A stretch of 64,000 nt of DNA. Origin: Demequina oxidasica (lineage in GTDB: Bacteria; Actinomycetota; Actinomycetes; Actinomycetales; Demequinaceae). Position numbers and translations under genes: made by a program. The stretch spans positions 1,207,322 through 1,271,321 of the forward strand of contig NZ_BBRE01000001.1 in the NCBI RefSeq assembly GCF_000975115.1, read 5' to 3'. Below, piece after piece: positions 1 to 64,000 of this stretch (position 1 is the first letter of the stretch; the number at the start of each line of letters is the position of its first letter). The notes below the pieces were generated by a model, which worked only from the letters and a program-made list of their open reading frames with translations, was not told the origin of the DNA and ran no database searches.

Positions 1-719
1 AACGATTCCATCATTGCATTGTCGAGTCCGTCGCCCACGGTGCCGAACGAAGGCATGAGACCTGCACTCCGGATTCGGTTGCCGAAGGCCCAAGAAGTGA
101 ATTGGGCTCCATGATCTGCGTGAACAATACCGCCGGGTGCGGGATTGCGGGTCTTGATCGCCATGTCCAAGGCGCTGAGAACGAGCCGGGTGTCTTGGCT
201 GGAGTCGATGGACCATCCGACGATTTTGCGGCTGAAGGCATCGAGCACGCAGCAACAGTAAAGCCAACCTTCACGAGTGCGATGTTGCGTGATATCGGTG
301 ACCCACAGCTCGTTTGGCCGTGACCGGTGGAACTTTCGATTGACGAGGTCATCAGCGGTGACGACGCCACGCAACCGTTTGATCCGCGAGGGTCCTGGCA
401 GACCACGCAGCCCCTCAATGGTCATCAGAGTGCCCACCAGGTGGTCGCTGACGCTGACGCCCATCCCAAGCGTGAGTTCGGCATGGACCCGCCGGTATCC
501 GTAAGTCCCCTTGGACGACAGATGGACCTCACGGATGAGGCCGGTCAACCACTCCCGCCGCATCGCAGTGGGCGAGGTTGAGCGATTGCGGTAGCGGTAG
601 TAACCGGGCTTCGACACACCCAGGATGCGACAGCATGTCAGGACTGGATGTCCGGCGGCGACAAGGACGTCGTGTCCCCTAAGTGAATCCTTTTGGGTGG
701 GGCTTGTCCTCCCCAACAA
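1..719 (-). CDS. IS3-family transposase OrfB (integrase core), partial
   Basis: This frame has no ATG and is easily missed. It encodes the rve/DDE integrase domain that cuts and joins DNA during transposition. Visible motifs are LVAAGHPVLTCCRILGVSK near the N-terminus, GTYGYRRVHAELTLG, WVTDIT (first Asp, near 288-305), HADHGAQFTS (second Asp, near 105-125) and DNAMMES (the Glu, near 4-20), so the full DDE triad is inside the window. The frame is open back to a TTG at 719, which overlaps OrfA. Codons begin one base later than in OrfA (a +1 relation), whereas IS3 elements normally use -1, so this copy may carry an indel. The C-terminus lies beyond base 1. Confidence 0.8.
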   Translation of the reverse strand, partial: MLGRTSPTQKDSLRGHDVLVAAGHPVLTCCRILGVSKPGYYRYRNRSTSPTAMRREWLTGLIREVHLSSKGTYGYRRVHAELTLGMGVSVSDHLVGTLMTIEGLRGLPGPSRIKRLRGVVTADDLVNRKFHRSRPNELWVTDITQHRTREGWLYCCCVLDAFSRKIVGWSIDSSQDTRLVLSALDMAIKTRNPAPGGIVHADHGAQFTSWAFGNRIRSAGLMPSFGTVGDGLDNAMMES

Positions 720-972
720 GACTCGCCGCGACCTGCAAAATCTCGACCTCACGCTCGAGCTCTCGAATCCGTTTTCGTGCTGCCTTAAGTTCTGCGTTTT
801 CTCCGGTGGTGATGCCCGAGATCTCGCCATGGTCGACGCGGTCTTGGCGCACCCAATTACGCAAGCAGCCCTCGCTAACGCCCAGGCTAGGGGCAACAGC
901 GGTGATGGGTTTGCCGGCACGCACCAACGCGACCGCTCGGTAACGAAACTGGGCAGGATAGGCCTTCGGCAT
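679..972 (-). CDS. IS3-family transposase OrfA (HTH protein)
   Basis: A 97-residue protein starting at MPKAYPAQFRYRAVALV. It has the N-terminal helix-turn-helix of IS3 OrfA (PITAVAPSLGVSEGCLRNWV), which binds the terminal repeats. A leucine-zipper-like heptad stretch follows (ENAELKAARKRIRELEREVE) and serves for multimerisation. The longer in-frame extension to 1041 would run towards the terminal repeat, so the Met at 972, which aligns with the family start, is preferred. It ends in GEDKPHPKGFT with a TAG inside the OrfB overlap. Confidence 0.85.
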   Translation of the reverse strand: MPKAYPAQFRYRAVALVRAGKPITAVAPSLGVSEGCLRNWVRQDRVDHGEISGITTGENAELKAARKRIRELEREVEILQVAASLVGEDKPHPKGFT

Positions 973-1070
973 GTTCAGACTCCTTGTACTCGAGCCAAAA
1001 CAACACTCTGCCACTGGTAACCAAACTATGGGGCAGGTCAACGGGTCAACGAAACCCGGGGCAGTCCCAC

Positions 1071-1385
1071 GTGCGAGGAGTGGAGGTTCTGAGCCCGATA
1101 ATCACGTTGTTCGGTGATCGATGGAGCTTGAGCATCAAGTGTCCCTGGACGGGGACTATAGGTGGTCGAAGTCGGTCTTGGGACGACGACGACATCGAGG
1201 GACGCATGCAAATCCAGGACTACGTTGGAGAGCTAGTTGGCGAAAGTTTGGTCGAGGTGATCCAGTCGGGAAGGTCGGTCTGGTTCAAATTTTCTACATC
1301 GACATTGGTCGTGACCCCGGACACAGATCTTGACCCATGGGTTCTTACTTTGCCCGGAGGGTTCATGGTCGGCGGGCTTCAGTGA
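1071..1385 (+). pseudogene. 3' fragment of an uncharacterised small protein gene beside the IS end
   Basis: The frame from GTG 1071 to TGA 1385 encodes 104 residues that read like a folded domain rather than noise: VEVLSPIITLFGDRWSLSI, an acidic WDDDDIEG stretch, VGELVGESLVEV, and TDLDPWVLTLPGG near the end. The frame begins two bases after the putative IS end, so the upstream half of the gene was probably displaced by the insertion. The style resembles short actinobacterial proteins of unknown function; I do not assign a family. It could still be translated from GTG 1071, but no ribosome-binding site is clear. Confidence 0.45.
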
Positions 1386-1453
1386 TGTGTTGGCACAGCA
1401 AGTTGCCCGGGATTTCGGAACGATCGGGGGAGCAGACTGAACTTCCCCCCGGT
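1386..1453. other. junction region with a second IS-like end
   Basis: This stretch separates the orphan fragment from the broken glycosyltransferase. At 1438-1457 the forward strand reads TGAACTTCCCCCCGGTTTAG. Its TG-start and C-run followed by GGTTT resemble the probable IS end at 1050-1069, facing the other way, so it may be a scar of an older insertion. No gene is visible. Confidence 0.25.
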
Positions 1454-2032
1454 TTAGTTTTGGGCCGCGCGTCTGATTTGCGTTGTATTGATGGTCTCCA
1501 TGCAGTAGCTGAACTGCGTCACGATGTTCAGGCGGTACAGCGAATACCGGGAGTAGGCGCGAAAGCCGGACGCGGCATCGGGCAACTTGGTACCCGCCGC
1601 CTTGTTGACGACCCACGAACCGAACCGCTGCATCGTCTTCTTGAAGGGTGAGAAGTGTTCGATGGTGTGTGTCTGGCGGTCGCCCATGACGATGTCCGCG
1701 TCACCGGCGATGATGGGGGCCACCAGGTCGCCGATGCGGTCGCCGGGGTATTGGTTGTCGCCGTCGGTGTTGACGACGATGTCGGCGCCGATGCTCAGGG
1801 CGTACTCGACGCCATCGCGGAAAGAACGTGCTAGCCCCATGTTGCGGGCGTGGCGGACGATGTGGGTGACGCCGTGCGCGCGGGCGACCTCGACAGTGCG
1901 GTCCGAAGAACCGTCGTCGATGATCACGATCTCAATTTCATCCACGCCGTCGAGGTGCGTGGGTAGGCCTTCGAGCACGCTCGCGAGCGTGGACTCCTCG
2001 TTGAGGCACGGGACCTGGATGACAACCTTCAC
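1454..2032 (-). pseudogene. family 2 glycosyltransferase, C-terminally truncated
   Basis: A 192-residue GT-A fold enzyme of the dolichol-phosphate-mannose-synthase type, which moves sugar from a nucleotide donor to a lipid or glycan carrier. Visible are IQVPCLNEESTL at the N-terminus, IVIIDDGSSDRT, and the DXD-like metal site NTDGDNQYPGD. The GTG at 2032 is chosen because the domain starts there and TACGCT lies exactly 6 nt upstream (2039-2044). Family members continue past SYCMETI with further helices and often membrane segments. Here the frame turns to NTTQIRRAAQN and stops, next to an IS-like scar. It is probably a broken gene, although the catalytic core is complete. Confidence 0.7.
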
Positions 2033-2144
2033 GGCACCAGCGTATCTGGGTGACCAAGCGGTTACGGCGCGCGTTTCAAGATGCGCCGAGCGTGAAGCCA
2101 GGTTAGCGTCGCTAGGGTCCAAACCCATATGAAAGGGACAAACA

Positions 2145-4454
2145 ATGACATTAGCGCTACGCACGTCCGCCAGAGTTGTCGCGACCGCGGCGGCCATCGG
2201 CGGCCTCGCTACCCTCGCCATCACCCCGGCGCAGGCGGCTGAGGACGACACAACTGTGCAGATTCTGGGCATCAACGACTTTCATGGTCGGCTGTTGCCC
2301 AACTCCTTCTCGGGAGACGCAGGCGCGGCCGTACTCGGAGGCGCCATTGATGCGCTCGAGGCCGACTACCCCGATTCAGTGTTCGCCGCAGCCGGCGACC
2401 TCATCGGTGCCTCGACGTTTGAGAGTTTTGTCCAGCAGGACAAGCCCACCATCGACGCGTTCAATGCGATGGGCCTCGACGTGTCGGCAGTGGGCAACCA
2501 CGAGTTCGACCAGGGATACGACGACCTGGTGAACCGTGTGATGGCACCCTACGATGCCGACTCGAACCCCTATGGCGGCGCTATGTGGGAGTACCTGGGA
2601 GCGAACGTCCGCGACGCAGCGGGTGACCCCGCCCTCCCGGAGACCTGGACTGAGGACTTTGGCGACGTCAAGGTCGGATTTGTTGGTGCTGTTACCGACC
2701 ACCTTCACGAGCTTGTCAGCCCGTCAGGAATCGAGGGCCTCACCATCGAGGAGCCCTACGTCGCCGCCAACCGCTCCGCCGAGCAGCTGAAGGCAGACGG
2801 TGCAGACCTGGTGGTCCTGCTGGTTCACGAGGGGGCGTCCAGCACGGACATCGCCGATGCTGTGGACCCCAACAGCGACTTCGGGGAGATCGTGACCAAC
2901 GTTAGCGAAGACGTGGATGCGATTATCTCCGGTCACACACATCTGGCGTACGACCATCGCGTGCCGGTCAAGGCCTGGCAGGACGAGGGCCGCGCCGTGA
3001 CCGAGCGTCCCGTGGTCTCCGCCGGTCAGTACGGCGTCAACCTCAACCAACTGCTCTTCACGCTCGATGCGAACGGCGACGTGGTGGGACTCGAGACATC
3101 GATCATCCCGCTCTACAACGCCTACGATCCAAATGCCGACGTGGCCGGGATCGTTCAGGACGCGGTCGACAGTGCCGAGCCCCTGGGAGCGGCTGTGATC
3201 GGTCAGATCGATGCTCCGCTCTACCGCGCCTCACTCGCCGGTGGCGACCCAGGCTCGGCGCGTGGCGCTGAGTCGACCCTCGGCAACGGCGTCGCCGATG
3301 TCCAGCTGTGGGCAACCCAGGAGTCGGGTGCACAAATTGCCTTCATGAATCCCGGCGGCCTTCGCGCAGACCTGCTCGGCGAGGCCGACGGCAACCGCAA
3401 GAAGTACCCGAGTGACGTCACCTTCAAGCAGGCGGCCGACGTTCAGCCGTTCGCCAACACGCTGGTGACGATGACGCTCACAGGAGAGCAGATCTCCGAC
3501 GTGTTGGAGGAGCAGTGGCAGCCGGAAGGTTCTTCTCGTCCCTTCCTGCGACTGGGCACTTCAACTGGGTTCACGTACTCATATGACCCCACCGCCGATG
3601 CTGGCGAACGGATTGAGAACATGTACCTGGATGGCGAGCTGATCGGGACCGACGACACCTACACGGTGACGGCGAACTCATTCCTTGCGGCCGGGGGAGA
3701 CAACTTCTCGACCCTCGCCGAGGGAACCAACGTCGCGGACTCCGGACGCGTGGACCTGCAGGCCATGGTCGATTACCTCGGCGACAATGGCACGCTCGAG
3801 GTGGATCCCACGCAGCACGCAGTGGGCGTGACCGGCATGACCGACGAGCCAGTCGTCAAGGGAGACACTGTCTCATTTGACCTCAGTTCGCTCATGATGA
3901 CCGGTCCCGGCGACACGCTGGACAAGAAGGTAAAGGTCTCCATTGGCGGCAAGAACCGTGGCAAGTTCGCTGTCACGAATGAGCAGCAGACCGACGCGTA
4001 TGACGAGCAGGGCACCGCTCACGTCGAGTTCACTGTCCCCAAGTTGCCTGAGGGCGACACGGTGATCGAGGTCACGGGCACCAAGACCGGCACGATGGTG
4101 CGGATTCCCGTGACCATCGGCGCCGCTCCTACGGTTGCTCAGTGCGCAGTGGACTACACGATCCACGGCACGTGGCCCAATGGTTTCCTCTCACAGGTGA
4201 CCGTCACCAACGACTCCGAGACTGCAGTCAACGGCTGGGACCTGGCGTGGGACTTCACGGCTGGCGAGAGCATCCGCAACCTGTGGTCCGGAGATGACAG
4301 CCAGACGGGATCCTCGGTGCACGTCAAGAACCTGTCGTGGAACTCGACCATCGGCGCTGGTGACTCGGTGACGTTCGGCTTCGTCGGCTCTGGAAGTGGG
4401 CCGGTTGATCCGACTGCCTTCTCCCTCAACGGGAACCAGTGCACGGTGAGCTAG
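2145..4454 (+). CDS. secreted 5'-nucleotidase/UshA-like metallophosphoesterase with C-terminal CBM2
   Basis: A 769-residue exported enzyme expected to release phosphate from nucleotides or related esters outside the cell. The signal peptide is at about 1-31 (ending TPAQAAED). The calcineurin-like domain has LGINDFHGRLLPN, AAGDLIGAS, GNHEFDQGYDD and ISGHTHLAYDHR, supplying the two-metal ligands. The 5'-nucleotidase C-terminal domain has MNPGGLRADLLG and SFLAAGGDNF. After a beta-rich linker, the last 100 residues (from CAVDYTIHGTWPNGF, with NGWDLAWDF and the final NGNQCTV) match a family 2 carbohydrate-binding module with its two Cys near the ends. AAAGGGA lies before the ATG. Nucleotidase fused to a cellulose-binding module is unusual. 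Confidence 0.9.
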   Translation: MTLALRTSARVVATAAAIGGLATLAITPAQAAEDDTTVQILGINDFHGRLLPNSFSGDAGAAVLGGAIDALEADYPDSVFAAAGDLIGASTFESFVQQDKPTIDAFNAMGLDVSAVGNHEFDQGYDDLVNRVMAPYDADSNPYGGAMWEYLGANVRDAAGDPALPETWTEDFGDVKVGFVGAVTDHLHELVSPSGIEGLTIEEPYVAANRSAEQLKADGADLVVLLVHEGASSTDIADAVDPNSDFGEIVTNVSEDVDAIISGHTHLAYDHRVPVKAWQDEGRAVTERPVVSAGQYGVNLNQLLFTLDANGDVVGLETSIIPLYNAYDPNADVAGIVQDAVDSAEPLGAAVIGQIDAPLYRASLAGGDPGSARGAESTLGNGVADVQLWATQESGAQIAFMNPGGLRADLLGEADGNRKKYPSDVTFKQAADVQPFANTLVTMTLTGEQISDVLEEQWQPEGSSRPFLRLGTSTGFTYSYDPTADAGERIENMYLDGELIGTDDTYTVTANSFLAAGGDNFSTLAEGTNVADSGRVDLQAMVDYLGDNGTLEVDPTQHAVGVTGMTDEPVVKGDTVSFDLSSLMMTGPGDTLDKKVKVSIGGKNRGKFAVTNEQQTDAYDEQGTAHVEFTVPKLPEGDTVIEVTGTKTGTMVRIPVTIGAAPTVAQCAVDYTIHGTWPNGFLSQVTVTNDSETAVNGWDLAWDFTAGESIRNLWSGDDSQTGSSVHVKNLSWNSTIGAGDSVTFGFVGSGSGPVDPTAFSLNGNQCTVS

Positions 4455-4487
4455 TACCAACCGCGGCGAGCAGTTCGCCGAATCGCG

Positions 4488-4519
4488 ACGCCCGGCTTCC
4501 CCATGGGGAAGCCGGGCGT
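4488..4519 (+). terminator. intrinsic terminator after the nucleotidase
   Basis: A perfect 15-bp stem (ACGCCCGGCTTCCCC and its complement) with a 2-nt centre lies 34 nt after the stop codon. It is followed by only a short T stretch, as is usual in GC-rich actinobacteria. Confidence 0.8.
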
Positions 4520-4632
4520 TTGCGTATTCCAAGGCGCATTGATGGTGTCGATGTCAGTGGTGTTCACAACGATGGGGTGATGCCCAAATTCACTCGTGCT
4601 GCCAGCTCACCGACTCCCAATGCTCCCGGACT

Positions 4633-4665
4633 GTTGCGCGATGCGCAACGCGCTACACTAGTGCT
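4633..4665 (+). promoter_or_regulatory. higBA promoter and palindromic operator
   Basis: The palindrome GTTGCGC-GAT-GCGCAAC (4633-4649) is followed by a -10 box TACACT (4654-4659) exactly 6 nt before the GTG of higB. The palindrome covers the -35 position, where the HigA antitoxin would be expected to bind and repress its own operon. The predicted mRNA is leaderless. Confidence 0.6.
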
Positions 4666-4944
4666 GTGATCAAGTCCTTTCGCCATAAGGGCTTGCGCAT
4701 GCTCTACGAAACGGGAAGCGTCGCAGGTGTCCAGCCTCAGCATGGAAGGAGACTGCGCATGCAACTCGCGGCGCTTGACACCGCTCATTCGATCGATGAT
4801 ATGGACGTCCCAGGATTCAGACTTCATGGACTTAAGGGTGGAATGTCCGGTCGTTGGTCGATCTCGGTGAGCGGCAACTGGAGGGTGACGTTCGAGTTTC
4901 GTGATGGAAACGCCTACGTCCTGAACTACGAGGACTATCACTGA
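4666..4944 (+). CDS. higB: HigB-type toxin of a type II toxin-antitoxin system
   Basis: A 92-residue RelE/HigB-fold protein, expected to cleave mRNA on the ribosome when free of antitoxin. Family features are the N-terminal IKSFRHKGLRMLYETG, the central LDTAHSIDDMDVPGFRLHGLK and the C-terminal SGNWRVTFEF followed by YVLNYEDYH, a standard HigB layout at normal length. It starts with GTG and no leader. Toxin first and antitoxin second is the typical higBA order, and the stop codon overlaps the antitoxin ATG (shared base 4944). The ends look intact. Confidence 0.92.
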   Translation: MIKSFRHKGLRMLYETGSVAGVQPQHGRRLRMQLAALDTAHSIDDMDVPGFRLHGLKGGMSGRWSISVSGNWRVTFEFRDGNAYVLNYEDYH

Positions 4945-5249
4945 TGGATGTACTACAGGAAATGCACAATCCGCCGCACCCCGGGGAGTTCATCTCGGCG
5001 GTCTACCTCGTGCCACTTGCGATGAGCGGTCGCGAGCTGGCTGTTCGCCTTGATGTATCACCTTCCACGCTTAGCCGGGTGCTGAAAGGCTCTCATCGCA
5101 TCAGCCCCGAGATGGCGTTGCGTCTGTCCAAGGCGCTCGGCCGCAGTGCCGAGAGTTGGCTAGCGCTGCAGGATGCTCGCGACCTCTGGGTTGCTCGCCA
5201 GAACGTCGACTTGGACCGTGTGCAGCCGGTGTCGGTAGGGTCCGCCTAG
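4944..5249 (+). CDS. higA: HigA-family antitoxin (XRE helix-turn-helix)
   Basis: A 101-residue addiction-module antidote. It opens with the HigA signature NPPHPGEFI, followed by an XRE helix-turn-helix ([20 protein letters not shown]) and the conserved [20 protein letters not shown]. It should neutralise HigB by direct binding and repress the operon at the palindrome at 4633. Start and toxin stop overlap (TGATG), so translation is probably coupled. Confidence 0.93.
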
Positions 5250-5338
5250 ATCGCGAGATTGGCCAGCGGGGCGATCTCAACGCCCATATGCCGAACCCCC
5301 GTCTATCGCGTGTGCCGCGGATGCGACACAATAGGTCG

Positions 5339-8185
5339 GTGACTTCGTTCTCTGATCGCCATGTAGGCCCCGACTCTGATGCCATCGCACAGATGCTTAA
5401 GACGGTCGGCCATTCGTCCCTTGCCACGCTCATTGATGCGGCCGTCCCGGAGTCGATCCGCGGCGACGACGTGCTCGTCCTGCCGGAGGCGCTCACCGAG
5501 CGCGAGGCTCTGGGCGCTCTGCAGGGTTTCGCGCAGCGCAATAAGGTCCAGGTCCAGATGATTGGCCAGGGCTACTCGGACACCATTACGCCCATGGTCA
5601 TTCAGCGAAACATCCTCGAGAATCCAGCCTGGTACACGGCCTACACGCCCTACCAGGCAGAGATCTCGCAGGGTCGTCTCGAGGCCATGCTGAACTACCA
5701 GACCATGGTCTCCGACCTCACCGGCCTGCCGGTCGCGGGCGCCTCTCTCCTCGACGAGGCCACCGCCGTCTCCGAGGCGATGCTACTCATGCGCCGTGCC
5801 GTCAAGGGCAAGGACGGCGGCGTGATCATCCTCGACGCCGAGTGCCTTCCTCAGACCATCGCCGTGGTCAAGGCCCAGGCCGACGCCATCAAGCTGCCAA
5901 TGCGCGTCGAAGTACTGGGTGACGATTGGACTGCGCCCGATGACCTGGTGGGTGTGGTCATCCAACAACCCGGAGCATCGGGCCGGGTCCGTGACATTTC
6001 TCACTTGGTGGGGGCCGCGCATGAGGCCGGCGGCCTGGTCACCGTCGCCGCGGACATCCTGTCGCTGTGCGTCATCAAATCGCCCGGCGAGCTGGGTGCA
6101 GACATCGCGGTGGGCTCCACGCAACGCTTTGGCGTCCCCCTCTTCTTTGGCGGCCCCCACGCCGCGTACATGGCGGTTACGAAGGGTCTCGAGCGCCAGT
6201 TGCCCGGCCGCCTCGTGGGCGTCTCGGTGGATGCCGACGGCCACACCGCGTACCGCCTGGCACTGCAGACCCGTGAGCAGCACATTCGTCGGGACAAGGC
6301 CACGTCAAACATCTGCACCGCTCAGGCGCTTCTCGCCATCACGGCGTCGATGTACGCGGTCTATCACGGTCCCGAGGGTCTGCGCGAGATTGCGCTGCGC
6401 GTCCACACCATGGCCGCGACCCTTGCCGATGCGCTGAGTGCCCGCGGAATCACCATCCGCCACGCGGAGTTCTACGACACCATCGTGGTCGAGGTGCCTC
6501 GCGGAGCCGACTCGATTCTTGTGCGCTCCGCTGCCCGTGGCATCAACATCCACAAGATCGACGACGATGCTGTGTCCATCGCGTGCGACGAACTCACCAC
6601 GGTGGACATCCTCACGGACATCGTCGCCGCGGTCTTGGACCGCCAGCCCGAGCGCACCGTCTACTCGGGGCCGTCAGTCAAGATCCCGCGCGAGATGCGC
6701 CGCACCTCTGACTACCTCGAGCACCCGATCTTCCACGCGCACCGTTCCGAGACGTCGCTCATGCGCTACATGCGCAAACTGGCCGACCGTGACCTCGCGC
6801 TGGACCGCACGATGATCCCGCTGGGCTCGTGCACCATGAAGCTCAACTCAGCGGTGGAGATGGCGCCCATTAGTTGGCCGGGCTTCGCGAGCATCCACCC
6901 CTTCGCGCCGTCGGAGCAGACCGCTGGCTACCGCGACATGATCGCGCAGCTCGAGCAGTGGCTTGCGGAGATTACCGGCTACGCCGCGGTCTCCGTTCAG
7001 CCCAATGCGGGCTCGCGCGGCGAGTACGCCGGCCTGCTTGCCATCCACGCGTATCACGCCTCCCTGGGCGAATCAGAGCGCGATGTGTGCCTAATCCCGG
7101 CATCGGCGCACGGTACGAACGCAGCATCGGCCGTCCTGGCAGGGCTGCGCGTAGTGGTCGTCGCGACCGCCGAGAATGGCGAAATCTCGCTCGAGGATCT
7201 CCACGCGAAGCTGGCCGCGAACGAAGGCCGCATCAGTTCCATCATGCTGACCTACCCCTCGACGCACGGTGTGTACGAGGAGCACGTGGGCGAGGTGTGC
7301 GCCGCGGTGCACGACGCCGGCGGCCAGGTCTACATCGACGGCGCAAACCTCAACGCGCTGGTGGGCCTCGCGAAGCCCGGGCACTTTGGTGGCGATGTGT
7401 CGCACCTGAACCTGCACAAGACGTTCTGCATCCCACACGGTGGTGGCGGTCCCGGAGTGGGCCCCGTAGCAGTGGCCAAGCACCTGGTGCCGTTCCTGCC
7501 TGAGGTTCGTCAGTCCATTCAGACGCCGGATGAGCTCGAGCGCGTGGGCGCGGCGGTCTCCGCAGCCCCCTACGGTTCCGCAGGAATCCTGCCAATATCT
7601 TGGGCGTACATCGCGATGATGGGCCACGACGGCCTGACCTACGCGACGCAGACCGCAGTGCTCGCGGCTAACTATGTTGCCGCTCGCCTCGACGAGCACT
7701 TCCCGGTGCTTTACCGCGGCCCCGGCGGCCTGGTCGCGCACGAATGCATCCTTGACCTGCGCCCGCTCACCAAGGCCACCGGAGTGACCGCGGAGGATGT
7801 GGCCAAGCGACTTATTGACTTCGGCATCCACGCGCCTACGATGTCTTTCCCGGTGGCGGGAACCTTGATGGTGGAGCCCACCGAGTCTGAGGACAAGGGT
7901 GAGATCGATCGCTTCATCGACGCGATGATCGCCATTCGTGGCGAGATCGCAGACGTGGAGGCAAGCAAGATCGCCGTCGAGGATTCCCCGCTGCGCCACG
8001 CGCCCCACACCGTGGACATGGTAGTGAGCGACTCGTGGGGTCAGGCCTACTCGCGTGAGCAGGCGGCCTTCCCCGTCGATGGCCTCCGCCGTGACAAGTA
8101 CTGGTCGCCCGTGCGCCGCATCGACAACGCTCACGGCGACCGCAACCTGGTGTGCGCGTGCCCGCCCCTCGAGGACTATTCGTAG
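5339..8185 (+). CDS. gcvP: glycine dehydrogenase (decarboxylating), P-protein
   Basis: A 948-residue PLP enzyme that decarboxylates glycine and passes the aminomethyl group to lipoylated GcvH. It has the single-chain length of fused P-proteins (N- and C-halves together). Visible are [15 protein letters not shown] at the N-terminus, [12 protein letters not shown], the glycine-rich [10 protein letters not shown] and the PLP lysine in NLHKTFC (K694). GTG 5339 is chosen over the ATG at 5321 because the family start aligns there and CACAAT (5327-5332) ends exactly 6 nt before it. Its partners gcvT and gcvH lie about 17 kb downstream beyond a signalling cluster, so the operon is split. Confidence 0.97.
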
Positions 8186-8251
8186 AACACTCTCCCAGCG
8201 GACAATTCACTGCGTTTCACGTCGAACTTGTCACACTGCGCTTTGTACATT

Positions 8252-8279
8252 TTGTCCACTCGCATGCGTCGGTTAGTCT
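8252..8279 (+). promoter_or_regulatory. candidate promoter of the kinase/Fn3 cluster
   Basis: TTGTCC (8252-8257), 16 bp, then TAGTCT (8274-8279). A GCGTC...GACGC inverted repeat spans the -10 region. This would give a leader of about 70 nt before the kinase start. Confidence 0.35.
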
Positions 8280-8356
8280 GACGCTGGATTTGTTGAGGCT
8301 GCACAGCCGCTCCTCGAAAATTAGAACTGTTCCGCTAGCGAGCCTTGGGGGGTTAT

Positions 8357-9472
8357 ATGGCTAGGCGTCAGACTCTCACACCACCCCTGTTACCAGGGTA
8401 TACATATGTGCGCCCGCTGGGCTCCGGGGGCTTCGCCGACGTATTCTTGTTCCAGCAGAACATGCCGCGCCGGCTGGTGGCTGTGAAAGTGCTACTGAGT
8501 AAGGTCCAGGACGACGCTTCCGCGCGCGCGCTCGCGGTCGAGGCCGACATCATGGCCTCCCTCAGTTCGCATCCCTCGATCTTGACCGTCTACGAAGCGT
8601 CCGTCTCCTCCGACGGTCGCCCGTACATGGTGATGGAGTACTGCCCCACGTCGCTGACCAACCGTTACCGCAATGAGAAGATTCCGGTGTCCGAGGTGCT
8701 GTCGATCGGCGTCAAGACGTCATCCGCCGTCGAGGCCGCCCACCGCGCGGGCCTGCTCCACCGTGACATCAAACCGTCGAACATTCTGGTGACTTCCTTT
8801 GGCCACCCCGTGCTGTCCGACTTTGGTGTGGCCTCGGCCGTGACGGCCGGCGACACCGACACCATCGCCATGTCGCCGCCGTGGAGCGCTCCCGAGTTGG
8901 TGGAGCACCGCAGTACCGGCACCGTCGCCACGGAGGTGTGGGCGCTCGCGGCTACGGTCTACACGCTCCTCGCACAGCGCAGCCCGTTCGACGTCACGGG
9001 CCCCGGTCGCGCCGATGAACAGGCACTCAAGAATAGAATCGCCAAGGCCAAGTACACGCCCACGGGTCGTCACGATGTCCCCCGGGAACTTGAGGGCGTC
9101 CTTGAGGGTGGCATGCGCCGGATCCCGGGTGACCGCTACCCCAGCGCCGCAGTCTTTGGCCAGGCGCTGCAGTGGGTGGAGCAGTCCATGGGCCTGCCGG
9201 TCACGCCCATGGAGATCCCCACGGACGAGTGGGCGCAGGCATCCACCCTCGCTCCGTCGGACGATGCGCCGCGCGGCCCGGCTCGCAGCACCGTCCCCGT
9301 CGAGTCCCAACGCTTACGTCGCGGCCCGGACACAAACTCGCGCGCGGGGACCGGCACCCTGCGCAACGCTCAGGCAAACCGGGTGGGCAAGGGTGTCATC
9401 ATCGGCGCGATCGTGGGCGGAGTCGTTCTGCTCGGAGTAATTGCCGGCGTCGTCGTGTCGGTGATGGGTTAG
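8357..9472 (+). CDS. tail-anchored Ser/Thr protein kinase (Pkb2-like, PFNA cluster)
   Basis: A 371-residue Hanks-type kinase. The catalytic domain fills about residues 15-275: glycine loop LGSGGFADVF, VAVKVL with the ATP lysine, LLHRDIKPSN in the catalytic loop, and SDFGVAS. A basic, low-complexity linker leads to one membrane helix that ends the protein (VIIGAIVGGVVLLGVIAGVV), so the kinase is cytoplasmic with no outside sensor. ATG 8357 is chosen because a G6 run (8347-8352) precedes it; the in-frame TTG at 8345 would overlap that site. It is first in a tightly packed cluster with a matching phosphatase (22842) and two FHA proteins, its likely partners. Confidence 0.93.
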   Translation: MARRQTLTPPLLPGYTYVRPLGSGGFADVFLFQQNMPRRLVAVKVLLSKVQDDASARALAVEADIMASLSSHPSILTVYEASVSSDGRPYMVMEYCPTSLTNRYRNEKIPVSEVLSIGVKTSSAVEAAHRAGLLHRDIKPSNILVTSFGHPVLSDFGVASAVTAGDTDTIAMSPPWSAPELVEHRSTGTVATEVWALAATVYTLLAQRSPFDVTGPGRADEQALKNRIAKAKYTPTGRHDVPRELEGVLEGGMRRIPGDRYPSAAVFGQALQWVEQSMGLPVTPMEIPTDEWAQASTLAPSDDAPRGPARSTVPVESQRLRRGPDTNSRAGTGTLRNAQANRVGKGVIIGAIVGGVVLLGVIAGVVVSVMG

Positions 9473-9475
9473 TCG

Positions 9476-12400
9476 ATGGCAAACGAGGACGTGGGAAGAG
9501 TGACCGCCGCGCGCTGGCGTACAGTGCGCCGCGTCGTCGGCGCCTTTGTGATCGTCGCCATTGGCGTCGGCATCTTGGTGGCGCCTGGAGTCGACGAGCA
9601 GGAAGTTCGCGCGGACGATGCCTCGATTTGGGCTTTGCAGAGCTCGACGGGACAACGGTTTGGCCGGGTCAATACGCAACTGCGTGAGGTGGACACCGTC
9701 AAGAGCGTGTCCGAGCCCAGTGACCTCACTCAGTACGAGGACTCACTTCTGGTTTACTCGCACAACCTATCCTCCGTCACCAAACTCCAGACCGCGCGGC
9801 CGGCTGACATCGATGAGGCGTCGAGCGACTCGACTGTCGCTACGCCTGCGGGGACAGACTCGGTCACCTTTGCGGGAGACGTCGTGGGCTATCTGACGGA
9901 CGACTACCGCGTGCTGGTGGGCCGCGTGTCCGACGGCTCGGCACTGGCCCCCTCGGTGGTGGACCCCTACGCGGCTGACGAGGTAGAGGACGGGCAGGAT
10001 CGCCGCCAATACCGTTCCGACGCGATGACCGTGGGCGCGAATGGGGACGTCGCGGCGTTTTCTGCTGAGGACGGCAACGTGATGCGGGGCAAGGTCGACG
10101 GTGCCACTTACGACGGATTCGACGCGGTGCCAGGTGCCCCTTCGGGCGACCAGGTGCAGATGACGATGGTCGGCGACCAATGGGTGCTCCTGGACACATC
10201 GACCGGGCAACTATGGCGACGTGGAGGCGACGCGCCCATCATCACGGAGGTGGCGACCGAGGCGATCCTTCAGCGCCCCAGTGGAGCCGCGGATGCCGTA
10301 TACATAGCGGACGAGTACGGCATCGTCAGCGTGCCGCTCGACGGCTCTGGCGCGGAGCGCGTTTACGGCTCCACCGACCTCGCACTGGGCGAGCCCGCGG
10401 CTCCCACGGAGAACGACGACGTCATGGTGGGTGCCTGGCTTCCTGCGGGACCGGGCCCTGGACGGCTGTGGGACTCCGACGGCAAGGCCACCGACCTTGA
10501 CTACGGTGACTCCGACAACGGCGGCGGTGCCTTGGGCGAGAACCGCTCGCTGGTGCTGCGCTCCAATGGGTCTCGACTGATCGTCAACGAGACTCGTACC
10601 GGCTGGGTGTGGGACGTGCCGAGCGGCCTGCTTGTCAGGTCCTCCCAGCAGTGGGCGCCGGACGAGAAGACCACTGTGGAGGCCGACGACCAGGAGACCG
10701 CGGAGCAGGTCAGCGAGCCCCGTGCGCCGGTTGCCGAGGATGACGCGATCGGCGTGCGCGCCGGGCGACAGGTCATTGTGCCCGCACTGCTCAACGATCA
10801 CGATGCCAATGACGACATCCTGACGTTGGTGCCCGGAGACTTGACCCCGCTCGATTCTGCGTTTGGCACCGTCACCGTCTCCGATGACGACCAGTCGCTC
10901 GTGGTGAACGTGGCTCCAGATGCCACGGGCTCTGCCACCTTCAATTACGTGATCACCGACGGCACCGCATCCGACGGGCTGCGCTCCGAGCCCGCAACCG
11001 TGACGCTGTCAGTCAAGGGCCTCGATGAGAACAATCCCCCGGTCTGGTGTGGAGTAGAGGATTGTCTCTCCGACTGGCCGACACCCCAGGTTAGCCCGGG
11101 TGGCACCGTTTCCACGGATGCCCTAGCCGGCTGGGTTGACCCCGAAGGCGACCCTATTTACATCGAGTCGGCAACGACCGCGTCAACAACCGGTGTGGTC
11201 GCCGCTTCCCCCGAGGGCCGAGTGGTCTTCCAGCACAGCAACGCGAGTTCCACGGAAACGGGCGCCATCCCGGTCGAAATCGTCGTGTCGGACAGCAGGG
11301 GAGCGACAGCCTCCAAGACCATGAACGTCACGGTGCTGGGTGAACCCGCCCTGGTGACCAAGGACGTGGCCGCGACCATCACTGCGGGCGTGCGCGCCAC
11401 CGTCGAAGTCTCCGATCACGTGACCGGTGCGCAAGGCCCGCTTCAGGTAAACGAGGCTTCCCTTGGTCCCGATGCGCGAGCAAATGTGTCCCTGACTCAG
11501 GGACTCATCGGCTTCACTTTTGACTCTGACACGCCGGGCTCGTACGTGGTCGACTACGTCGTGAGCGACGGATTGTCGGACGCCCGTGGCAAGGCGCGTA
11601 TCACGGTCATTGCGCCGGAGGACGAGCAGCTCACCACGGTGCCACTGACTGCGTTTGTGCGCGCAAAGGAGGACGTGACGGTGGACGTACTGTCCGCGAT
11701 CTCGAACCCTGGCGGCCACGTCTTGCTCCTCAGCGACGTGACCACCGAACCTGAGCTCGGCGCCACGCTGTCCGCGGACGTCGTGGGCCACAGTGCGTTG
11801 CGCCTCGCGGGCTCCACATCTGACGCCCAACCGGGCGCGCTGGGAGTGGTGTCCTACACGGCCTCTGACGGCACGGGCCGGCCCGAGGCAACCGTGCACG
11901 GCGAGATCACAGTGGTGCTGCTCGACTCCGACGTACCCTCGGCTCCGCTGGCGGTGGACGACTCGATCACCGTCAGGGTAGGCACCCAAGCGGACATCTC
12001 AGTGTTGAAGAACGATGTGGGGCCGGCCGGCAACGTCATTGCGCTCGACCCGGGTTCCGTGACCGCCGATGACGGGGCTGGGCTTGCCTTTCCCGCCGGC
12101 CCTCGCATTCGATACTTGGCACCTTCCGTACCTGGTAACTACGTCATTTCCTACTCCACGTATGTCCTCGGTTACCCCGCGCAACGAGACACGGCATCGG
12201 TCGTGGTGACGGTGCTCGCCAACGACACCAACGCTCCGCCAACGCCCCGCGGCGTCACCGGCCGCGTCGCCTCTGGGGAGAGCGTCCGCTTGCCATTCGA
12301 CGGGACGGGCATCGACCCTGACGGCGACAAGGTGACACTGTCCGGCATAGCGACGCAGCCCGAGCACGGTAACGCCACCGTGTCAGCTGACGGCACTGCG

Positions 12401-15400
12401 TTGATCTACACGAGCGTGAGCGGCTACAGCGGACAGGACCTATTCACGTTTAACGTGGTGGACCAGCGAGGCCTCAGCGCCTCCGCCACGGCGCTCATTG
12501 GGGTGCTGGCCGACGACCTCGACCCTAGCCCCGTGACGTACACCGACTATGTGCAAGTCCAGGTGGGGTCGGACCGCCGTGTAGTGGTCACCCCTACCGC
12601 GAATGACGTCGACCTTGCCGGCGGAGAGCTCGAACTGATTGACGTCAAGCCGGACGCCACCCTGGGAACCGAGGAGTACAAGGAACTCTCCGACCACCTC
12701 GTGGGTGTCGAGGATGGCGATGTCGCGCTCCAGGTCGGCGAGGACCCAGGAACGTTCTCGTTCTTCTACACAGTGCGCAACACCAGTGGCAGCACCGCGG
12801 TCGGACGCATCATCCTCAAGGCCGTGCGCGAGCCCATTACCGATGTCCCCATCGTCACTGACACGGTGCTGACGCAGGAGAACCGCGAGACTTTCGCCGA
12901 GGGTGTCGACGTGTTGACCAACAAGGTTTCGTGGGGAAGCGGTGACCCGTCGGGCCTGGTGCTGACGCTGTGGGGCGCCCCGGAGGATCTGGTGGTCTCC
13001 GGCACTACTATCTCGGGGCCGCTACCCGAGCAGTCACGGCTGATCCCGTTCCAGGTCGATGGCCAGAACTTTGCAGGAGAGGAAGTGACCAGTTACGGCT
13101 TTCTGACGGTTCCCGCTGCGGATGCGGTTCGCCTGTCTCTCAAGGAAGTTCCACCAGAGACCGAGGTCAACGAGGATGAGTCTGTGGACTTTGACGTCGC
13201 GAACTTTGTGGTGCTTCCCCCGGACTCAACACTTGAGGTGGACGCCAGCTCCATCGCCCCGAGCGGTGTGCGCGGCGAAGCCACGTGCTCGTTGGTGTCA
13301 GGAACCACGCTGCGTTACTCAGCAGGCATGGGTGCCCCTTACAGCGACACGTGCGTGGTGTCGCTGAGGATTGCCGGCCAGGAAGACTGGACGGTCCTTC
13401 CCGTCACGATCACCATCGTCGCGGAAGAGCCGCAGCCCACGCTGACCGGTGCAGCGCTTGAGGTGTCCCCGGGTGATACCGCTAACTTTGACCTCGGCAA
13501 GATGGTGACCTGGCCCGCCGGCGCAACCGCGCGCCCCGTCACGTTCTCCACTAGCTACAACGGCGAGCAGTTCGAGTTCACCGCGAAGGGTGACGACGTC
13601 ACGGTCGTGGCGAATGACAAGGCGGTTCCTGGAGCGAGCGAGACCGTGACCGTAGCGCTGACGACCGACCCAGATATCCCGGCAGTGTCCCTCGCGCTTA
13701 AGGTGGGTCCCGCGCCGTCCGAACTCCCCAAGGGTGGCTCGGCAGTCAAGCAGTGCTCCCAGTCCGAGGGCTCCTCCTGCACCGTCACGGTGATTGGCGC
13801 CAAGGGTGAGGTCAACCCGCTGCCTGGAACGCCGCTACAAATCGTCGATGTGAATGGTGCGAGTGAGTGCTCGTCGGTGTCGTTCACGGTGGCGAGCGCC
13901 ACTGCGGTTAAGGCGACCTGGACGGCCGATACCCCCGGCGCCGTGTGCAACGCGGTGTTCTCGGTGCGCGACGCGCAGGGTCGTGTGAGCGGTCCTGACC
14001 GTCAGGGCACCATCTCGATCGACCTGCTCGGCTACCCGGTAGCGCCCGTTGAGGTTAAGCAGGTGGCCTTCGGGGACGGCACCGCCACGCTGGCCGTCAG
14101 CCCGAACGGATCCGGGTCCTCCTACCCGAGCGTGAGCGGCTTTGCGCTCTACCGCGGCACCACCAAGGTCGCGACCTGCGACGCAAAGGGTGCGTGCCCG
14201 CAGCTCACGGGCCTCAAGAACGGTGACAAGCAGACTTACACTGCCAAGTCCGTCAATTCAGTGGGCGAATCCAAGGCCGCGGTGACCGCCCAGGCGTGGT
14301 CCTACGCCCCTCCCGCCGCTCCCACGAATGCGAGTTGGGTGCCTACTGTTGCCACGCCCAACAATGCGGGCAAGCAGGTGGACATCACGCTAAGTGTCAA
14401 GGACTCGTCGACCAAGGAACTTAAGGTATCCAGCCCCAACGGAGAGACCCGCGTGGTGCCCGTCAACGGTGTAGGCAAGGTGAATATCCCTCAAATCAAC
14501 GTCGGTAGCAACGAGGCCCAGCAGGTGACGATCGTGCCTGTGACTGCGCTCGACCTGCCGCCGGTCAAGGGCGGAGAGGCGCAGGGCGCCTCGATTAGCG
14601 TCACGGCGAATGGTGTGGGTGGACCTAAGATCTCCAACCCAGACTGGGACTCCAACGACGCCGGCAACAAGGCCACCTTCACCGTGGCGGTCGGGTCCGC
14701 CGGTGCGGGCTCAACGACCTGGGTGGGTGCGGGAGCGGCTGGCGCCTGTAAGCCCACCGTCCAGTCCAAGGGCGGGGCGGGCGCGGTGACTCTCGATGTC
14801 ACCCCCAACGAGCAGCCCAAGAACTACACGATTTGCGCTGAGAGTCGCTACAACTCGGACACCTATGGCACTGCCACGGAGTCCGTGGAGGGCGTGTACA
14901 CCTACGTGGCACCCGCCAACGCTCCCACCCCCCGCAACGGCTATAGCTTTGGGACGAGTTGTGGGCGCGGCGGGTATTCCTGTGAGAACACCCTTGATCG
15001 CTATCCCAAGTACGACCCCGCCGAGCGAAACTTTACGGTGCGATACGGAACCGGTCCCAAGAATGCGGGCGATGCTCCCAAGCCCTTGCTGAAGGAAATC
15101 CCGAACATCAATGCCTACAACTGCATCTCTTTCGCGGGCGCGGAACAGCAGTGTGCTGACAACGGCGTGAAGGTCACTGTGGACTCTCCGACTAAGTACC
15201 TGATGAGCGCCCAATTCACCAGTTGTTGGGCGAACCGCGATGGACACAAGGCTCAGTACACGATCGATGCAAACTCGAACGACTACACCGTGACCGAGGA
15301 CTGGTATGTCAGCAAGAATGGCAACCAGAAGTCGATCGATGGCATGCCATGGACATTCAATTTCGCGCAGATCACCGTTGAGTTCAAGGGCAATCTCCAG

Positions 15401-15703
15401 GGGATGAACACGTGGACCTCCGACAGGCGTGGGTGTGAAAATACGGCAACGGAGCAGGTAGAGGTGCCCAATGTCGTGGGTATGGGACAGGCAGCCGCCG
15501 AGCAGACGCTGCGCGATGCCGGCCTGAACCCCTCGGTCACGCAGATCGTGACGACTGTCGAGGGCGAGAACGGCCTAGTTCTCAGCCAGAACAAGGCACC
15601 CGGCGCGCAGGTGGATAAAGACTCGACTGTGGTCATTGAGGTTGGTTCCTATACGGCGCCTGACCCGCCACCTGACCCTCCGGCCGATCCTGCGGCACCT
15701 TAA
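9476..15703 (+). CDS. giant Ig-like/Fn3 repeat surface protein with C-terminal PASTA domain
   Basis: A 2075-residue protein starting 3 nt after the kinase stop. One N-terminal membrane helix (about 20-38, VVGAFVIVAIGVGIL) anchors it, with the rest outside. After a beta-propeller-like region come many cadherin/Ig-like units with the mark AEDDAIGVRAGRQVIVPAL and LNDHDANDD (also VDDSITVRVGTQADISVLKN and others). A cysteine-containing Fn3-like part follows (FALYRGTTKVATCDAKG). A PASTA unit ends it (about 1995-2058, VPNVVGMGQAAAEQTLRDAG), then a Pro-rich tail. PASTA domains bind peptidoglycan pieces or lipid II, which suggests it is the cluster's wall sensor or scaffold. It corresponds to the Fn3 protein of the Bifidobacterium PFNA cluster. 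Confidence 0.9.
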   Translation: MANEDVGRVTAARWRTVRRVVGAFVIVAIGVGILVAPGVDEQEVRADDASIWALQSSTGQRFGRVNTQLREVDTVKSVSEPSDLTQYEDSLLVYSHNLSSVTKLQTARPADIDEASSDSTVATPAGTDSVTFAGDVVGYLTDDYRVLVGRVSDGSALAPSVVDPYAADEVEDGQDRRQYRSDAMTVGANGDVAAFSAEDGNVMRGKVDGATYDGFDAVPGAPSGDQVQMTMVGDQWVLLDTSTGQLWRRGGDAPIITEVATEAILQRPSGAADAVYIADEYGIVSVPLDGSGAERVYGSTDLALGEPAAPTENDDVMVGAWLPAGPGPGRLWDSDGKATDLDYGDSDNGGGALGENRSLVLRSNGSRLIVNETRTGWVWDVPSGLLVRSSQQWAPDEKTTVEADDQETAEQVSEPRAPVAEDDAIGVRAGRQVIVPALLNDHDANDDILTLVPGDLTPLDSAFGTVTVSDDDQSLVVNVAPDATGSATFNYVITDGTASDGLRSEPATVTLSVKGLDENNPPVWCGVEDCLSDWPTPQVSPGGTVSTDALAGWVDPEGDPIYIESATTASTTGVVAASPEGRVVFQHSNASSTETGAIPVEIVVSDSRGATASKTMNVTVLGEPALVTKDVAATITAGVRATVEVSDHVTGAQGPLQVNEASLGPDARANVSLTQGLIGFTFDSDTPGSYVVDYVVSDGLSDARGKARITVIAPEDEQLTTVPLTAFVRAKEDVTVDVLSAISNPGGHVLLLSDVTTEPELGATLSADVVGHSALRLAGSTSDAQPGALGVVSYTASDGTGRPEATVHGEITVVLLDSDVPSAPLAVDDSITVRVGTQADISVLKNDVGPAGNVIALDPGSVTADDGAGLAFPAGPRIRYLAPSVPGNYVISYSTYVLGYPAQRDTASVVVTVLANDTNAPPTPRGVTGRVASGESVRLPFDGTGIDPDGDKVTLSGIATQPEHGNATVSADGTALIYTSVSGYSGQDLFTFNVVDQRGLSASATALIGVLADDLDPSPVTYTDYVQVQVGSDRRVVVTPTANDVDLAGGELELIDVKPDATLGTEEYKELSDHLVGVEDGDVALQVGEDPGTFSFFYTVRNTSGSTAVGRIILKAVREPITDVPIVTDTVLTQENRETFAEGVDVLTNKVSWGSGDPSGLVLTLWGAPEDLVVSGTTISGPLPEQSRLIPFQVDGQNFAGEEVTSYGFLTVPAADAVRLSLKEVPPETEVNEDESVDFDVANFVVLPPDSTLEVDASSIAPSGVRGEATCSLVSGTTLRYSAGMGAPYSDTCVVSLRIAGQEDWTVLPVTITIVAEEPQPTLTGAALEVSPGDTANFDLGKMVTWPAGATARPVTFSTSYNGEQFEFTAKGDDVTVVANDKAVPGASETVTVALTTDPDIPAVSLALKVGPAPSELPKGGSAVKQCSQSEGSSCTVTVIGAKGEVNPLPGTPLQIVDVNGASECSSVSFTVASATAVKATWTADTPGAVCNAVFSVRDAQGRVSGPDRQGTISIDLLGYPVAPVEVKQVAFGDGTATLAVSPNGSGSSYPSVSGFALYRGTTKVATCDAKGACPQLTGLKNGDKQTYTAKSVNSVGESKAAVTAQAWSYAPPAAPTNASWVPTVATPNNAGKQVDITLSVKDSSTKELKVSSPNGETRVVPVNGVGKVNIPQINVGSNEAQQVTIVPVTALDLPPVKGGEAQGASISVTANGVGGPKISNPDWDSNDAGNKATFTVAVGSAGAGSTTWVGAGAAGACKPTVQSKGGAGAVTLDVTPNEQPKNYTICAESRYNSDTYGTATESVEGVYTYVAPANAPTPRNGYSFGTSCGRGGYSCENTLDRYPKYDPAERNFTVRYGTGPKNAGDAPKPLLKEIPNINAYNCISFAGAEQQCADNGVKVTVDSPTKYLMSAQFTSCWANRDGHKAQYTIDANSNDYTVTEDWYVSKNGNQKSIDGMPWTFNFAQITVEFKGNLQGMNTWTSDRRGCENTATEQVEVPNVVGMGQAAAEQTLRDAGLNPSVTQIVTTVEGENGLVLSQNKAPGAQVDKDSTVVIEVGSYTAPDPPPDPPADPAAP

Positions 15704-15789
15704 CCGGCCTTGCCTCCCGACCGTGCCGATGCACATGAGAACTTACTGACCGCTAGACCGACACCAACGAAACCCCGAGGACTCACGCA

Positions 15790-16755
15790 ATGACCGTTAC
15801 CGACGAACAGGCCACCTGGTTTACCAGCACGTTCAACGCGCTCTCGGAGAATGTCGAGCTCGCGGTGCTGGGCAAGCGCCAGGTAGTTGAGCTCGCCTTT
15901 ACCGCGATGATCTCCGAGGGCCACCTGCTGCTCGAGGACGTCCCCGGAACGGGTAAGACCTCCCTCGCGCGGGCCATGGCGCAGACCGTCAAGGGCATCG
16001 GCACCCGTATCCAGTTCACTCCCGACCTTCTGCCCGGGGACGTCACGGGTATCACCGTGTTCGACCAGAAGCAGGGCACGTTCGAGTTTCACCAGGGCCC
16101 CATCTTCGCCAACGTCGTACTAGCGGATGAGATCAACCGCGCCAGCCCCAAGACCCAGTCCGCTCTGCTCGAGGTGATGGAAGAGGGTCAGGTGACGGTG
16201 GACGGTGTGAGCCGCAAGGTGGGTGCGCCGTTCATGGTGATCGCCACCCAGAACCCGGTCGAGCAGGCTGGCACTTACTCGCTGCCTGAGGCCCAGTTGG
16301 ACCGCTTCATGATGCGCACTTCGCTGGGCTACCCCGACCACGGCGCGACTTTGAAGATCCTCGAGGCCACGCGCAGCCCCCAGGTAGTAGTGCCCGCGCT
16401 CGTGGAGCTCCAGACCATCGTCGCGATGGCCGGCCTGGCCCGCGACGTCTACCAAAACCCCCTGGTACTGGACTACATTGCGCGCATCGTGGACGCGACG
16501 CGCAACGCCACCCAGGTGCGCCTGGGTGTCAGCATGCGTGGCGCGATGGCGCTCGCGAAGGCGTCGCGCACGTGGGCCCTGGCCCACGGCCGTACCTATG
16601 TGACTCCCGACGACGTCAAGACGCTCGCGGACTCGGTTCTGGCCCACCGACTCATTCTGGACCCCGAAGCCGAGTTCGATGGCGTGACTGCCACGGCGGT
16701 CATCGGCCAGATTCTGCTCGACACCCCGCCGCCCACACAGAAGGATCTCGGTTGA
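15790..16755 (+). CDS. MoxR-family AAA+ ATPase
   Basis: A 321-residue AAA_3 ATPase, a family that acts as a chaperone or remodeller for partner proteins, commonly a DUF58/VWA protein encoded next door. It has Walker A EDVPGTGKTSLARA, Walker B and following LADEINRASPKTQSALLE, EEGQVTVDG, and the sensor-1 region FMVIATQNPVEQAGTY. Length is normal for MoxR. It starts 86 nt after the giant gene; GAGG lies upstream of the ATG. Its stop overlaps the TTG start of the DUF58 gene. Confidence 0.95.
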   Translation: MTVTDEQATWFTSTFNALSENVELAVLGKRQVVELAFTAMISEGHLLLEDVPGTGKTSLARAMAQTVKGIGTRIQFTPDLLPGDVTGITVFDQKQGTFEFHQGPIFANVVLADEINRASPKTQSALLEVMEEGQVTVDGVSRKVGAPFMVIATQNPVEQAGTYSLPEAQLDRFMMRTSLGYPDHGATLKILEATRSPQVVVPALVELQTIVAMAGLARDVYQNPLVLDYIARIVDATRNATQVRLGVSMRGAMALAKASRTWALAHGRTYVTPDDVKTLADSVLAHRLILDPEAEFDGVTATAVIGQILLDTPPPTQKDLG

Positions 16756-18143
16756 GTCGCGAGCCTTCATCGAAGACTTCTAGGACGAGCGCGACACGCA
16801 CGTCCTACACCCGCACTGGACACACCCGTGTGGGCAATACGACGCGCACCCAGGTCACGGGTGAATCGCGCGGCCGGTGGGTGGCGCTTGGCCTAGCGAC
16901 CCTGCGCCTGGGTAGGCGCATCGAGTCAGTCGCGAGGCGCCTGTGGGGTGTCCTGGAGGCAGTCGTCACTCCCGCAGGCTGGCTCGCGGGCATCTGGGCG
17001 ATCGTCGGCATTGCCGTCGGCTTGATCTGGGGTTGGTCTGAGTTCCTGATCGGCGGCGTCATCGCGGTAGTACTGCTGCTCATCGCCGTGCCGTTCCTGC
17101 TCGGCAAGGAGTCGTACGACGTCGACTTCGGGCTGGGGCACGATGCCGTGGTCGCCGGCCAGGCCGCCGAGGGTGAGATCGTGGTGCGCAACCAGCAGGC
17201 ACGCGTCGCACTGCCCGGGCGCATCGACATCCCCGTGGGCGCCGGACTTATCGACTTCCATGTGCCAATGCTCCGCAAGGGCCACGAGCACCGCGAGAAG
17301 ATCGTGATTCCTGCCGCGCGACGTGGCGTGATTGACGTGGGTCCTGCCACCACCTCCCGCTCTGACCCCCTGCGCCTGCTCACGCGCGAGTTTCACTGGG
17401 CCGACGTCAGCACGCTGTTCATCCATCCCGTCACCATCGCGATCCCGAGCACGTCGATGGGCTTTGTCCGCGACCTCGAGGGCCGCGCCACCAAGACCAT
17501 TACCAATGAGGACATCTCCTTCCACGCGGTGCGCGAGTACGCGCGCGGTGACGCGCAGCGCCAGATCCACTGGAAGTCCACGGCCAAAACCGGAACGCTG
17601 ATGGTTCGCCAGTTTGAGGAGACGCGCCGCTCGACTATCTCCATTGTCTTGGACCTCGACGCCGAGTCCTACGCCAACGAGACCGAATTTGAGATGGCTG
17701 TCAGTGCCGTCGGCTCGCTGGGTGTGCGCGCGCTACGTGACGGCCGCGACGTACAGGCCGTTGTCAGCGGCGAGGTGCCCGAGTTCGCACGCGCCTCAGT
17801 GCGCTCCCTGCAGCACCTGCGCGTGACGACCCCGCGCTCGTTCCTCGACGACCTCTCTGGCGTCGAGGCAAGCTCTTCTGTCATCGGCGTTCAGTCCGTG
17901 ACCCGCATGCTTGCGGAGTCCACGTCGGACACCTCGCTCGCTTTCCTTGTCACCGGGTCCACCGCTACGCTCGCCCAGCTGCAGTCGGCCGCCCTCGCAT
18001 TCCCGGGTGACGTCGCTGTCGCCGCGGTCGTGTGTGACCCGGAATCCGAGCCGTCCGTCCACGCAGTGGGGCGCATGCGTCTGCTGAGCCTGGGAGTGCT
18101 CGACGATCTACGCCAATTGCTGGCCAAAGGGGCGGCGGTATGA
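16752..18143 (+). CDS. DUF58 domain protein with two membrane helices
   Basis: A 463-residue protein starting at TTG 16752, which overlaps the MoxR stop; no ATG start fits the domain. The N-terminus is Ser/Thr/Arg-rich (about 1-40). Two adjacent membrane helices follow (about 78-120, LAGIWAIVGIAVGLIWGW and FLIGGVIAVVLLLIAVPF). The DUF58 signature is FHAVREYARGDAQRQIHWKS, then a VWA-like fold beginning ISIVLDLDAES. DUF58 proteins pair with MoxR ATPases and TgpA-type membrane proteins in bacteria; the biochemical role is still open. ATGA overlap with the next gene indicates coupled translation. Confidence 0.92.
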   Translation: MSREPSSKTSRTSATRTSYTRTGHTRVGNTTRTQVTGESRGRWVALGLATLRLGRRIESVARRLWGVLEAVVTPAGWLAGIWAIVGIAVGLIWGWSEFLIGGVIAVVLLLIAVPFLLGKESYDVDFGLGHDAVVAGQAAEGEIVVRNQQARVALPGRIDIPVGAGLIDFHVPMLRKGHEHREKIVIPAARRGVIDVGPATTSRSDPLRLLTREFHWADVSTLFIHPVTIAIPSTSMGFVRDLEGRATKTITNEDISFHAVREYARGDAQRQIHWKSTAKTGTLMVRQFEETRRSTISIVLDLDAESYANETEFEMAVSAVGSLGVRALRDGRDVQAVVSGEVPEFARASVRSLQHLRVTTPRSFLDDLSGVEASSSVIGVQSVTRMLAESTSDTSLAFLVTGSTATLAQLQSAALAFPGDVAVAAVVCDPESEPSVHAVGRMRLLSLGVLDDLRQLLAKGAAV

Positions 18144-20794
18144 GCCCCAAGAAGCCGCTTCCGGGAGCGACCGGACCCACCACGCTCGGACCGCGCATGG
18201 CCCGCACCGAGGTGCGTCACTCGACCTCATTCGTCGCGTTGAACGCGCTCTTCATGATGGCCGCGTCCGCTGTTGCCGCTTGGGCCTTGCTTCCGGTGTA
18301 CGACTCGACGCGCTACCTGCTGGTCGCCGCAGTCGCCATCTTGGGCGGCGCAGGGGTAGCCGTTCTCTGCGACCGATTGCGGTGGGGCGCCTCGCGCGTC
18401 GCGCTGTTGAGCGCGCTCGTGTACATCGTGGTGGGGCTCACGTTGGCGGTGCCCGGAGCGCTGACGAGCGTGTCCGAGATTGCCGACGCGGCCCTCGATC
18501 TGGTGCGCGGCCCGGTGACGGGGTGGAAGGACATCGTCACCCTGCCCTTGCCGCTGGGGGACTACGGCACCACGCTGGTGCCGGTGCTTGCGCTGTTCCT
18601 CGCCGGAACGGCAACCTCTACGTGGCTCGCCATCCGAGCCCGACGCCTGTGGCCCATTGCCGCTCTGACGGCTGCACTACTCGTCATCATCGCCATCGCT
18701 ATTGGCCCTGCCGTTCGCGCCGATGCTCTGCCTTGGGCGCCCTTTGGCGTGTACGCCTCCCGCGAATTCCTCGTAGGAATTGCCGCATTCGCCGTCCTAC
18801 TCTCGTGGTTCGGCTGGCGTGCCTGGTACACCCGCCGCCAGGCCATCGCCACCGCTTTTGGGGCCGGCGGCGTGCAACTGGCCACCTCGTCGCATGCCAG
18901 CCGGCTAGCGGGAGCATCGGCCGCCCTAGTGATGGTGGTGGTAGGCGTCGTGGCCGCCGTCCTGGTCACCGCGCCCATCGCGGAGAGCACCCCGCGAGAG
19001 GTCGTGCGTTCGACGCTCGATCCGCGGCTGGTCGTGGAGAGCAAGGTCAGTCCCCTCAGTTCGTACCGCGAGTACTTCGGCGACGATGCGTTCGCAGCGA
19101 CGCTGTTTACTGTCAACGTGGAGGACGGAGATCCCCAACGAGTACGTCTCGCGACGCTGCCGTACTTCGACGGTGAGGAATTCAGCGCTGCAGACCCACA
19201 GGGCAGCGCGGTCGCGCGGTTCCAACGGGTTCCGAGCCACGTCGAGGTCGAGGGCCAGACCGAGGAGGTCACTGCCACAGTGTCGATTGGCGCACAGTCG
19301 GGCATCTGGGTGCCGATTGTCGGCGAGCTCGGATCCCTGGATTTCCAGGGAGCGCGCAAGGCCACGCTCGTCGACGGTTTCTATTACCTCGCCGACGCCG
19401 ATGCCGGCGTCATGGTCGTGGACGACGGACTGCTGTCTGGTGACGCGTACAAGGTCAATGGTGAGCGCCCGGCGGAGATGCCCTCGCTGACCGAGATCGG
19501 TGACCCCCCAGGGGTCTCGACCATCAGTCCGGAGTTAATCCCTGACTCGCTGCACGAGTGGGTCACCCGCCAGGACACGACGGCCGATGCCGCGGGCCTG
19601 GCCGAGTTGGTCCGTCGGCTGCGGGTGCGGGGCTATCTATCTCACGCGATCGAGTCGACCACCGACGGTGAGACCCCCGCGTGGCAACGCGCGCTGGGTG
19701 AGTATTCCTTCGCATCGTCCGCTTCGGGGCACTCGTTCGACCGTATCGACCGTCTCTTCCAGCAGCTCAACGAGCGCGAGGGCGAGGTGGGCAACGCCGA
19801 TGAGGAACTGTTGGTGTCAGGTGTAGGAGACGACGAGCAGTTCGCGACGGCAGTCGCGATGCTCGCCTCGGACATGGGTTTCCCCTCGCGCGTCGTGATT
19901 GGCGCACGCCTGACCGACACAGACGCGCAGGGTTTTGCCGCGCCGCCGTGCGAGGCGGGGGTATGCCGCGGCGAGAACATGACCGTCTGGACGGAGGTGC
20001 AGTCGGACAAGGGCGCGTGGGTGCCGATCGACGTTACGCCACAGCACGCCACCCCGGTGTCACCAGACGTGGCGAACCAGCGCGACCCCCAGTACGCCTC
20101 GGCACTCGATCCGCAGCGAGCCGAGCCCATCGTGCCGCCGGTGACACAGAGGGGTCAGTCCGACGACGACAAACCCGACGCGCAGGAACTTACGACCGGC
20201 TGGCAGTGGGTGGGACCCGCGCTGCGCATCGCGGGAATCAGCCTGCTTGGGATGCTCATCCTCTTTGGGCCGTTCCTAGCGATCCTCATTTGGAAGCTCG
20301 CGCGCCGCAACCGGCGCCGCAGAGGCGACGCTCGCGACGTGGTCTACCAGGGCTGGGACGAGTACCTGGATGATGCGGTGGACTCGGGCCTGCCCCCGCT
20401 GCCACGCGCCACCCGTACCGAGGTCGCTCGTGAGTACGGCACCCAAAACGCGGTGGCGCTCGCGACGTTGACGGATCGTGTCACGTTTGGCAACGTGACG
20501 GTGGACGATGCTACGGCTGACCAGTACTGGACGCTGGTCGCAGCCGACAGGTCAGAGTTGTTGGCGCGTAAGTCATGGTGGGGCCGCGTGAAGATGCGTC
20601 TGTCGCTGCGTTCAATGTGGAGCGAGGTGCGCAGCAACGGTGCCACGCAAGCCAAATCTGCGGAGAGTAAGGCGCCGCAGCGGTGGAAGTCCGGCGCCGG
20701 GATGCGTTCAGAGCATAGTTTGGTCACGGCGAGTCATCGCCGGCGCACCTCTGCACAGTCGCGGCACACGCACAAGCGAAAGAAGAAGTCATGA
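18140..20794 (+). CDS. TgpA-like transglutaminase-fold membrane protein with altered active site
   Basis: An 884-residue protein with the TgpA layout: a block of N-terminal membrane helices (about 30-290), a large outside region containing the transglutaminase-like domain (about 540-640), a further helix (ISLLGMLILFGPFLAILIW, about 695-715) and a basic cytoplasmic tail. The catalytic Cys-His-Asp triad of the family is not intact. The Cys motif reads GDDEQFA, with Asp565 in the Cys position, and the His motif reads MTVWTEV, with Thr615 for His; only Asp631 (PIDVTPQ) remains. It is therefore probably a binding or structural pseudoenzyme. It overlaps both neighbours by 4 nt. Confidence 0.88.
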   Translation: MSPKKPLPGATGPTTLGPRMARTEVRHSTSFVALNALFMMAASAVAAWALLPVYDSTRYLLVAAVAILGGAGVAVLCDRLRWGASRVALLSALVYIVVGLTLAVPGALTSVSEIADAALDLVRGPVTGWKDIVTLPLPLGDYGTTLVPVLALFLAGTATSTWLAIRARRLWPIAALTAALLVIIAIAIGPAVRADALPWAPFGVYASREFLVGIAAFAVLLSWFGWRAWYTRRQAIATAFGAGGVQLATSSHASRLAGASAALVMVVVGVVAAVLVTAPIAESTPREVVRSTLDPRLVVESKVSPLSSYREYFGDDAFAATLFTVNVEDGDPQRVRLATLPYFDGEEFSAADPQGSAVARFQRVPSHVEVEGQTEEVTATVSIGAQSGIWVPIVGELGSLDFQGARKATLVDGFYYLADADAGVMVVDDGLLSGDAYKVNGERPAEMPSLTEIGDPPGVSTISPELIPDSLHEWVTRQDTTADAAGLAELVRRLRVRGYLSHAIESTTDGETPAWQRALGEYSFASSASGHSFDRIDRLFQQLNEREGEVGNADEELLVSGVGDDEQFATAVAMLASDMGFPSRVVIGARLTDTDAQGFAAPPCEAGVCRGENMTVWTEVQSDKGAWVPIDVTPQHATPVSPDVANQRDPQYASALDPQRAEPIVPPVTQRGQSDDDKPDAQELTTGWQWVGPALRIAGISLLGMLILFGPFLAILIWKLARRNRRRRGDARDVVYQGWDEYLDDAVDSGLPPLPRATRTEVAREYGTQNAVALATLTDRVTFGNVTVDDATADQYWTLVAADRSELLARKSWWGRVKMRLSLRSMWSEVRSNGATQAKSAESKAPQRWKSGAGMRSEHSLVTASHRRRTSAQSRHTHKRKKKS

Positions 20795-22845
20795 GTTGGA
20801 TCCCATTCCTTTCCGTCCTGGTCGCCACCGTGGTGTCGATCGTGTGGATGGGTCTCGCGCTAGGTGCGGTGCTGTCCAAGCTTGGAATGGACTCCGGCCG
20901 CGCTTGGATCCCGGTGTTGCGCTGGGTCGCGGCCGCTGAGGCTGGTCGTGTTTCACGAGTGGTGGTGGGTGTGGCGCGGTCTATCTCCGCGCTGGGCGTC
21001 GCGATTCTGCTGGGTTCCCTCGCAATGCGCGGCATGCAAGGCGACGACATTACGAACTTCGTGGCCTGGCTGACACTCGCAGGGGCCGCGCTCTTCGGCC
21101 TCGGCGCGTTTGTGGGCTGGATCTTCTGGATCATCGGGGCGGGCACCATCGGAATGCGCCTCAACATTGCGAGTGGATGGACAATTCTGGCGGCGTTAAG
21201 CCCTAACCTTTGGGTCGCCATTGTGGGCTGGTCCAAGATTGGCACGCCCATTCCATCCGATGCTATTGGTAAGGCGGCTTCCGCTGCGGCCGCACAGCGA
21301 GCTTTCATCGACGCTCCGGCTCCCAGCGGGGCTCCGGCAGGCGCCACGAGCGTATTTGGCTCGGGCGCTCCGGCGGCTAGCCCTGCGGTGCGCGGGCTCG
21401 ACACCAACCCGTTCGACACCACTCCCTTTGCCAACAAGCCCCTCGATGATGCGGCACCGGCCGCGATCCCAGAGCCTGGCCCGCTCGCGAGCCACTTCCC
21501 CTCAGTGGCAATGCCGGAGGCGGACGAGTCTGGTCCCGATGAGATGCTCACCAGTCAGGCTGAGCCCACCTTGCGCGCGTCGCAGTTTGTCGCCGATGCG
21601 CCGCGTTCTTACGCACCCGTCGCAGACACGCCCAAGCCGGAGGCTTCCGTGGAGGCGACCCGCGTTGAGGTGCCGGACGACCATTCCGATCTGGTGATGC
21701 CCGCAGTCCCTGCAGACCTGCAAGAACCCGCACCTACGTCGTCGTACGCATCGGCTCCCGCCCCTGACGATGCCAGCACGCTGGACAAGCCCACCTTCGA
21801 TCAGCAGCCGCCGCTAGACCCGTCTCGCCCCGTCTCGCCCTACATCACTGCCGCTGCGCCACAGCACAATGCCGGTATCACCGACGCGATGAACTTTGAG
21901 CCCGAACTGGTCGTCCCGGAAGAGTCATTTGTAGTGCCCGAACTCGAAGACGACGAGACGGTGATCGAGAGCCTCGAGGTGCCAAGCCCGACGCCCGAGG
22001 CGCCCGCGACGCAAGCTGCGGTCCCCAACTTGTCGATGCTGCCTCCCGGGTGGCCAGGCGACGCCGGGGAGAGTGTTGTTGATACTCAGACTCCCGCGGC
22101 CACCTCTCCCACCCCGGTAAGTCCCTATGCGACGCCGGCTCCCCTCGCCGGCGCGCCAGAACCAGAACCGGAGCCCTCTTCCGCCCCGGAGCCTGTACTT
22201 GTGCCTGAGCGGGAACCAGAGCCGACGCCGGCCGCCACCGAACCGGAGCCGACGCCGGCCGCCACCGAACCGGAGCCGACGCCGGCCGCCACCGAACCGG
22301 AGCCGACGCCGGCCGCCACCGAACCGGAGGCCGCTACGCCGCTCGCGGCAACCCCGCCTCCCGCACGCCCCGTGCCCAACGGCGTGTGGGCCGCCCCTGG
22401 CGCCGCTGCCGCCGCAGTCACGGCCGCCGCTGACTCCTCCCCCGAGCAGATGGAACCAGCGCCGGACGTGGACGATGCCGACGACCACACGGTGATCGCC
22501 CAACGCCGGCGTGACGTCTGGGTCCTTCAGGTTGAGGGCGGCGACAGTTACCCACTTCTCGAGGACGACGTGAGTATTGGTCGCGCTGCTCCCGGCTCGC
22601 CCGATGGCTCGCACGTTGGCGTCAATGACGCGACGCGCACCATGTCGAAGCGGCATGCAAAGTTGCGCTTGGTAGACGGCGTATGGAAGGTCAGCGACCT
22701 CGGGTCGACAAACGGCACCTTTGTCCGCGGCGTGGATGGTCGCGAAGTGGAAGTGGCCCCGGGCAGCGAAATCGTGCTCGATGGGACGCTGCTCCTTGGC
22801 GACCTCGAGGCGCTGGTGGTCAACCAGGGCAGCGGCCGCGCATGA
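20791..22845 (+). CDS. multi-pass membrane protein with Pro/Glu-rich linker and C-terminal FHA domain
   Basis: A 684-residue protein. Residues 1-155 hold about four membrane helices (FLSVLVATVVSIVWMGLALG at the start; IPVLRW and ILAALSPNLWVAIVGW), a DUF5684-like pattern. A long disordered Ala/Pro/Glu-rich linker follows and includes four exact copies of EPTPAATEP. The last 100 residues form an FHA domain: DVSIGRAAPGS, TMSKRHAKLRLV and DLGSTNGTFVRG are its phosphothreonine-binding loops. It probably docks Thr-phosphorylated partners of the nearby kinase at the membrane. It overlaps neighbours by ATGA on both sides. Confidence 0.88.
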   Translation: MSWIPFLSVLVATVVSIVWMGLALGAVLSKLGMDSGRAWIPVLRWVAAAEAGRVSRVVVGVARSISALGVAILLGSLAMRGMQGDDITNFVAWLTLAGAALFGLGAFVGWIFWIIGAGTIGMRLNIASGWTILAALSPNLWVAIVGWSKIGTPIPSDAIGKAASAAAAQRAFIDAPAPSGAPAGATSVFGSGAPAASPAVRGLDTNPFDTTPFANKPLDDAAPAAIPEPGPLASHFPSVAMPEADESGPDEMLTSQAEPTLRASQFVADAPRSYAPVADTPKPEASVEATRVEVPDDHSDLVMPAVPADLQEPAPTSSYASAPAPDDASTLDKPTFDQQPPLDPSRPVSPYITAAAPQHNAGITDAMNFEPELVVPEESFVVPELEDDETVIESLEVPSPTPEAPATQAAVPNLSMLPPGWPGDAGESVVDTQTPAATSPTPVSPYATPAPLAGAPEPEPEPSSAPEPVLVPEREPEPTPAATEPEPTPAATEPEPTPAATEPEPTPAATEPEAATPLAATPPPARPVPNGVWAAPGAAAAAVTAAADSSPEQMEPAPDVDDADDHTVIAQRRRDVWVLQVEGGDSYPLLEDDVSIGRAAPGSPDGSHVGVNDATRTMSKRHAKLRLVDGVWKVSDLGSTNGTFVRGVDGREVEVAPGSEIVLDGTLLLGDLEALVVNQGSGRA
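22219..22326 (+). repeat. four perfect 27-bp tandem repeats in the FHA protein linker
   Basis: The unit begins GAGCCGACGCCGGCC and repeats at 22219, 22246, 22273 and 22300 without a base change. It encodes EPTPAATEP each time. Length change by slippage would stay in frame. Confidence 0.95.
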
Positions 22846-23675
22846 GCGAGCGAGGCGGCCCGGTCTGGCATGTGGGCTCTGGGGCCACTGACACTGGACA
22901 GCGCAAGGCCAACGAGGACGCGTTCCTGGCACAGGCTCCGGTCTACATCGTGTCCGACGGCATGGGTGGCCACTACGCGGGCGCGGCAGCCAGTGCCGCG
23001 GTTGTCGACGCCTTTGCCGTGCTGGTCGATGATCACGCTGTAGTGCCCGAGCAGGTGACCGATGCGGTGCATCGCGCTCGCTTTGGAGTCGCGGAGGTGT
23101 CGGCGCGCGCGGGCGGCGAGTCCGGCGCAACGCTGACGGGTGCTGTCGCGGTGACACACGACGGCCAGCCGTGGTGGTTTGTGATCAACGTGGGGGACTC
23201 GCGCGTGTACTCGCTCGACGGCGGGGTGATGGCGCAGATCACTGTGGACCACTCGCGCGTGCAGGAACTGGTCGACTCCGGCCGCATCACGGTGGAGCAG
23301 TCGCTGGTCCATCCAGAACGAAACATCATCACGCGCGCGATCGGAGACGAGATCCCCGGTTGCGACGCCTGGCTCGTGCCCGCGCGACCTGGCATGCGAC
23401 TCATCGTCGCGAGTGATGGGCTGATGAAGCCGCTGAGTGACGCTCAAATAGCCAGTATTGCCAGCCTCGCAGGAACTCCCGAGGACACGGCTCGCCGGTT
23501 GGTGGATGCAGCAGTTGAGGCCGGTGCGCAGGACAACGTGACCGTGGTGGTGGCCGACACCCTGCACGCCACCACGTCACCACACGCCAATGCGAGCCCC
23601 TGGCAGCGTTGGCCGGTCGGTGACGACTTTGAGGACGACACCACGCAGGCCAGCCGCCGCAAGGTAGCACCGTGA
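22842..23675 (+). CDS. PP2C-family protein Ser/Thr phosphatase (PrpC-like)
   Basis: A 277-residue PPM phosphatase expected to reverse the cluster kinase. Metal-binding motifs are visible: TDTGQRKANEDAFL near the N-terminus, VSDGMGGHYAG, INVGDSRVY, LIVASDGLM and GAQDNVTVVV. It has no membrane helix, so it is cytoplasmic. The ATG at 22842 overlaps the upstream stop (ATGA), and the family N-terminus begins right after it. The tail (about 240-277) is low complexity. It corresponds to the PrpC member of PFNA clusters. Confidence 0.95.
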   Translation: MSERGGPVWHVGSGATDTGQRKANEDAFLAQAPVYIVSDGMGGHYAGAAASAAVVDAFAVLVDDHAVVPEQVTDAVHRARFGVAEVSARAGGESGATLTGAVAVTHDGQPWWFVINVGDSRVYSLDGGVMAQITVDHSRVQELVDSGRITVEQSLVHPERNIITRAIGDEIPGCDAWLVPARPGMRLIVASDGLMKPLSDAQIASIASLAGTPEDTARRLVDAAVEAGAQDNVTVVVADTLHATTSPHANASPWQRWPVGDDFEDDTTQASRRKVAP

Positions 23676-24400
23676 CCGTGCAGCCGGAGGACTTCGCGGG
23701 GGAGTCCGAGGTGGACGACAGCACCCGCCTGGCGTCACGCCTGCAACAACCAGTCGCGGAGTCCGACGACTCAACTCAGCTCGCCTCCCGGCGTAGCCGG
23801 CGTGCCGCGCGTGAGCAAGAGCTCGACGACTCCACCCAACTCACCACGCGCCGAGTTGCGAGCGAACCCGATCCTGAGCCGGATGACTCCACGCAGTTGG
23901 CTATGCGGCGATCGGTGGCCGAACCCGACGATTCCACCCAATTGGCGACCCGACGCAACGCGAACCCCACGCTGCCGGCCGAGGACGAAAGTACGCGGCT
24001 CTCGGTGCGTGAGACGGCGACCGTGCCACCTCCCACCGAGTCGGTCCAGACCCGGTTGGCGGCCCCGAGCGCTGGTCCTTCAGCTCGGACTGCTTCGGCA
24101 CTTCCCCCCGGGGATGTTCCCCTTGGCATGCATGTCCGCCCGGGTGGTTTTGGTACCAGCACTGAGGCATACCGCCCGCGTGAGGCCCCCGCCTCGGAAT
24201 TCAATCTTCCGGCCATGCCACCGACGTCGCCGTCTCATGAACACCGCGATCCCGTGCTGGCGCCGGTTGATGCCCAAAAGAGGCGCGAGTCCGCGCATCG
24301 GGCATCAATGACCAAAGTGGTCGCGATGGGCATCGCCGCCCTGGTCCTGGGCTCCGCTGCGGTCATTGGCATCGTGCTACTGGTGCGAGGGCTGCTGTGA
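23672..24400 (+). CDS. tail-anchored protein with six DDST[QR]L repeats
   Basis: A 242-residue protein I cannot place in a named family. Residues 14-113 hold six spaced copies of a decapeptide with consensus DDSTQLAxRR; the Thr fall at 18, 35, 55, 74, 89 and 108, and a weaker seventh, VQTRLA, has T127. A Pro-rich stretch leads to a basic patch (KRRESAHRASMTK) and a single helix that ends the protein (VVAMGIAALVLGSAAVIGIV), so the repeats should face the cytoplasm. It sits between the phosphatase and an FHA-HTH protein with GTGA/TGATG overlaps. Inference: the Thr in acidic context are kinase targets read by the FHA domains. Confidence 0.8.
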   Translation: MTVQPEDFAGESEVDDSTRLASRLQQPVAESDDSTQLASRRSRRAAREQELDDSTQLTTRRVASEPDPEPDDSTQLAMRRSVAEPDDSTQLATRRNANPTLPAEDESTRLSVRETATVPPPTESVQTRLAAPSAGPSARTASALPPGDVPLGMHVRPGGFGTSTEAYRPREAPASEFNLPAMPPTSPSHEHRDPVLAPVDAQKRRESAHRASMTKVVAMGIAALVLGSAAVIGIVLLVRGLL

Positions 24401-25107
24401 TGACCGCCGAGGTCACCATTGAGTTTGGTGACGTGGTGTACGACCTCAACGGGGATGAATCCGTCACGCTGGGCCGTGCCGCGGACCTCGTGGTGGACGA
24501 CAACCCGTACCTGCACCGACGCCTGCTGCAGGTGTCGGCAGACTCCGGTGTGTGGTGGTTGGCGAATATCGGGCAGAGTATCCCGGTGTCCGTTGCGACA
24601 GACCAAGGTGAGTTCCAGGCGCTGCTGGGTCCCGGAGCGCGGCTGCCGATCGTGTTTCCGCGTCTGCGCGTCATGTTCACCGCAGGCCCCAACACATACG
24701 AAGTGGCCATTACGTGCCACGGCTCCCTGCTGAGCCCCGCTGATCCGTCCGATGCCGTGGCCGGGGACGCGACTCGGGTTCCGCTCGCGCTCACCGAGAG
24801 CCAGAAATTGCTGGTCCTCGCTCTCGCGGAGCCGATGCTGCTTAACCCCGGTCATGGACTGACAACGGTCCCGACCTCCGCTGTGGCGGCGGAACGCTTA
24901 GGGTGGCCGGTCACCACGTTCAATCGCAAGCTCGACGCCGTGTGCGAGAAGCTCGATCGTGGCGGAGTGGACGGACTGCGGGGTGGCGCAGGAAACCTGG
25001 CTTCGCTGCGCAAGTCGCGCCTGGTGGAATACGCACTTCTCGCGAGGCTGGTGTCTGCGAGCGACCTCGTGTTGTTGGACCGCATCGGCGACTCCTCGGC
25101 ACCATAG
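24400..25107 (+). CDS. FHA-like domain protein with C-terminal winged-helix region
   Basis: A 235-residue protein. The N-terminal 100 residues have an FHA-like beta pattern (SVTLGRAADLVVDD, then PYLHRRLLQVSADSG), although the usual Ser-x-x-His appears as PYLHRR without the serine. The second half (LALTESQKLLVLALAEP, PTSAVAAERLGWPVTTFNRK) looks like a winged-helix DNA-binding domain. It may carry the phosphorylation signal to transcription. The start may be GTG 24397 or ATG 24400; ATG is used, giving a 1-nt overlap (TGATG) with the repeat protein. It is the last gene of the cluster. Confidence 0.75.
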   Translation: MTAEVTIEFGDVVYDLNGDESVTLGRAADLVVDDNPYLHRRLLQVSADSGVWWLANIGQSIPVSVATDQGEFQALLGPGARLPIVFPRLRVMFTAGPNTYEVAITCHGSLLSPADPSDAVAGDATRVPLALTESQKLLVLALAEPMLLNPGHGLTTVPTSAVAAERLGWPVTTFNRKLDAVCEKLDRGGVDGLRGGAGNLASLRKSRLVEYALLARLVSASDLVLLDRIGDSSAP

Positions 25108-25153
25108 AAGCGCCCGTGTCGCCGCGACTGCTCCCGTCCCGTAGGTTTGGACT

Positions 25154-26278
25154 GTGACCACACTGCGCTCCCCCCTTCATGACGAACACGTCGCGCTTGA
25201 CGCGACCCTGGTGGACTTTGCCGGCTGGCAGATGCCCGTGAGGTATTCCGGCGACATCGCCGAACACCAGGCCGTGCGCACTGGCGCTGGGCTATTCGAC
25301 CTGTCCCACATGGGCGAACTGTCCGTTCGCGGCGCCGGGGCCGCGGACTTCCTGGACTTTGCCCTCGCGGGCCGCGTCAGCGCGGTCAAGCTGTGGGGCG
25401 CCAAGTACACAATGCTGTGCAACGAGGCGGGCGGTGTCATTGATGACCTGGTCATCTACCGTCGCGACTGGGACCACTTCTTCATTGTCGCGAACGCTTC
25501 AAATAAGGACCGCGTGGTGACCGAACTGCGCGACCGCATCGGCGCCTATGAGGCCACCGTTGAGGACGTGTCCGCGGAGATCGCGCTCATCGCGGTGCAG
25601 GGTCCGCTTTCTGCCCAGATCACGGGCGCTATGTGCGAGCTGGGCGAGGACGACATCGCGGCGATGAAGTACTACTCCGGAGCGAATGTGTTGCTTGAAG
25701 GCGGAATCCACGCCTTTGTGGCCCGCACCGGCTATACCGGTGAGGATGGCTTTGAACTATTTGTGGGAGCAGACGAGGCACGCGAAGTGTGGCAACTCGC
25801 GCTCAAGTACGGCACGCCACTAGGAATGATTCCCGCCGGACTTTCATCGCGGGACTCCCTGCGGCTGGAGGCGGGGATGCCGTTGTATGGCCAGGAACTC
25901 GACGAGTCGACCACTCCGTTCGAGGCCGGGCTGGGGCGCATCATCGCGTTTGGCACTGAGGCGAACCCGCGAGGCGACTTTATGGGACGGGAGGCGCTGG
26001 CGAAGGTCAAGGAGTCCGGTGTCGCCAAGCAGCTGGTGGGCCTGGTCGGAGAGGGACGACGCTCCGCGCGTACGGGATACGCCGTGACAGACGAGGCCGG
26101 CAACCAGGTGGGCGTCGTGACCTCAGGCGTACCGTCGCCAACGCTCGGGCAGCCCATTGCGATGGCATACGTGCCCGTGTCGATGGCCGAGCCCGGGACC
26201 GTCGTGGGAATTGATGTACGTGGTCGACGCGAAGAAATGACTGTGACCGCGCTACCGTTTTACAAGCGAGAGAAGTAG
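25154..26278 (+). CDS. gcvT: aminomethyltransferase, T-protein of glycine cleavage
   Basis: A 374-residue tetrahydrofolate-dependent enzyme. It releases ammonia from aminomethyl-GcvH and forms 5,10-methylene-THF, which MetF (27996) can use. It shows LVDFAGWQMPVRYSGDIAEHQAVR, FDLSHMGE, RTGYTGEDGFELF and AGLSSRDSLRLEAGMPLYG. It starts with GTG, and TAGGTT (25142-25147) lies exactly 6 nt upstream, so it has its own leaderless promoter after the signalling cluster. gcvH follows 83 nt downstream. Confidence 0.97.
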   Translation: MTTLRSPLHDEHVALDATLVDFAGWQMPVRYSGDIAEHQAVRTGAGLFDLSHMGELSVRGAGAADFLDFALAGRVSAVKLWGAKYTMLCNEAGGVIDDLVIYRRDWDHFFIVANASNKDRVVTELRDRIGAYEATVEDVSAEIALIAVQGPLSAQITGAMCELGEDDIAAMKYYSGANVLLEGGIHAFVARTGYTGEDGFELFVGADEAREVWQLALKYGTPLGMIPAGLSSRDSLRLEAGMPLYGQELDESTTPFEAGLGRIIAFGTEANPRGDFMGREALAKVKESGVAKQLVGLVGEGRRSARTGYAVTDEAGNQVGVVTSGVPSPTLGQPIAMAYVPVSMAEPGTVVGIDVRGRREEMTVTALPFYKREK

Positions 26279-26361
26279 TGGCGCCAACCGGCGCTCGCGA
26301 TTAATTTTGATCCGCTCCATTCACCCGTAGTTCAACGCGACACCCGAAAGGTCCCGCAGCC

Positions 26362-26745
26362 ATGGCCAACATCCCCGCTGAACTGAAGTACTCCGCCGAG
26401 CACGAATGGGTGGACGGCGATCCAGCCGTCGGCGCCGTCGTCACGGTGGGCATCACGGCGCACGCCGCTGACGCGTTGGGCGACATTGTGTACGCAGAGC
26501 CGCCCGCGGTGGGTGACACGGTCACGGCTGGTGAGGTCTGTGGTGAGCTCGAGTCGACCAAGGCGGTGAGTGAGCTCTATTCGCCGGTGACCGGCAAGGT
26601 GACGGAGACCAACGAGGCGCTCGAGGCCGCCCCGGAATCCATCAACACCGACGCCTACGGCGCAGGTTGGATATTCAAGGTCGAACTGACCGCGGCTCCG
26701 CAGGACTTGCTGACACCCGAGGCGTACTCCGCGCTCACCGCCTGA
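26362..26745 (+). CDS. gcvH: glycine cleavage H protein (lipoyl carrier)
   Basis: A 127-residue swinging-arm carrier that shuttles the aminomethyl group from GcvP to GcvT. The lipoylated lysine is in GELESTKAVSELYSPV, and the N-terminal KYSAEHEWV and the ALGDIVYAEPPAVGDTV loop match the family. Length is normal. GAAAGG (26346-26351) precedes the ATG. It is transcribed with gcvT. Confidence 0.98.
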   Translation: MANIPAELKYSAEHEWVDGDPAVGAVVTVGITAHAADALGDIVYAEPPAVGDTVTAGEVCGELESTKAVSELYSPVTGKVTETNEALEAAPESINTDAYGAGWIFKVELTAAPQDLLTPEAYSALTA

Positions 26746-26771
26746 CGCGGCTCTGAGACACAGCCGCCCCC

Positions 26772-27290
26772 ATGACGACCATTCCGGCCGCCAAGTTAGT
26801 GGTCGCCGCCGCGATCACGGACGATCTGGGTATTCCCCGGTTGCTCTTCGCCGCGCGGCGAACGTCCCCTCCGGAGTACGCGGGTCTGTGGGAGTTCCCG
26901 GGCGGCAAGGTGGAGCCAGGGGAAAGCCCCGAAGAGGCGTTGCGTCGCGAACTTCGCGAAGAGCTCGGCGTTGAGGTAGAGCTCGGCGACGAGGTACTGG
27001 GCCCAGACGACGGGGCTGGTCTGGCGGAACACTGCGAACGACCCGTATGGATGATCCGGCCCGCCGACGACGCGCGCGGCTCACGCTTGGTAATGCGCGT
27101 CTGGTGGGCGACTATCGTTCCGGGCCCGGACGGACACCGGGCCGAGCCGCAGCCGCTCGAGGATCACGACGACCTGCGCTGGCTAGAACCCGGCGGCTGG
27201 CACGACGTGGCGTGGATACCCGCGGACGAGCGCATCGTGAATGCCTTCCTCGAGGACGCCAAAGCGCGTCACCGCCGCGCGTATTGCTAG
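26772..27290 (+). CDS. Nudix hydrolase (MutT-like)
   Basis: A 172-residue pyrophosphohydrolase acting on oxidised or non-canonical nucleoside triphosphates or similar substrates. The complete Nudix box is present: [20 protein letters not shown] followed by [10 protein letters not shown] just before it is typical of MutT/8-oxo-dGTPases. It lies 26 nt after gcvH. Its stop overlaps the convergent tag gene by 4 nt. Exact substrate not determined. Confidence 0.92.
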
Positions 27291-27856
27291 CCCTTTCGCG
27301 AGATGCACCCGGCGATGTGATCGTCGACCATGCCCACGGCCTGCATGAGCGCGTACATCGTGGTGGGACCCACGAACACGAACCCCTCCGCCTTGAGCTC
27401 CTTGGCAAGTGCTTTGGACTCGTCGGTGGCCGCGGGCACGTCCTCCCATGACGCCGGGGGCTCAGAGCGCGGAGCGGGGGAGTGTGACCAGACCAGGTCA
27501 CTGAGTGAGCCACCGCGATCACGCAGGGCCACCGTGGCTCTGGCGTTGGAGATGGCCGCCTCGATCTTTCGCCGGTTGCGGACGATCCCGGCGTCCGCCA
27601 TCAGCCTTTCCACATCGTCGTCGCCAAAGGCGGCCACGGCGTCTGGGTCGAACCCGGCGAACGCTGCGCGGAAGTTGTCACGTTTGCGCAGAATAGTCGA
27701 CCACGACAGCCCCGACTGGAAGCCCTCCAGCACCATCCGTTCCAGCATCGGACCATCCCCGCGAACCTCGTGGCCCCACTCGTGGTCGTGGTACTCCTCG
27801 TAGTCACTGTCGCCGGATCCAAAACAGCGAATGAGGTCGTTCGTCTCGGTGATCAT
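27287..27856 (-). CDS. tag: DNA-3-methyladenine glycosylase I
   Basis: A 189-residue base-excision enzyme that removes 3-methyladenine from DNA. TagI features: [19 protein letters not shown] at the N-terminus, [20 protein letters not shown], and [19 protein letters not shown] near the end, where the zinc-binding residues lie. Length is normal. CACACT (27863-27868) lies exactly 6 nt before the ATG, suggesting a leaderless mRNA. Confidence 0.95.
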
Positions 27857-27995
27857 GAATCTAGTGTGTCGTGCGCGACCGACACTTTTCGCGCCGAACT
27901 CACCGATGTGGGGAAGGTGTGAATCGGCGGGGCCTTGTGGGCATCAGTTGGCGGGTTGGCATCAGCACGCCTGCCCCCAGTAGTCTTGCCTCGCT

Positions 27996-28880
27996 ATGAC
28001 GATTCGCGACATCCTCAACGCCCCGGCGCCCACGCTCAGCTACGAGCTCTTTCCGCCGCGCTCCGAGGCCGCCGCTGAGACGTTATGGGAGACCATCGCG
28101 CTGCTCGCAGAGACCAATCCCGACTTCGCGTCCATCACGTACGGCGCCTCGGGAGCCACGCGGCATTCGAGCCGCGGCGTGGTGCAACGACTGGCCGACG
28201 AACACACGATCTCGCCGCTCGCGCACCTCACGTGTGTGGATCAGTCGCGCGCGGAGGTCACCGCGGTGATCGAAGAGTTTATGGGTGAGGGCGTGCGCGA
28301 CTTCCTCGCGTTGCGCGGCGACCCGCCCGCGGGCCAGCCCGACTGGCGGCCGCATCCCGACGGGCTTCTCTACGCGTACCAACTGGTGGAACTGATCCGC
28401 GAGGTCGCCTCCACCCACGGCATCGACAACGTGTCCGTGGGTGTGACCGCCTTCCCCGCGGCACACGCGGCCGAGCAGTGGCGTCAGCAGGGACTCGACG
28501 TCCTCAAGGCCAAGCAGGACGCGGGCGCGGATTTCGCGGTCACACAGGTTTTCTACGATGCCGAACAGTGGCGCGCGCTCGATCGGGACGCCAGGGCCGA
28601 GGGCATCGGGCTGCCGATCCTGCCCGGCATCATCCCGCTGCTGAACGCCTCGCGAGCGAATCGCCTGGAGCAGTTGACTGGTGTGGCAGCTCCCACCTCA
28701 TTGGTGACGGCACTAGACACGGCGGCCGATGCTGAGGCTGCCCGAGTGGTCGGGGTCGCGGCAGCGGCAGACCTGGCGAATGAACTCCTTGAGTCTGGAG
28801 CCCCGGGCATCCACGTCTATACGTTCAACAAGCATGAGGCTGCCCTTGCCCTGGTGGAGCGCCTGTCGTTAGGTCGATGA
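27996..28880 (+). CDS. metF: 5,10-methylenetetrahydrofolate reductase
   Basis: A 294-residue FAD-dependent TIM-barrel enzyme giving 5-methyl-THF for methionine synthesis. It shows SYELFPPRSEAAAETLW, DFASITYGASGATR, HLTCVDQSR, FLALRGDPP, GVTAFPAAH, the AKQDAGADFAVTQVFYD loop and LPILPGIIP. A -10-like TAGTCT (27981-27986) lies 9 nt before the ATG. Its product feeds MetE (41990), and methylene-THF can come from GcvT (25154). Confidence 0.97.
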   Translation: MTIRDILNAPAPTLSYELFPPRSEAAAETLWETIALLAETNPDFASITYGASGATRHSSRGVVQRLADEHTISPLAHLTCVDQSRAEVTAVIEEFMGEGVRDFLALRGDPPAGQPDWRPHPDGLLYAYQLVELIREVASTHGIDNVSVGVTAFPAAHAAEQWRQQGLDVLKAKQDAGADFAVTQVFYDAEQWRALDRDARAEGIGLPILPGIIPLLNASRANRLEQLTGVAAPTSLVTALDTAADAEAARVVGVAAAADLANELLESGAPGIHVYTFNKHEAALALVERLSLGR

Positions 28881-29075
28881 CTCGACGAGGCGATTTCTTT
28901 CCTGCGCAAGACGTAGCATCAAGGGAGTCGTAGGCTAGGTGTAACGCCACGTACTTAGCGGTGGGATTTGAGTTCTCGCGAGGGGCGAACTCGTGATTCA
29001 CGCGTTGAGGTGGTTCGCGTACTGGCCACGGCGTGCGGTTTTGTCGTGGGCGGCGGGAGCTTGGGTGCTGAGGGC
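28881..29075. other. intergenic, no gene recognised
   Basis: Between metF and the small reverse-strand frame I see only an imperfect hairpin near 28970-28994 (GAGTTCTCGC paired with GCGAACTC), which may end metF transcription. No frame here has convincing coding features. Confidence 0.3.
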
Positions 29076-29339
29076 CTAAGCAGCGTCGCTCGCGATGGCC
29101 TTTGCCATCTCTCGCCACGCGTTGTCATCGTTGAACATCGCGGCCGCGAAGTCAAAATCGCGGATACCGGCCGATGTCGTAGGAGCTTTGATCGACCCCG
29201 GCGCCGCCGTTGCCGCCGGGGTGAACTGTGGGGAGGGGTGACGGACTGCGGCGCTTCGAACCGCGGTGAGGCGCCCCACGTACTGGGAGGTACCAGAGTC
29301 GGCATTCGCCTCGTACGGATTAAAGCCTTCGTCCAGCAC
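29076..29339 (-). CDS. hypothetical protein, possible small gene
   Basis: An 87-residue frame starting at GTG 29339. Support for it being real: GGGGGTGG sits just before the start, a -10-like TACGGT lies upstream (29370-29375), and the C-terminus (GIRDFDFAAAMFNDDNAW, REMAKAIASDAA) has a plausible amphipathic composition. The middle is Ala/Pro/Thr-rich. I recognise no family. It lies in an otherwise empty region and is divergent from the OsmC gene, so a chance frame remains possible. Confidence 0.4.
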   Translation of the reverse strand: MLDEGFNPYEANADSGTSQYVGRLTAVRSAAVRHPSPQFTPAATAAPGSIKAPTTSAGIRDFDFAAAMFNDDNAWREMAKAIASDAA

Positions 29340-29399
29340 TTCGCCACCCCCATTTCACGTCGTATTTTTACCGTAGAGGAATCGCGCGGCGGCAACAAT

Positions 29400-29428
29400 G
29401 GGGAGAACTCCCCAGTTTGAACGGGGAG
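29400..29428 (+). promoter_or_regulatory. overlapping inverted repeats before the OsmC gene
   Basis: GGGGAG (29400-29405) and GGGGAG (29423-29428) flank one CTCCCC (29408-29413), which can pair with either. It may be an operator for a redox regulator, or two alternative hairpins. The OsmC start is 20 nt downstream, with GATGAT 6 nt before its ATG. Confidence 0.35.
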
Positions 29429-29447
29429 TGCGTGCGATGATTGATCT

Positions 29448-29867
29448 ATGACAAACGAGAATTCACGCAAAGTGACCATGACCCGCGAGTCGGAGGGCGT
29501 CTACGTCGCCACCAACTCGGCCGGCGTCACCATGACGTTTGGACAGGGCGAGGGCTTGATGTCTCCAGTCGAACTGCTGCTGGCGGCTATCGCCGGGTGC
29601 TCAAGCATCGACTTGGACGCGATGACCTCGCGCCGCGTACAGCCCGAGCGCTTCGACGTGACTGCTACTGCTGACAAGGCAGTCGTTGACGGCGGTTCCC
29701 TCCTGGAGAACATCGCCATCGAGTGGGACCTGCTGTTCCCCGAGGGTGAGGACGGAGATAAGGCTCGCGCCCGCATCGGAGCAGCCCTGAAGAGTGCTCA
29801 GGAGAAGACCTGCACAGTCTCGCGCACGGTCGAAGCCGGCACTCCGGTCGAGTTCCGCCAGGCATAG
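29448..29867 (+). CDS. OsmC-family protein (peroxiredoxin-like)
   Basis: A 139-residue OsmC/Ohr-superfamily protein, a family that reduces organic or inorganic hydroperoxides with two cysteines. Both expected cysteines are present: SPVELLLAAIAGCSSIDLD and QEKTCTVSRTV. The Glu-rich central strand region fits the fold. It is closer to the YhfA-like branch than to classical Ohr. The neighbouring operon converges on it (12 nt gap). Confidence 0.9.
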   Translation: MTNENSRKVTMTRESEGVYVATNSAGVTMTFGQGEGLMSPVELLLAAIAGCSSIDLDAMTSRRVQPERFDVTATADKAVVDGGSLLENIAIEWDLLFPEGEDGDKARARIGAALKSAQEKTCTVSRTVEAGTPVEFRQA

Positions 29868-29883
29868 CCACTCGCGGGCGGGG

Positions 29884-30765
29884 CTAGGCTTCGGTCCGCC
29901 CCGCCCAGCGGTAGCTAGTCGCGCCCCGCACCCCCACGTGGGCGCTGTATACGCCACCGTCGACCGGCAGGGGATCGTCGACCCCTTCGCTTGCCGTGGT
30001 GATGACGAGCTCGTCCCCCATGAATGCGGCCGCGGTCACGTGACGCGCGGGTACCGGAAGCTGAGCGTCGAGCATCCCGGTGGGGGTGTAGCGGCGCACT
30101 TCGCTGCCGCCCCACACCGCGACCCAGATGAAGCCCTCGGCGTCGACAGTGAGCCCGTCCGGGTACCCAGGCTCCACCACAAAGGAACGTACCGGGACGG
30201 GCGTCGGCGTCGCGTAGTCGTAGACGTTCACTCGATTTCGCAGGGTGTCCGCGTGATACAGCCGGAGCCCCGAGGGGTCAAAGCCCAACCCGTTGGAGAG
30301 CGTCAGCGACCGCGCGAGTGTCTCGACGTGTCCAGCGGAGTCGATGCGTAGCAGTCGTTCCTGGTTCTCGACGTCGCCCTCGTGCAGGGTGCCAATGAGG
30401 AGCCGGCCCTGCGGGTCTATCGTGCCGTCGTTGAAGCGGCGCTGTGGGTCGGCCTCCAGGGCATCGGCTGGCAGTGGGGGTCCGGATCGCACCACGCCAT
30501 CGATCGAGCGGGTGACCAGACGATCGCGCTCGACGATGAGCAGCCCCCCGTCCTGAGCGAGCAGGACGCAGGTCACGGCGCGATCCGCCTCGTGAACCAC
30601 GGTGCGTTGGGCGAGGTCAGCACCTTCGCGCCGGTAGACGCGGTGGGATGTGATGTCCACGTAATACACGCACTGTTCGCGGTCGTCCCACACTGGGCCC
30701 TCTCCCAAAACGTCCGTGGTTGTACCTACGCGTGCGGCCGCGGTCAGGCGGCGGGGCTCAGGCAA
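29884..30765 (-). CDS. SMP-30/gluconolactonase-family sugar lactonase
   Basis: A 293-residue six-bladed propeller that opens sugar lactones to aldonic acids. Metal-site and family motifs: LGEGPVWDDREQ, RRFNDGTIDPQGRLLIGTLH, LSNGLGFDPSGLRLYHADT and YPDGLTVDAEGFIWVAVWGG. It is the last gene of the reverse-strand sugar operon and overlaps the upstream SDR by 8 nt. In context it should make galactonate (or a related acid) for DgoD. Confidence 0.9.
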   Translation of the reverse strand: MPEPRRLTAAARVGTTTDVLGEGPVWDDREQCVYYVDITSHRVYRREGADLAQRTVVHEADRAVTCVLLAQDGGLLIVERDRLVTRSIDGVVRSGPPLPADALEADPQRRFNDGTIDPQGRLLIGTLHEGDVENQERLLRIDSAGHVETLARSLTLSNGLGFDPSGLRLYHADTLRNRVNVYDYATPTPVPVRSFVVEPGYPDGLTVDAEGFIWVAVWGGSEVRRYTPTGMLDAQLPVPARHVTAAAFMGDELVITTASEGVDDPLPVDGGVYSAHVGVRGATSYRWAGRTEA

Positions 30766-31549
30766 AGCGCGCGCTCAGTCCGCCGTCAACGTCCAATGTC
30801 GCGGCCGTGATGAAACTCGCGTGGTCCGAGGCGATGAACGACACGACTGGCGCGATGTCCTGGGGCGTCGCGACACGTCGCAGGGCGTGAGTCGCCACGA
30901 TGGCCGCCACGGCCTCCTCGCCGATCTCCTCGAAGTACGCGTCGATGCGCTCGCTACGGGTCCATCCGGGGCAGACCATGTTGACCCGCACTCCGTGGGG
31001 TCCGTAGTCCAGTGCAAGCGTTCTGGTGAGCCCGCCCAGTCCCGCCTTACCGGCGGCATAGGGGAAGGCCCCTTCGATGGTCATGCGAGAGTGCAGGGAG
31101 CCGATGTTCACAATGCTTCCGCCGCCCGACTCGATCATGGACGGCAGCACAGCACGTGCCATGAGCCAGGCTGACGTGAGGTTGAGGCGCATGTGCGAAT
31201 CCCAGTTCGCGACGGTCATCGTGAGCGCGTCATCGTCTCCGTCGCCGCTCGCGTTGTTGATCAGGATGTCCACCCGCCCGGCCTCCGCGACCACCTCAGC
31301 TACGGCATCGGCGATGGCTTGCTCGTCGGTGACATCGACGTGCAGGTAACGGCATTGGTCGCCGATGCGCTCGGCGGTCTGCTGGCCCTCCTGGTCGGCG
31401 ATGTCAAAGATCCACATGCGTGCGCCGTCGGCGACGCCTTGCGCGGCGATGGCCGCGCCGATGCCCTGAGACCCGCCGGTGACAATCGCGACCTTGTCCT
31501 GCCACAGGCGTCCGGAGACGCCCGCGCCAACTGGCTCGACCTGGTTCAT
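30758..31549 (-). CDS. SDR-family oxidoreductase (likely sugar 1-dehydrogenase)
   Basis: A 263-residue classical short-chain dehydrogenase. It has the cofactor loop VTGGSQGIGAAIA, DVTD, LINNAS, active-site Ser in NIGSLHS, and YAAGK (Tyr-x-x-x-Lys). FDIAD after strand 2 suggests NAD+. Next to a lactonase, the simplest role is oxidation of an aldose to its lactone, but the substrate is not proven. AAGGAAG precedes the ATG; 27 nt separate it from the enolase-like gene. Confidence 0.9.
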   Translation of the reverse strand: MNQVEPVGAGVSGRLWQDKVAIVTGGSQGIGAAIAAQGVADGARMWIFDIADQEGQQTAERIGDQCRYLHVDVTDEQAIADAVAEVVAEAGRVDILINNASGDGDDDALTMTVANWDSHMRLNLTSAWLMARAVLPSMIESGGGSIVNIGSLHSRMTIEGAFPYAAGKAGLGGLTRTLALDYGPHGVRVNMVCPGWTRSERIDAYFEEIGEEAVAAIVATHALRRVATPQDIAPVVSFIASDHASFITAATLDVDGGLSARFA

Positions 31550-31576
31550 CGGTGACTTCCTTGTCTTTTGCTTAGT

Positions 31577-32869
31577 TCACAGTGCCGGATTGCGAGGCTG
31601 ACCCGCAAGCGCGGCGCGGCCAGCGAACGGCAGGGTGCCGTCACTTTCGAGTTCGAGGAGTCGGTTCCACTTGGCCGTGCGCTCGCTACGCATGGTCGAG
31701 CCGACCTTGATCTGCCTCGCGCCCCACCCCACGGCGAGGTCGGCGAGCCAGCTGTCCTCCGTGTCGCCGGAGCGCGCACTGACGACGGTCTCGAAGCCCG
31801 CACCAATGGCCTCGAACACCACGCGCTCTGCGCGCGATACGGTGCCGGCCTGATTGACCTTGACGAGCACCGAGTTCGCGGAATCCTCCTCGATTCCACG
31901 GCGCACGCGACCCAGGTTGGTGGCGAAGGTGTCGTCGCCAAGCATCTGCACGTGGCGCAGCATTGAGGTGGCGGCGCGCGAGCCCTCCCAATCGTCCTCG
32001 CCCACGATGTCCTCGATCGACACGATCGGGTAGCGCTCCACCCAGGACGCGACGAGGTCGAGCCACTCGGCCACACTCAGCCGGTCACCCTGACCCGCGA
32101 GCACGATCGCGTCGCCGTCCACGAGCTGCGTGGCGGCGACGTCGAGGGCGATGCCCATCTCGTCGGCCGTAAAGCCAGCCGCGTCTATGCCGTCGGAGAG
32201 CAGTGCGAGCACCGCCTCATTGCTGTCGAGGCGAGCAGCGAGGCCACCCTCGTCAGCGACCAGCGCAGACCAGCCGCCGCGCGCGTCAAGCAGCTTGGCG
32301 CAGGCTGCTCGCACCCTGGCGACCTGCTCGATCGCCTCGGTGAATGATTCGGCGCCCACTGGGACCGCCAGGAAGTCCTGAATGTCTACCGCGCGCCCGG
32401 CGTGGGCGCCGCCGGACAGGATGTTGACCATCGGCATCGGGATGCTTGCTTCACGTGGGCCAGTGAGAGTCGACCACAGGGGCGCGTTCTCCGAGGCTGC
32501 GTGCGCGACGGTGACGGCAAGCGAGACCGCGAGTGCGGCGTTGGCGCCCAGGCGGCCCAGGTTGTCGGTGCCGTCGTGGGCCTCTAGCGCGTCATCGATG
32601 GCGATACGTTCGCTGACGGACCTGCCGGCGATCAGTGGCGCGTACTCCTCGTTGACGGCACGCACCGCTCCGCTGACGCCCCAGCCGCCGTAACGTTCGC
32701 CGCCGTCGCGCTTCTCGAGGGCCTCGTGCCGACCGGTGGACGCGCCCGAGGGTGCGATGGCCCGGCCCTGCGTGCCGTTGTGCAGCGTGACACGGCAGGC
32801 GACGGTGGGCCGTCCCCGAGAATCGAGGGCTTCCCAGGCGTGGGTGTGGGCGATGGCGTCGTGGGTCAT
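31577..32869 (-). CDS. enolase paralogue with altered active-site residues
   Basis: A 430-residue protein aligning along its whole length with phosphopyruvate hydratase: SGASTGRHEALEKRDGG, NILSGGAHAGRAVDIQDF, ADEGGLAARLDSNEA, ALDVAAT, SIEDIVGEDDWEG, GDDTFATN, LVKVNQAGT and RQIKVG. Metal ligands and both catalytic lysines (K337, K388) are kept. Two usual residues differ: the catalytic Glu of QEF is Asp165, and the His of SHRSGE is Ala365. Being inside a sugar-acid operon and diverged, it is probably not the housekeeping enolase. It overlaps the kinase gene by 4 nt. It may still make PEP, or act on a related acid. Confidence 0.85.
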   Translation of the reverse strand: MTHDAIAHTHAWEALDSRGRPTVACRVTLHNGTQGRAIAPSGASTGRHEALEKRDGGERYGGWGVSGAVRAVNEEYAPLIAGRSVSERIAIDDALEAHDGTDNLGRLGANAALAVSLAVTVAHAASENAPLWSTLTGPREASIPMPMVNILSGGAHAGRAVDIQDFLAVPVGAESFTEAIEQVARVRAACAKLLDARGGWSALVADEGGLAARLDSNEAVLALLSDGIDAAGFTADEMGIALDVAATQLVDGDAIVLAGQGDRLSVAEWLDLVASWVERYPIVSIEDIVGEDDWEGSRAATSMLRHVQMLGDDTFATNLGRVRRGIEEDSANSVLVKVNQAGTVSRAERVVFEAIGAGFETVVSARSGDTEDSWLADLAVGWGARQIKVGSTMRSERTAKWNRLLELESDGTLPFAGRAALAGQPRNPAL

Positions 32870-33864
32870 CGGGGTGTCTCCTTGAGGCGGTTCCAGGGGT
32901 CACCGATCGCATCGACCGGCTGGGTGAGAAGGTTGGCGCCTAGCGCGTAGGTGCGGCGTCGCTGCGCATCGTCGAGGTACTCGGCGGGGGAGCGGCCGTC
33001 TACCCGCGCGAGCAGGAGGCAGCCAATCTGTTGGGACAGATGAACGGCATCCACGGCAGGGGCGCCGGGCAGGTACGCGGCGAAGAAGGCGGCCGATGCG
33101 GCGGCGAACTGGTCCTCCCACTGCGGCAGATGGATTGCCTTCATGAGCAGGTGGCTGGTCAGGAAGGCGGGATCGAACGTGGGGTCCCCCAGATGGGCGA
33201 CCTCAAAATCGATCACCCAGGTGCCGGAGTTGCCCACCAGGAAGTTCTTGGGAGAGAAGTCGCCGTGCACCAGGCAGGTGCGTGTCGCGGCCATCTTGTC
33301 GATCACAGCGTGGATCTGGCTTGCGAGGTCTGGGTTACGTTCGGCCGCGGTGCGGTGATACGGCTGCAGACGCAGAGCATCGAACATGTCGGTGTCGCCC
33401 ACGAGGTCCCCACTGAGGCCCGCGCCGTTCTGCGTAGCGCGCTGCATAGTGCTCAGCGTGCGACCCAGGCTCGCGGCGACGCTCACGTCGATGTCGCCAG
33501 CGACCAGACGTTCCTTCCAGTCCGTCCAATCGTCCGGGGCGCGCTCGATGGTCAGAGTGAGTGCCTCGGGGTCCAGGTCAACGGTGAAGGGTGCGGCCTC
33601 GGAATCGATGTTCGCCAACACCCTCAGGCCCTCTGCCTCGCGCAGTACTCGCTCGCGCGGCGCGAACCAATCGTCAGCGACCTGCAGTTTGCCACGGGCC
33701 TGCTTGAGAACCAGGTGAAGGTCGTTGTCGTCGACTGCGAGGACCACATTGCTCACGCCGCCACCCAGAAAGCGGGCGGTGGCACGAGTCGGGTCGACGA
33801 TTCCCCGCGCACCCAGGTAGGGCACGACGGTGTGCTCATCGAGTAGGGGGTCGTCGGCGCTCAA
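32866..33864 (-). CDS. APH-fold small-molecule kinase, sugar operon
   Basis: A 332-residue aminoglycoside-phosphotransferase-fold protein. The catalytic loop HGDFSPKNFLVG and metal-binding IDFEVAHLGDPTFDPAFL are complete, unlike two other members in this window. The N-lobe has GGGVSNVVLAV and VLKQARGKLQV. The style is close to methylthioribose kinase and relatives. Flanked by an SDR (4-nt overlap) and an enolase paralogue (4-nt overlap), it is more likely a sugar-acid or glycerate kinase than a resistance enzyme. Substrate is inference. Confidence 0.8.
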   Translation of the reverse strand: MSADDPLLDEHTVVPYLGARGIVDPTRATARFLGGGVSNVVLAVDDNDLHLVLKQARGKLQVADDWFAPRERVLREAEGLRVLANIDSEAAPFTVDLDPEALTLTIERAPDDWTDWKERLVAGDIDVSVAASLGRTLSTMQRATQNGAGLSGDLVGDTDMFDALRLQPYHRTAAERNPDLASQIHAVIDKMAATRTCLVHGDFSPKNFLVGNSGTWVIDFEVAHLGDPTFDPAFLTSHLLMKAIHLPQWEDQFAAASAAFFAAYLPGAPAVDAVHLSQQIGCLLLARVDGRSPAEYLDDAQRRRTYALGANLLTQPVDAIGDPWNRLKETPR

Positions 33865-34631
33865 TACGTTGCCCGCCCGCCGCTCAGGTCGAACGTGAAG
33901 CCGGTGGTGAAGCCGGCAGCGGGCGATGCGATGAAGGCGAGCATCTCTGCGACCTCGGTGAGCTCGCCGGTGCGCCCCATCGGAATCTTCGCCAACATGT
34001 AGTCGACAACCTCCTGCGGCTGGCTATCCAGGAACGGGGTGCGGATGACGGCAGGGGCCACGGCGTTGACCGTGATGCCATCCTGTGCGTACTCCTTGCC
34101 CTGCGACTTCACCAGGCCAATGAGTCCGGCCTTGCTGGCGGAGTACCCAATCATGTTGGGGTTGCCCTCCTTGCCGGCGATCGACGCGACGTGGACGATG
34201 CGCCCGTAGCCGCGAGCGAGGAAGTGCGGGATGGCGACGCGCGCAATGATCAAGCCGGGCGTGAGGTTGACGGCGAGGGTGCGTTCGAACTCCTCGACCT
34301 CCACCTCGTGGCTGCGGCGCCCAAGGGGACCCTGGATACCGGCGGAGTTGATCACCGCGTGAACGGTGCCGTCGCGCTCCACCGCGCCGTCGAACACGAC
34401 CTGCAGCGCTGCCTCGTCGGTCACGTCGGCTGCTGCGCCGTACGCGGAACCGCCGGCCGCCGTGATGGCCCCGGCCACAGCATCGGCCGCCTCGCCGTTG
34501 CGGTCAACAACGGTGACGGTGACGCCGCGCGCGCCTAGGAGCAGGCACGTTGCCTCGCCGATCCCGTTGCCGCCGCCGATGACGATGGCGGCCGTTCCCG
34601 CCGGGAACTGCGCAGGAGCGGCGGCGCTCAC
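33861..34631 (-). CDS. SDR-family dehydrogenase (2-keto-3-deoxy-aldonate type)
   Basis: A 256-residue short-chain dehydrogenase with VIGGGNGIGEATCLL as cofactor loop, VDRN after strand 2 (NAD+-type Asp), INSAG, the catalytic Ser in HVASIAG, and YSASK. It lies directly downstream of an FAH-family hydrolase, as in L-fucose/L-rhamnose routes where an SDR oxidises the 2-keto-3-deoxy acid to a diketo acid cleaved by such a hydrolase. Overlaps of 4 nt on both sides show a single operon. Confidence 0.88.
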   Translation of the reverse strand: MSAAAPAQFPAGTAAIVIGGGNGIGEATCLLLGARGVTVTVVDRNGEAADAVAGAITAAGGSAYGAAADVTDEAALQVVFDGAVERDGTVHAVINSAGIQGPLGRRSHEVEVEEFERTLAVNLTPGLIIARVAIPHFLARGYGRIVHVASIAGKEGNPNMIGYSASKAGLIGLVKSQGKEYAQDGITVNAVAPAVIRTPFLDSQPQEVVDYMLAKIPMGRTGELTEVAEMLAFIASPAAGFTTGFTFDLSGGRATY

Positions 34632-35491
34632 TTGGCGCCGTCCGCGCTGTAGTCAATGAACGCATGGCGCTGGGAGCCGAGGCCGCTGATCGAGACCTCG
34701 ACCACGTCGCCGGCGGACAGGAACTTGCCGGGGGTGAACCCGGAGCCGACGCCCTGAGGGGTTCCCGTGTTGATAACGTCGCCGGGCATGAGGGTCATGA
34801 ACTGGCTGATGTACCAGACCAGGTAGTCGACGTCGAAGATCATGTCCGCGGTGGAGGAGTTTTGGCGCACCTCGCCGTTGACGGTCAGCTTGAGGTCGAG
34901 GGCGTTCGGGTCGGAGACCTCGTCCGCCGTCACTATCCACGGACCGAGCGGATTGAAGGTTGCGCAGTTCTTGCCCTTGTCCCACTGGCCGCCCCGTTCG
35001 AGCTGGAAGGCGCGCTCGGACACGTCGTCCGAGATCGCGTAGCCAAGGATGTAGTCGCGTGACTCCTCCACCGAGGCCAGGTACTCAGCCTTGCGGCCGA
35101 TGACGATCGCGAGCTCCACCTCGTAGTCGGTCTTCAGGCTGCCCGGAGGGATTACGACATCGTCGTATGCGCCCTGCACCGTGTACGGGGTCTTCATGAA
35201 CAGGATGGGCTCTTCGGGGATGGCCATCTTGGCTTCGGCCGCGTGCTGGCGGTAGTTCAGCCCCACGCAAATCACCTTGCCGGGCCAGGCAATAGGTGAG
35301 CCGATGCGCACGGTCGAGAGGTCGATCGTCGCGTCGCCGGCAGCGGCGGACGCCTTGATAAGGCGCATGCCGTCGATGGTGGTGGGGTCAGCGCCCGCGG
35401 CGATGGCGGGACGGACGTCCACACCCGTGAGGCCGTCGATGCTGGCGACCTCGATTTCGTGGCCGGGCTCACCTATGCGAAGGAACTTCAT
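34628..35491 (-). CDS. fumarylacetoacetate hydrolase-family enzyme (diketo-acid hydrolase)
   Basis: A 287-residue FAH-fold enzyme. It has KVICVGLNYRQHAAEAK, then FMKTPYTVQGAYDDVVIPPG, DYEVELAIVIGRK with the acidic metal ligands, YAISDDVSERAFQ, and MTLMPGDVINTGTPQGVGSG. Members cleave carbon-carbon bonds of 2,4-diketo acids; 2,4-diketo-3-deoxy-L-fuconate hydrolase is a well-studied relative. ATG 35491 is used: GAGGAG (35501-35506) sits 9 nt upstream and the domain begins MKFLRIG. It is the first gene of the six-gene operon divergent from dgoD. Confidence 0.9.
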   Translation of the reverse strand: MKFLRIGEPGHEIEVASIDGLTGVDVRPAIAAGADPTTIDGMRLIKASAAAGDATIDLSTVRIGSPIAWPGKVICVGLNYRQHAAEAKMAIPEEPILFMKTPYTVQGAYDDVVIPPGSLKTDYEVELAIVIGRKAEYLASVEESRDYILGYAISDDVSERAFQLERGGQWDKGKNCATFNPLGPWIVTADEVSDPNALDLKLTVNGEVRQNSSTADMIFDVDYLVWYISQFMTLMPGDVINTGTPQGVGSGFTPGKFLSAGDVVEVSISGLGSQRHAFIDYSADGAK

Positions 35492-35547
35492 TGTTTTCTT
35501 CTCCTCGATTATCGCGCGAACGTCGAGCTCGCTCTTGAAGGCAAAGT

Positions 35548-35622
35548 TATCAGATAGGTGTTGCCGGTGCAATGGCACCAATTCGCATATTCCCTCTAGA
35601 GGCCACCCATATCTATCTGATA
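35548..35622. promoter_or_regulatory. divergent dgo promoter region with paired operator motifs
   Basis: TATCAGATA (35548-35556) and its reverse complement TATCTGATA (35614-35622) lie near the two promoters. Between them are a GGTGC-AATG-GCACC palindrome (35566-35579) and a -35-like TTGCCG (35561-35566). The 9-mer ATCAGATAG recurs before the GntR-family gene at 41038, which points to that regulator as the binding protein. Confidence 0.6.
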
Positions 35623-35649
35623 TGTTTACTTCCAAACAAGGAGGTTTTG

Positions 35650-36795
35650 ATGAAGATCGACCGGATTGAGACGTTCATGGTCCCCCCACGGTGGCTATTC
35701 GTGCGGATCGAGACCGACGACGGCCTGGTCGGTTGGGGTGAGCCGGTCGTGGAGGGCCGCGCGGCAACTGTGCGCGCCGCAGTCCAGGAGTTCTCCGAGA
35801 ACCTCATTGGGCGGGACCCAAGCCGGATCGAAGACATCTGGCAGGAACTCACCAAGTCCGGCTTCTACCGCGGCGGCCCTGTGTTCTCAAGTGCCATCGC
35901 AGGGATCGACCAGGCACTCTGGGACATCGCTGGCAAGCGCCTGGGAGTGCCCGTTCACGAGTTGCTCGGCGGCGCCGTTCGCGACCGTGCGCGTGTCTAC
36001 GGCTGGATCGCAGGTGACCGCCCGGGCGACATCGCCGAGGAGGCCCAGCTCCGGCTCGAGCAGGGCTTCGACTGCGTCAAGATGAACGGGTCGGCCGAGC
36101 TCAGCGTCATCGCGTCACAAAGCGAGCTACACGCCGTCGTGGAGCGCGCACAGGCAGTGCGGAACGCCATCGGTGATGCGGACTTCGCTCTTGACTTCCA
36201 CGGCCGGTTCTCTCCCGCCATGGCGCGGCGCACCCTGCCCCTCCTTGAGGGGCTCAACCCGCTTTTTGTGGAGGAGCCGGTGGTTCCCGAGTTGGCCGCG
36301 GAGCACCTCGCGCGCATCACCTCTGGGACGACCGTTCCAATCGCCACGGGGGAACGCGCCTACTCGCGGTGGGACTTTGTTCCGCTGTTGAGCGCGGGGA
36401 TCGCCGTGGCCCAGCCGGACGTATCGCACTGTGGCGGCATCTCCGAGATGAGGCGCATCGCCGCCCAGGCAGAAACTCATGGAGTCTCTCTTGCGCCTCA
36501 CTGCCCGCTGGGGCCACTCGCGCTCGCGTCCTGCCTCCAGGTCGACTTCACCGCTCCCAACTTCCTGATTCAGGAGCAGAGCCGCGGCATCCACTACAAC
36601 GACTCGTGGGATGTGCTGGACTACGTCCTCGACTCATCCGTGTTCGACGTCGTTGACGGCTCGATTGAGCGACTCACCGCCCCCGGGCTCGGCGTGGAGA
36701 TCGACGATGCGGCTGTTCGAGAGGCCGACAAGCGTGGCCACAACTGGCACGCTCCCGTCTGGCGTCACCCTGACGGCAGTCTCGCTGAATGGTGA
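35650..36795 (+). CDS. dgoD: D-galactonate dehydratase
   Basis: A 381-residue enolase-superfamily (mandelate racemase subgroup) enzyme converting D-galactonate to 2-keto-3-deoxy-D-galactonate. It matches the E. coli DgoD pattern throughout: PPRWLFVRIETDDGLVGWGE, GFYRGGP, IAGIDQALWDIAGKRLGVPV, DFHGRFSPAMA, FVEEPVVPE, ATGERAYSRWDF, LQPDLSHAGG-type QPDVSHCGGISE, LAPHCPLGPLALASC and the GIHYN loop; it ends WRHPDGSLAEW. AAGGAGG (35638-35644) precedes ATG 35650. It is transcribed away from the FAH operon from a shared regulatory region. Confidence 0.95.
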   Translation: MKIDRIETFMVPPRWLFVRIETDDGLVGWGEPVVEGRAATVRAAVQEFSENLIGRDPSRIEDIWQELTKSGFYRGGPVFSSAIAGIDQALWDIAGKRLGVPVHELLGGAVRDRARVYGWIAGDRPGDIAEEAQLRLEQGFDCVKMNGSAELSVIASQSELHAVVERAQAVRNAIGDADFALDFHGRFSPAMARRTLPLLEGLNPLFVEEPVVPELAAEHLARITSGTTVPIATGERAYSRWDFVPLLSAGIAVAQPDVSHCGGISEMRRIAAQAETHGVSLAPHCPLGPLALASCLQVDFTAPNFLIQEQSRGIHYNDSWDVLDYVLDSSVFDVVDGSIERLTAPGLGVEIDDAAVREADKRGHNWHAPVWRHPDGSLAEW

Positions 36796-36817
36796 TCACT
36801 TCTGAGGTGGCATGAAT

Positions 36818-36860
36818 GGGCCCCCCCGTTACTCGCATTCGAGTGACGCGGGGGCCCTTT
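36818..36860 (+). terminator. intrinsic terminator after dgoD
   Basis: GGGCCCCC and CGTTACTCG pair with CGAGTGACG and GGGGGCCC around a CATT loop, followed by TTT. It lies 22 nt after the dgoD stop. Confidence 0.85.
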
Positions 36861-36978
36861 CTGTTTGCGCCGATGCTAGGGCGGGGGCGACGGCCGAAGT
36901 TGAAACTGGCCTCGCCTGGTCCGGCGCAGCATGGGCTGGGCTGGGTGGCGTGTCCCTCGTCGCCGCCTGGGCAACGCA

Positions 36979-37016
36979 AAGAGCCGGCGCCCTGGTAGTG
37001 CAGGGCGCCGGCTCTT
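36979..37016. terminator. terminator of the convergent transporter operon
   Basis: A perfect 16-bp stem (AAGAGCCGGCGCCCTG and its complement) with a 6-nt loop. A/T ends on both sides allow termination in both directions; it lies 20 nt beyond the permease stop. Confidence 0.8.
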
Positions 37017-37035
37017 CTTATGCGGGGGGTAACGG

Positions 37036-38088
37036 TTAGTCAGGTAGGCCCACTGCGCGGGTTCCGCGACGGCGCTGCTGAATCACCACGGCGATCACGA
37101 GCATGGTGCCCTGCGCGATGTCCTGCCAGAAGGAGTTGACTCCAAGAATCTGCAAACCGTTGGTCAGCACGCCCAACAGGATGACGGCGAGCACGGTGCC
37201 GATGATTGAGCCCTTGCCTCCTTGGAGCGCACAACCACCGAGCGCAACGGCTGTGATGACCTGAAGCTCGAGTCCCTGGCTACCTGACGTGGGCTGACCG
37301 GAGCCCGTGCGTGCTGTCAGCAAGATTCCTGCTATTGCCGCGATCACACCCATCAGCATGTAGGCGCCGATCACGTACTTGTTGATGCGCAGGCCGGATA
37401 AGCGGGCGGCGACCTTGTTGCCACCGATCGCATAGATGTTGCGGCCGATGTCGGTGAACGTGAGCATTGTGTAGACCAGCGCGGCGATCACGAGGAAGAC
37501 CAGGATGAGCACAGGGATGCCCGCGATCTTGCCGAGCGACAGGAAGGTGAAGACGTCGTCGCCACCGGTGTAGCCCTGGGCAGAGCCGTTGGAGACGAGG
37601 TTCACGACTCCGCGGTAGGCCGCGAACGTTGCGAGGGTGGCGATGACCGCGTTCACGCGCCCGTACACAATGATGAGCGCGTTGACCAGACCGGCGACCG
37701 CGCCGACCACGATTGCTACAGCCATGCCGAAGATGGCGCTGCCGCTGGAGGTGAACACCATGGCACTGATCACGGAGGCGAGTCCCGCTTGCGAGCCGAC
37801 CGAGATGTCCAGGCCGCCGAGCAGCATGATCACGGTCTGTCCCACGGCGAGTACACCCAGGATGGCGACACCCTCGCCGATGACCTGCATGTTAGGCAGG
37901 CTGAAGAAGTTGGCGTTCTGAGAGCCGATGGCCGCCGCGAGCACGATGAGCGCGACGATGAGGCTCAGATTTTGCGCGCCGACGCGGGCCACGAACTTCG
38001 CGGCGAAGCTGAGCTCGCGCTTTGCGCCGGGCTTGTCCTCAGGCGGAGCGATCTGCGTGGGAGAGGCGCTCCCTGTTGAGATGGTCAT
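37036..38088 (-). CDS. sugar ABC transporter permease (RbsC/AraH type)
   Basis: A 350-residue BPD_transp_2 family permease with about ten membrane helices starting near residue 40 (LIVALIVLAAAIGS). The family motif GQTVIMLLGGLDISVGS is present, and the later ALGGCALQGGKGSIIGTVLA with LTNGLQILGV is typical of RbsC/AraH. It forms the membrane channel for the SBP at 39751 and the ATPase at 38085, which it overlaps by 4 nt. Confidence 0.93.
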   Translation of the reverse strand: MTISTGSASPTQIAPPEDKPGAKRELSFAAKFVARVGAQNLSLIVALIVLAAAIGSQNANFFSLPNMQVIGEGVAILGVLAVGQTVIMLLGGLDISVGSQAGLASVISAMVFTSSGSAIFGMAVAIVVGAVAGLVNALIIVYGRVNAVIATLATFAAYRGVVNLVSNGSAQGYTGGDDVFTFLSLGKIAGIPVLILVFLVIAALVYTMLTFTDIGRNIYAIGGNKVAARLSGLRINKYVIGAYMLMGVIAAIAGILLTARTGSGQPTSGSQGLELQVITAVALGGCALQGGKGSIIGTVLAVILLGVLTNGLQILGVNSFWQDIAQGTMLVIAVVIQQRRRGTRAVGLPD

Positions 38089-39680
38089 GATGTTCCTTCC
38101 AGGGCGACGTTGCCCGAGTTTGTCGGTTGATCAAGGGAGTCCGAGATCGCCAAGGTCAGTACGTTTTGTTCGGTCGCGTCGGCGCGGGCGACTTCGCCCA
38201 CGATTTCTCCGCCACGCATCACGAGGATGCGGTCGGCCAGGCCAATGACCTCGATGAGTTCATTCGAGATCACGACCACGGCGATGCCTTCAGCTGCGAG
38301 TTCGCCGATGATCCGGTAGATGTCGGCCTTTGCGCCAACGTCAACTCCGCGGGTGGGTTCGTCGAGGATGAGCACCTTAGGCTTGCGTGCCAGCCAGCGT
38401 GCAACGACGACCTTTTGCTGGTTGCCGCCGGACAGGGTCTTTACCTCCTGGTCCATGGACCCTGCGCGCACGCGCAGTCGCTTCATATAGTCGGCGACCA
38501 GCCCGCTCTCCAACCCGCGCCGCACAAAGCGTGCGCGGGTGAGTGAGTTGAGGACGACGAGGGAGATGTTTTCCTTGATAGAACGCGTCATAACGAGCGC
38601 CTCGGTCTTGCGCTCCTCGGGAGCGAGACCGATTCCTGCACGCACAGCGTCGATCGGCGAACGAAGTTTCTGCACCTCGCCGGAGATGGCGATGGTGCCG
38701 CTGAGGATCTCGGCATCGCCTGCGAGTGCCTTGGCAAGCTCGGTGCGCCCCGCACCCACAAGGCCGGAAAACGCGACTACTTCGCCGGCCCGCACGTGAA
38801 ACGAGATGTTGGAGACGTCTGCCGTAGTGAGCTCCTTAACCTCGAGCACGATCTCGCCCGCCTCGGTGTGGTCGCGATCGAAGGCGCCGAAGACGTCACG
38901 GCCCACCATGTTTCGCACCATCTCGGACTCGTCGGTGTCGGACATCAGCGAGGCGAAGACGGACTGGCCGTCGCGCAACACGGCGACACGGTCGGCGATC
39001 TCGGCAATCTCCTTCATACGGTGTGAGACGTAGATGACGGCCGTTCCGGAGGCGCGCAGGCGCGCGATGAACGCGAACAGCGCCTCTACCTCGTGCTCGG
39101 ACAGTGAAGAGGTGGGCTCGTCGAAGGCAATGACTGCGACCGAGTCGTCCTTGAGCGCGCGGAGGATTTCTACCAGCTGGCGCTGTGCGGGTGAGAGGCG
39201 AGACCCCAGGGTCGTCGGGCTGATAGCAGAGGAGAATCCCAGACGGTCAATGACGGCCTGGGTTTCTGCGATGACCTCGTGACGGCTAACGAAGCGTGCG
39301 TGGCGCGGGATGGATCCAATGAAGACGTTCTCGGCCACAGAGACGTCGTCCAGGATCTCGGGCTCTTGGTAGATCACGCGGATGCCGGCCGCCTTGGCCT
39401 CAAAGGGGGAGGAGAAAGTGCGGTCTGCACCTGCCAAGTTGATTGATCCGCTCGAGGGTGCGTGTTCACCGCTGAGGATCTTCAAGATCGTGGACTTGCC
39501 TGCTCCGTTCTCGCCCATGACCGCGAGGACTTCACCAGCACGCACGTCGAGATCCACGCCGCTGAGTGCACGGATGGGGCCGAACGACTTGGTGATGCCA
39601 CGCATCTGCAGCACGGGCGGTGCATCGCCATTCGTGTCGTGCAGCGGCTGCTCCGCGTCATGATTTTGCGTCGAGTTCAT
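38085..39680 (-). CDS. sugar ABC transporter ATP-binding protein (double-domain, AraG/RbsA type)
   Basis: A 531-residue ATPase with two nucleotide-binding domains. The first has GENGAGKSTILKILSG, the signature LSPAQRQLVEI and VIAFDEPTSSLS. The second has a degenerate Walker A (SGLVGAGRTELAKALAG), then TLSGGNQQKVVVAR and VLILDEPTRGVDVG, as usual in this family. ATG 39680 is chosen because AGGAGC lies just upstream and the ABC domain begins about 25 residues in; a longer frame would run back over the hairpin and the SBP gene. Confidence 0.93.
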   Translation of the reverse strand: MNSTQNHDAEQPLHDTNGDAPPVLQMRGITKSFGPIRALSGVDLDVRAGEVLAVMGENGAGKSTILKILSGEHAPSSGSINLAGADRTFSSPFEAKAAGIRVIYQEPEILDDVSVAENVFIGSIPRHARFVSRHEVIAETQAVIDRLGFSSAISPTTLGSRLSPAQRQLVEILRALKDDSVAVIAFDEPTSSLSEHEVEALFAFIARLRASGTAVIYVSHRMKEIAEIADRVAVLRDGQSVFASLMSDTDESEMVRNMVGRDVFGAFDRDHTEAGEIVLEVKELTTADVSNISFHVRAGEVVAFSGLVGAGRTELAKALAGDAEILSGTIAISGEVQKLRSPIDAVRAGIGLAPEERKTEALVMTRSIKENISLVVLNSLTRARFVRRGLESGLVADYMKRLRVRAGSMDQEVKTLSGGNQQKVVVARWLARKPKVLILDEPTRGVDVGAKADIYRIIGELAAEGIAVVVISNELIEVIGLADRILVMRGGEIVGEVARADATEQNVLTLAISDSLDQPTNSGNVALEGTS

Positions 39681-39703
39681 CAGCGCTCCTAAGTGTTGGG
39701 GGA

Positions 39704-39731
39704 GGGGCGCACCGGTTGCCCGGTGCGCCCC
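39704..39731 (-). terminator. intercistronic hairpin between SBP and ATPase genes
   Basis: A 12-bp perfect stem (GGGGCGCACCGG with its complement, TTGC loop) without a T-run. Such hairpins usually protect the upstream binding-protein mRNA or partly terminate, giving more SBP than ATPase and permease. Confidence 0.6.
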
Positions 39732-39750
39732 AAGGAGAGGGTGTGCTGCG

Positions 39751-40797
39751 TTAGCCGCAGAGCATCCCGGAGTCTTCCCAGGTGTCGGCGTCAACCATGA
39801 CTGCCTTACCGAGGGTCTCCGCGGGGATGGGGTCCCCCGTGCGCAGGTGGTCCACGAGGACCTTGACCGATGCGGCACCGTCGACGCGTCCGTCGATGTA
39901 CAGCGCTGCCTTGTTGCCCGACTCAACGCCGGCCTTCCAGTCCTTGCACGCGAGGTAGGCACCCAGGCCGACGCCGATGACGTCGTCTGCGGCGACGCCG
40001 CTGTTCTCAAGGGCCTTGACCGAGCCGGTCACGCCCTCGTCGTTGCATCCGACGACGACCCAGTGCTTGACGCCCTGGTTCGCGGTGATGGCCGCTCCGG
40101 TCTTGCTGAGCGCTGCAGGAGTGGAGTTGTCGGTACCGACCATCACGACGTCGGGAGTCTCGCCTGCGACCTCGGTGAACATCTCAAGTTGACCGGTCTC
40201 ACGGTCCTGGCACACACCCAGGTCCTCCTGCTTGACGCTGATGATGCGGGTGTCGTCCGCCGACCAGCCGGCTGCCACATAAAGCTCGCCAGCCTTCTCG
40301 CCCACCTGCTGACCCATCGTGAGCGAGTCGATGCTCACCCAGGGGGCGGGCGTGCCGTCTGCCAGTTCGAACGGGTCGTCGGAGGCCACGTAGGGGATGC
40401 CGGCCTTGTCGAGGATCTGCGCGACCTGAGGTCCGATCTTGGCGTCGGGCACGACGATGGCGACGCCATCTGCACCCTGGGCAACTGCGGTGTTGACGGC
40501 CGTGATGGCGGCATTCGAGTCGGTTCCTACGTCGACCATGGTCACCTCGACGTTGCCGAGTTCGTCGGCCTGCGCCTTGGCCCCTTCGGCCTCGTCGACG
40601 AAGTATTGCTGGTCACCCTGCTTCTGGATATAGGTGATTTTGAGAACCTCGTCAGCCTCGGCAGGAGCGGCGTTGGTGGTATCGGTGGAGGCGTCGGTCG
40701 CCTCTTCCTGACCAGAGCTGCAGGCAGCAAGCGAGAACACGAGAACTGCAGCGGCACCGATGGCCCCGACGCGTTGGAAACGGTTGGTGATGGTCAT
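39751..40797 (-). CDS. sugar-binding lipoprotein of ABC importer (AraF-like)
   Basis: A 348-residue exported lipoprotein: signal peptide with lipobox LAAC (Cys26), an acidic linker, then a periplasmic-binding-protein fold. Marks such as AAITAVNTAVAQGADGVAIV, VPDAKIGPQVAQILDKAGIP, GVKHWVVVGCNDEGVTGSV and DDVIGVGLGAYLACKDW follow the AraF pattern (arabinose, galactose or fucose). First gene of the importer operon; GGAG precedes the ATG. The galactonate genes nearby suggest galactose or an aldonate as cargo. Confidence 0.9.
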   Translation of the reverse strand: MTITNRFQRVGAIGAAAVLVFSLAACSSGQEEATDASTDTTNAAPAEADEVLKITYIQKQGDQQYFVDEAEGAKAQADELGNVEVTMVDVGTDSNAAITAVNTAVAQGADGVAIVVPDAKIGPQVAQILDKAGIPYVASDDPFELADGTPAPWVSIDSLTMGQQVGEKAGELYVAAGWSADDTRIISVKQEDLGVCQDRETGQLEMFTEVAGETPDVVMVGTDNSTPAALSKTGAAITANQGVKHWVVVGCNDEGVTGSVKALENSGVAADDVIGVGLGAYLACKDWKAGVESGNKAALYIDGRVDGAASVKVLVDHLRTGDPIPAETLGKAVMVDADTWEDSGMLCG

Positions 40798-40833
40798 TCC
40801 ACTCTCCTTTGAGTAGTTCAGTTCGGGATGTCA

Positions 40834-40948
40834 TACAACTTTGTACGGCTGTGCTGTTTGGATAGCGCCCCTGCCACGCGCATCTCCGTGTGAGTGCCAG
40901 TGCTATTCGCGCAACTTGATCATCATTGACAACAAGGTGGTATGTCAA
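40834..40948 (-). promoter_or_regulatory. importer operon promoter region with palindrome
   Basis: TACAA-CT-TTGTA (40834-40845) is a 12-bp inverted repeat upstream of the SBP start. On the reverse strand TTGACA (40943-40948) with a weak TGATGA 17 bp later (40920-40925) may be the promoter. The ATCAGATAG motif seen at dgoD is absent here, so another regulator may act. Confidence 0.35.
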
Positions 40949-41037
40949 GTTCTTCAGACTATTCGTTATCTTTCGAGACATTTGAGGGGAGGCTCAGGCC
41001 TCAAATCGCCGAAAACCGCTCGCCCGAGCCCGAACTA

Positions 41038-41049
41038 ATCAGATAGGCT
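41038..41049 (+). promoter_or_regulatory. operator overlapping the gntR promoter
   Basis: ATCAGATAG (41038-41046) overlaps a -10-like TAGGCT (41044-41049) that ends 7 nt before the ATG of the regulator. It is the same 9-mer as at 35549 and 35613, so autoregulation is likely. Confidence 0.55.
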
Positions 41050-41056
41050 CCGTGAC

Positions 41057-41866
41057 ATGGCCACAAAAGTCACGACTACTGACGGACCACCCGCCTCCGC
41101 CTCTGGAGACGGATCCGCAGTTGCCGCCGCGGGTGCCCGTGAGGGTGAGACCGCGCTCGCGTATGTGTTGCGCGAACTCGAGGAACTGATCGTTGGCCAG
41201 CACGAGGCGGGCGACCAGTTGCCCGCCGAGACCACACTGGCGGAGTCACTAGGGGTCAGCAGGCTGACGATTCGCGAAGGGCTCAAGGTCCTCGCGGGCC
41301 AGGGTTTGGTCGAGCTGAGCCGCGGCCGCCGCCCCACCGTGCGCCACCCGGACAGCACGGTGATGTCGCGCTTCCTGACCATCGCGATCCGCCGAGACTC
41401 GCGTGCCGTGCTCGAATTGCTCGGCATTCGCCGTTCGCTCGAGGTGTTGTCCGCGTCCGAGGCTGCTAAGCGCACCAATCGTGCGGCGCTCGCGGCCATG
41501 AGTAGCGCGTTGGATGAAATGCAGCGAGCCGCTGAGTCGATCGACGGCACCCCGGAAAGCGTGACGCGCTACAACTCAGCTGACGTGGGATTCCACGAGG
41601 CCCTCGCGCTTGCCAGCGGCAATCAGATGCTCTCGCTGCTGCTGGAGAGTCTTGCCGAAGCCCTGCACCACAGCTTCTCTCAGAGTTTTACCGGGTTCAT
41701 GGCGAGCGGTGGTGACATCTTTGACGCCGTCGCGGAGCATCGCCACATCTACGACCTGGTAGTGGCAGGGGACTCTAAGGGCGCGGAGCGAGCTATGAAG
41801 CAGCACCTGGATCGCACCGCGCGTGACCTGCAGTCCGCGCTACGCGGTGCGGAGTCCGCGAGCTAG
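41057..41866 (+). CDS. GntR/FadR-family (FCD) transcriptional regulator, DgoR-like
   Basis: A 269-residue repressor. The N-terminal 35 residues are a flexible Ala/Gly-rich tail. Then comes the GntR winged helix (EAGDQLPAETTLAESLGVSR, LTIREGLKVLAGQGLVELSR). The C-terminal FCD ligand domain has VLELLGIRRSLEVLSASEAA, the metal/ligand residues in NSADVGFHEALALASGN, and EHRHIYDLVVAGDSKGAERA. It lies between the importer and metE. The shared ATCAGATAG sites suggest it controls dgoD, the FAH operon and itself, probably relieved by galactonate or a similar acid. Confidence 0.9.
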   Translation: MATKVTTTDGPPASASGDGSAVAAAGAREGETALAYVLRELEELIVGQHEAGDQLPAETTLAESLGVSRLTIREGLKVLAGQGLVELSRGRRPTVRHPDSTVMSRFLTIAIRRDSRAVLELLGIRRSLEVLSASEAAKRTNRAALAAMSSALDEMQRAAESIDGTPESVTRYNSADVGFHEALALASGNQMLSLLLESLAEALHHSFSQSFTGFMASGGDIFDAVAEHRHIYDLVVAGDSKGAERAMKQHLDRTARDLQSALRGAESAS

Positions 41867-41876
41867 CACGCCGCCA

Positions 41877-41906
41877 TTGGCTCCTAGGGGCTCGACACGC
41901 TAGAAT
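41877..41906 (+). promoter_or_regulatory. metE promoter
   Basis: TTGGCT (41877-41882), 18 bp, TAGAAT (41901-41906). The predicted leader is about 75 nt. It contains two short GC-rich stems and ends in CGAGGAAAT before the ATG. I could not match it to a known SAM or cobalamin riboswitch. Confidence 0.55.
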
Positions 41907-41989
41907 CGCGACCACAGCATCGGCGCAACGTAAGCGTCGACCAAGCGCAATGGCGAGCCCGCCGCGCACCCCACACCTTTCGAGGAAAT

Positions 41990-44317
41990 ATGTCTGAACT
42001 CAATAACGCCTCTGCCCCTGCGACCGCCTTCCCCGGCGGAACCATTCTTGGTTACCCCCGCATCGGCCGAATGCGTGAACTGAAGAAGGCGCTCGAGTCG
42101 TTCTGGAAGGGCGCCTCGACCGCTGCCGATCTGGAGGCAACCGCCGCCTCGTTGCGCACCGAGAACCGCGACCGCCTCGCCGCGCTCGGCCTGGGCCGCA
42201 CCAACTCGTCGATCCCGTCGAACTTCAGCTTCTACGACCACGTGCTCGACGCCTGCGTGACCTTTGGCGCCGTCCCCACTCGTTTCAACGACCTCCGTGC
42301 AGCCGATGGCTCGGTTGACCTGGCCGGCTACTCCACCATCGCGCGTGGCGTGGGCAACAAGGCGCCGCTCGAGATGACCAAGTGGTTCGACACCAACTAC
42401 CACTACCTGGTTCCCGAGATCGGCCCCGAGACCGAGTTCCAGCTGAACTCGACCCGCTGGGTTGACGAGTTCATCGAGGCCAAGGAAGCCGGCTTCGTCA
42501 CGCGCCCCGTCATCACGGGCCCGCTCACGTTCCTGTACCTCGCCAAGGCATCGGACGATGCTCCGAGCGGCTACCAGCCCATCGAGCGCCTGGGCGACCT
42601 GCTCGCCATCTACCTTGAGCTCCTCGCAGCGTTCAAGGAAGCCGGAGCCGAGTGGGTTCAGATCGACGAGCCCATCCTGGTCGCCGACACCGACAACGAC
42701 CGCACCGAGGTCCTCGCCAACGCGACCAAGGTCTACGACGCACTGTCCGCGGCCACCAACCGCCCCGCGCTGTTCGTTGCCGCTCCGTACGCCTCGCTCG
42801 ACGACGCACTGCCCGTGCTCGCGGCCACCGGCGTCGAGGCCATCGGCCTGGACCTGGTCCGTGGCTCCGTTCCCGCAAGCGTCGACCTGCGCGGCAAGAC
42901 CGTGGTTGCTGGTGTCGTGGACGGTCACAACATCTGGCGCACCAACCTCGACGAGGCGCTTGCCAAGGCCGACGCGCTCGAGTCGCTGGGTGGTACCGTC
43001 ACCGTCGCGACCTCGACGTCGCTGTTCCACGTGCCTCACACCCTGCAGGGTGAGGAGCACCTGGGTGCAGAGCTGATCTCGTGGCTCGCGTTCGCGGACG
43101 AGAAGGTCGCGGAGATCGTCACGCTGTCTAAAGCCCGCAGCGAGGGTGAGGGTGCCGTCGCCGGCGCCCTGTCCGAGGCTCGCACCGCCCTCGCATCGCG
43201 TGCCGCTCACCCGGGCACCAACCGTGCCGACGTGCGCGACGGACTCGCTGGCATCTCGCCCGCGGACTTCCAGCGCAGCGCCTACTCGGTGCGCGAGGCA
43301 GCACAGGCCGACCGCTTCAACCTGCCGGAACTCGCCACCACCACCATCGGCTCGTTCCCCCAGACCCCCGACATCCGCAAGGCACGTGCCGCGTGGGCCA
43401 AGGGTGAGCTGGACGACGCCGGCTACGAGGCCGCGATGAAGGCGGAGATTGCCTCCGTCGTGAAGCTGCAGGAAGACCTGGGACTCGACGTCCTGGTGCA
43501 CGGTGAGGCCGAGCGCAACGACATGGTGCAGTACTTCGCCGAGCTCCTCGACGGCTTCGACGTCACCAAGAACGGCTGGGTTCAGTCCTATGGCTCGCGC
43601 TGCACGCGTCCGTCCATCCTCTGGGGAGACGTTGCTCGCCCCGAGGCCATGACGGTGCGCTGGGCCGAGTACGCGCAGTCGCTGTCGGACAAGCCGGTCA
43701 AGGGCATGCTCACGGGTCCCGTGACCATCCTTGCGTGGTCGTTCGTTCGCGACGACCAGCCGCTGGGCACCACCGCCAACCAGGTGGGCCTCGCGCTTCG
43801 CCAGGAGATCGCCGACCTCGAGGCTGCCGGAATCGGCATCATCCAGGTGGACGAGCCCGCCCTGCGCGAGCTGCTTCCCCTGAAGAAGGCCGACCAGCGC
43901 TCGTACCTGGACTGGTCCGTGAACTCGTTCCGCCTGTCCACGGCCGGCGCGAAGGACGACACGCAGGTCCACACGCACCTGTGCTACTCGGAGTTCGGCG
44001 AGATCATCGACGCGATCGACGGCCTCGACGCCGACGTGACCTCGATCGAGGCTGCCCGTTCGCGCATGGAGGTCCTCCCGGCCATCAAGCAGCACGGCTA
44101 CGAGCGCCAGATCGGCCCCGGCGTGTGGGACATTCACTCGCCTCGCGTGCCGTCCACGCAGGAAGTCACCGAGCTGCTGCAGCTGGCCAAGGACTCGATC
44201 CCTGGCAAGCAGCTGTGGGTCAACCCTGACTGCGGTCTGAAGACCCGTGGCTACGCCGAGACCAATGAGTCGCTCGAGCACATGCTCGAGGCGACCAAGG
44301 CAGTGCGCTCCGCGTAA
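41990..44317 (+). CDS. metE: cobalamin-independent methionine synthase
   Basis: A 775-residue zinc enzyme transferring methyl from 5-methyl-THF-polyglutamate to homocysteine. N-terminal LGYPRIGRMRELKKALESFW and the C-terminal catalytic barrel are both complete: FPQTPDIRKAR, VLVHGEAERNDMVQYF, QSYGSRCTRPSILWGDV, zinc ligands in HTHLCYSEF and NPDCGLKTRG. Codon use is strongly GC-ending, suggesting high expression. It closes a folate route with metF (27996) and the glycine cleavage genes. Followed by a strong terminator. Confidence 0.98.
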   Translation: MSELNNASAPATAFPGGTILGYPRIGRMRELKKALESFWKGASTAADLEATAASLRTENRDRLAALGLGRTNSSIPSNFSFYDHVLDACVTFGAVPTRFNDLRAADGSVDLAGYSTIARGVGNKAPLEMTKWFDTNYHYLVPEIGPETEFQLNSTRWVDEFIEAKEAGFVTRPVITGPLTFLYLAKASDDAPSGYQPIERLGDLLAIYLELLAAFKEAGAEWVQIDEPILVADTDNDRTEVLANATKVYDALSAATNRPALFVAAPYASLDDALPVLAATGVEAIGLDLVRGSVPASVDLRGKTVVAGVVDGHNIWRTNLDEALAKADALESLGGTVTVATSTSLFHVPHTLQGEEHLGAELISWLAFADEKVAEIVTLSKARSEGEGAVAGALSEARTALASRAAHPGTNRADVRDGLAGISPADFQRSAYSVREAAQADRFNLPELATTTIGSFPQTPDIRKARAAWAKGELDDAGYEAAMKAEIASVVKLQEDLGLDVLVHGEAERNDMVQYFAELLDGFDVTKNGWVQSYGSRCTRPSILWGDVARPEAMTVRWAEYAQSLSDKPVKGMLTGPVTILAWSFVRDDQPLGTTANQVGLALRQEIADLEAAGIGIIQVDEPALRELLPLKKADQRSYLDWSVNSFRLSTAGAKDDTQVHTHLCYSEFGEIIDAIDGLDADVTSIEAARSRMEVLPAIKQHGYERQIGPGVWDIHSPRVPSTQEVTELLQLAKDSIPGKQLWVNPDCGLKTRGYAETNESLEHMLEATKAVRSA

Positions 44318-44340
44318 CTCGCACTTCTTCGCTTAACGCG

Positions 44341-44374
44341 GCGGCCCGGTTCCCTTCAGGGGGAGCCGGGCCGC
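44341..44374 (+). terminator. intrinsic terminator after metE
   Basis: GCGGCCCGGTTCCC pairs with GGGGGAGCCGGGCCGC around TTCA (one bulge), followed by TTCT. It lies 23 nt after the stop. Confidence 0.8.
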
Positions 44375-44395
44375 TTCTGCGTCTGGGCGCCCGTT

Positions 44396-44479
44396 GCCAA
44401 AGTGGCGATGATCTGGTGCTCGACGCATGCAGCCGTACGGGAGTCGCGGGGCTGATGGCCGGATAATAGCCACTTTGGC
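44396..44479. repeat. 11-bp perfect inverted repeat flanking 62 bp
   Basis: GCCAAAGTGGC (44396-44406) and GCCACTTTGGC (44469-44479) are exact complements in the gap between metE and an acetyltransferase. Nothing coding lies between. It could be a small non-autonomous element or an intergenic repeat; no other copy was noticed in the window. Confidence 0.5.
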
Positions 44480-44491
44480 GGCGAGGCTGGG

Positions 44492-44983
44492 CTAGCCCTC
44501 GAGCAGTAACTGCCAGTGCCCGACGTCGATCCAGCGGTCGAACTTGCGGCCCACCTCCGTGAAGGTGCCGGCGTGAGTGAAGCCCAGCCGTTCGTGAAGA
44601 GCGACGGACGCGTCGTTGGGAAGCGCGATCAGCGACAACGCTAGGTGGACGGGTAGCTCGCGAAGTCGCGCGAGCAGCTCGCGATACAGCGCGCCACCGA
44701 CGCCACGGCCCTGGATACCGTGTCTCAGATAGATGGAGACTTCCACCGAATGCAGGTAGGCCGCGCGGGGGCGATACGGGGCGGCGTACGCGAAGCCCAC
44801 CACTTCGCCGTCCTCCTCCGTGACCAGCCAGGGCAGTCCCGAGTCCTGGACCACGCCGATGCGACGGGCCAGTTCCTCGGCGGGCACGGGATCTATCTCA
44901 AAAGTAATGACCGTCTCGTCGACGTAATAGGCGTACAGCTCGGCGATGGCAGCTGCATCGGCCGGGGTGGCGTTGCGAATCAT
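44492..44983 (-). CDS. GNAT acetyltransferase, phosphinothricin-acetyltransferase type
   Basis: A 163-residue enzyme of the Pat/MddA subgroup, which N-acetylates phosphinothricin, methionine sulfone or similar amino acid analogues. It shows IRNATPADAAAIAELYAYYV, TVITFEIDPV, PYRPRAAYLHSVEVSIYL, the acetyl-CoA loop GIQGRGVGGALY and HERLGFTHAGTFTEVGRKF. ATG 44983 is preferred over 44992: the family begins MIR, and GACAAT lies 7 nt upstream (44991-44996). Confidence 0.9.
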   Translation of the reverse strand: MIRNATPADAAAIAELYAYYVDETVITFEIDPVPAEELARRIGVVQDSGLPWLVTEEDGEVVGFAYAAPYRPRAAYLHSVEVSIYLRHGIQGRGVGGALYRELLARLRELPVHLALSLIALPNDASVALHERLGFTHAGTFTEVGRKFDRWIDVGHWQLLLEG

Positions 44984-45039
44984 GGGATCCATTGTCCACC
45001 AGAGTTCCGCTACGGCTGTGCGCGCGCTACCGTTGAATC

Positions 45040-45582
45040 ATGCGAAGAATTGTCGCGCTGCTGATTGCTGTGCCCCTGCTGCTGACGGCATGCTCGTCGA
45101 CCCCGGAATCGCGCGGTCCCGGGCTCGGTGGCGACCCGTTCGCGGACCAGAGCCCCATCGACTCGGCGCCGGACGACAACGGTGCAGGGGTGCCGGCGGG
45201 CGAGGTGGACTGCGGTTCCATCTCACAGCAGCAGCTGCTGACCTTTGGCTATGGAGTTCAGACCCTCTCGCAGCTGAACAATCAACCCACGGTCGACGGC
45301 GTCAACGAGGGAAGCATCGCCTTCAGCACCGAGGCTTTTGCCGATGCCGTGGCGGCTCTGCGCACGCTCGAGGGCCACGGCGTTGACCCGTACGGCGACC
45401 CGACCTCGTCTCTCGACTACTACGCGGAGGTCAACACTGAGGCGGAGAACCTGCTCGCTTACGACACCCCTGTGCCCGAGGCGGAGTTCACCGCCTACGA
45501 GAAGGCCACTGGCGGCGCCTCGCAAATCATCACCGAACAGGAGTCGATTAGCGCAAGTTATAACGCGAACTGCGCCGGCTGA
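45040..45582 (+). CDS. hypothetical lipoprotein
   Basis: A 180-residue protein with a lipoprotein signal (VALLIAVPLLLTAC, Cys18). A low-complexity Pro/Asp/Gly linker reaches about residue 55. The remaining domain is predicted mostly helical, has two cysteines (in EVDCGSIS and NANCAG) that may form a disulfide, and contains FADAVAALRTLEG. No family recognised. TACCGT (45028-45033) lies exactly 6 nt before the ATG. It converges on the beta-propeller gene; a 6-bp hairpin (45582-45599) lies between. Confidence 0.75.
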   Translation: MRRIVALLIAVPLLLTACSSTPESRGPGLGGDPFADQSPIDSAPDDNGAGVPAGEVDCGSISQQQLLTFGYGVQTLSQLNNQPTVDGVNEGSIAFSTEAFADAVAALRTLEGHGVDPYGDPTSSLDYYAEVNTEAENLLAYDTPVPEAEFTAYEKATGGASQIITEQESISASYNANCAG

Positions 45583-45605
45583 CCGTCGCCGCGGACGGTG
45601 TCCCG

Positions 45606-48600
45606 CTAGCCGTGGCGACGGGTGCGGCGCGACGCGAGGAAGAGGCCGATGCCGACCAGGGCGAGGAGTGCCGCGAGGCCGCCCAGTGGTGCGGCGTCGA
45701 AGCCGGTTCCGCTGAGTCCGCCGCCGGAGTCCGATGTAGCGGTAGGCGTAGGCGTAGGCGTGGGCGTGGGCGTGGGCGTGGGCGTGGGCGTGGGCGTGGG
45801 CGTGGGCGTGGGCGTGGGCGTGGGCGTGGGGGTAGGTGTCGGAGTGGGGATGGGTGGAACCACTGCCGCGTTGGTGGTCGCCGTGGCGACGTTGGAGGCG
45901 GTTCCCGGGCCGGTGTCGGTGATGGCGCTGACGCGGAACTCGTAGGTGGTGGCGTCGGCCAGGCCCGTGACAGTTGCGGTGGTGGCGGTGCCCAGTGCGA
46001 GGCGAAGTATCGCGGTGACGGTGCCTGCGCCCCCGGATCCGCTGCCATCGCGGAGATACGGCACCCAGCTCGCGCCAGGTTCACGGTATTCGATGGTGTA
46101 GCCGGTGACGGGGGAGCCGCCATCGGACGCTGGTGCCACCCAGTTGAGGGTGACCTGTCTATCGCCGGGAGTCGCGGTCAGGGCGGTGGGTGCATCGGGC
46201 GTCGTGACGGGCGTTGCGGTGGCGGTTGCAGCCGTGCCGGTGCCCTTGGAGTTGACGGCAGAGACCTGGAACTCGTACTCGGTGCCGTTGGTCAGGCCGG
46301 TGACAGTTGCCTCGGTGGCGGTCGAGGCGCCGTCCGCAAATGTCATCCACGTGCCACCGGCTTCGCGGTACTCGACCACGAAGTCGGTGATGGGTGACAT
46401 GCCGTCGAAGCCTGGCGCCTCCCAGGTGAGTGATGCCTCACTGTCTCTCGCTGTGGCGCCAAGGTTCTCCGGAGCATCGGGGACCGAACGGAACTCGATC
46501 ACGCTAACCGAGCCCTCGTCAAAGTTGGTGGTGTAGGCGGTGGTGCCGTCGGGGCTGACGGCTACATCCACCGGGCTGTCACCCACGGTGATGGTGTCGG
46601 TGACGTCGTTGGTGGTGGCGTCGATCACGCTGACCGTGCGATCCTCCACGTTGGTGACGTAGGCGGTGGTGCCGTCGGGGCTGACCGCCGCACCCCACGG
46701 GCGGCGTCCCACGGTGATGGTGTCGGTGACGTCGTTGGTGGTGGTGTCGATCACGCTGACCGTGTCGTCGTCAAAGTTGGTGACGTAGGCGGTGGTTCCG
46801 TCCGGGCGTACCGCCACAGCTTGTGGGCTTTCACCCACGGTGATGGTGTCGGTGACGTCGTTGGTGGTGGTGTCGATCACGCTGACCGCGTCGTCGCCCG
46901 CGTTGGTGACGTAGGCGGTGGTGCCGTCGGGGCTGACTGCTACACCCCACGGGCGGCGTCCCACGGTGATGGTGTCGGTGACGTCGTTGGTGGTGGTGTC
47001 GATCACGCTGACCGAGTTACCGAAAGTGTTGGTGACGTAGGCGGTGGTGCCGTCGGGGCTGACGGCTACATCCCAAGGGCTCTCGCCCACGGTGATGGTG
47101 TCGGTGACGTCGTTGGTGGTGGTGTCGATCACGCTGACCGTGCGATCCTCCACGTTGGTGACGTAGGTGGTGGTGCCGTCGGGGCTGACTGCTACACCCC
47201 ATGGGCCGTTGCCCACGGTGATGGTGTCGGTGATCGTGTTAGTGGTGGTTTCGATCACACTGACCGTGTTTTCGCCCCCGTTGGTGACGTAGGCGGTCGT
47301 GCCTTCGGGGCTGACCGCGACACCGAACGGGCTCTGTCCCACGTCGATGGAGCCGGTCACCGTGTTGGGAGTGCGCGCATCGGTCGGGGTGGCGGTTGCG
47401 GACTCGGAGGCAGCGCTGCTGAACGTGTCGTTGCTGGCGGTGACACTGACGGTGTATTCGGTGCCGTTGGCGAGGTTCCCAATACTGCGGCCAGTCGTCG
47501 TACCTCCGGCTGGGTAGATTCCGACGGCGCCCGCACTGTCAAATACCGTCACGGCGTAGCCCGTGATACTACTTCCGCCAATGTCTGTGGGGGGGTCCCA
47601 GGTGACGACGATGGAGGACTCGCCGGCCTTCGCAGTCACACCAGTGGGTGCGTTCGGCACAGGGCTCACGGGTTCAAGGGAGATGACCGATACGGAATCG
47701 CCCCCGTAGTTGGTGACGAGTGCCTGGGTCCCGTCGGGGCTGACCGCAATACCTGCGGGGCTCGCCCCCACGGGGATGGTGTGAACCACATCGTTGCTCG
47801 ACGTGTCGTAGACGATTACGGTGTTGGTGTCATCGCTGGTTGTGTAAAGCAGTTGACCGCCAAGGCTGAATGCAAATGGGCCGAGCATGTTCGTTGCCGG
47901 GGAGCTATAGGTGACGACGTTGCTGGCTGTCGCGACTATCGCGAGGCCAGGGTTGCCTCCTGTGGCATCCGAAGTTGCGACGTAGAGGCTGCCGCCGTCC
48001 GGACTCAAGGCAAGCCTCCAGGCGCGAATGCCCACGTCGATCGAGGTAAAGGACCCGTCCGTTGTGTCGATAACCTCAACCTCCCCCTCAACTGGGCTAT
48101 TGAGGTAGACCGTGGAACTGTCGGCGCTCACCGCGATGCTGGTGGGGGATGAACCGGCGGGAATGGTGTCGGTCACGGTATTGGTGCCGGCATCGATGAC
48201 CGCCAGGGAGTCGCCGGTTCGGCACGCCACGTAGACCGCATTGCCGTCCGGGCTGGCGGCGACTGCGAAGGGCAAACTACATACCGATTGGATTGTAGTC
48301 GTGAGGGTATTGGTGGCCGTGTCAATGACGTGAACACTATCGACGAAGTTCGCAACATACACAGTGGATCCATCAGGACTAACTGTGACTCCAGCGACGG
48401 ACCCACTGAGGGGAATCGTTGCGGACACCGTGTTGTCAGTGGTGTCTATCACTGACACGCCGGAAGTATTGGGAGTGCCCGTGCCCGCATTGGTGACGTA
48501 TGCGGTCGAACCATCGGGGCTAAATGCCACGCTGTGGGGTTTGATTCCTGCCGGAATAGTCGCAGTAACGGTGTGGGGAACACCGCCCGCGACGGCGAAT

Positions 48601-48752
48601 GCCGAGCTCGGCGAAACCGTGACGGCAATCAACGCGAGGACCGCCGCCAAAGCGAGTGCGCGTGTGCCTAGGGTGGCAACTAACGACTGCGGAAACCCAC
48701 CGCCAAACGAGCGCTGTGCGGACGTGCGAGCATCGTCGATGTGGTCGGGCAT
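45606..48752 (-). CDS. cell-surface YVTN beta-propeller/Fn3 repeat protein
   Basis: A 1048-residue exported protein. Order: signal peptide (LALAAVLALIAVTVSPSSAFA), a first propeller of diverged YVTN repeats (PDGSTAYVTNAG), an Fn3 domain (PNAPTGVTAKAG), a second propeller of seven near-identical 42-residue YVTN units, two further Fn3 domains (PDAPENLGATA, PDAPTALTATPG), a long Pro-Thr dipeptide stalk, then LSGTGFD, a membrane helix and RRTRRHG. The end looks like a sortase-type or membrane wall anchor with a non-standard LPXTG-like motif. Such proteins act in adhesion or polymer binding; the ligand is unknown. TAGGTT ends 6 nt before the ATG. Confidence 0.85.
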   Translation of the reverse strand: MPDHIDDARTSAQRSFGGGFPQSLVATLGTRALALAAVLALIAVTVSPSSAFAVAGGVPHTVTATIPAGIKPHSVAFSPDGSTAYVTNAGTGTPNTSGVSVIDTTDNTVSATIPLSGSVAGVTVSPDGSTVYVANFVDSVHVIDTATNTLTTTIQSVCSLPFAVAASPDGNAVYVACRTGDSLAVIDAGTNTVTDTIPAGSSPTSIAVSADSSTVYLNSPVEGEVEVIDTTDGSFTSIDVGIRAWRLALSPDGGSLYVATSDATGGNPGLAIVATASNVVTYSSPATNMLGPFAFSLGGQLLYTTSDDTNTVIVYDTSSNDVVHTIPVGASPAGIAVSPDGTQALVTNYGGDSVSVISLEPVSPVPNAPTGVTAKAGESSIVVTWDPPTDIGGSSITGYAVTVFDSAGAVGIYPAGGTTTGRSIGNLANGTEYTVSVTASNDTFSSAASESATATPTDARTPNTVTGSIDVGQSPFGVAVSPEGTTAYVTNGGENTVSVIETTTNTITDTITVGNGPWGVAVSPDGTTTYVTNVEDRTVSVIDTTTNDVTDTITVGESPWDVAVSPDGTTAYVTNTFGNSVSVIDTTTNDVTDTITVGRRPWGVAVSPDGTTAYVTNAGDDAVSVIDTTTNDVTDTITVGESPQAVAVRPDGTTAYVTNFDDDTVSVIDTTTNDVTDTITVGRRPWGAAVSPDGTTAYVTNVEDRTVSVIDATTNDVTDTITVGDSPVDVAVSPDGTTAYTTNFDEGSVSVIEFRSVPDAPENLGATARDSEASLTWEAPGFDGMSPITDFVVEYREAGGTWMTFADGASTATEATVTGLTNGTEYEFQVSAVNSKGTGTAATATATPVTTPDAPTALTATPGDRQVTLNWVAPASDGGSPVTGYTIEYREPGASWVPYLRDGSGSGGAGTVTAILRLALGTATTATVTGLADATTYEFRVSAITDTGPGTASNVATATTNAAVVPPIPTPTPTPTPTPTPTPTPTPTPTPTPTPTPTPTPTPTATSDSGGGLSGTGFDAAPLGGLAALLALVGIGLFLASRRTRRHG
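45739..45858 (-). repeat. hexamer repeat tract coding the Pro-Thr stalk
   Basis: Forward-strand GGCGTG/GGCGTA hexamers repeat many times and encode PT dipeptides on the reverse strand. Slippage would alter stalk length without changing frame. Confidence 0.9.
46494..47369 (-). repeat. seven 126-bp YVTN repeat units
   Basis: Units share long identical DNA blocks, e.g. the code for IDTTTNDVTDTITVG. The lead-in TVGESP and TVGRRP alternate over units 3 to 6, and VEDRTVSVID occurs in units 2 and 6, which suggests expansion by two-unit duplication or gene conversion. Confidence 0.85.
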
Positions 48753-48820
48753 GCGTCAAACCTACGGACTACTCGCCCCGCTGGCAAGGATCCTGACGAA
48801 ATGGTCCTTATGGGAACGCG

Positions 48821-50065
48821 TTAGGAGCCTGGCTCGCGACCCACCTGCTTGACAGGCCGGGCAGCCTTGAGTGGCGATGGAATCCGGTCCGCGAACCTCA
48901 TCGCGATGGACCCCGCAAACGCCAGGATCAGCACGTAGGCCGCGGCGAGCGGGCCCAACTGCACCTGCGCACCAGCGGCCACGCCTAGGCCGGCGATGAC
49001 GATCGAGAACTCGCCACGGGGGACCAGCGAGAGCCCAGTTCTCCATTGACCCTTGGGGCCGATGCCGGCGCGGGAGGCCGCCCAGATTCCAGTAGAGATC
49101 TTGGTCACCGCGGTAACTACCGCGAGGCCGATGGCGGGTAGCAGTACCGGCAGCAGGTCGCGGGGGTCGATGCCGATGCCAAAGAAGACAAAGAACAGCC
49201 CGCCGAACACATCGCGCAATGGTGGCAGCAGGCCACGCACATCGTCCGCGACCTGGCCGGACAGGGTCAGCCCTAAGAGGAAGGCGCCCACAGCGGCGGA
49301 GACCTGCACCGCCTCGGCCAGCCCGGCCACCAGGAACGTTAGCCCCAGCACTCCGAGCAGCAACAACTCGCGCGAGTGTGAGTGCACCATCTTGTTGACG
49401 TGAGTCGAGAATCGCATCGACACCAGGAACGCAATGGCGACCAGCCCAATCGCGACCGCGGCCGCGATTGCTCCTTGAGCCAACGTCGCACCCACCAGCA
49501 GCACAGCCATGAGCGGCAGGAAGATCGCCATCACGATGTCTTCCATCACCAGCAGGCTCAGGATCACGGGGGTCTCGCGGTTGGCCATGCGGTCAAAGTC
49601 GTCGAGCAGCCGCGCGATGATTCCGGATGACGAGATGTAGGTGACGCCGCCCAGCAGCAGCGAGGCGGTGATGGACCACCCCAGGATTAGCCCCACCGCA
49701 AATCCGGGTACCCCGTTCGCCACCAGGTCCAGTAGTCCAGCGCGCCAGTTGGACTTCATTCCGTCGCGCAGGTCCTGCGGCGAGTACTCAAGCCCCAGCA
49801 GCAGGAGTAGCAGCACCACCCCTATCTGAGCGCCGATCTCGAGGAACTCCTCGCCCGCGGAGATGGGGATGATGCCCCCGTCGCCCATGAGTAGGCCGGC
49901 CAGGAGATAAAGCGGGATGGAGGGGATGCCGATGCGCGCGGCAAGGCGCCCCAGCAGCGCGAGCACCACCAGGATGACGCCAAGCTCGATCAGCACGTCC
50001 CCGGTGTCGCCCGCCGCAGCCATGGGCAGGGGCATCCCCAGAGTCGGCGCGGCCCAGGACGTCAC
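48821..50065 (-). CDS. khtU: CPA2-family cation/proton antiporter (KhtU-like)
   Basis: A 414-residue membrane protein with about twelve helices (IELGVILVVLALLGRLAARI first). It carries IPSIPLYLLAGLLMGDGG, LGLEYSPQDLR, SSSGIIARLLDD and LVMEDIVMAIFLPLMAV, typical of Kef/KhtU K+(Na+)/H+ antiporters. No C-terminal RCK domain; the regulatory TrkA-C protein is a separate gene 4 nt upstream, as in Bacillus khtTU. Likely role: K+ efflux and pH balance. Confidence 0.85.
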   Translation of the reverse strand: MTSWAAPTLGMPLPMAAAGDTGDVLIELGVILVVLALLGRLAARIGIPSIPLYLLAGLLMGDGGIIPISAGEEFLEIGAQIGVVLLLLLLGLEYSPQDLRDGMKSNWRAGLLDLVANGVPGFAVGLILGWSITASLLLGGVTYISSSGIIARLLDDFDRMANRETPVILSLLVMEDIVMAIFLPLMAVLLVGATLAQGAIAAAVAIGLVAIAFLVSMRFSTHVNKMVHSHSRELLLLGVLGLTFLVAGLAEAVQVSAAVGAFLLGLTLSGQVADDVRGLLPPLRDVFGGLFFVFFGIGIDPRDLLPVLLPAIGLAVVTAVTKISTGIWAASRAGIGPKGQWRTGLSLVPRGEFSIVIAGLGVAAGAQVQLGPLAAAYVLILAFAGSIAMRFADRIPSPLKAARPVKQVGREPGS

Positions 50066-50069
50066 GGCT

Positions 50070-50549
50070 CTAGCCGGTCAGGATCTGTGTCGCCTGGCGC
50101 ACTGCCGTGGCACTGCCCATCACGAGCACAGTGTCGCCAGGGGCAAGGGAGAACGTGGGCTCCGGGCCGGGGATGGCAGCCTCGCCACGGATGACAGCCA
50201 CGACGGACGCGGAGGTCTCGGTTCGGATCCGTCCGTCGCCGATGGTCTTTCCTGACAGGCCGCCGCCGTCCGGCATGGTGACCCACTCGATCGCGAGGCC
50301 CTCGACGTTATGCTTGAGCTCCTCGAGGCGCGCGGTGATGTTGGTGCCGCCCAGCAGTTCCGCCACCTTGCTCGCATCACCCTCGGTCAGTTCTATGGTG
50401 CCGCGGCACGAATCCGGGTCCTCGCGGTCGTACAACGCGATGTCGCGCTTGCCGTCGCGACGGACCACCACTCCCACGTGGTCACCGCCTTCAGCCGTGA
50501 ATTCGTAGCGCACGCCCACGCCGGGCAGCGGTGTCTCGAAGAGTTCCAT
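50070..50549 (-). CDS. khtT: TrkA-C domain regulatory subunit (KhtT-like)
   Basis: A 159-residue soluble protein. The N-terminal half (ELFETPLPGVGVRYEF, VVVRRDGKRDIALYD) matches KhtT, and the C-terminal half is an RCK_C/TrkA-C domain (GGGLSGKTIGDGRIRTETSA, FSLAPGDTVLVMG) that in the family binds nucleotides and gates the antiporter. The adjacent KhtU gene starts 4 nt after its stop. AACAGT lies 6 nt before the ATG. Confidence 0.87.
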   Translation of the reverse strand: MELFETPLPGVGVRYEFTAEGGDHVGVVVRRDGKRDIALYDREDPDSCRGTIELTEGDASKVAELLGGTNITARLEELKHNVEGLAIEWVTMPDGGGLSGKTIGDGRIRTETSASVVAVIRGEAAIPGPEPTFSLAPGDTVLVMGSATAVRQATQILTG

Positions 50550-50583
50550 GGGACTACTGTTCCATGCCTGGGCCTGCGACGCG

Positions 50584-51489
50584 TTACGCCTCGGCCGCGA
50601 GGTCCATTTCCAGCAGTCGCTCCCACGCCAGACGCATCACAAAGGGGTCCTCGAACGAGACGTGCCGCAAGGCGGCAAACACCTGGAAGGCGCCGATGCG
50701 CGCATGGGTGGCCGCGCTGATAGCGCCGTAAGCGTCGTAGAGCGCCTGGTGATCGGTGCGGGGCAGAAGGTTAGTTGCGTAGCCGAGGTCCGCGGCCGGG
50801 TCACCGCTACCGTAGTTGTGCCATTGCAGGACGCCGGCAAACTGACCGCGGTCCGAAAGCACAGCTCGGGGCTCGAGCCGGCCGTGCGTCCAGGTGGGAT
50901 CCACGTCCATGGGCGCCGCAATGCCGCGCTCGAAGACGGTGCGTGTGGCATCGGCGTCAATTTCCCGCTGTTCTGGTGCGCCGGAAGCGGCGGCCCGGCT
51001 CAGAAGCTCCTCAAATCGGCGTGCCAACCGCGAAAGGGAGACGCTCGTGTGGGGGTTGGTAGCGGCATCGGCCGGGGCCTTCGTGTGAATCTGACGGATC
51101 GCGGAACCAAAGGGCGCCGCGGAATCCGCGTGAAGAGGCACAAAGCCGGCAGTCGACGCGGACACCCACTCGACGAGTGTCCAGTGGCACGGGTAGCCGT
51201 GGCCCGGTTCGCCACCCGCGATGGGAAAGCTGGCGGGAAAGGTCCAGGCACGCGCCTGGGGGCGTATCAATTCGGGAGCGCGCTCGTACAGGTAGTCCCG
51301 GTCGGCGTAGCGCGGAAAAAGCGCACCGTAGTCGTCCCCAATGCGTATCGCGAAGTGGTCTTCAAGAGTGTAGCGACGGCCAAGCTCGCGTTCGGCAAGG
51401 TGCGGAAACTGCTCGTCGATGAGCAGTCTCAACTGCTCATCGGGCAGGTAGAGGGGCTCGCTTTCCAGCGGGTGCGCGGCATCGGGCAT
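50584..51489 (-). CDS. APH-fold protein with missing catalytic residues
   Basis: A 301-residue phosphotransferase-fold protein (RLLIDEQFPHLAERELG, ALFPRYADRDYLYERAPELI, FGSAIRQIHTKAP). The expected catalytic loop HGDxxxxN reads HGRLEPRAV, with Arg for the base Asp and Ala for Asn. The metal-binding IDW reads LQW, although the following GSGDPAADLGYA is kept. Kinase activity is therefore doubtful. TAGCCT (51496-51501) sits exactly 6 nt before the ATG. Function unknown; it could bind a nucleotide or small molecule. Confidence 0.8.
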   Translation of the reverse strand: MPDAAHPLESEPLYLPDEQLRLLIDEQFPHLAERELGRRYTLEDHFAIRIGDDYGALFPRYADRDYLYERAPELIRPQARAWTFPASFPIAGGEPGHGYPCHWTLVEWVSASTAGFVPLHADSAAPFGSAIRQIHTKAPADAATNPHTSVSLSRLARRFEELLSRAAASGAPEQREIDADATRTVFERGIAAPMDVDPTWTHGRLEPRAVLSDRGQFAGVLQWHNYGSGDPAADLGYATNLLPRTDHQALYDAYGAISAATHARIGAFQVFAALRHVSFEDPFVMRLAWERLLEMDLAAEA

Positions 51490-51551
51490 GGTTTTAGGCT
51501 AGTCCTACATGGAGGGGCGCTCGGACCATCGCGCCCTACAAAGAACCGCCG

Positions 51552-51716
51552 CTACTTGACGTACCGTACGGCGCTGCCGGCAACCTTCAGGCCCTTCGCG
51601 GCCTTCGACTCTGGACCGCGAGTTCTCTCCACGTGCTCACCCGACTTTCGCAGGACATTCGCGATGATGGGCACAGCGATGGCGATGATGATCCAGCGGA
51701 CGATGCGACGGCGCAC
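51552..51716 (-). CDS. small membrane protein, 54 residues
   Basis: A short gene starting at GTG 51716 with a strong ribosome-binding site AAGGAGG (51722-51728, 5 nt spacing) and a -10-like CATAAT upstream (51745-51750). The product begins VRRRIVRWIIIAIAVPIIAN, one basic-flanked membrane helix, followed by a charged cytoplasmic tail rich in Lys/Arg (KAAKGLKVAG) ending RYVK. No family recognised. It is divergent from the methyltransferase gene. Confidence 0.7.
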   Translation of the reverse strand: MRRRIVRWIIIAIAVPIIANVLRKSGEHVERTRGPESKAAKGLKVAGSAVRYVK

Positions 51717-51806
51717 GGTTGCCTCCTTGGTATCGGACCCTCCTATTATGCGCGAGCGCAGGCTGGTTCTGTAGGCGAGTGGCGTGGTGTGCGCGACAAT
51801 GGACGC

Positions 51807-52445
51807 ATGAGCGAGGAACTAGAGAAGGCCGATGCCCCCAAGAAGGTGGTCGACGACGATCGCCGCTGGAACTACTCGATTCACTACCAGCGCCGGGTCG
51901 TGGATCTGATTCCGGAGAGCGCGCGTACTGCGATTGATGTGGGTTGTGGAGAGGGAATGTTCGCCCGTGAACTCGCCTCCCGTCACCTGGCTGTGACGGC
52001 CATTGATGAGGACGGCCCCACCCTTGAGCGGGCGCTGGCCCAGGACACGACCGGCATCGACTACCTCGAAGGAGACTTCCTCACGCACGACCTCACTCTT
52101 GAGGGCTACGACGTGGTGAGCGCCATCGCCGTGTTGCATCACGTCGATATCGCGGTCGGGCTGGAGCGCCTCAAGGCGCTCGTCGCTCCGGGAGGCGTGG
52201 TGCTCGTGGTGGGCGCGAGCAAGGGCACCATGAAGACCATGCCTAAGGAGATTGGCGCGTCGTTCGCTGACAAGGCTCAGCGACTGTGGCGCGGCTGGTG
52301 GGACCACGGAACACCCAGTGCGTGGCCGCCCCCGCACACGTTCGACGAGGTGCGCGATGCCGCTGTCGAGATTCTTCCCGGCTGCGAGATTAAGAACCAC
52401 TTGCTGTACCGCTACACGCTGACGTGGTCCAAGCCGGAAGCGTGA
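51807..52445 (+). CDS. class I SAM-dependent methyltransferase
   Basis: A 212-residue Rossmann methyltransferase. Motif I is AIDVGCGEGMFARELA, the motif II acid is in VTAIDEDGPTL, and post-II LEGDFLTHDL and VSAIAVLHHVD are visible. The substrate is unknown; the WNYSIHYQRRVVDLIP start resembles small-molecule methyltransferases of actinobacteria. GACAAT (51795-51800) lies exactly 6 nt before the ATG. The stop overlaps the next gene (GTGA), so the two are co-transcribed. Confidence 0.88.
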   Translation: MSEELEKADAPKKVVDDDRRWNYSIHYQRRVVDLIPESARTAIDVGCGEGMFARELASRHLAVTAIDEDGPTLERALAQDTTGIDYLEGDFLTHDLTLEGYDVVSAIAVLHHVDIAVGLERLKALVAPGGVVLVVGASKGTMKTMPKEIGASFADKAQRLWRGWWDHGTPSAWPPPHTFDEVRDAAVEILPGCEIKNHLLYRYTLTWSKPEA

Positions 52446-53545
52446 CGGTGAGCGCCGCCATGCCACGTGTCCGTAACAACACGCTGACCGCGTTGGACGG
52501 CGTGCGGGTGGGTCATGCCACGCACGTGGACGCGCTAACCGGCTGCACGGCCGTGGTGTTCGACCGCCCACTGTCTGCCGCCGTGAAGGCATACGGCGGC
52601 GGCGCCGGGGGGTTCAACCTCGAGGGACTGCGCGGCGGCCACACCGACTACGGCATCGGCGGGATCTTTGTATCCGGCGGCTCGAGCACCGGCCTGCTGA
52701 CGGGCGCGGGCCTCATGGAGGCCATGCGCGCCGATGGCGTCGGAGCAAAGTCCGGACCGGACGGAAGCATCACGAACCCCTCCGTATCCGGCGCGGCGAT
52801 CTACGACCTTGGCATGGAGGTCGCGTCGTTCAGCGCTGACTATGGCTGGGAGGCCTACGCCAACGCGACGGCCGATGCGGTGGCAAGCGGCAACGTGGGC
52901 GCCGGCACCGGCGCTTCAGTGGGCAAATACCGCTGGCTGGACTTGGGGGCATCGAACCCCGCCATGAAAGGCGGCGTGGGCAACGCGCGCGTGGATATCG
53001 CAGGCGCGAACCCCGGCGGCGGCATCACCGTCTGCGCGATGTCGGTGGTGAACGCCGTGGGCAACGTGGTGCTCCCCAACGGTCAGATCTTGGCAGGCAA
53101 CCGTGACGAGAACGGTGGCTTCTCCAGCTACGAGGAGCTTGCGGAGTTCCTCACGCGCGCGGATGCTGGCAGCAGCGAGCACAACACCACCATCACCGTG
53201 GTGGGCATCAACGTCGACCTAGGATCGCTCGAGCACTACGAGAAGGTCGCGCACTTTGCGACCCATGGCCAGGTGCGGGCCATTAACCCCGTACACACGG
53301 CAGGGGATGGCGACACGGTCTTCGTGTTCTCCACCGCGCGGGTGACGGATCCGCTGAACTCCACCGCGCAGTACTTCAAAGAGTCCGCGACTGACATTCA
53401 CCTGCAGGTGGACCTGATTGGGCACGCCGCCGCGAAAGCAGTGCAGGAGAGCATTTACGACGCGTGCCGTAGCGCGCGCACGGTATTGGTCGAGGGCGCC
53501 TATGGCGGGATCGTGCCAAGCGCGGCCGACTACCCGGTCAGGTAG
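52442..53545 (+). CDS. P1/DmpA-NylC family N-terminal-nucleophile hydrolase
   Basis: A 367-residue self-processing amidohydrolase or aminopeptidase (S58/P1 fold). It has LTALDGVRVGHATHVDALTG, AAVKAYGGGAGGFNLEG, GGIFVSGGSSTGLL, a GNVGAGTGASVGKYRW loop and VGNARVDIAGANPGGG. The expected autocleavage is between Asn248 and Thr249 in EHNTTITVVG, giving a Thr nucleophile as in the nylon-oligomer hydrolase NylC rather than the Ser of DmpA. GTG 52442 overlaps the methyltransferase stop. Natural substrates of most members are unknown. Confidence 0.9.
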   Translation: MTVSAAMPRVRNNTLTALDGVRVGHATHVDALTGCTAVVFDRPLSAAVKAYGGGAGGFNLEGLRGGHTDYGIGGIFVSGGSSTGLLTGAGLMEAMRADGVGAKSGPDGSITNPSVSGAAIYDLGMEVASFSADYGWEAYANATADAVASGNVGAGTGASVGKYRWLDLGASNPAMKGGVGNARVDIAGANPGGGITVCAMSVVNAVGNVVLPNGQILAGNRDENGGFSSYEELAEFLTRADAGSSEHNTTITVVGINVDLGSLEHYEKVAHFATHGQVRAINPVHTAGDGDTVFVFSTARVTDPLNSTAQYFKESATDIHLQVDLIGHAAAKAVQESIYDACRSARTVLVEGAYGGIVPSAADYPVR

Positions 53546-53554
53546 TCAGCCAAC

Positions 53555-54106
53555 TTACTGTCGTTGTTTCCACTCGCGCGCCAGTAGTCCGTACATCGCG
53601 TCATCGGTGATCCGGTCGCCCACCCAGTAGGACTCCCGCTTGGTTCCCTCGTGGATAAAGCCCAGGCGGTCTAGCACCCGCACGGACGGTAGGTTTCCTG
53701 GATCGGTGGTGGCCTCGATGCGGTGCACGCCCAGCACATTGACGACGTATTCACACACGGCCCCGGTGGCCTCGGTGCTGAAGTAGTGGCCCCGCGCCCA
53801 GGGGTGCAGGGTGTAGCCGATCTCTGCGGTGTGGCTGTCCTCGGATAGCCGGATGCCGACGTCACCCACGATGCGCCCATCCTTGGTGCGCTCGACCGCG
53901 AGCAGGAACCACTCGCCAGGGGTCACATCGCCGCGATCCACCATGGCGTCAATCAGGTCCTGTGCGCTCTCGACCGGATAGGGCACCACCCAGGCCTGGT
54001 AGCGCGCGGTCGCGGGGTCGCTACGACGCTCGGCTAGATCCTCGGCGTCTCCTGGCACCATCGCGCGAAGGGTGAGCCTGCCGGTCGTGAGAGGTGAGAA
54101 TGCCAT
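53555..54106 (-). CDS. GNAT acetyltransferase (RimJ/RimL type)
   Basis: A 183-residue acetyltransferase_3 protein: FSPLTTGRLTLRAMVPGDAE, GDVGIRLSEDSHTAEIGYTL, HPWARGHYFSTEATGAVCEY for acetyl-CoA binding and RIEATTDPGNLPSVRVLDRL. Likely acetylates an amine on a small molecule or protein N-terminus. ATG 54106 is chosen since CATACT (54113-54118) lies exactly 6 nt before it and the family begins here. It converges on the P1 hydrolase gene. Confidence 0.9.
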   Translation of the reverse strand: MAFSPLTTGRLTLRAMVPGDAEDLAERRSDPATARYQAWVVPYPVESAQDLIDAMVDRGDVTPGEWFLLAVERTKDGRIVGDVGIRLSEDSHTAEIGYTLHPWARGHYFSTEATGAVCEYVVNVLGVHRIEATTDPGNLPSVRVLDRLGFIHEGTKRESYWVGDRITDDAMYGLLAREWKQRQ

Positions 54107-54166
54107 ATCCCCAGTATGCCGCGACACGGTACGACGCGCCTGGCACGCGCCGGTCGGGCGGCGTGG

Positions 54167-55849
54167 TCAGCGCTCGCGGTCGACGCGGCCGACGTCCCAC
54201 ACGGGCTCTGAGCTCTCGGTGACATTGCCGTCTTCGCCAAAAACCAAGAACCGCTCAAAGTTGGCCGCGAACCAGCGGTCGTGCGTCACGGCGATGACCG
54301 CACCCTCAAAGGACATGAGAGCACTCTCGAGTGACTCGGCGGACTCTAGATCCAGGTTGTCGGTGGGCTCGTCCAACAGCAGCATGGTCGCCCCGGCGAG
54401 CTCTAGCAACAGCACCTGGAAACGTGCCTGCTGGCCTCCGGACAGGCTCTCGAACTTCTGCTCCGACGACGCCCCGAGACCGTAACGGTCCAACACGCTC
54501 TCGGCTGCCGAACGGTCCAACCCCTTGCGGTGAGCGTCCCCGCGGTGCAGCAGGTCGAGCAGAGTCTTACCCTGCCACTCGGGATGCGAATGGGTCTGCG
54601 CGAACCAGCCGGAGCGCACGCGTGGTCCGAGCGCCACGTGTCCAGTGTGGTTGACAGGCTTCGGAGCCACGTCACCCACCGGCTGGTGCTCCACGTCCGG
54701 GTCGGATCCACCCGCTGCGAGCAGCCGCAGAAAGTGCGACTTGCCAGAGCCGTTGGCGCCCAGCAGTGCCACGCGGTCGCCGTACCAGATCTCCGTGCTG
54801 AACGGCTTCATCAATCCGGTCAGCTCTAGTTCCTCGATCACGACGGCGCGCTTAGCAGTGCGTCCGCCACGCAGCTTCATGTTGACCGACTGCGGCAGCG
54901 GAATGGGCTCTGGCTTGCCGGCCTCTTCGAACTTGCGCAGCTTGGTCTTTGCTGCGGCGTAGCGGTTGGCCATGTCGGGGCTGCTGGCCGCTCGCGCCTG
55001 CATCGTCCTCACCAAGTCCTTGATGCGTGCGTGCTCCTCGTCCCAGCGGCGCAGGTCCTCTTCCATGCGCGCGATGCGAGCCTCGCGGCCCTCGCGGTAC
55101 GTCGACCAGCCGGAGGGGTGGATCCACAGCGTGTTGCCGTGGCTATTGCGTTCGAGGGTCGCGACCTTGGTGGCGGCGCGGTTCAGCAGCTCGCGGTCGT
55201 GGCTCACCAGCAGGATCGCCTTGCGCGACGCCACCAGCTGCTCCTCGAGCCACAGCTTTCCCGGCACGTCCAGGTAGTTGTCCGGCTCGTCCAGGATCAG
55301 CACGTCGTGGTCGTCGCGCAGCAGCGCCTCAAGCACTAGGCGCTTTTGCTCGCCGCCAGACAGCGTTGACACCTCGCGGTCTCGGGCCTTGTCGAAGGAG
55401 ATCCCCATCGCGGAGACGGTGCACACGTCCCACAGCGTCTCGAGTTCGTAGCCGCCGGCATCACCCCAGGCAATCACAGCATCTGCGTACGCCATCTGAT
55501 CCTTCTCAGTGCCCGTCTCGTACATGCGGGCTTCCGACGCCGTGGCTCGCTCGGCGAGCGCGCGCAACTTGGGTGGGGCGACAGACAGCAGCAGGTCCGC
55601 GACGGTTGAGTTGTCGCGCACGGAGCCGATGAACTGCGTCATCACCCCCAGGTTTCCGGTCACGGCGACGGTGCCTTCGTGCGGCGCGAGGTCGGAGCGG
55701 GCGATGCGCGTCAGGGTGGTCTTGCCGGTTCCGTTGGGGCCCACGAGCGCGACCACGTCGCCCTCGCCCACCTTGAAGGTGACGTCGCGCAGCAGCATGC
55801 GTCCGTCGTCGAGGGAAAAAGAAACGTCGCTTATCTGAAGATGGCCCAC
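54167..55849 (-). CDS. ABC-F family ATPase
   Basis: A 560-residue soluble double-ABC protein acting on ribosomes (translation factor or antibiotic protection). First domain: GPNGTGKTT, LSGGEQKRLVLEALL, VLILDEPDNYLD. A charged helical linker follows (ARIARMEEDLRRWDEEHARI). Second domain: GANGSGKSHFLRLL, LSGGQQARFQVLLLEL, LLLDEPTDNLDLES. No membrane helix. GTG 55849 is chosen because GHLQISDVSFSL begins the domain and TACCCT (55856-55861) lies exactly 6 nt upstream. Divergent from topoisomerase IB with starts 32 bp apart. Confidence 0.92.
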   Translation of the reverse strand: MGHLQISDVSFSLDDGRMLLRDVTFKVGEGDVVALVGPNGTGKTTLTRIARSDLAPHEGTVAVTGNLGVMTQFIGSVRDNSTVADLLLSVAPPKLRALAERATASEARMYETGTEKDQMAYADAVIAWGDAGGYELETLWDVCTVSAMGISFDKARDREVSTLSGGEQKRLVLEALLRDDHDVLILDEPDNYLDVPGKLWLEEQLVASRKAILLVSHDRELLNRAATKVATLERNSHGNTLWIHPSGWSTYREGREARIARMEEDLRRWDEEHARIKDLVRTMQARAASSPDMANRYAAAKTKLRKFEEAGKPEPIPLPQSVNMKLRGGRTAKRAVVIEELELTGLMKPFSTEIWYGDRVALLGANGSGKSHFLRLLAAGGSDPDVEHQPVGDVAPKPVNHTGHVALGPRVRSGWFAQTHSHPEWQGKTLLDLLHRGDAHRKGLDRSAAESVLDRYGLGASSEQKFESLSGGQQARFQVLLLELAGATMLLLDEPTDNLDLESAESLESALMSFEGAVIAVTHDRWFAANFERFLVFGEDGNVTESSEPVWDVGRVDRER

Positions 55850-55855
55850 CCCAAA

Positions 55856-55874
55856 AGGGTACGCGGGGTACAAA
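55856..55874. promoter_or_regulatory. compact divergent leaderless promoters
   Basis: Reverse-strand TACCCT (55856-55861) serves the ABC-F gene and forward TACAAA (55869-55874) the topoisomerase gene, each ending 6 nt before its start codon. The -35 zone of each lies inside the other gene's coding start. Confidence 0.55.
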
Positions 55875-55880
55875 TGAGTT

Positions 55881-56972
55881 ATGGCACGCTTACGGCGCTC
55901 GCGCCCCTCGTCTCCTGGTCTGGCGCGTCGTCGTGCAGGCCGTGGTTGGGTTTTCCTCGATGAAACGGGTTCGCGGATTTCCGATGCGACGGTGATCGCT
56001 CGCTGCAGGGAGCTAGTGATTCCTCCCGCGTGGACAGATGTATGGATCTGCCCGTGGCCCAACGGTCACCTGCAGGCCATGGGGACCGATGACGCGGGAC
56101 GGCGTCAGTACCTTTATCACCCCGCATGGCGTGAGGCCCGCGATCGTGAGAAGCATCAGCGCGTTCTTGAGACGGCGCACGCCCTGCCGGCCGCCCGCGA
56201 CGCGGTGAGTCACGACCTCACACTCGCTGATATGTCGCGTCGGCATGTCTTGGCCGTGGCGTTCCGGCTCCTGGACATTGGGCTCTTCCGAGTAGGAGGT
56301 GAGACCTACGCGCTGGACAACGGCTCCTACGGCCTTGCGACCCTGCGACGGGATCACGTCACCGTGGGTGGCGACGGGATCACGTTCGACTACGTCGCGA
56401 AGTCCGGCAAGCAGCGCACCCTGGTACTCCGCGACGATGCGTGTGCCGAGGCAATCTCGACTCTCAAACGCCGCGGCGACGACGACCCCGAGCTCCTCGC
56501 GTGGCGTGAGTCCACGTCTCCCGCCACGTGGAGGGACATCACCAGCGGCGACATCAACGAGTACGTGCAGGAGGTGGTGGGCGGGCACATGTCAGCCAAG
56601 GACTTCCGGACCTGGCATGGGACTGTGCTGGCCGCGACAGCACTCGCGGAACTACCCGCCGCCGCGGACCTGAGCGCCACCAAGCGCACGCGTGAGGTCG
56701 CCTCCGTCATGCGTCGGGTCTCCGAGGTACTGGGCAACACGCCGGCGGTGGCGCGCGCCTCGTACGTCGACCCTCGCCTAGTCGACCTGTGGGAGGACGG
56801 CTACTCGATCGCTCCTGCGCTCGCGGACGATGACGTAGAGGACCTGCGCGAGGCGTACGACCATCAGCGAGACGCGTGCGAGCGCGCCACTCTCGCAATC
56901 TTGACGACGGCGCCTCTGCGCATCAACGCCGCCCTGAGGCGCGTGAAGGGACGCACCAAGCGGCGTCGGTAG
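55881..56972 (+). CDS. DNA topoisomerase IB
   Basis: A 363-residue type IB topoisomerase (poxvirus-like bacterial group), which relaxes supercoils through a 3'-phosphotyrosine. Visible: WVFLDETGSRISD, VIPPAWTDVWICPWPNGHLQ, the YLYHPAWREARDREKHQR region with catalytic basic residues, YVAKSGKQRTLVL, KDFRTWHGTVLAATAL, and the active tyrosine Tyr295 in ARASYVDPRL. The C-terminus is Arg/Lys-rich. Full length for the family; ATG 55881 overlaps no other frame. Confidence 0.93.
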   Translation: MARLRRSRPSSPGLARRRAGRGWVFLDETGSRISDATVIARCRELVIPPAWTDVWICPWPNGHLQAMGTDDAGRRQYLYHPAWREARDREKHQRVLETAHALPAARDAVSHDLTLADMSRRHVLAVAFRLLDIGLFRVGGETYALDNGSYGLATLRRDHVTVGGDGITFDYVAKSGKQRTLVLRDDACAEAISTLKRRGDDDPELLAWRESTSPATWRDITSGDINEYVQEVVGGHMSAKDFRTWHGTVLAATALAELPAAADLSATKRTREVASVMRRVSEVLGNTPAVARASYVDPRLVDLWEDGYSIAPALADDDVEDLREAYDHQRDACERATLAILTTAPLRINAALRRVKGRTKRRR

Positions 56973-56982
56973 GCAGCGTCTC

Positions 56983-58158
56983 CTACCCCATGACGTGAGC
57001 GATGCGGTTGATTGCCTCGGTCAGGATGGCCGGCGACGTCGCGAAGTTGATGCGCACGTGGCCCTCACCCCCCGTGCCGAACGTAGGCCCAGAGTTGAGC
57101 ATGACGCGGGCCTCGCGATGCAGGAACTCCGACGGGTCCTCCCCGCCTAGGTCGTAAGCGCTGAGGTCGACCCAAGAAAGGTAGGTCGCCTCCGGCCACG
57201 TGTAACCCGCCTTGGGAAGCTTCTCCGCGAGCAGCGCGCCAAGGAGGTGGCGGTTCGCGTCCAGTCCCGCGACCAGGTCGTCGAGCCACTGCCCGCCTTG
57301 CGTGTAGGCCGCGGTCTGGGCGAGCGCGCCCAGCTGGCTGGGACCGTGGCGCGGGACCGACGTGTAGCGAGCTAGGTCCGCGGTCGAGTCGGTGCCTGCG
57401 ATCAGCAGTGCAGCCGGCACCCCCGCGAGGTTCCAGGCCTTGGAGGCGGACATCAGCGAGAAGGCATCGGCCCGCTCGCCGGCAACGGACAAGTACGGCG
57501 TATAGGAAGCGTCGGTGTAGACCAACGGTGCGTGGATCTCGTCGGCGACCACCCGCACGCCGTAGCGAGCCGCGAGAGCTGCGACGGCCTCGAGCTCCGC
57601 GCGCGTGTGCAGTGTGCCCGTGGGGTTGTGCGGGTTGCACAGCAAGTAGGCGGCCGGACGCCCGCCGGTGGTGGCGCGCTGAAAGGCGGCCTCCAGCGAC
57701 TCGAGGTCGATCCGGAAGTCCGCGCCCAGCCGGGACTCCTCGATGCGGCGACCGGCACCCTTGACGAACGAGAAGAACGGCGGGTACGCGGGCGGGTTGA
57801 TGATTACAGCGTCGCCCGGGTCGGTCACCAGCGTGATGGCGTCCGTGTAGCCGGTGATGACGTCCGGCACAGCGACGATGTGTTCGACCGCCAGCGTGGG
57901 CCAGTCCCAGCGCTCGGCGGCGAAGCTCACGAGTGACTCCTCGTACGCGGTGCCGGTGCGGTAGCCCACGTCCCCGGTGGCGACGGCCCTAGCGAGGGCG
58001 TCGCGAACGGGGGGCGCGAACTCGACGTCCATTTCCGCCACGTAGAGCGGCAGCACGTCCGGCTCAAAGCGCCCCCACTTGGCGCTGGTGCGCGCCTTCA
58101 ACGCGTCCAGCGTGGGAACGGTGAGCGGATTGGGTCGGGGCGAGGCAGGCACAGTCAT
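56983..58158 (-). CDS. PatB/MalY-type PLP-dependent C-S lyase (aminotransferase fold)
   Basis: A 391-residue fold-type I enzyme expected to split cystathionine or cysteine conjugates. It shows LPLYVAEMDVEFAPPV, GYRTGTAYEES, NPPAYPPFF, CNPHNPTGTLH, VVADEIHAPLVY, the PLP lysine in SASKAWNLAG and HVRINFATS. ATG 58158 has both GGAGGT directly upstream and CACACT (58165-58170) 6 nt before it; an upstream extension is not supported. It converges with topoisomerase (10-nt gap). It may feed homocysteine to MetE. Confidence 0.92.
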   Translation of the reverse strand: MTVPASPRPNPLTVPTLDALKARTSAKWGRFEPDVLPLYVAEMDVEFAPPVRDALARAVATGDVGYRTGTAYEESLVSFAAERWDWPTLAVEHIVAVPDVITGYTDAITLVTDPGDAVIINPPAYPPFFSFVKGAGRRIEESRLGADFRIDLESLEAAFQRATTGGRPAAYLLCNPHNPTGTLHTRAELEAVAALAARYGVRVVADEIHAPLVYTDASYTPYLSVAGERADAFSLMSASKAWNLAGVPAALLIAGTDSTADLARYTSVPRHGPSQLGALAQTAAYTQGGQWLDDLVAGLDANRHLLGALLAEKLPKAGYTWPEATYLSWVDLSAYDLGGEDPSEFLHREARVMLNSGPTFGTGGEGHVRINFATSPAILTEAINRIAHVMG

Positions 58159-58255
58159 ACCTCCAGTGTGGCACTTGGCTGCGGCGCGCGGCCAACCCCA
58201 GTTCCAGCGCTCGCTATCGTGGAGGCAGCGTTTCACATCTACGACGGAGGCATTC

Positions 58256-58540
58256 ATGTACGGGCTAGTGGGAAGCATGTTGGTACTGCCGGAAAACAGG
58301 GGCGTGCTCCTCAGCGCGCTCGCGGACGCGTCGGCGGACCTTCCGGGGTGCCTGAGCTACGTCGTCGCGGCCGATGCCGAGGACCCGAGTCTGGTCTGGG
58401 TCACCGAAGTGTGGGAGACCAAGGAGGCGCACGCGGCGTCATTGGAGCTTGACCACGTCAAGGAAGCGATAGCCGCAGCCAAGCCGGTGATTCTGGGCTT
58501 TGGCACTCGGGTTGAGACGGCTCCAGTGTCGGTTCGCTAG
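58256..58540 (+). CDS. antibiotic biosynthesis monooxygenase (ABM)-fold protein
   Basis: A 94-residue ferredoxin-like fold protein: YGLVGSMLVLPENRGVLLSA, LPGCLSYVVAADAEDPSLVW, VTEVWETKEAHAASLE. Such proteins act as small cofactor-free monooxygenases, haem-degrading or quinol enzymes, or stress proteins; the activity here is open. ATG 58256 is chosen because GGAGG (58246-58250) lies 5 nt before it and the family starts MYGL. Length is normal. Confidence 0.85.
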   Translation: MYGLVGSMLVLPENRGVLLSALADASADLPGCLSYVVAADAEDPSLVWVTEVWETKEAHAASLELDHVKEAIAAAKPVILGFGTRVETAPVSVR

Positions 58541-58568
58541 AGCGTCGGGCCCGGCTCACTCCGCATCT

Positions 58569-58715
58569 TTAATTGCGGAGGCCGTGCTCTTCTGCCTCCG
58601 GTTCCACAGAGAACGCATATTCGCGCCAGGTCTCGTACGCCTCGGGAGTCTCGACGCGATGGCGGGGCAAGATGGCGGGGAAGCCGGAATCGGACGCGGG
58701 GTCGTGCGACTTCAT
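58569..58715 (-). CDS. small hypothetical protein, 48 residues
   Basis: A short frame starting at ATG 58715 with GAGAGG upstream (about 9 nt spacing). The product has ILPRHRVETPEAYETWREYA followed by FSVEPEAEEHGLRN, a soluble, acidic, natural-looking sequence. The stop codon lies inside a hairpin (CTCCGCA/TGCGGAG, 58559-58580) that may end transcription. No family is assigned. Confidence 0.5.
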   Translation of the reverse strand: MKSHDPASDSGFPAILPRHRVETPEAYETWREYAFSVEPEAEEHGLRN

Positions 58716-58880
58716 TGAGCGAGCCTCTCTGGCCAGTGACGCGGGTTGCGCGGCTGGGGGAAGTTGCGGGCTAGTCGCGGGTAGCGGTGCGCGCAGGTAT
58801 TCGGCGGATGTGCCGGGGTACTGATCAATTCTACAAGCGATGACACGGCGGCGGTGGGCACTAGGTCCCGTTGCCAGCGA
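58716..58880. other. intergenic, no gene recognised
   Basis: I see no supported coding frame, terminator or repeat in this gap between the small frame and the CxxC protein gene. Confidence 0.3.
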
Positions 58881-59264
58881 TCAAACAGCGGGGCCTATTC
58901 TCGCACGAAGCGCGGCCTCCAGCGCTGGAATGTCCCCATAGACGGCGTCCAGGTCCCGCGACGTCAAAGCCTCGACCCATGTGCCGTCAACCTTGGCAAG
59001 AACCAATGCGAGTTCACGCCCGGAGGCCGCAGCCGCGACGTCAGGAGGCATCTCGTTGCGGTGAAGCAGGCGGAACGGCACGCCCAAGCGTGCGACCATC
59101 GCCTTCCACTCCGGCTTGCGGCGAATGGGCGAGTGAGTGATGTCGCACAGCGCACAGTGCTTGGTTCCGATGAGGTGGCCCACCACGTAGGTGAGTTCTC
59201 CACGCACGCCGCCGTCGGCATCGTAGATGCCTACGTACTCGCTCGCGCGGGTGGTCTCGTTCAT
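58881..59264 (-). CDS. uncharacterised protein with a CxxC motif
   Basis: A 127-residue soluble protein with IYDADGGVRGELTYVVGHLI and a CALCDITH motif that could bind zinc or act in thiol chemistry. Then RRKPEWKAMVARLGVPFRLL and ALVLAKVDGTWVEALT. The layout recalls a small conserved actinobacterial family of unknown function. TAGGGT (59271-59276) lies exactly 6 nt before the ATG. Confidence 0.75.
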   Translation of the reverse strand: MNETTRASEYVGIYDADGGVRGELTYVVGHLIGTKHCALCDITHSPIRRKPEWKAMVARLGVPFRLLHRNEMPPDVAAAASGRELALVLAKVDGTWVEALTSRDLDAVYGDIPALEAALRARIGPAV

Positions 59265-59292
59265 GCGCTGACCCTACCTCGGTTGCGCCTGG

Positions 59293-59784
59293 CTACTTGC
59301 GTTCGTCGCGAGGCATCATCTGGCGGAGTAGCGCGTCGAGGCCCGCGCTGGCCTCCCGTTCGCGCTCGAGGCCACCCAACTGCAAGTAGCCCTGTAAGTT
59401 GCGATTGGTTAAGAAATCTTGGGTGGTGACGACCTGCGTGCCACCGGGGATCTCGGAGAACTCAAGCCGGATTTGTATCCCCGCATCGGGAAAGATCTCC
59501 GAGGTGCGCGACTGCACAATGAGTTCATGGCGCTCGACCTCGGTGTAGTGACCGTAGAAGCTGAACTCGTTGCCCTCAGGGTCCCGCTGCACCACACGCC
59601 AGGTGCCGCCCGCCTCAGGGTTGGTGTCCACCCAAGTGTTCTCATAGCCGGTGGGTGCCCACCATTCCTTGAGGTAGAGGGCCTCTGTGTGAGCCAGCCA
59701 CACTTTGTCCAGCGGGTAGGAGATGCGCTCGACCATGACGATCTGCGGAGGCTCCTCGGATACCTCGATGTTGAGGTGGATCAT
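59293..59784 (-). CDS. SRPBCC/AHSA1-type START-like protein
   Basis: A 163-residue ligand-binding fold: MVERISYPLDKVWLAHTEAL, YLKEWWAPTGYENTWVDTNP, GGTWRVVQRDPEGNEFSFYG, HYTEVERHELIVQS and FSEIPGGTQVVTTQDFLTN. This is the AHSA1-like branch that binds small hydrophobic ligands; it often pairs with ArsR regulators, none of which is seen here. ATG 59784 with GGGA upstream is preferred to the longer frame, whose extra N-terminus is not domain-like. Confidence 0.88.
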   Translation of the reverse strand: MIHLNIEVSEEPPQIVMVERISYPLDKVWLAHTEALYLKEWWAPTGYENTWVDTNPEAGGTWRVVQRDPEGNEFSFYGHYTEVERHELIVQSRTSEIFPDAGIQIRLEFSEIPGGTQVVTTQDFLTNRNLQGYLQLGGLEREREASAGLDALLRQMMPRDERK

Positions 59785-59864
59785 GTCGGTCCCTTGGCTT
59801 GTGTCGCACTTGACGCAACAGTCGGCGATCCACACGGCTGAGTCCGTGTACCTCCTAGAGTGCT

Positions 59865-59880
59865 GGCACGGCGCCGTGCC
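59865..59880 (+). promoter_or_regulatory. 16-bp perfect palindrome, candidate operator
   Basis: GGCACGGCGCCGTGCC lies upstream of the -10 TACCCT (59899-59904) of the acetyltransferase gene, covering its -35 position, in the divergent gap with the SRPBCC gene. Confidence 0.45.
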
Positions 59881-59910
59881 GGTCAAGCAACCGCGCCGTA
59901 CCCTGGGACT

Positions 59911-60552
59911 ATGAACTTGTTTAGACGCCCCAGAGTGGTCATACGCGACGCCTCGGCGGCCGATGCTCGGGGGATTGCCGAGGTGTTGGTCGACTCGTGG
60001 CTGGCCGCGTACGAGGACCTTATGCCGGCCGAGCTCCTTGCAGGGATCTCCGTGGGCGAGCGGCACAAGCAGCTCGCCGCCGCCCTCTCCGCTCCCACCC
60101 CACCAGGAGCCGTACGGCTAGTCGCCGAGTTTCAGGGCGTCATCGTTGGCTTCGCCAACGCGGGCGTGCCGAAAGACAACAAGCCAGCCGCCGATGCCGG
60201 GGCTCGCCGGGCCATCGCCGCGCCCGCCGCGGTTGTTTCCGACGGAGTAGGTCCCGACGGAGAGGTCGACGCCGAGGGGCCCGGCCCTCGGCGCATCGGC
60301 GAGTTGGCAGTGTTGTATGTGTCGTCGTTGCATTGGCGCGAGGGGATTGGGCGCAAACTCATGCGAGTCGCCATCAAGCGGCTACTGGCTAACGAGTGCG
60401 ACGAGGTTCGGGCCTGGGTCGTCGACGGCAACGAGCCCGCCTTCACGTTCTTCCAGCGCCAGGGGTGGACGCGCTCCGCGGTGCAGCGCAAGGAGATCAT
60501 GGACGGCCACCTGATCCACCAGACGCGGGTGGACTTCCGCCTGATCGACTAG
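59911..60552 (+). CDS. GNAT acetyltransferase
   Basis: A 213-residue acetyltransferase: VVIRDASAADARGIAEVLVD, SWLAAYEDLMPAELLAGISV at the N-terminus, and IGELAVLYVSSLHWREGIGR with the acetyl-CoA loop, then VVDGNEPAFTFFQRQGW. A 40-residue Ala/Pro/Gly insert (about 88-125) splits the domain and is unusual. TACCCT ends exactly 6 nt before ATG 59911. It overlaps the convergent ATP-grasp gene by 4 nt. Confidence 0.88.
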   Translation: MNLFRRPRVVIRDASAADARGIAEVLVDSWLAAYEDLMPAELLAGISVGERHKQLAAALSAPTPPGAVRLVAEFQGVIVGFANAGVPKDNKPAADAGARRAIAAPAAVVSDGVGPDGEVDAEGPGPRRIGELAVLYVSSLHWREGIGRKLMRVAIKRLLANECDEVRAWVVDGNEPAFTFFQRQGWTRSAVQRKEIMDGHLIHQTRVDFRLID

Positions 60553-61400
60553 GAAAGCAACGCGCGGAAGGCCGCGGCGGCGCGCTCCGGAGCACCCTCG
60601 CTCAGCCCCAAGAACAAGCTGGGCTCGGTCAGCTCGAGTTCGAGCACTACCGGGCCGTCCGGGGTTGGCAACAGGTCGACTCGCGTGTAGGCGAGCGCTG
60701 GCAGCGACGCGACGATGGCGTCCCCGAGTTCGCGTTCGGCGGTTGAGGCGTGCGTACCCACCACCTTCTCGTCGGCATAGATTCCGGTCTCCCACGACAT
60801 GTCTCGCGACAGGATTGCCGCCTTGCGCGCGGCGTGAGAGAACTCACCACCCACGTACATCAATGCCGTCTCGCCCACCTCGTCGATCTGGGCGAGGTAC
60901 GGCTGGATCATGGCCGTCTTGCCGCTGGCATGAAGCGCGTCAATGTGTGCGCGGGCCGCGGCCTCGTCCCCGTCAAAGAGCTTGGCCCCGTTGGAACCGG
61001 CCCCCACAGACGGCTTGACCACTAGGTGGCCGTCGAGGGGCACCACCACGTCATCGGGAATCGCCTGGCCCGGGTCTACGAAGGTCGTGGGGACTACCGG
61101 GAATCCGCGTGCCGCGAGGTCCGCAAGGTAGCGCTTATCCGTGTTCCACTGGATGGTCTGGAGCGGGTTGTGCAACGTGGAAACTCGAGAGACGCGCTCT
61201 GCCCACAGCAGGAACGCGTCTAGGTTGTCGTGATAATTCCATGTCGAGCGCAGGATGACGGCGTCATACGCGGCCCAGTCCACCTCCGGGTCGTCCCAGC
61301 ACACCAGTTCCGCCTCGGGAAGGTGGGGAAGCAGCATGGTCTCGTCGGCATCGGGAACGGGCAGGTCGACGGTGGTCACGAGAGCGATGCGAGCAGTCAT
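60549..61400 (-). CDS. ATP-grasp family protein (RimK-like)
   Basis: A 283-residue ATP-grasp ligase: RIALVTTVDLPVPDADETML, VILRSTWNYHDNLDAFLLWA, NTDKRYLADLAARGFPVVPT, HLVVKPSVGAGSNGAKLFDG for ATP binding and VLELELTEPSLFLGLSEGAP with metal-binding Glu residues near the end. It resembles glutathione-synthetase-like and prokaryotic GRIP-type ligases; the substrate is unknown. TAGGCT (61407-61412) lies 6 nt before the ATG and overlaps the upstream stop. Confidence 0.87.
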   Translation of the reverse strand: MTARIALVTTVDLPVPDADETMLLPHLPEAELVCWDDPEVDWAAYDAVILRSTWNYHDNLDAFLLWAERVSRVSTLHNPLQTIQWNTDKRYLADLAARGFPVVPTTFVDPGQAIPDDVVVPLDGHLVVKPSVGAGSNGAKLFDGDEAAARAHIDALHASGKTAMIQPYLAQIDEVGETALMYVGGEFSHAARKAAILSRDMSWETGIYADEKVVGTHASTAERELGDAIVASLPALAYTRVDLLPTPDGPVVLELELTEPSLFLGLSEGAPERAAAAFRALLS

Positions 61401-61409
61401 GCCGCCAGC

Positions 61410-61949
61410 CTATGGGGCATTGGGGGTCGCGATGGTACCCATCCAGCGAGCGTGCGCTGTGTACATGTGTCCCCATGCCTGGTGGTCAGGTGAGTCCTGG
61501 TGTGTGCACCAGCGGGCCATGGATTCGAGCCGTGCACCAGTCACGTGTAGGACGGAGGTCAGCGGGACCTCTCCATACGCAGCCATGAACGTGGCGGCGG
61601 GTACGGGATCGTGCTCGATCCATACATCGGTGGCCCTGCGCGGAAAGCTGGCTGTGGCATCGTGCCATTGCCGCAGGGCCCGCGCGACGGAGGTGAGGAC
61701 CGCGGCATCGCCCCGGAAGTCGGCCTCGCCGCCGGCAACCTCGCCCTCGATGAAGCCCAGCACCTCGCGGCCCCGGCCGTCGAATCCGAGTGGCTCGGGC
61801 ACCCAGGTCACGCCGCGCTCGCGGACGTGAGTCAACAGTCGCTGTACGGTGGCGCTCTGCGGGCTGGCCGCGCGGCGCACGGTATCGCCCACGCGCACCA
61901 CTGCACCGTTGACGTTGCCGCCAGTCAGCTCAACCTCGTGCTCGCTCAT
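61410..61949 (-). pseudogene. phosphotransferase-fold protein with internal deletion of the catalytic lobe
   Basis: A 179-residue frame. The N-lobe of an APH-type kinase is intact (LTGGNVNGAVVRVGDTVRRA, VPEPLGFDGRGREVLGFIEG, ALRQWHDATASFP). The expected catalytic HGD/HND loop and IDWD/IDFD motifs are missing: after WIEHDPVPAA the sequence jumps to FMAAYGEVPLTSVLHV, like the family C-terminus. Members are usually about 250 residues or more, so roughly 80 appear lost in frame. Probably inactive. It lies 21 nt after the VanZ-RDD gene. Confidence 0.65.
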
Positions 61950-61970
61950 GTCATGGCCCCCACATGCCCG

Positions 61971-63107
61971 TTACTCGATGCGAGGCAGCACCTGGGTTTC
62001 GGACGCGGCCATGTGCTGGTCCGCCCGGATTGCGGGCCGGGTGCGGGTGAGGGTGACCGAGGCTAGCTCGGACACGGTCCGGTTGTCGCGTCGCACCACC
62101 GCGCACGCGAACTCGATCATGGGCACTACGAAGACGTAGATAAACGGCAGGAGCGCCATCGGCAGCCATCGCACCGCAAATCTCACGGTGACCTGCCACA
62201 GCGCGGCATGGCGTCGGGGTGAGTTGAGTCGCGCGGGCGCGATGTTGACGGTGACCTGGCCTGGTGTGGCCCTGTCGCGGCGCAGTGCCGGGAACAACCA
62301 CGCGATCGCGAGCGCCGCGACCAGCACAATGACGAGGGGGATCTTGCCGGAGGCGAGCAGGTCCTCCGCCGCCTCGCGCCCGTCGTTCAGTGCGACGAAG
62401 AAAGCCTGGACGCCCTGCGCGGCCACTGCGAGCACCGCGATCAGCGCGAGGTCGATGAACCCGGCCAGGGTTCGTCGTCCCAGTGACGGCGGGGCCAGGT
62501 CCGGGACCTTCCTAGGCGTGGTGAACGGCAGGATGCTGATGGCGATATATGAGATGACCACGCCCACCACGCCGCCGATGGTGTTGGCCACGACATCGTC
62601 GACGTCGAGCAGGCGGTACGGGCAGGGGTAGATTCCCCAGAACCCCGTGCCCTGAGTCGCCTCGATGAGCCCCGAGGCCAGGAACGCGGCGAAGATGACG
62701 CCGAACCCGTTCCACCGGGTGACCTGATGCAGGAAAAAGGCGAACGGGACAAAGAGCAGCACGTTGAACGCGACTTGGAGGAATATTGCGGAGGTGCTGG
62801 TGGCCTCCCAGCCGATCACCGCCGCCTGGCTGGCGATGGGCTTGATCGAGGCGAACAGGTCCGTCTGCCAGTAGTCGCGCAGGTTGGGCGAGGGGCACTC
62901 GACGGAACTCGGCCGTGGCATCGGGAACACCGTGAAGGCACCCAGCGCGACCGCCGAACCCAGCAGTCCCAGTGCGGAAATCATGGGCCATCCGCGCAGG
63001 CGTCCGTAGCGTCGCACCACGCGCGCGAGGATCGGCAGCATCGCGAGGGGGATGAGTGCGCCGGTGGCAAACACTGTGACAAGCGCGTTGACGCGGTACT
63101 GATCCAT
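61971..63107 (-). CDS. VanZ-like and RDD double-domain membrane protein
   Basis: A 378-residue protein. The N-terminal VanZ-like domain has helices such as VTVFATGALIPLAMLPILA and the signature FNVLLFVPFAFFLHQV, GLIEATQG, RLLDVDDVVANTIGGVVG. The C-terminal RDD domain starts at LGRRTLAGFIDLALIAVLAV and continues with FPALRRDRATPGQ. VanZ-like proteins have been tied to teicoplanin/lipoglycopeptide tolerance and envelope charge; RDD proteins to transport. TAGGCT (63115-63120 on this strand) ends 7 nt before the ATG. Confidence 0.88.
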   Translation of the reverse strand: MDQYRVNALVTVFATGALIPLAMLPILARVVRRYGRLRGWPMISALGLLGSAVALGAFTVFPMPRPSSVECPSPNLRDYWQTDLFASIKPIASQAAVIGWEATSTSAIFLQVAFNVLLFVPFAFFLHQVTRWNGFGVIFAAFLASGLIEATQGTGFWGIYPCPYRLLDVDDVVANTIGGVVGVVISYIAISILPFTTPRKVPDLAPPSLGRRTLAGFIDLALIAVLAVAAQGVQAFFVALNDGREAAEDLLASGKIPLVIVLVAALAIAWLFPALRRDRATPGQVTVNIAPARLNSPRRHAALWQVTVRFAVRWLPMALLPFIYVFVVPMIEFACAVVRRDNRTVSELASVTLTRTRPAIRADQHMAASETQVLPRIE

Positions 63108-63114
63108 GTAGCCG

Positions 63115-63124
63115 AGCCTAGGCT
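63115..63124. promoter_or_regulatory. palindromic bidirectional -10 element
   Basis: AGCCTAGGCT is its own complement and provides TAGGCT on both strands: 7 nt before the VanZ-RDD ATG and exactly 6 nt before a forward GTG at 63131. Symmetric -10 boxes are known to give divergent transcripts. Confidence 0.5.
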
Positions 63125-63130
63125 AGCGGC

Positions 63131-63184
63131 GTGACTTCTTTGGTGCCGGTGCCCGATATCCGAACCCGGCTACGGTATTGCTGA
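63131..63184 (+). other. possible 17-codon leaderless ORF or gene remnant
   Basis: GTG 63131 opens VTSLVPVPDIRTRLRYC then TGA. The placement 6 nt after a -10 box is like many real starts here, and VPDIRTRLRY reads like a natural N-terminus. It may be the remnant of a lost gene or a short peptide. Nothing else is visible up to 63246. Confidence 0.3.
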
Positions 63185-63246
63185 GGGACGCGGCCGCGCC
63201 CGGATCCGGGACGTTCGTCTGGGCGGGGAGGTGCTGACGGGATTAT

Positions 63247-64000
63247 CTACAGCTTGGGGCCCAAGGGAGGCTGCTCGACGTACTCGTCGAGCTCGTGCAC
63301 CTCGTTGGGCGCGGGGGCGTCCTCCGCCTTGGGATCGTTGTCGAGACGCTCAGTGCCGTTGCGCAACATGGGGATGGTCAGGACGGCGATGCCGAACGCC
63401 GCGAGACCCGCGCCCGCCGAGGTGTAGAGCCCCGCGTGAGCTCCCCCTCGCTCAATCAATACCCCGGCAATCCACGCGCCGAGCGCGACACCGGCGCCCA
63501 TTCCGATCCGCACCCAGGCCATGCCCTCCGTGATTTGGTCGCGCTTGACGACGCGTTGCACCACGGTGTCCGCATTGGTGAGGGAGGGGGCGATTGTCGC
63601 GCCCGCGAGGAAGCCGATGATGGCGAAGACCACCAGGTTGGGCGAGAGGCTGATGGCGGTGAAGCCGAGCCCGAGGAAGAGTGCACCAATCACGGTGCGC
63701 TTCCATAGCGGAGTCTTCCATCGGCGGGAGCCGTAGAACAGGCCGCCCACGAACGATCCGGCGGAGACGATGCCGAGCAGCACCCCCGCCCAGGCCTTGT
63801 GGCCCTGCTCGTCGGAGAACGCCACCGTAGAGATGTCGAAGGAACCAAACATGGTGCCGATGCCAAGTGCGATCAGCGTGACAGCGATGATCGCCGGCGG
63901 GACGCGCCACCCCAGGCCCACGCCGCCTGTCTCCTTGCGCGTAGGGGGCTGGGTGCTACGTTGCGGCAGCAGAATGGCGATGCCGATCACCATTGCAGTG
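63247..64000 (-). CDS. MFS transporter, C-terminal half (partial)
   Basis: At least 250 residues of a major facilitator protein, open at the right edge. Six helices are seen (VPPAIIAVTLIALGIGTMFG; WAGVLLGIVSAGSFVGGLFY; TVIGALFLGLGFTAISLS; FAIIGFLAGATIAPSLTNAD; MGAGVALGAWIAGVL; YTSAGAGLAAFGIAVLTIPM), matching the second half of a 12-helix exporter. The acidic cytoplasmic tail ends PPLGPKL. The substrate is unknown; the start lies outside the window. Confidence 0.85.
   Translation of the reverse strand, partial: TAMVIGIAILLPQRSTQPPTRKETGGVGLGWRVPPAIIAVTLIALGIGTMFGSFDISTVAFSDEQGHKAWAGVLLGIVSAGSFVGGLFYGSRRWKTPLWKRTVIGALFLGLGFTAISLSPNLVVFAIIGFLAGATIAPSLTNADTVVQRVVKRDQITEGMAWVRIGMGAGVALGAWIAGVLIERGGAHAGLYTSAGAGLAAFGIAVLTIPMLRNGTERLDNDPKAEDAPAPNEVHELDEYVEQPPLGPKL

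Follow-up and report, generated by a model that had tools for sequence, protein, structure and literature searches.

The De Ley-Doudoroff pathway consists of DgoD, DgoK and DgoA. Both the serine cycle and the branched Entner-Doudoroff pathway, in its glycerate branch, convert glycerate via 2-PG to PEP, with an ordinary enolase following the kinase; the serine cycle runs in the order hydroxypyruvate, glycerate, 2-PG, PEP, oxaloacetate. In the non-phosphorylative L-rhamnose route III (LRA5/LRA6), an SDR oxidises the 4R-hydroxyl of a 2-keto-3-deoxy acid, and a FAH-family hydrolase then releases pyruvate and a 2-hydroxy acid, which there is L-lactate. A dehydrogenase and a hydrolase likewise act on a 2-keto-3-deoxy acid in the pentose route III of Herbaspirillum, which takes pentoses to glycolate according to the main text of PMC6336799, where the word 'glycerate' does not occur. 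Glycerate kinases are divided into classes I, II and III in PMC2063504, in which the kinase of the branched Entner-Doudoroff pathway and serine cycle belongs to class II (MOFRL).

We analysed a 64,000-nucleotide stretch of Demequina DNA (the window) and found a cassette that we consider, with a probability of roughly 60%, to be a horizontally acquired, self-contained catabolic unit for a D-galacto sugar acid, ending in a kinase and an enolase that lead to PEP. In the proposed route, an importer would take up the sugar or its lactone, SDR-A and a lactonase would yield D-galactonate, and DgoD would dehydrate this to 2-keto-3-deoxy-D-galactonate (D-KDGal). SDR-B would then oxidise the 4R-hydroxyl to give a 2,4-diketo acid, which the FAH-family hydrolase would split into pyruvate and D-glycerate; an APH-fold kinase would place phosphate onto O2 of D-glycerate, and a second enolase (eno2) would dehydrate the resulting 2-PG to PEP. 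We infer all of these substrates, and the chemistry of the kinase and eno2, from homology, stereochemistry and gene context. The locus thus shares DgoD with the De Ley-Doudoroff pathway, whereas oxidation and hydrolysis would replace phosphorylation and the aldolase. It shares the SDR and hydrolase steps with L-rhamnose route III but has DgoD as the dehydratase, should give D-glycerate as second product, and has a kinase and an enolase coming after. If correct, the non-phosphorylative route III would gain a branch for hexonates.

A cassette between osmC and metE

The cassette covers about 12 kb (29884-41866) between osmC and metE, an interval that holds nothing besides the cassette genes: those for a GntR-type regulator, an ABC importer, SDR-A, a lactonase, DgoD, SDR-B, the FAH-family hydrolase, the APH-fold kinase and eno2. 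Because metF, osmC and metE lie together in 8/8 cassette-free relatives examined, we regard the borders as clean, and the same clean cassette, with the kinase and enolase inside it, was present in two Demequina genomes. Compared with the D. aurantiaca copy, the ABC ATPase was 97.3% and the GntR-type regulator 95.5% identical; the lactonase was the least conserved cassette protein (79.5%). Six minus-strand genes are operon-like, since their ORF ends overlap by 4-8 bases with a single gap of 27 bases, and dgoD (35650-36795, plus strand) is divergent from this run. The start of the hydrolase gene was best placed at the ATG at 35491 and that of dgoD at 35650; the longer frames of both overlap. The initial annotation had named these seven genes as the unit. 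All seven were found where it had put them, with ORFs and profile scores agreeing on their families, but the unit itself was drawn too short, as the importer (37036-40797) and the GntR-type gene also belong to the inserted cassette.

Two terminator-like hairpins, recognised as inverted repeats (36818-37014, limits approximate), lie where dgoD and rbsC converge. The importer genes follow on the minus strand and encode an RbsC-type permease (37036-38088), an RbsA-type ATPase (38085-39650; the listed ORF extends to 40010, leaving its start unfixed) and a sugar-binding lipoprotein (39751-40797). The GntR-type gene (41057-41866, plus strand) forms the cassette end; this regulator, the permease and the ATPase were named by reading their ORFs. 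A 9-mer counted three times in the window against 0.14 expected is a candidate GntR operator: ATCAGATAG occurs at 35549-35557 (plus strand) in the dgoD/FAH promoter region, at 35613-35621 (minus strand) within the inverted repeat CATATC-TATCT-GATATG (35608-35624), and at 41038-41046 (plus strand) directly ahead of the GntR-type gene. Three copies were also present at matching places in the relative L021.

A proposed path from sugar acid to pyruvate and glycerate

The upper enzymes are consistent with the formation and dehydration of an aldonate. SDR-A (30758-31549, minus strand), a proposed aldose 1-dehydrogenase, reached the cut-off of none of its 25 best NCBIfam models; 4ni5 was the best of its seven listed PDB matches, which include glucose 1-dehydrogenase (3vtz) and sulfoquinovose 1-dehydrogenase (9gwu). 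The SMP-30/SGL protein (29884-30765, minus strand; PF08450, 189 bits, cut-off 26.3) is a proposed galactono-lactonase. DgoD was assigned to the D-galactonate dehydratases by its profile score (PRK14017, 573.8 bits, cut-off 311); it matched the putative D-galactonate dehydratase 3rr1 with 461 bits and has LDFHGR (181), EEP (208), GER (234) and APHCPLGP (282), which we take to be the metal-ligand and acid/base motifs.

SDR-B (33861-34631, minus strand) is the proposed 2-keto-3-deoxy-galactonate 4-dehydrogenase. It scored under the cut-off of each of its 25 best NCBIfam models, and its best PDB match was 6d9y (177 bits), described in PMC11199699 as the closest structure to L-KDR 4-dehydrogenase, an enzyme whose C4 preference is opposite to that of the L-fucose enzyme. 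The same source proposes Lys209 and Arg247 of 6D9Y as carboxylate ligands, and SDR-B keeps both (K of MLAKIP, R of GGRATY), assuming an inferred numbering offset of 8 between the chain and that text. D-KDGal and L-KDR are both 4R by our own CIP assignment; the stereochemistry therefore fits D-KDGal, and the expected products are pyruvate and D-glycerate. The FAH-family protein (34628-35491, minus strand), searched as 34628-35488 with its first Met omitted, is a proposed 2,4-diketo-3-deoxy-galactonate hydrolase and best matched 8gsr, an L-2,4-diketo-3-deoxyrhamnonate hydrolase (219 bits; second-best match 176). It remained below the cut-off of all six NCBIfam models matched, among them the L-2,4-diketo-3-deoxyrhamnonate hydrolase equivalog NF053535 (274 bits, cut-off 500), and by these scores would be a relative, not a member, of that family, a further difference from the L-rhamnose route.

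All five PDB matches of the lipoprotein at E ≤ 1e-20 were L-arabinose-binding proteins (best 99.7 bits). Such proteins bind L-arabinose, D-galactose and D-fucose, and the receptor favours a D-galacto hexose route because, among these ligands, only the D-galacto hexose yields glycerate. Galactokinase was found in 8/8 genomes searched; free galactose thus has another route, and the real substrate may be galactonate, galactonate lactone or another D-galacto sugar. We consider it quite unlikely that the cassette instead serves L-arabinose or D-fucose, with the hydrolase releasing glycolate or D-lactate and the kinase and enolase being incidental. The identity of the receptor's nearest relatives and the cover of galactose by galactokinase speak for this, as do the acids of these sugars, which match galactonate at C2-C4 and by our own reasoning also suit DgoD and an SDR of this type. 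However, the kinase and enolase would be superfluous for glycolate or lactate, yet they lie in the same overlapping run of a clean cassette in two Demequina genomes, and in Paracoccus and Roseibium the pair is again accompanied by FAH and SDR genes.

DgoK (PF05035) was found in 0/8 Demequina genomes, which sets the locus apart from the De Ley-Doudoroff pathway; in a 14-genome control the model matched in E. coli and Caulobacter. A KDPG-aldolase-family gene was present in 6/8 Demequina genomes. It would thus be conceivable, though very improbable, that the APH-fold kinase acts on KDGal and that this aldolase, found at G000:C8:308869 in the window genome and also in G036, cleaves the product, leaving other roles to the hydrolase and SDR-B. 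Besides the missing DgoK, the window genome's aldolase gene lies beside KduI-like, SDR and pfkB-kinase genes (names by reading), a neighbourhood resembling a uronate cluster that has a pfkB kinase of its own, and the kinase family occurs with eno2 in 29 loci, only one of which has a DHDPS-type aldolase (KDPG aldolase being outside that count).

The initial annotation's statement that there was no typical DgoK or DgoA therefore held for DgoK across the whole genome; a KDPG-aldolase-family gene is found outside the cassette. Its choice of the L-fucose route as analogue gave way to the L-rhamnose (LRA5/LRA6) route, to which the top-scoring PDB entries for SDR-B and the hydrolase belong. The route that it had drawn, from galactonate to pyruvate and D-glycerate and on to PEP, gained from the borders, the lack of DgoK, the 4R-type SDR-B, the diketorhamnonate-hydrolase-like FAH protein, the receptor and the recurrent pair; free galactose may not be the real substrate, and the enolase is not an ordinary one.

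The APH-fold kinase and the altered enolase

The proposed D-glycerate 2-kinase (32866-33864, minus strand; PF01636, 65.3 bits, cut-off 23.2) matched only APH, TCAD9 and RIO1 in Pfam; the search found no class I (PF02595), MOFRL or P-loop glycerate-kinase domain. Its best solved relatives by profile were an 'uncharacterized protein' (2pyw, 57.1 bits) and methylthioribose kinase (2olc, 52.9 bits), and the motifs HGD.SPKN and D.E were invariant across nine aligned sequences. Context points to phosphorylation of D-glycerate; if so, this would be a fourth, unrelated class of glycerate kinase, hidden in database records under 'aminoglycoside phosphotransferase family'. A canonical enolase is also encoded in the window genome, as is a full-length glycerate kinase of class I, so the kinase-eno2 module is not strictly needed there. 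G036, the other cassette carrier, had only a 39-bit partial class I match and no MOFRL glycerate kinase, which proves little because the cassette-free G009 likewise lacked a full-length class I match.

The gene eno2 (31577-32869, minus strand) encodes the genome's second enolase, and its family is secure (TIGR01060, 425.6 bits, cut-off 300), as the initial annotation had it; it is nevertheless no ordinary enolase, a point that the annotation had missed, for the residues taken to contact 2-PG were changed in all paired copies read. The window copy carries the signature SGG/QDF/ADEGG/SARSG/IKVG. Five changes (QE to QD, SHRSG to SARSG, GDEGG to ADEGG, NGG to SGG or GGG, and KTG to KVG or KIG) were common to 30/30 paired enolases read, the enolase of locus L038 being left out, and were seen in 0/26 canonical enolases. 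We take them to sit at or beside the 2-PG contact positions of canonical enolases. The Glu168 and His373 contacts (yeast numbering, as we assign them) are lost, with Asp and Ala in their places in the window copy and the other 29, and further changes presumably surround the 3-OH of 2-PG, which argues against a plain 2-PG enolase. At positions that we take to be catalytic and metal-binding, residues were invariant across 20 aligned copies. A single branch (100/99) divided paired from canonical enolases, with the window copy on the eno2 side. Among individual loci, the L018 and L029 enolases read IQDV and IQDF in the alignment, and those of L044/L074 and L048/L077 read SGGAHS by eye.

Eno2 is thus either a specialised 2-PG enolase or an enolase for another phospho-acid. 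We tentatively raise, as a rather improbable proposal, a hitherto undescribed two-enzyme module with an enolase retuned away from 2-phospho-D-glycerate, in which the kinase would phosphorylate O2 of a 2-hydroxy acid and a C3-enlarged eno2 pocket would give PEP or a PEP analogue; this would be a new enolase-family reaction in bacteria and archaea, serving several catabolic pathways. That the pair handles a different phospho-acid, for instance one with a C3 group or another leaving group, so that the hydrolase product exceeds glycerate or the pair performs a side reaction, is likewise unlikely. Such a reading would account for five changes shared by every paired copy around an invariant catalytic centre, and for the two main ones presumably shrinking side chains close to the C3 hydroxyl. 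Against it, the D-galactonate chain predicts unsubstituted glycerate, and 3/29 loci (Rhizobium L023 and L028, Cupriavidus L033) carry a PEP carboxylase gene in the neighbourhood of the kinase. Were the conversion of D-glycerate to PEP correct, the record name 'phosphopyruvate hydratase' would conceal a subfamily of enolases whose active site is altered, and the invariant changes raise the question of why a pathway-bound enolase gave up Glu168 and His373.

Recurrence of the kinase-enolase pair

A single-protein kinase search of genome contigs found a further copy in D. aurantiaca only; the pair was traced afterwards through plasmid records and whole-genome searches. It recurred in Actinobacteria, Proteobacteria, Persicobacter and haloarchaea, and we found no description of the pairing in the literature. 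FAH genes lay near the pair in 19/29 loci and D-2-hydroxyacid dehydrogenase genes in 16/29 (raw counts without a random-locus control); neither FAH nor CtBP was seen within the stretch examined in 7/29, and the racemase/DgoD family was beside the pair in only 6/29. Recurrence near FAH, D-2-hydroxyacid dehydrogenase and PEP carboxylase supports the conversion of glycerate via 2-PG to PEP, and the latter two neighbours match the serine-cycle order. The one PEP carboxylase read, that of L023, has most of the motifs expected of the enzyme, whereas two depart from the usual form.

Whole-genome searches placed the kinase in at least 5/396 genomes (five candidates scored per genome), with eno2 adjoining it in three of these five (G000, G064, G078). 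Searching from the enolase side gave at least 8/394 genomes with eno2, all eight with kinase and FAH in the cluster, among the best 30 loci read. Bit score gave no clean division between eno2 and canonical enolases, a second eno2 of G619 scoring 591 among canonical copies at 589. Three remote kinase homologues were excluded from the pair count: L019 (177 bits, a 10-kb stretch) and L020 (131 bits, a 15-kb stretch), neither showing an adjacent enolase, as well as Enterobacter L026, where no enolase was seen beside the kinase and the gene set looks different. In the plasmid loci taken from kinase matches, eno2 was present in 18 of the 19 examined (32 plasmid records matched). In Paracoccus, kinase, eno2 and FAH precede an SDR of the GGRATY type; Roseibium has the same three genes, and there an SDR of this type lies roughly 6 kb further. 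In Halomarina, the kinase and eno2 share 9 kb with dgoD, CtBP and a DHDPS-family aldolase.

Active site and distribution of the paired enolase

The most surprising feature of the cassette, ahead of the galactonate route itself, was an APH-fold kinase paired with a divergent enolase (eno2) whose active site is altered. We read 30 paired enolases, 22 beside kinases and 8 from loci L071-L077 of an enolase-first census. All 30 carried D for Glu168, A for His373 and ADEGG for GDEGG; in all 30, too, the N of NGGxHA was replaced by S or G and the T of IKTG by V or I (numbering and residue roles are those we take to apply to yeast enolase). These changes occurred in 0/26 canonical copies, comprising the genome's own eno1, three unpaired plasmid enolases, 21 census copies and the enolase of locus L064, among which the minor variants were IKSG in one census copy and SHRTG in L064. 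Positions mapped to Lys345, Glu211, the metal ligands, Arg374 and Ser375 were invariant in a 20-row eno2 alignment, and the changed residues presumably lie around the 3-hydroxyl of the enolase substrate. One branch, with support of 100/99, parted 32 eno2 rows from 25 canonical rows in a 57-row tree, which was unrooted, included the signature columns and some long end branches, and held some eno2 rows that were the same gene from overlapping loci. Given this branch, eno2 looks like a single lineage that has spread with the kinase across bacteria and haloarchaea.

The kinase was found by tblastn in 32 plasmid records (Rhodococcus, Rhizobium, Azospirillum, Cupriavidus, haloarchaea and others), and eno2 lay in the same stretch in 18 of the 19 plasmid loci fetched from these, the sole exception being Enterobacter L026. 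The homologue on this Enterobacter plasmid is 36.6% identical, has no annotated enolase nearby and sits amid U32 peptidase, aminotransferase, M14 peptidase and nucleotidyltransferase genes, a run that looks biosynthetic. When 394 Actinomycetes genomes were searched with an eno2 profile, the top 8 scored >600 bits, and in each of these the fetched stretch also contained the kinase and one or more FAH genes. Two different eno2 copies lie near one kinase in the Actinomycetes genome G619 (L072, 8078-13481). Three unrelated glycerate-kinase classes are recognised in PMC2063504, none of them APH-like, and neither an APH-type glycerate kinase nor an eno2-like enolase group appeared among the matches listed from titles and abstract openings of the open-access literature.

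Gene contexts of the kinase-enolase pair

Neighbours were counted in 29 loci (the window, the cassette of the relative in L021, 18 plasmid loci, L017, L018 and L071-L077) as matches at E ≤ 1e-15 to reference proteins taken partly from the same loci, without a random-locus control: FAH in 19/29, a D-2-hydroxyacid dehydrogenase (CtBP) in 16, either one in 22, SDR in 11, sugar-ABC genes in 9, an extradiol-type VOC dioxygenase in 8, the mandelate-racemase/DgoD family in 6, lactonase in 4, PEP carboxylase in 3 and DHDPS in 1. Seven loci (L007, L008, L010, L017, L018, L029 and L031) had neither FAH nor CtBP. Two kinds of surroundings emerge, one sugar-acid-like and the other combining CtBP with the kinase and eno2. 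Of the sugar-acid-like kind, Paracoccus has kinase, eno2 and FAH followed by a GGRATY-type SDR, an SDR of this type lies ~6 kb farther on in Roseibium, and sugar ABC genes are present in both; in Embleya the neighbours include FAH, SDR and a dehydratase of the racemase family. In Halomarina, all within 9 kb, the strand opposite kinase-eno2 bears genes for a DHDPS-family aldolase, DgoD and CtBP, and two chaperonin genes separate this set from the pair.

In the CtBP-type context, Rhizobium and Cupriavidus add a PEP carboxylase gene. The copy read, from Rhizobium L023, contained TAHPT, FHGRGGSVGRGGGP and SDSNKDGG and had RNSG as its C-terminal motif, not the expected RNTG, and NPY.D was not found in it; we take all five to be PEP carboxylase motifs. 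This context reads as a path from hydroxypyruvate through glycerate, 2-PG and PEP to oxaloacetate. We infer that both contexts indicate glycerate and PEP, independently of the chain from galactonate proposed in the initial annotation.

Genes for D-2-hydroxyacid dehydrogenase, kinase and eno2 clustered repeatedly, in L023, L028, L032, L033, L071, L076, L004, L005 and L027, with varying additions (FAH hydrolases, extradiol-type VOC dioxygenase, zinc ADH, cupin and 3-hydroxybutyryl-CoA dehydrogenase-like genes); the cluster is perhaps an aromatic pathway releasing hydroxypyruvate. The context differs in Azospirillum brasilense (L010, 1912-11243), where the genes next to the pair, named by reading, are those of a PEP-mutase-family lyase, an iron-type ADH and a PhyH-type dioxygenase, together with TRAP genes.

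Insertion of the cassette

The window's genome is actinobacterial (2.62 Mb, 8 contigs), and its kinase is 91% identical to that of the close relative Demequina aurantiaca. The genes listed in the initial annotation all exist under correct family-level names, as judged from ORFs and family profile scores. SGL lactonase, SDR-A, eno2, kinase, SDR-B and FAH form a minus-strand run whose neighbours overlap by 4-8 bases, bar one 27-base gap; dgoD diverges from it, and an RbsBAC-type importer and a GntR-type gene lie upstream (types by reading, that of the receptor by PDB matches). Two strong hairpins at 36818-37014, between the convergent dgoD and rbsC, are probably terminators.

MetE was searched in nine relatives and the flanking genes were read. 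In all eight examined relatives without the kinase, metF, osmC and metE are adjacent; the window has every gene from lactonase (29884) to GntR-type gene (41866) placed between osmC and metE. G036, the remaining relative, carries the kinase (501.7 bits) and the cassette genes in identical order; at E ≤ 1e-20 the kinase occurs in two of 59 related genomes, the window's own counted. The cassette is one inserted unit, and the cleanness of its borders speaks for a single function shared by importer, regulator, kinase and enolase.

The 9-mer ATCAGATAG, a candidate operator, has three copies in 64 kb, two in the dgoD/FAH promoter region and one before the GntR-type gene, and three counterparts in the relative; the chance expectation of 0.14 is flattering, because the 9-mer was picked by inspecting those very sites.

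The DNA of metE (41990-44317) is 99.5% identical to that of G036 (L078), and the protein of the GNAT gene past it 98.8%; metF, osmC and the cassette genes with a DNA match are 83-92% identical, and the lactonase gave no DNA match. Recent recombination around metE seems likely.

The predicted galactonate route and other sugar genes

DgoD scored 573.8 bits against a cut-off of 311, and at E ≤ 1e-60 it matched one PDB entry, which is labelled a putative D-galactonate dehydratase. The nearest structure to SDR-B is 6d9y, which PMC11199699 gives as closest to L-KDR 4-dehydrogenase (51 and 54% identity), an enzyme with a C4 preference opposite to that of the L-fucose enzyme, whose substrates are the 4S acids L-KDF, D-KDP, L-KDGal and D-KDGlu. 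By our CIP assignment D-KDGal is 4R, as is L-KDR, so the type of SDR-B agrees with the dehydratase; SDR-B also keeps both residues proposed as carboxylate ligands in PMC11199699. The FAH protein is nearest in the PDB to L-2,4-diketo-3-deoxyrhamnonate hydrolase (219 bits; next 176) and scores below the equivalog cut-off for that enzyme, and is thus a relative rather than a member. The sugar-binding protein has five matches in the PDB at E ≤ 1e-20, every one an L-arabinose-binding protein; of what we take to be the ligand residues of these, K10, D89/D90 and N205 are kept and E14, W16 and N232 changed. L-arabinose-binding protein takes L-arabinose, D-galactose and D-fucose, among which only the D-galacto hexose would yield glycerate, usable by the kinase and enolase. 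We consider the predicted galactonate pathway likely, with a probability of roughly 0.6. No galactonate route to pyruvate plus glycerate was among the matches listed for open-access titles and abstract openings; route III for pentoses ends in glycolate (PMC6336799), and the term 'diketo-3-deoxygluconate' occurs in PMC12021255 and PMC2914790.

The suggestion that typical DgoK and DgoA are missing held for DgoK (0/8 Demequina genomes); the KDPG aldolase family is present in 6/8, and in the window's genome its gene adjoins KduI-like, SDR and pfkB-kinase genes (names read from translations). Galactokinase occurs in 8/8, so free galactose has an alternative route. Full-length class I glycerate kinase was found in the window's genome (318 bits) and five others of the eight, and G036 and G009 gave partial matches only (39 and 56 bits, exceeding Pfam's low cut-off of 23.3). 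Similar partial matches accompany the full-length kinase in the other six, and those of G036 and G009 are therefore read as another protein. MOFRL glycerate kinase was found in 0/8. To use glycerate, G036 may thus rely on the kinase of the cassette, and the window's genome need not; G009 has neither the cassette kinase nor a full-length class I enzyme.
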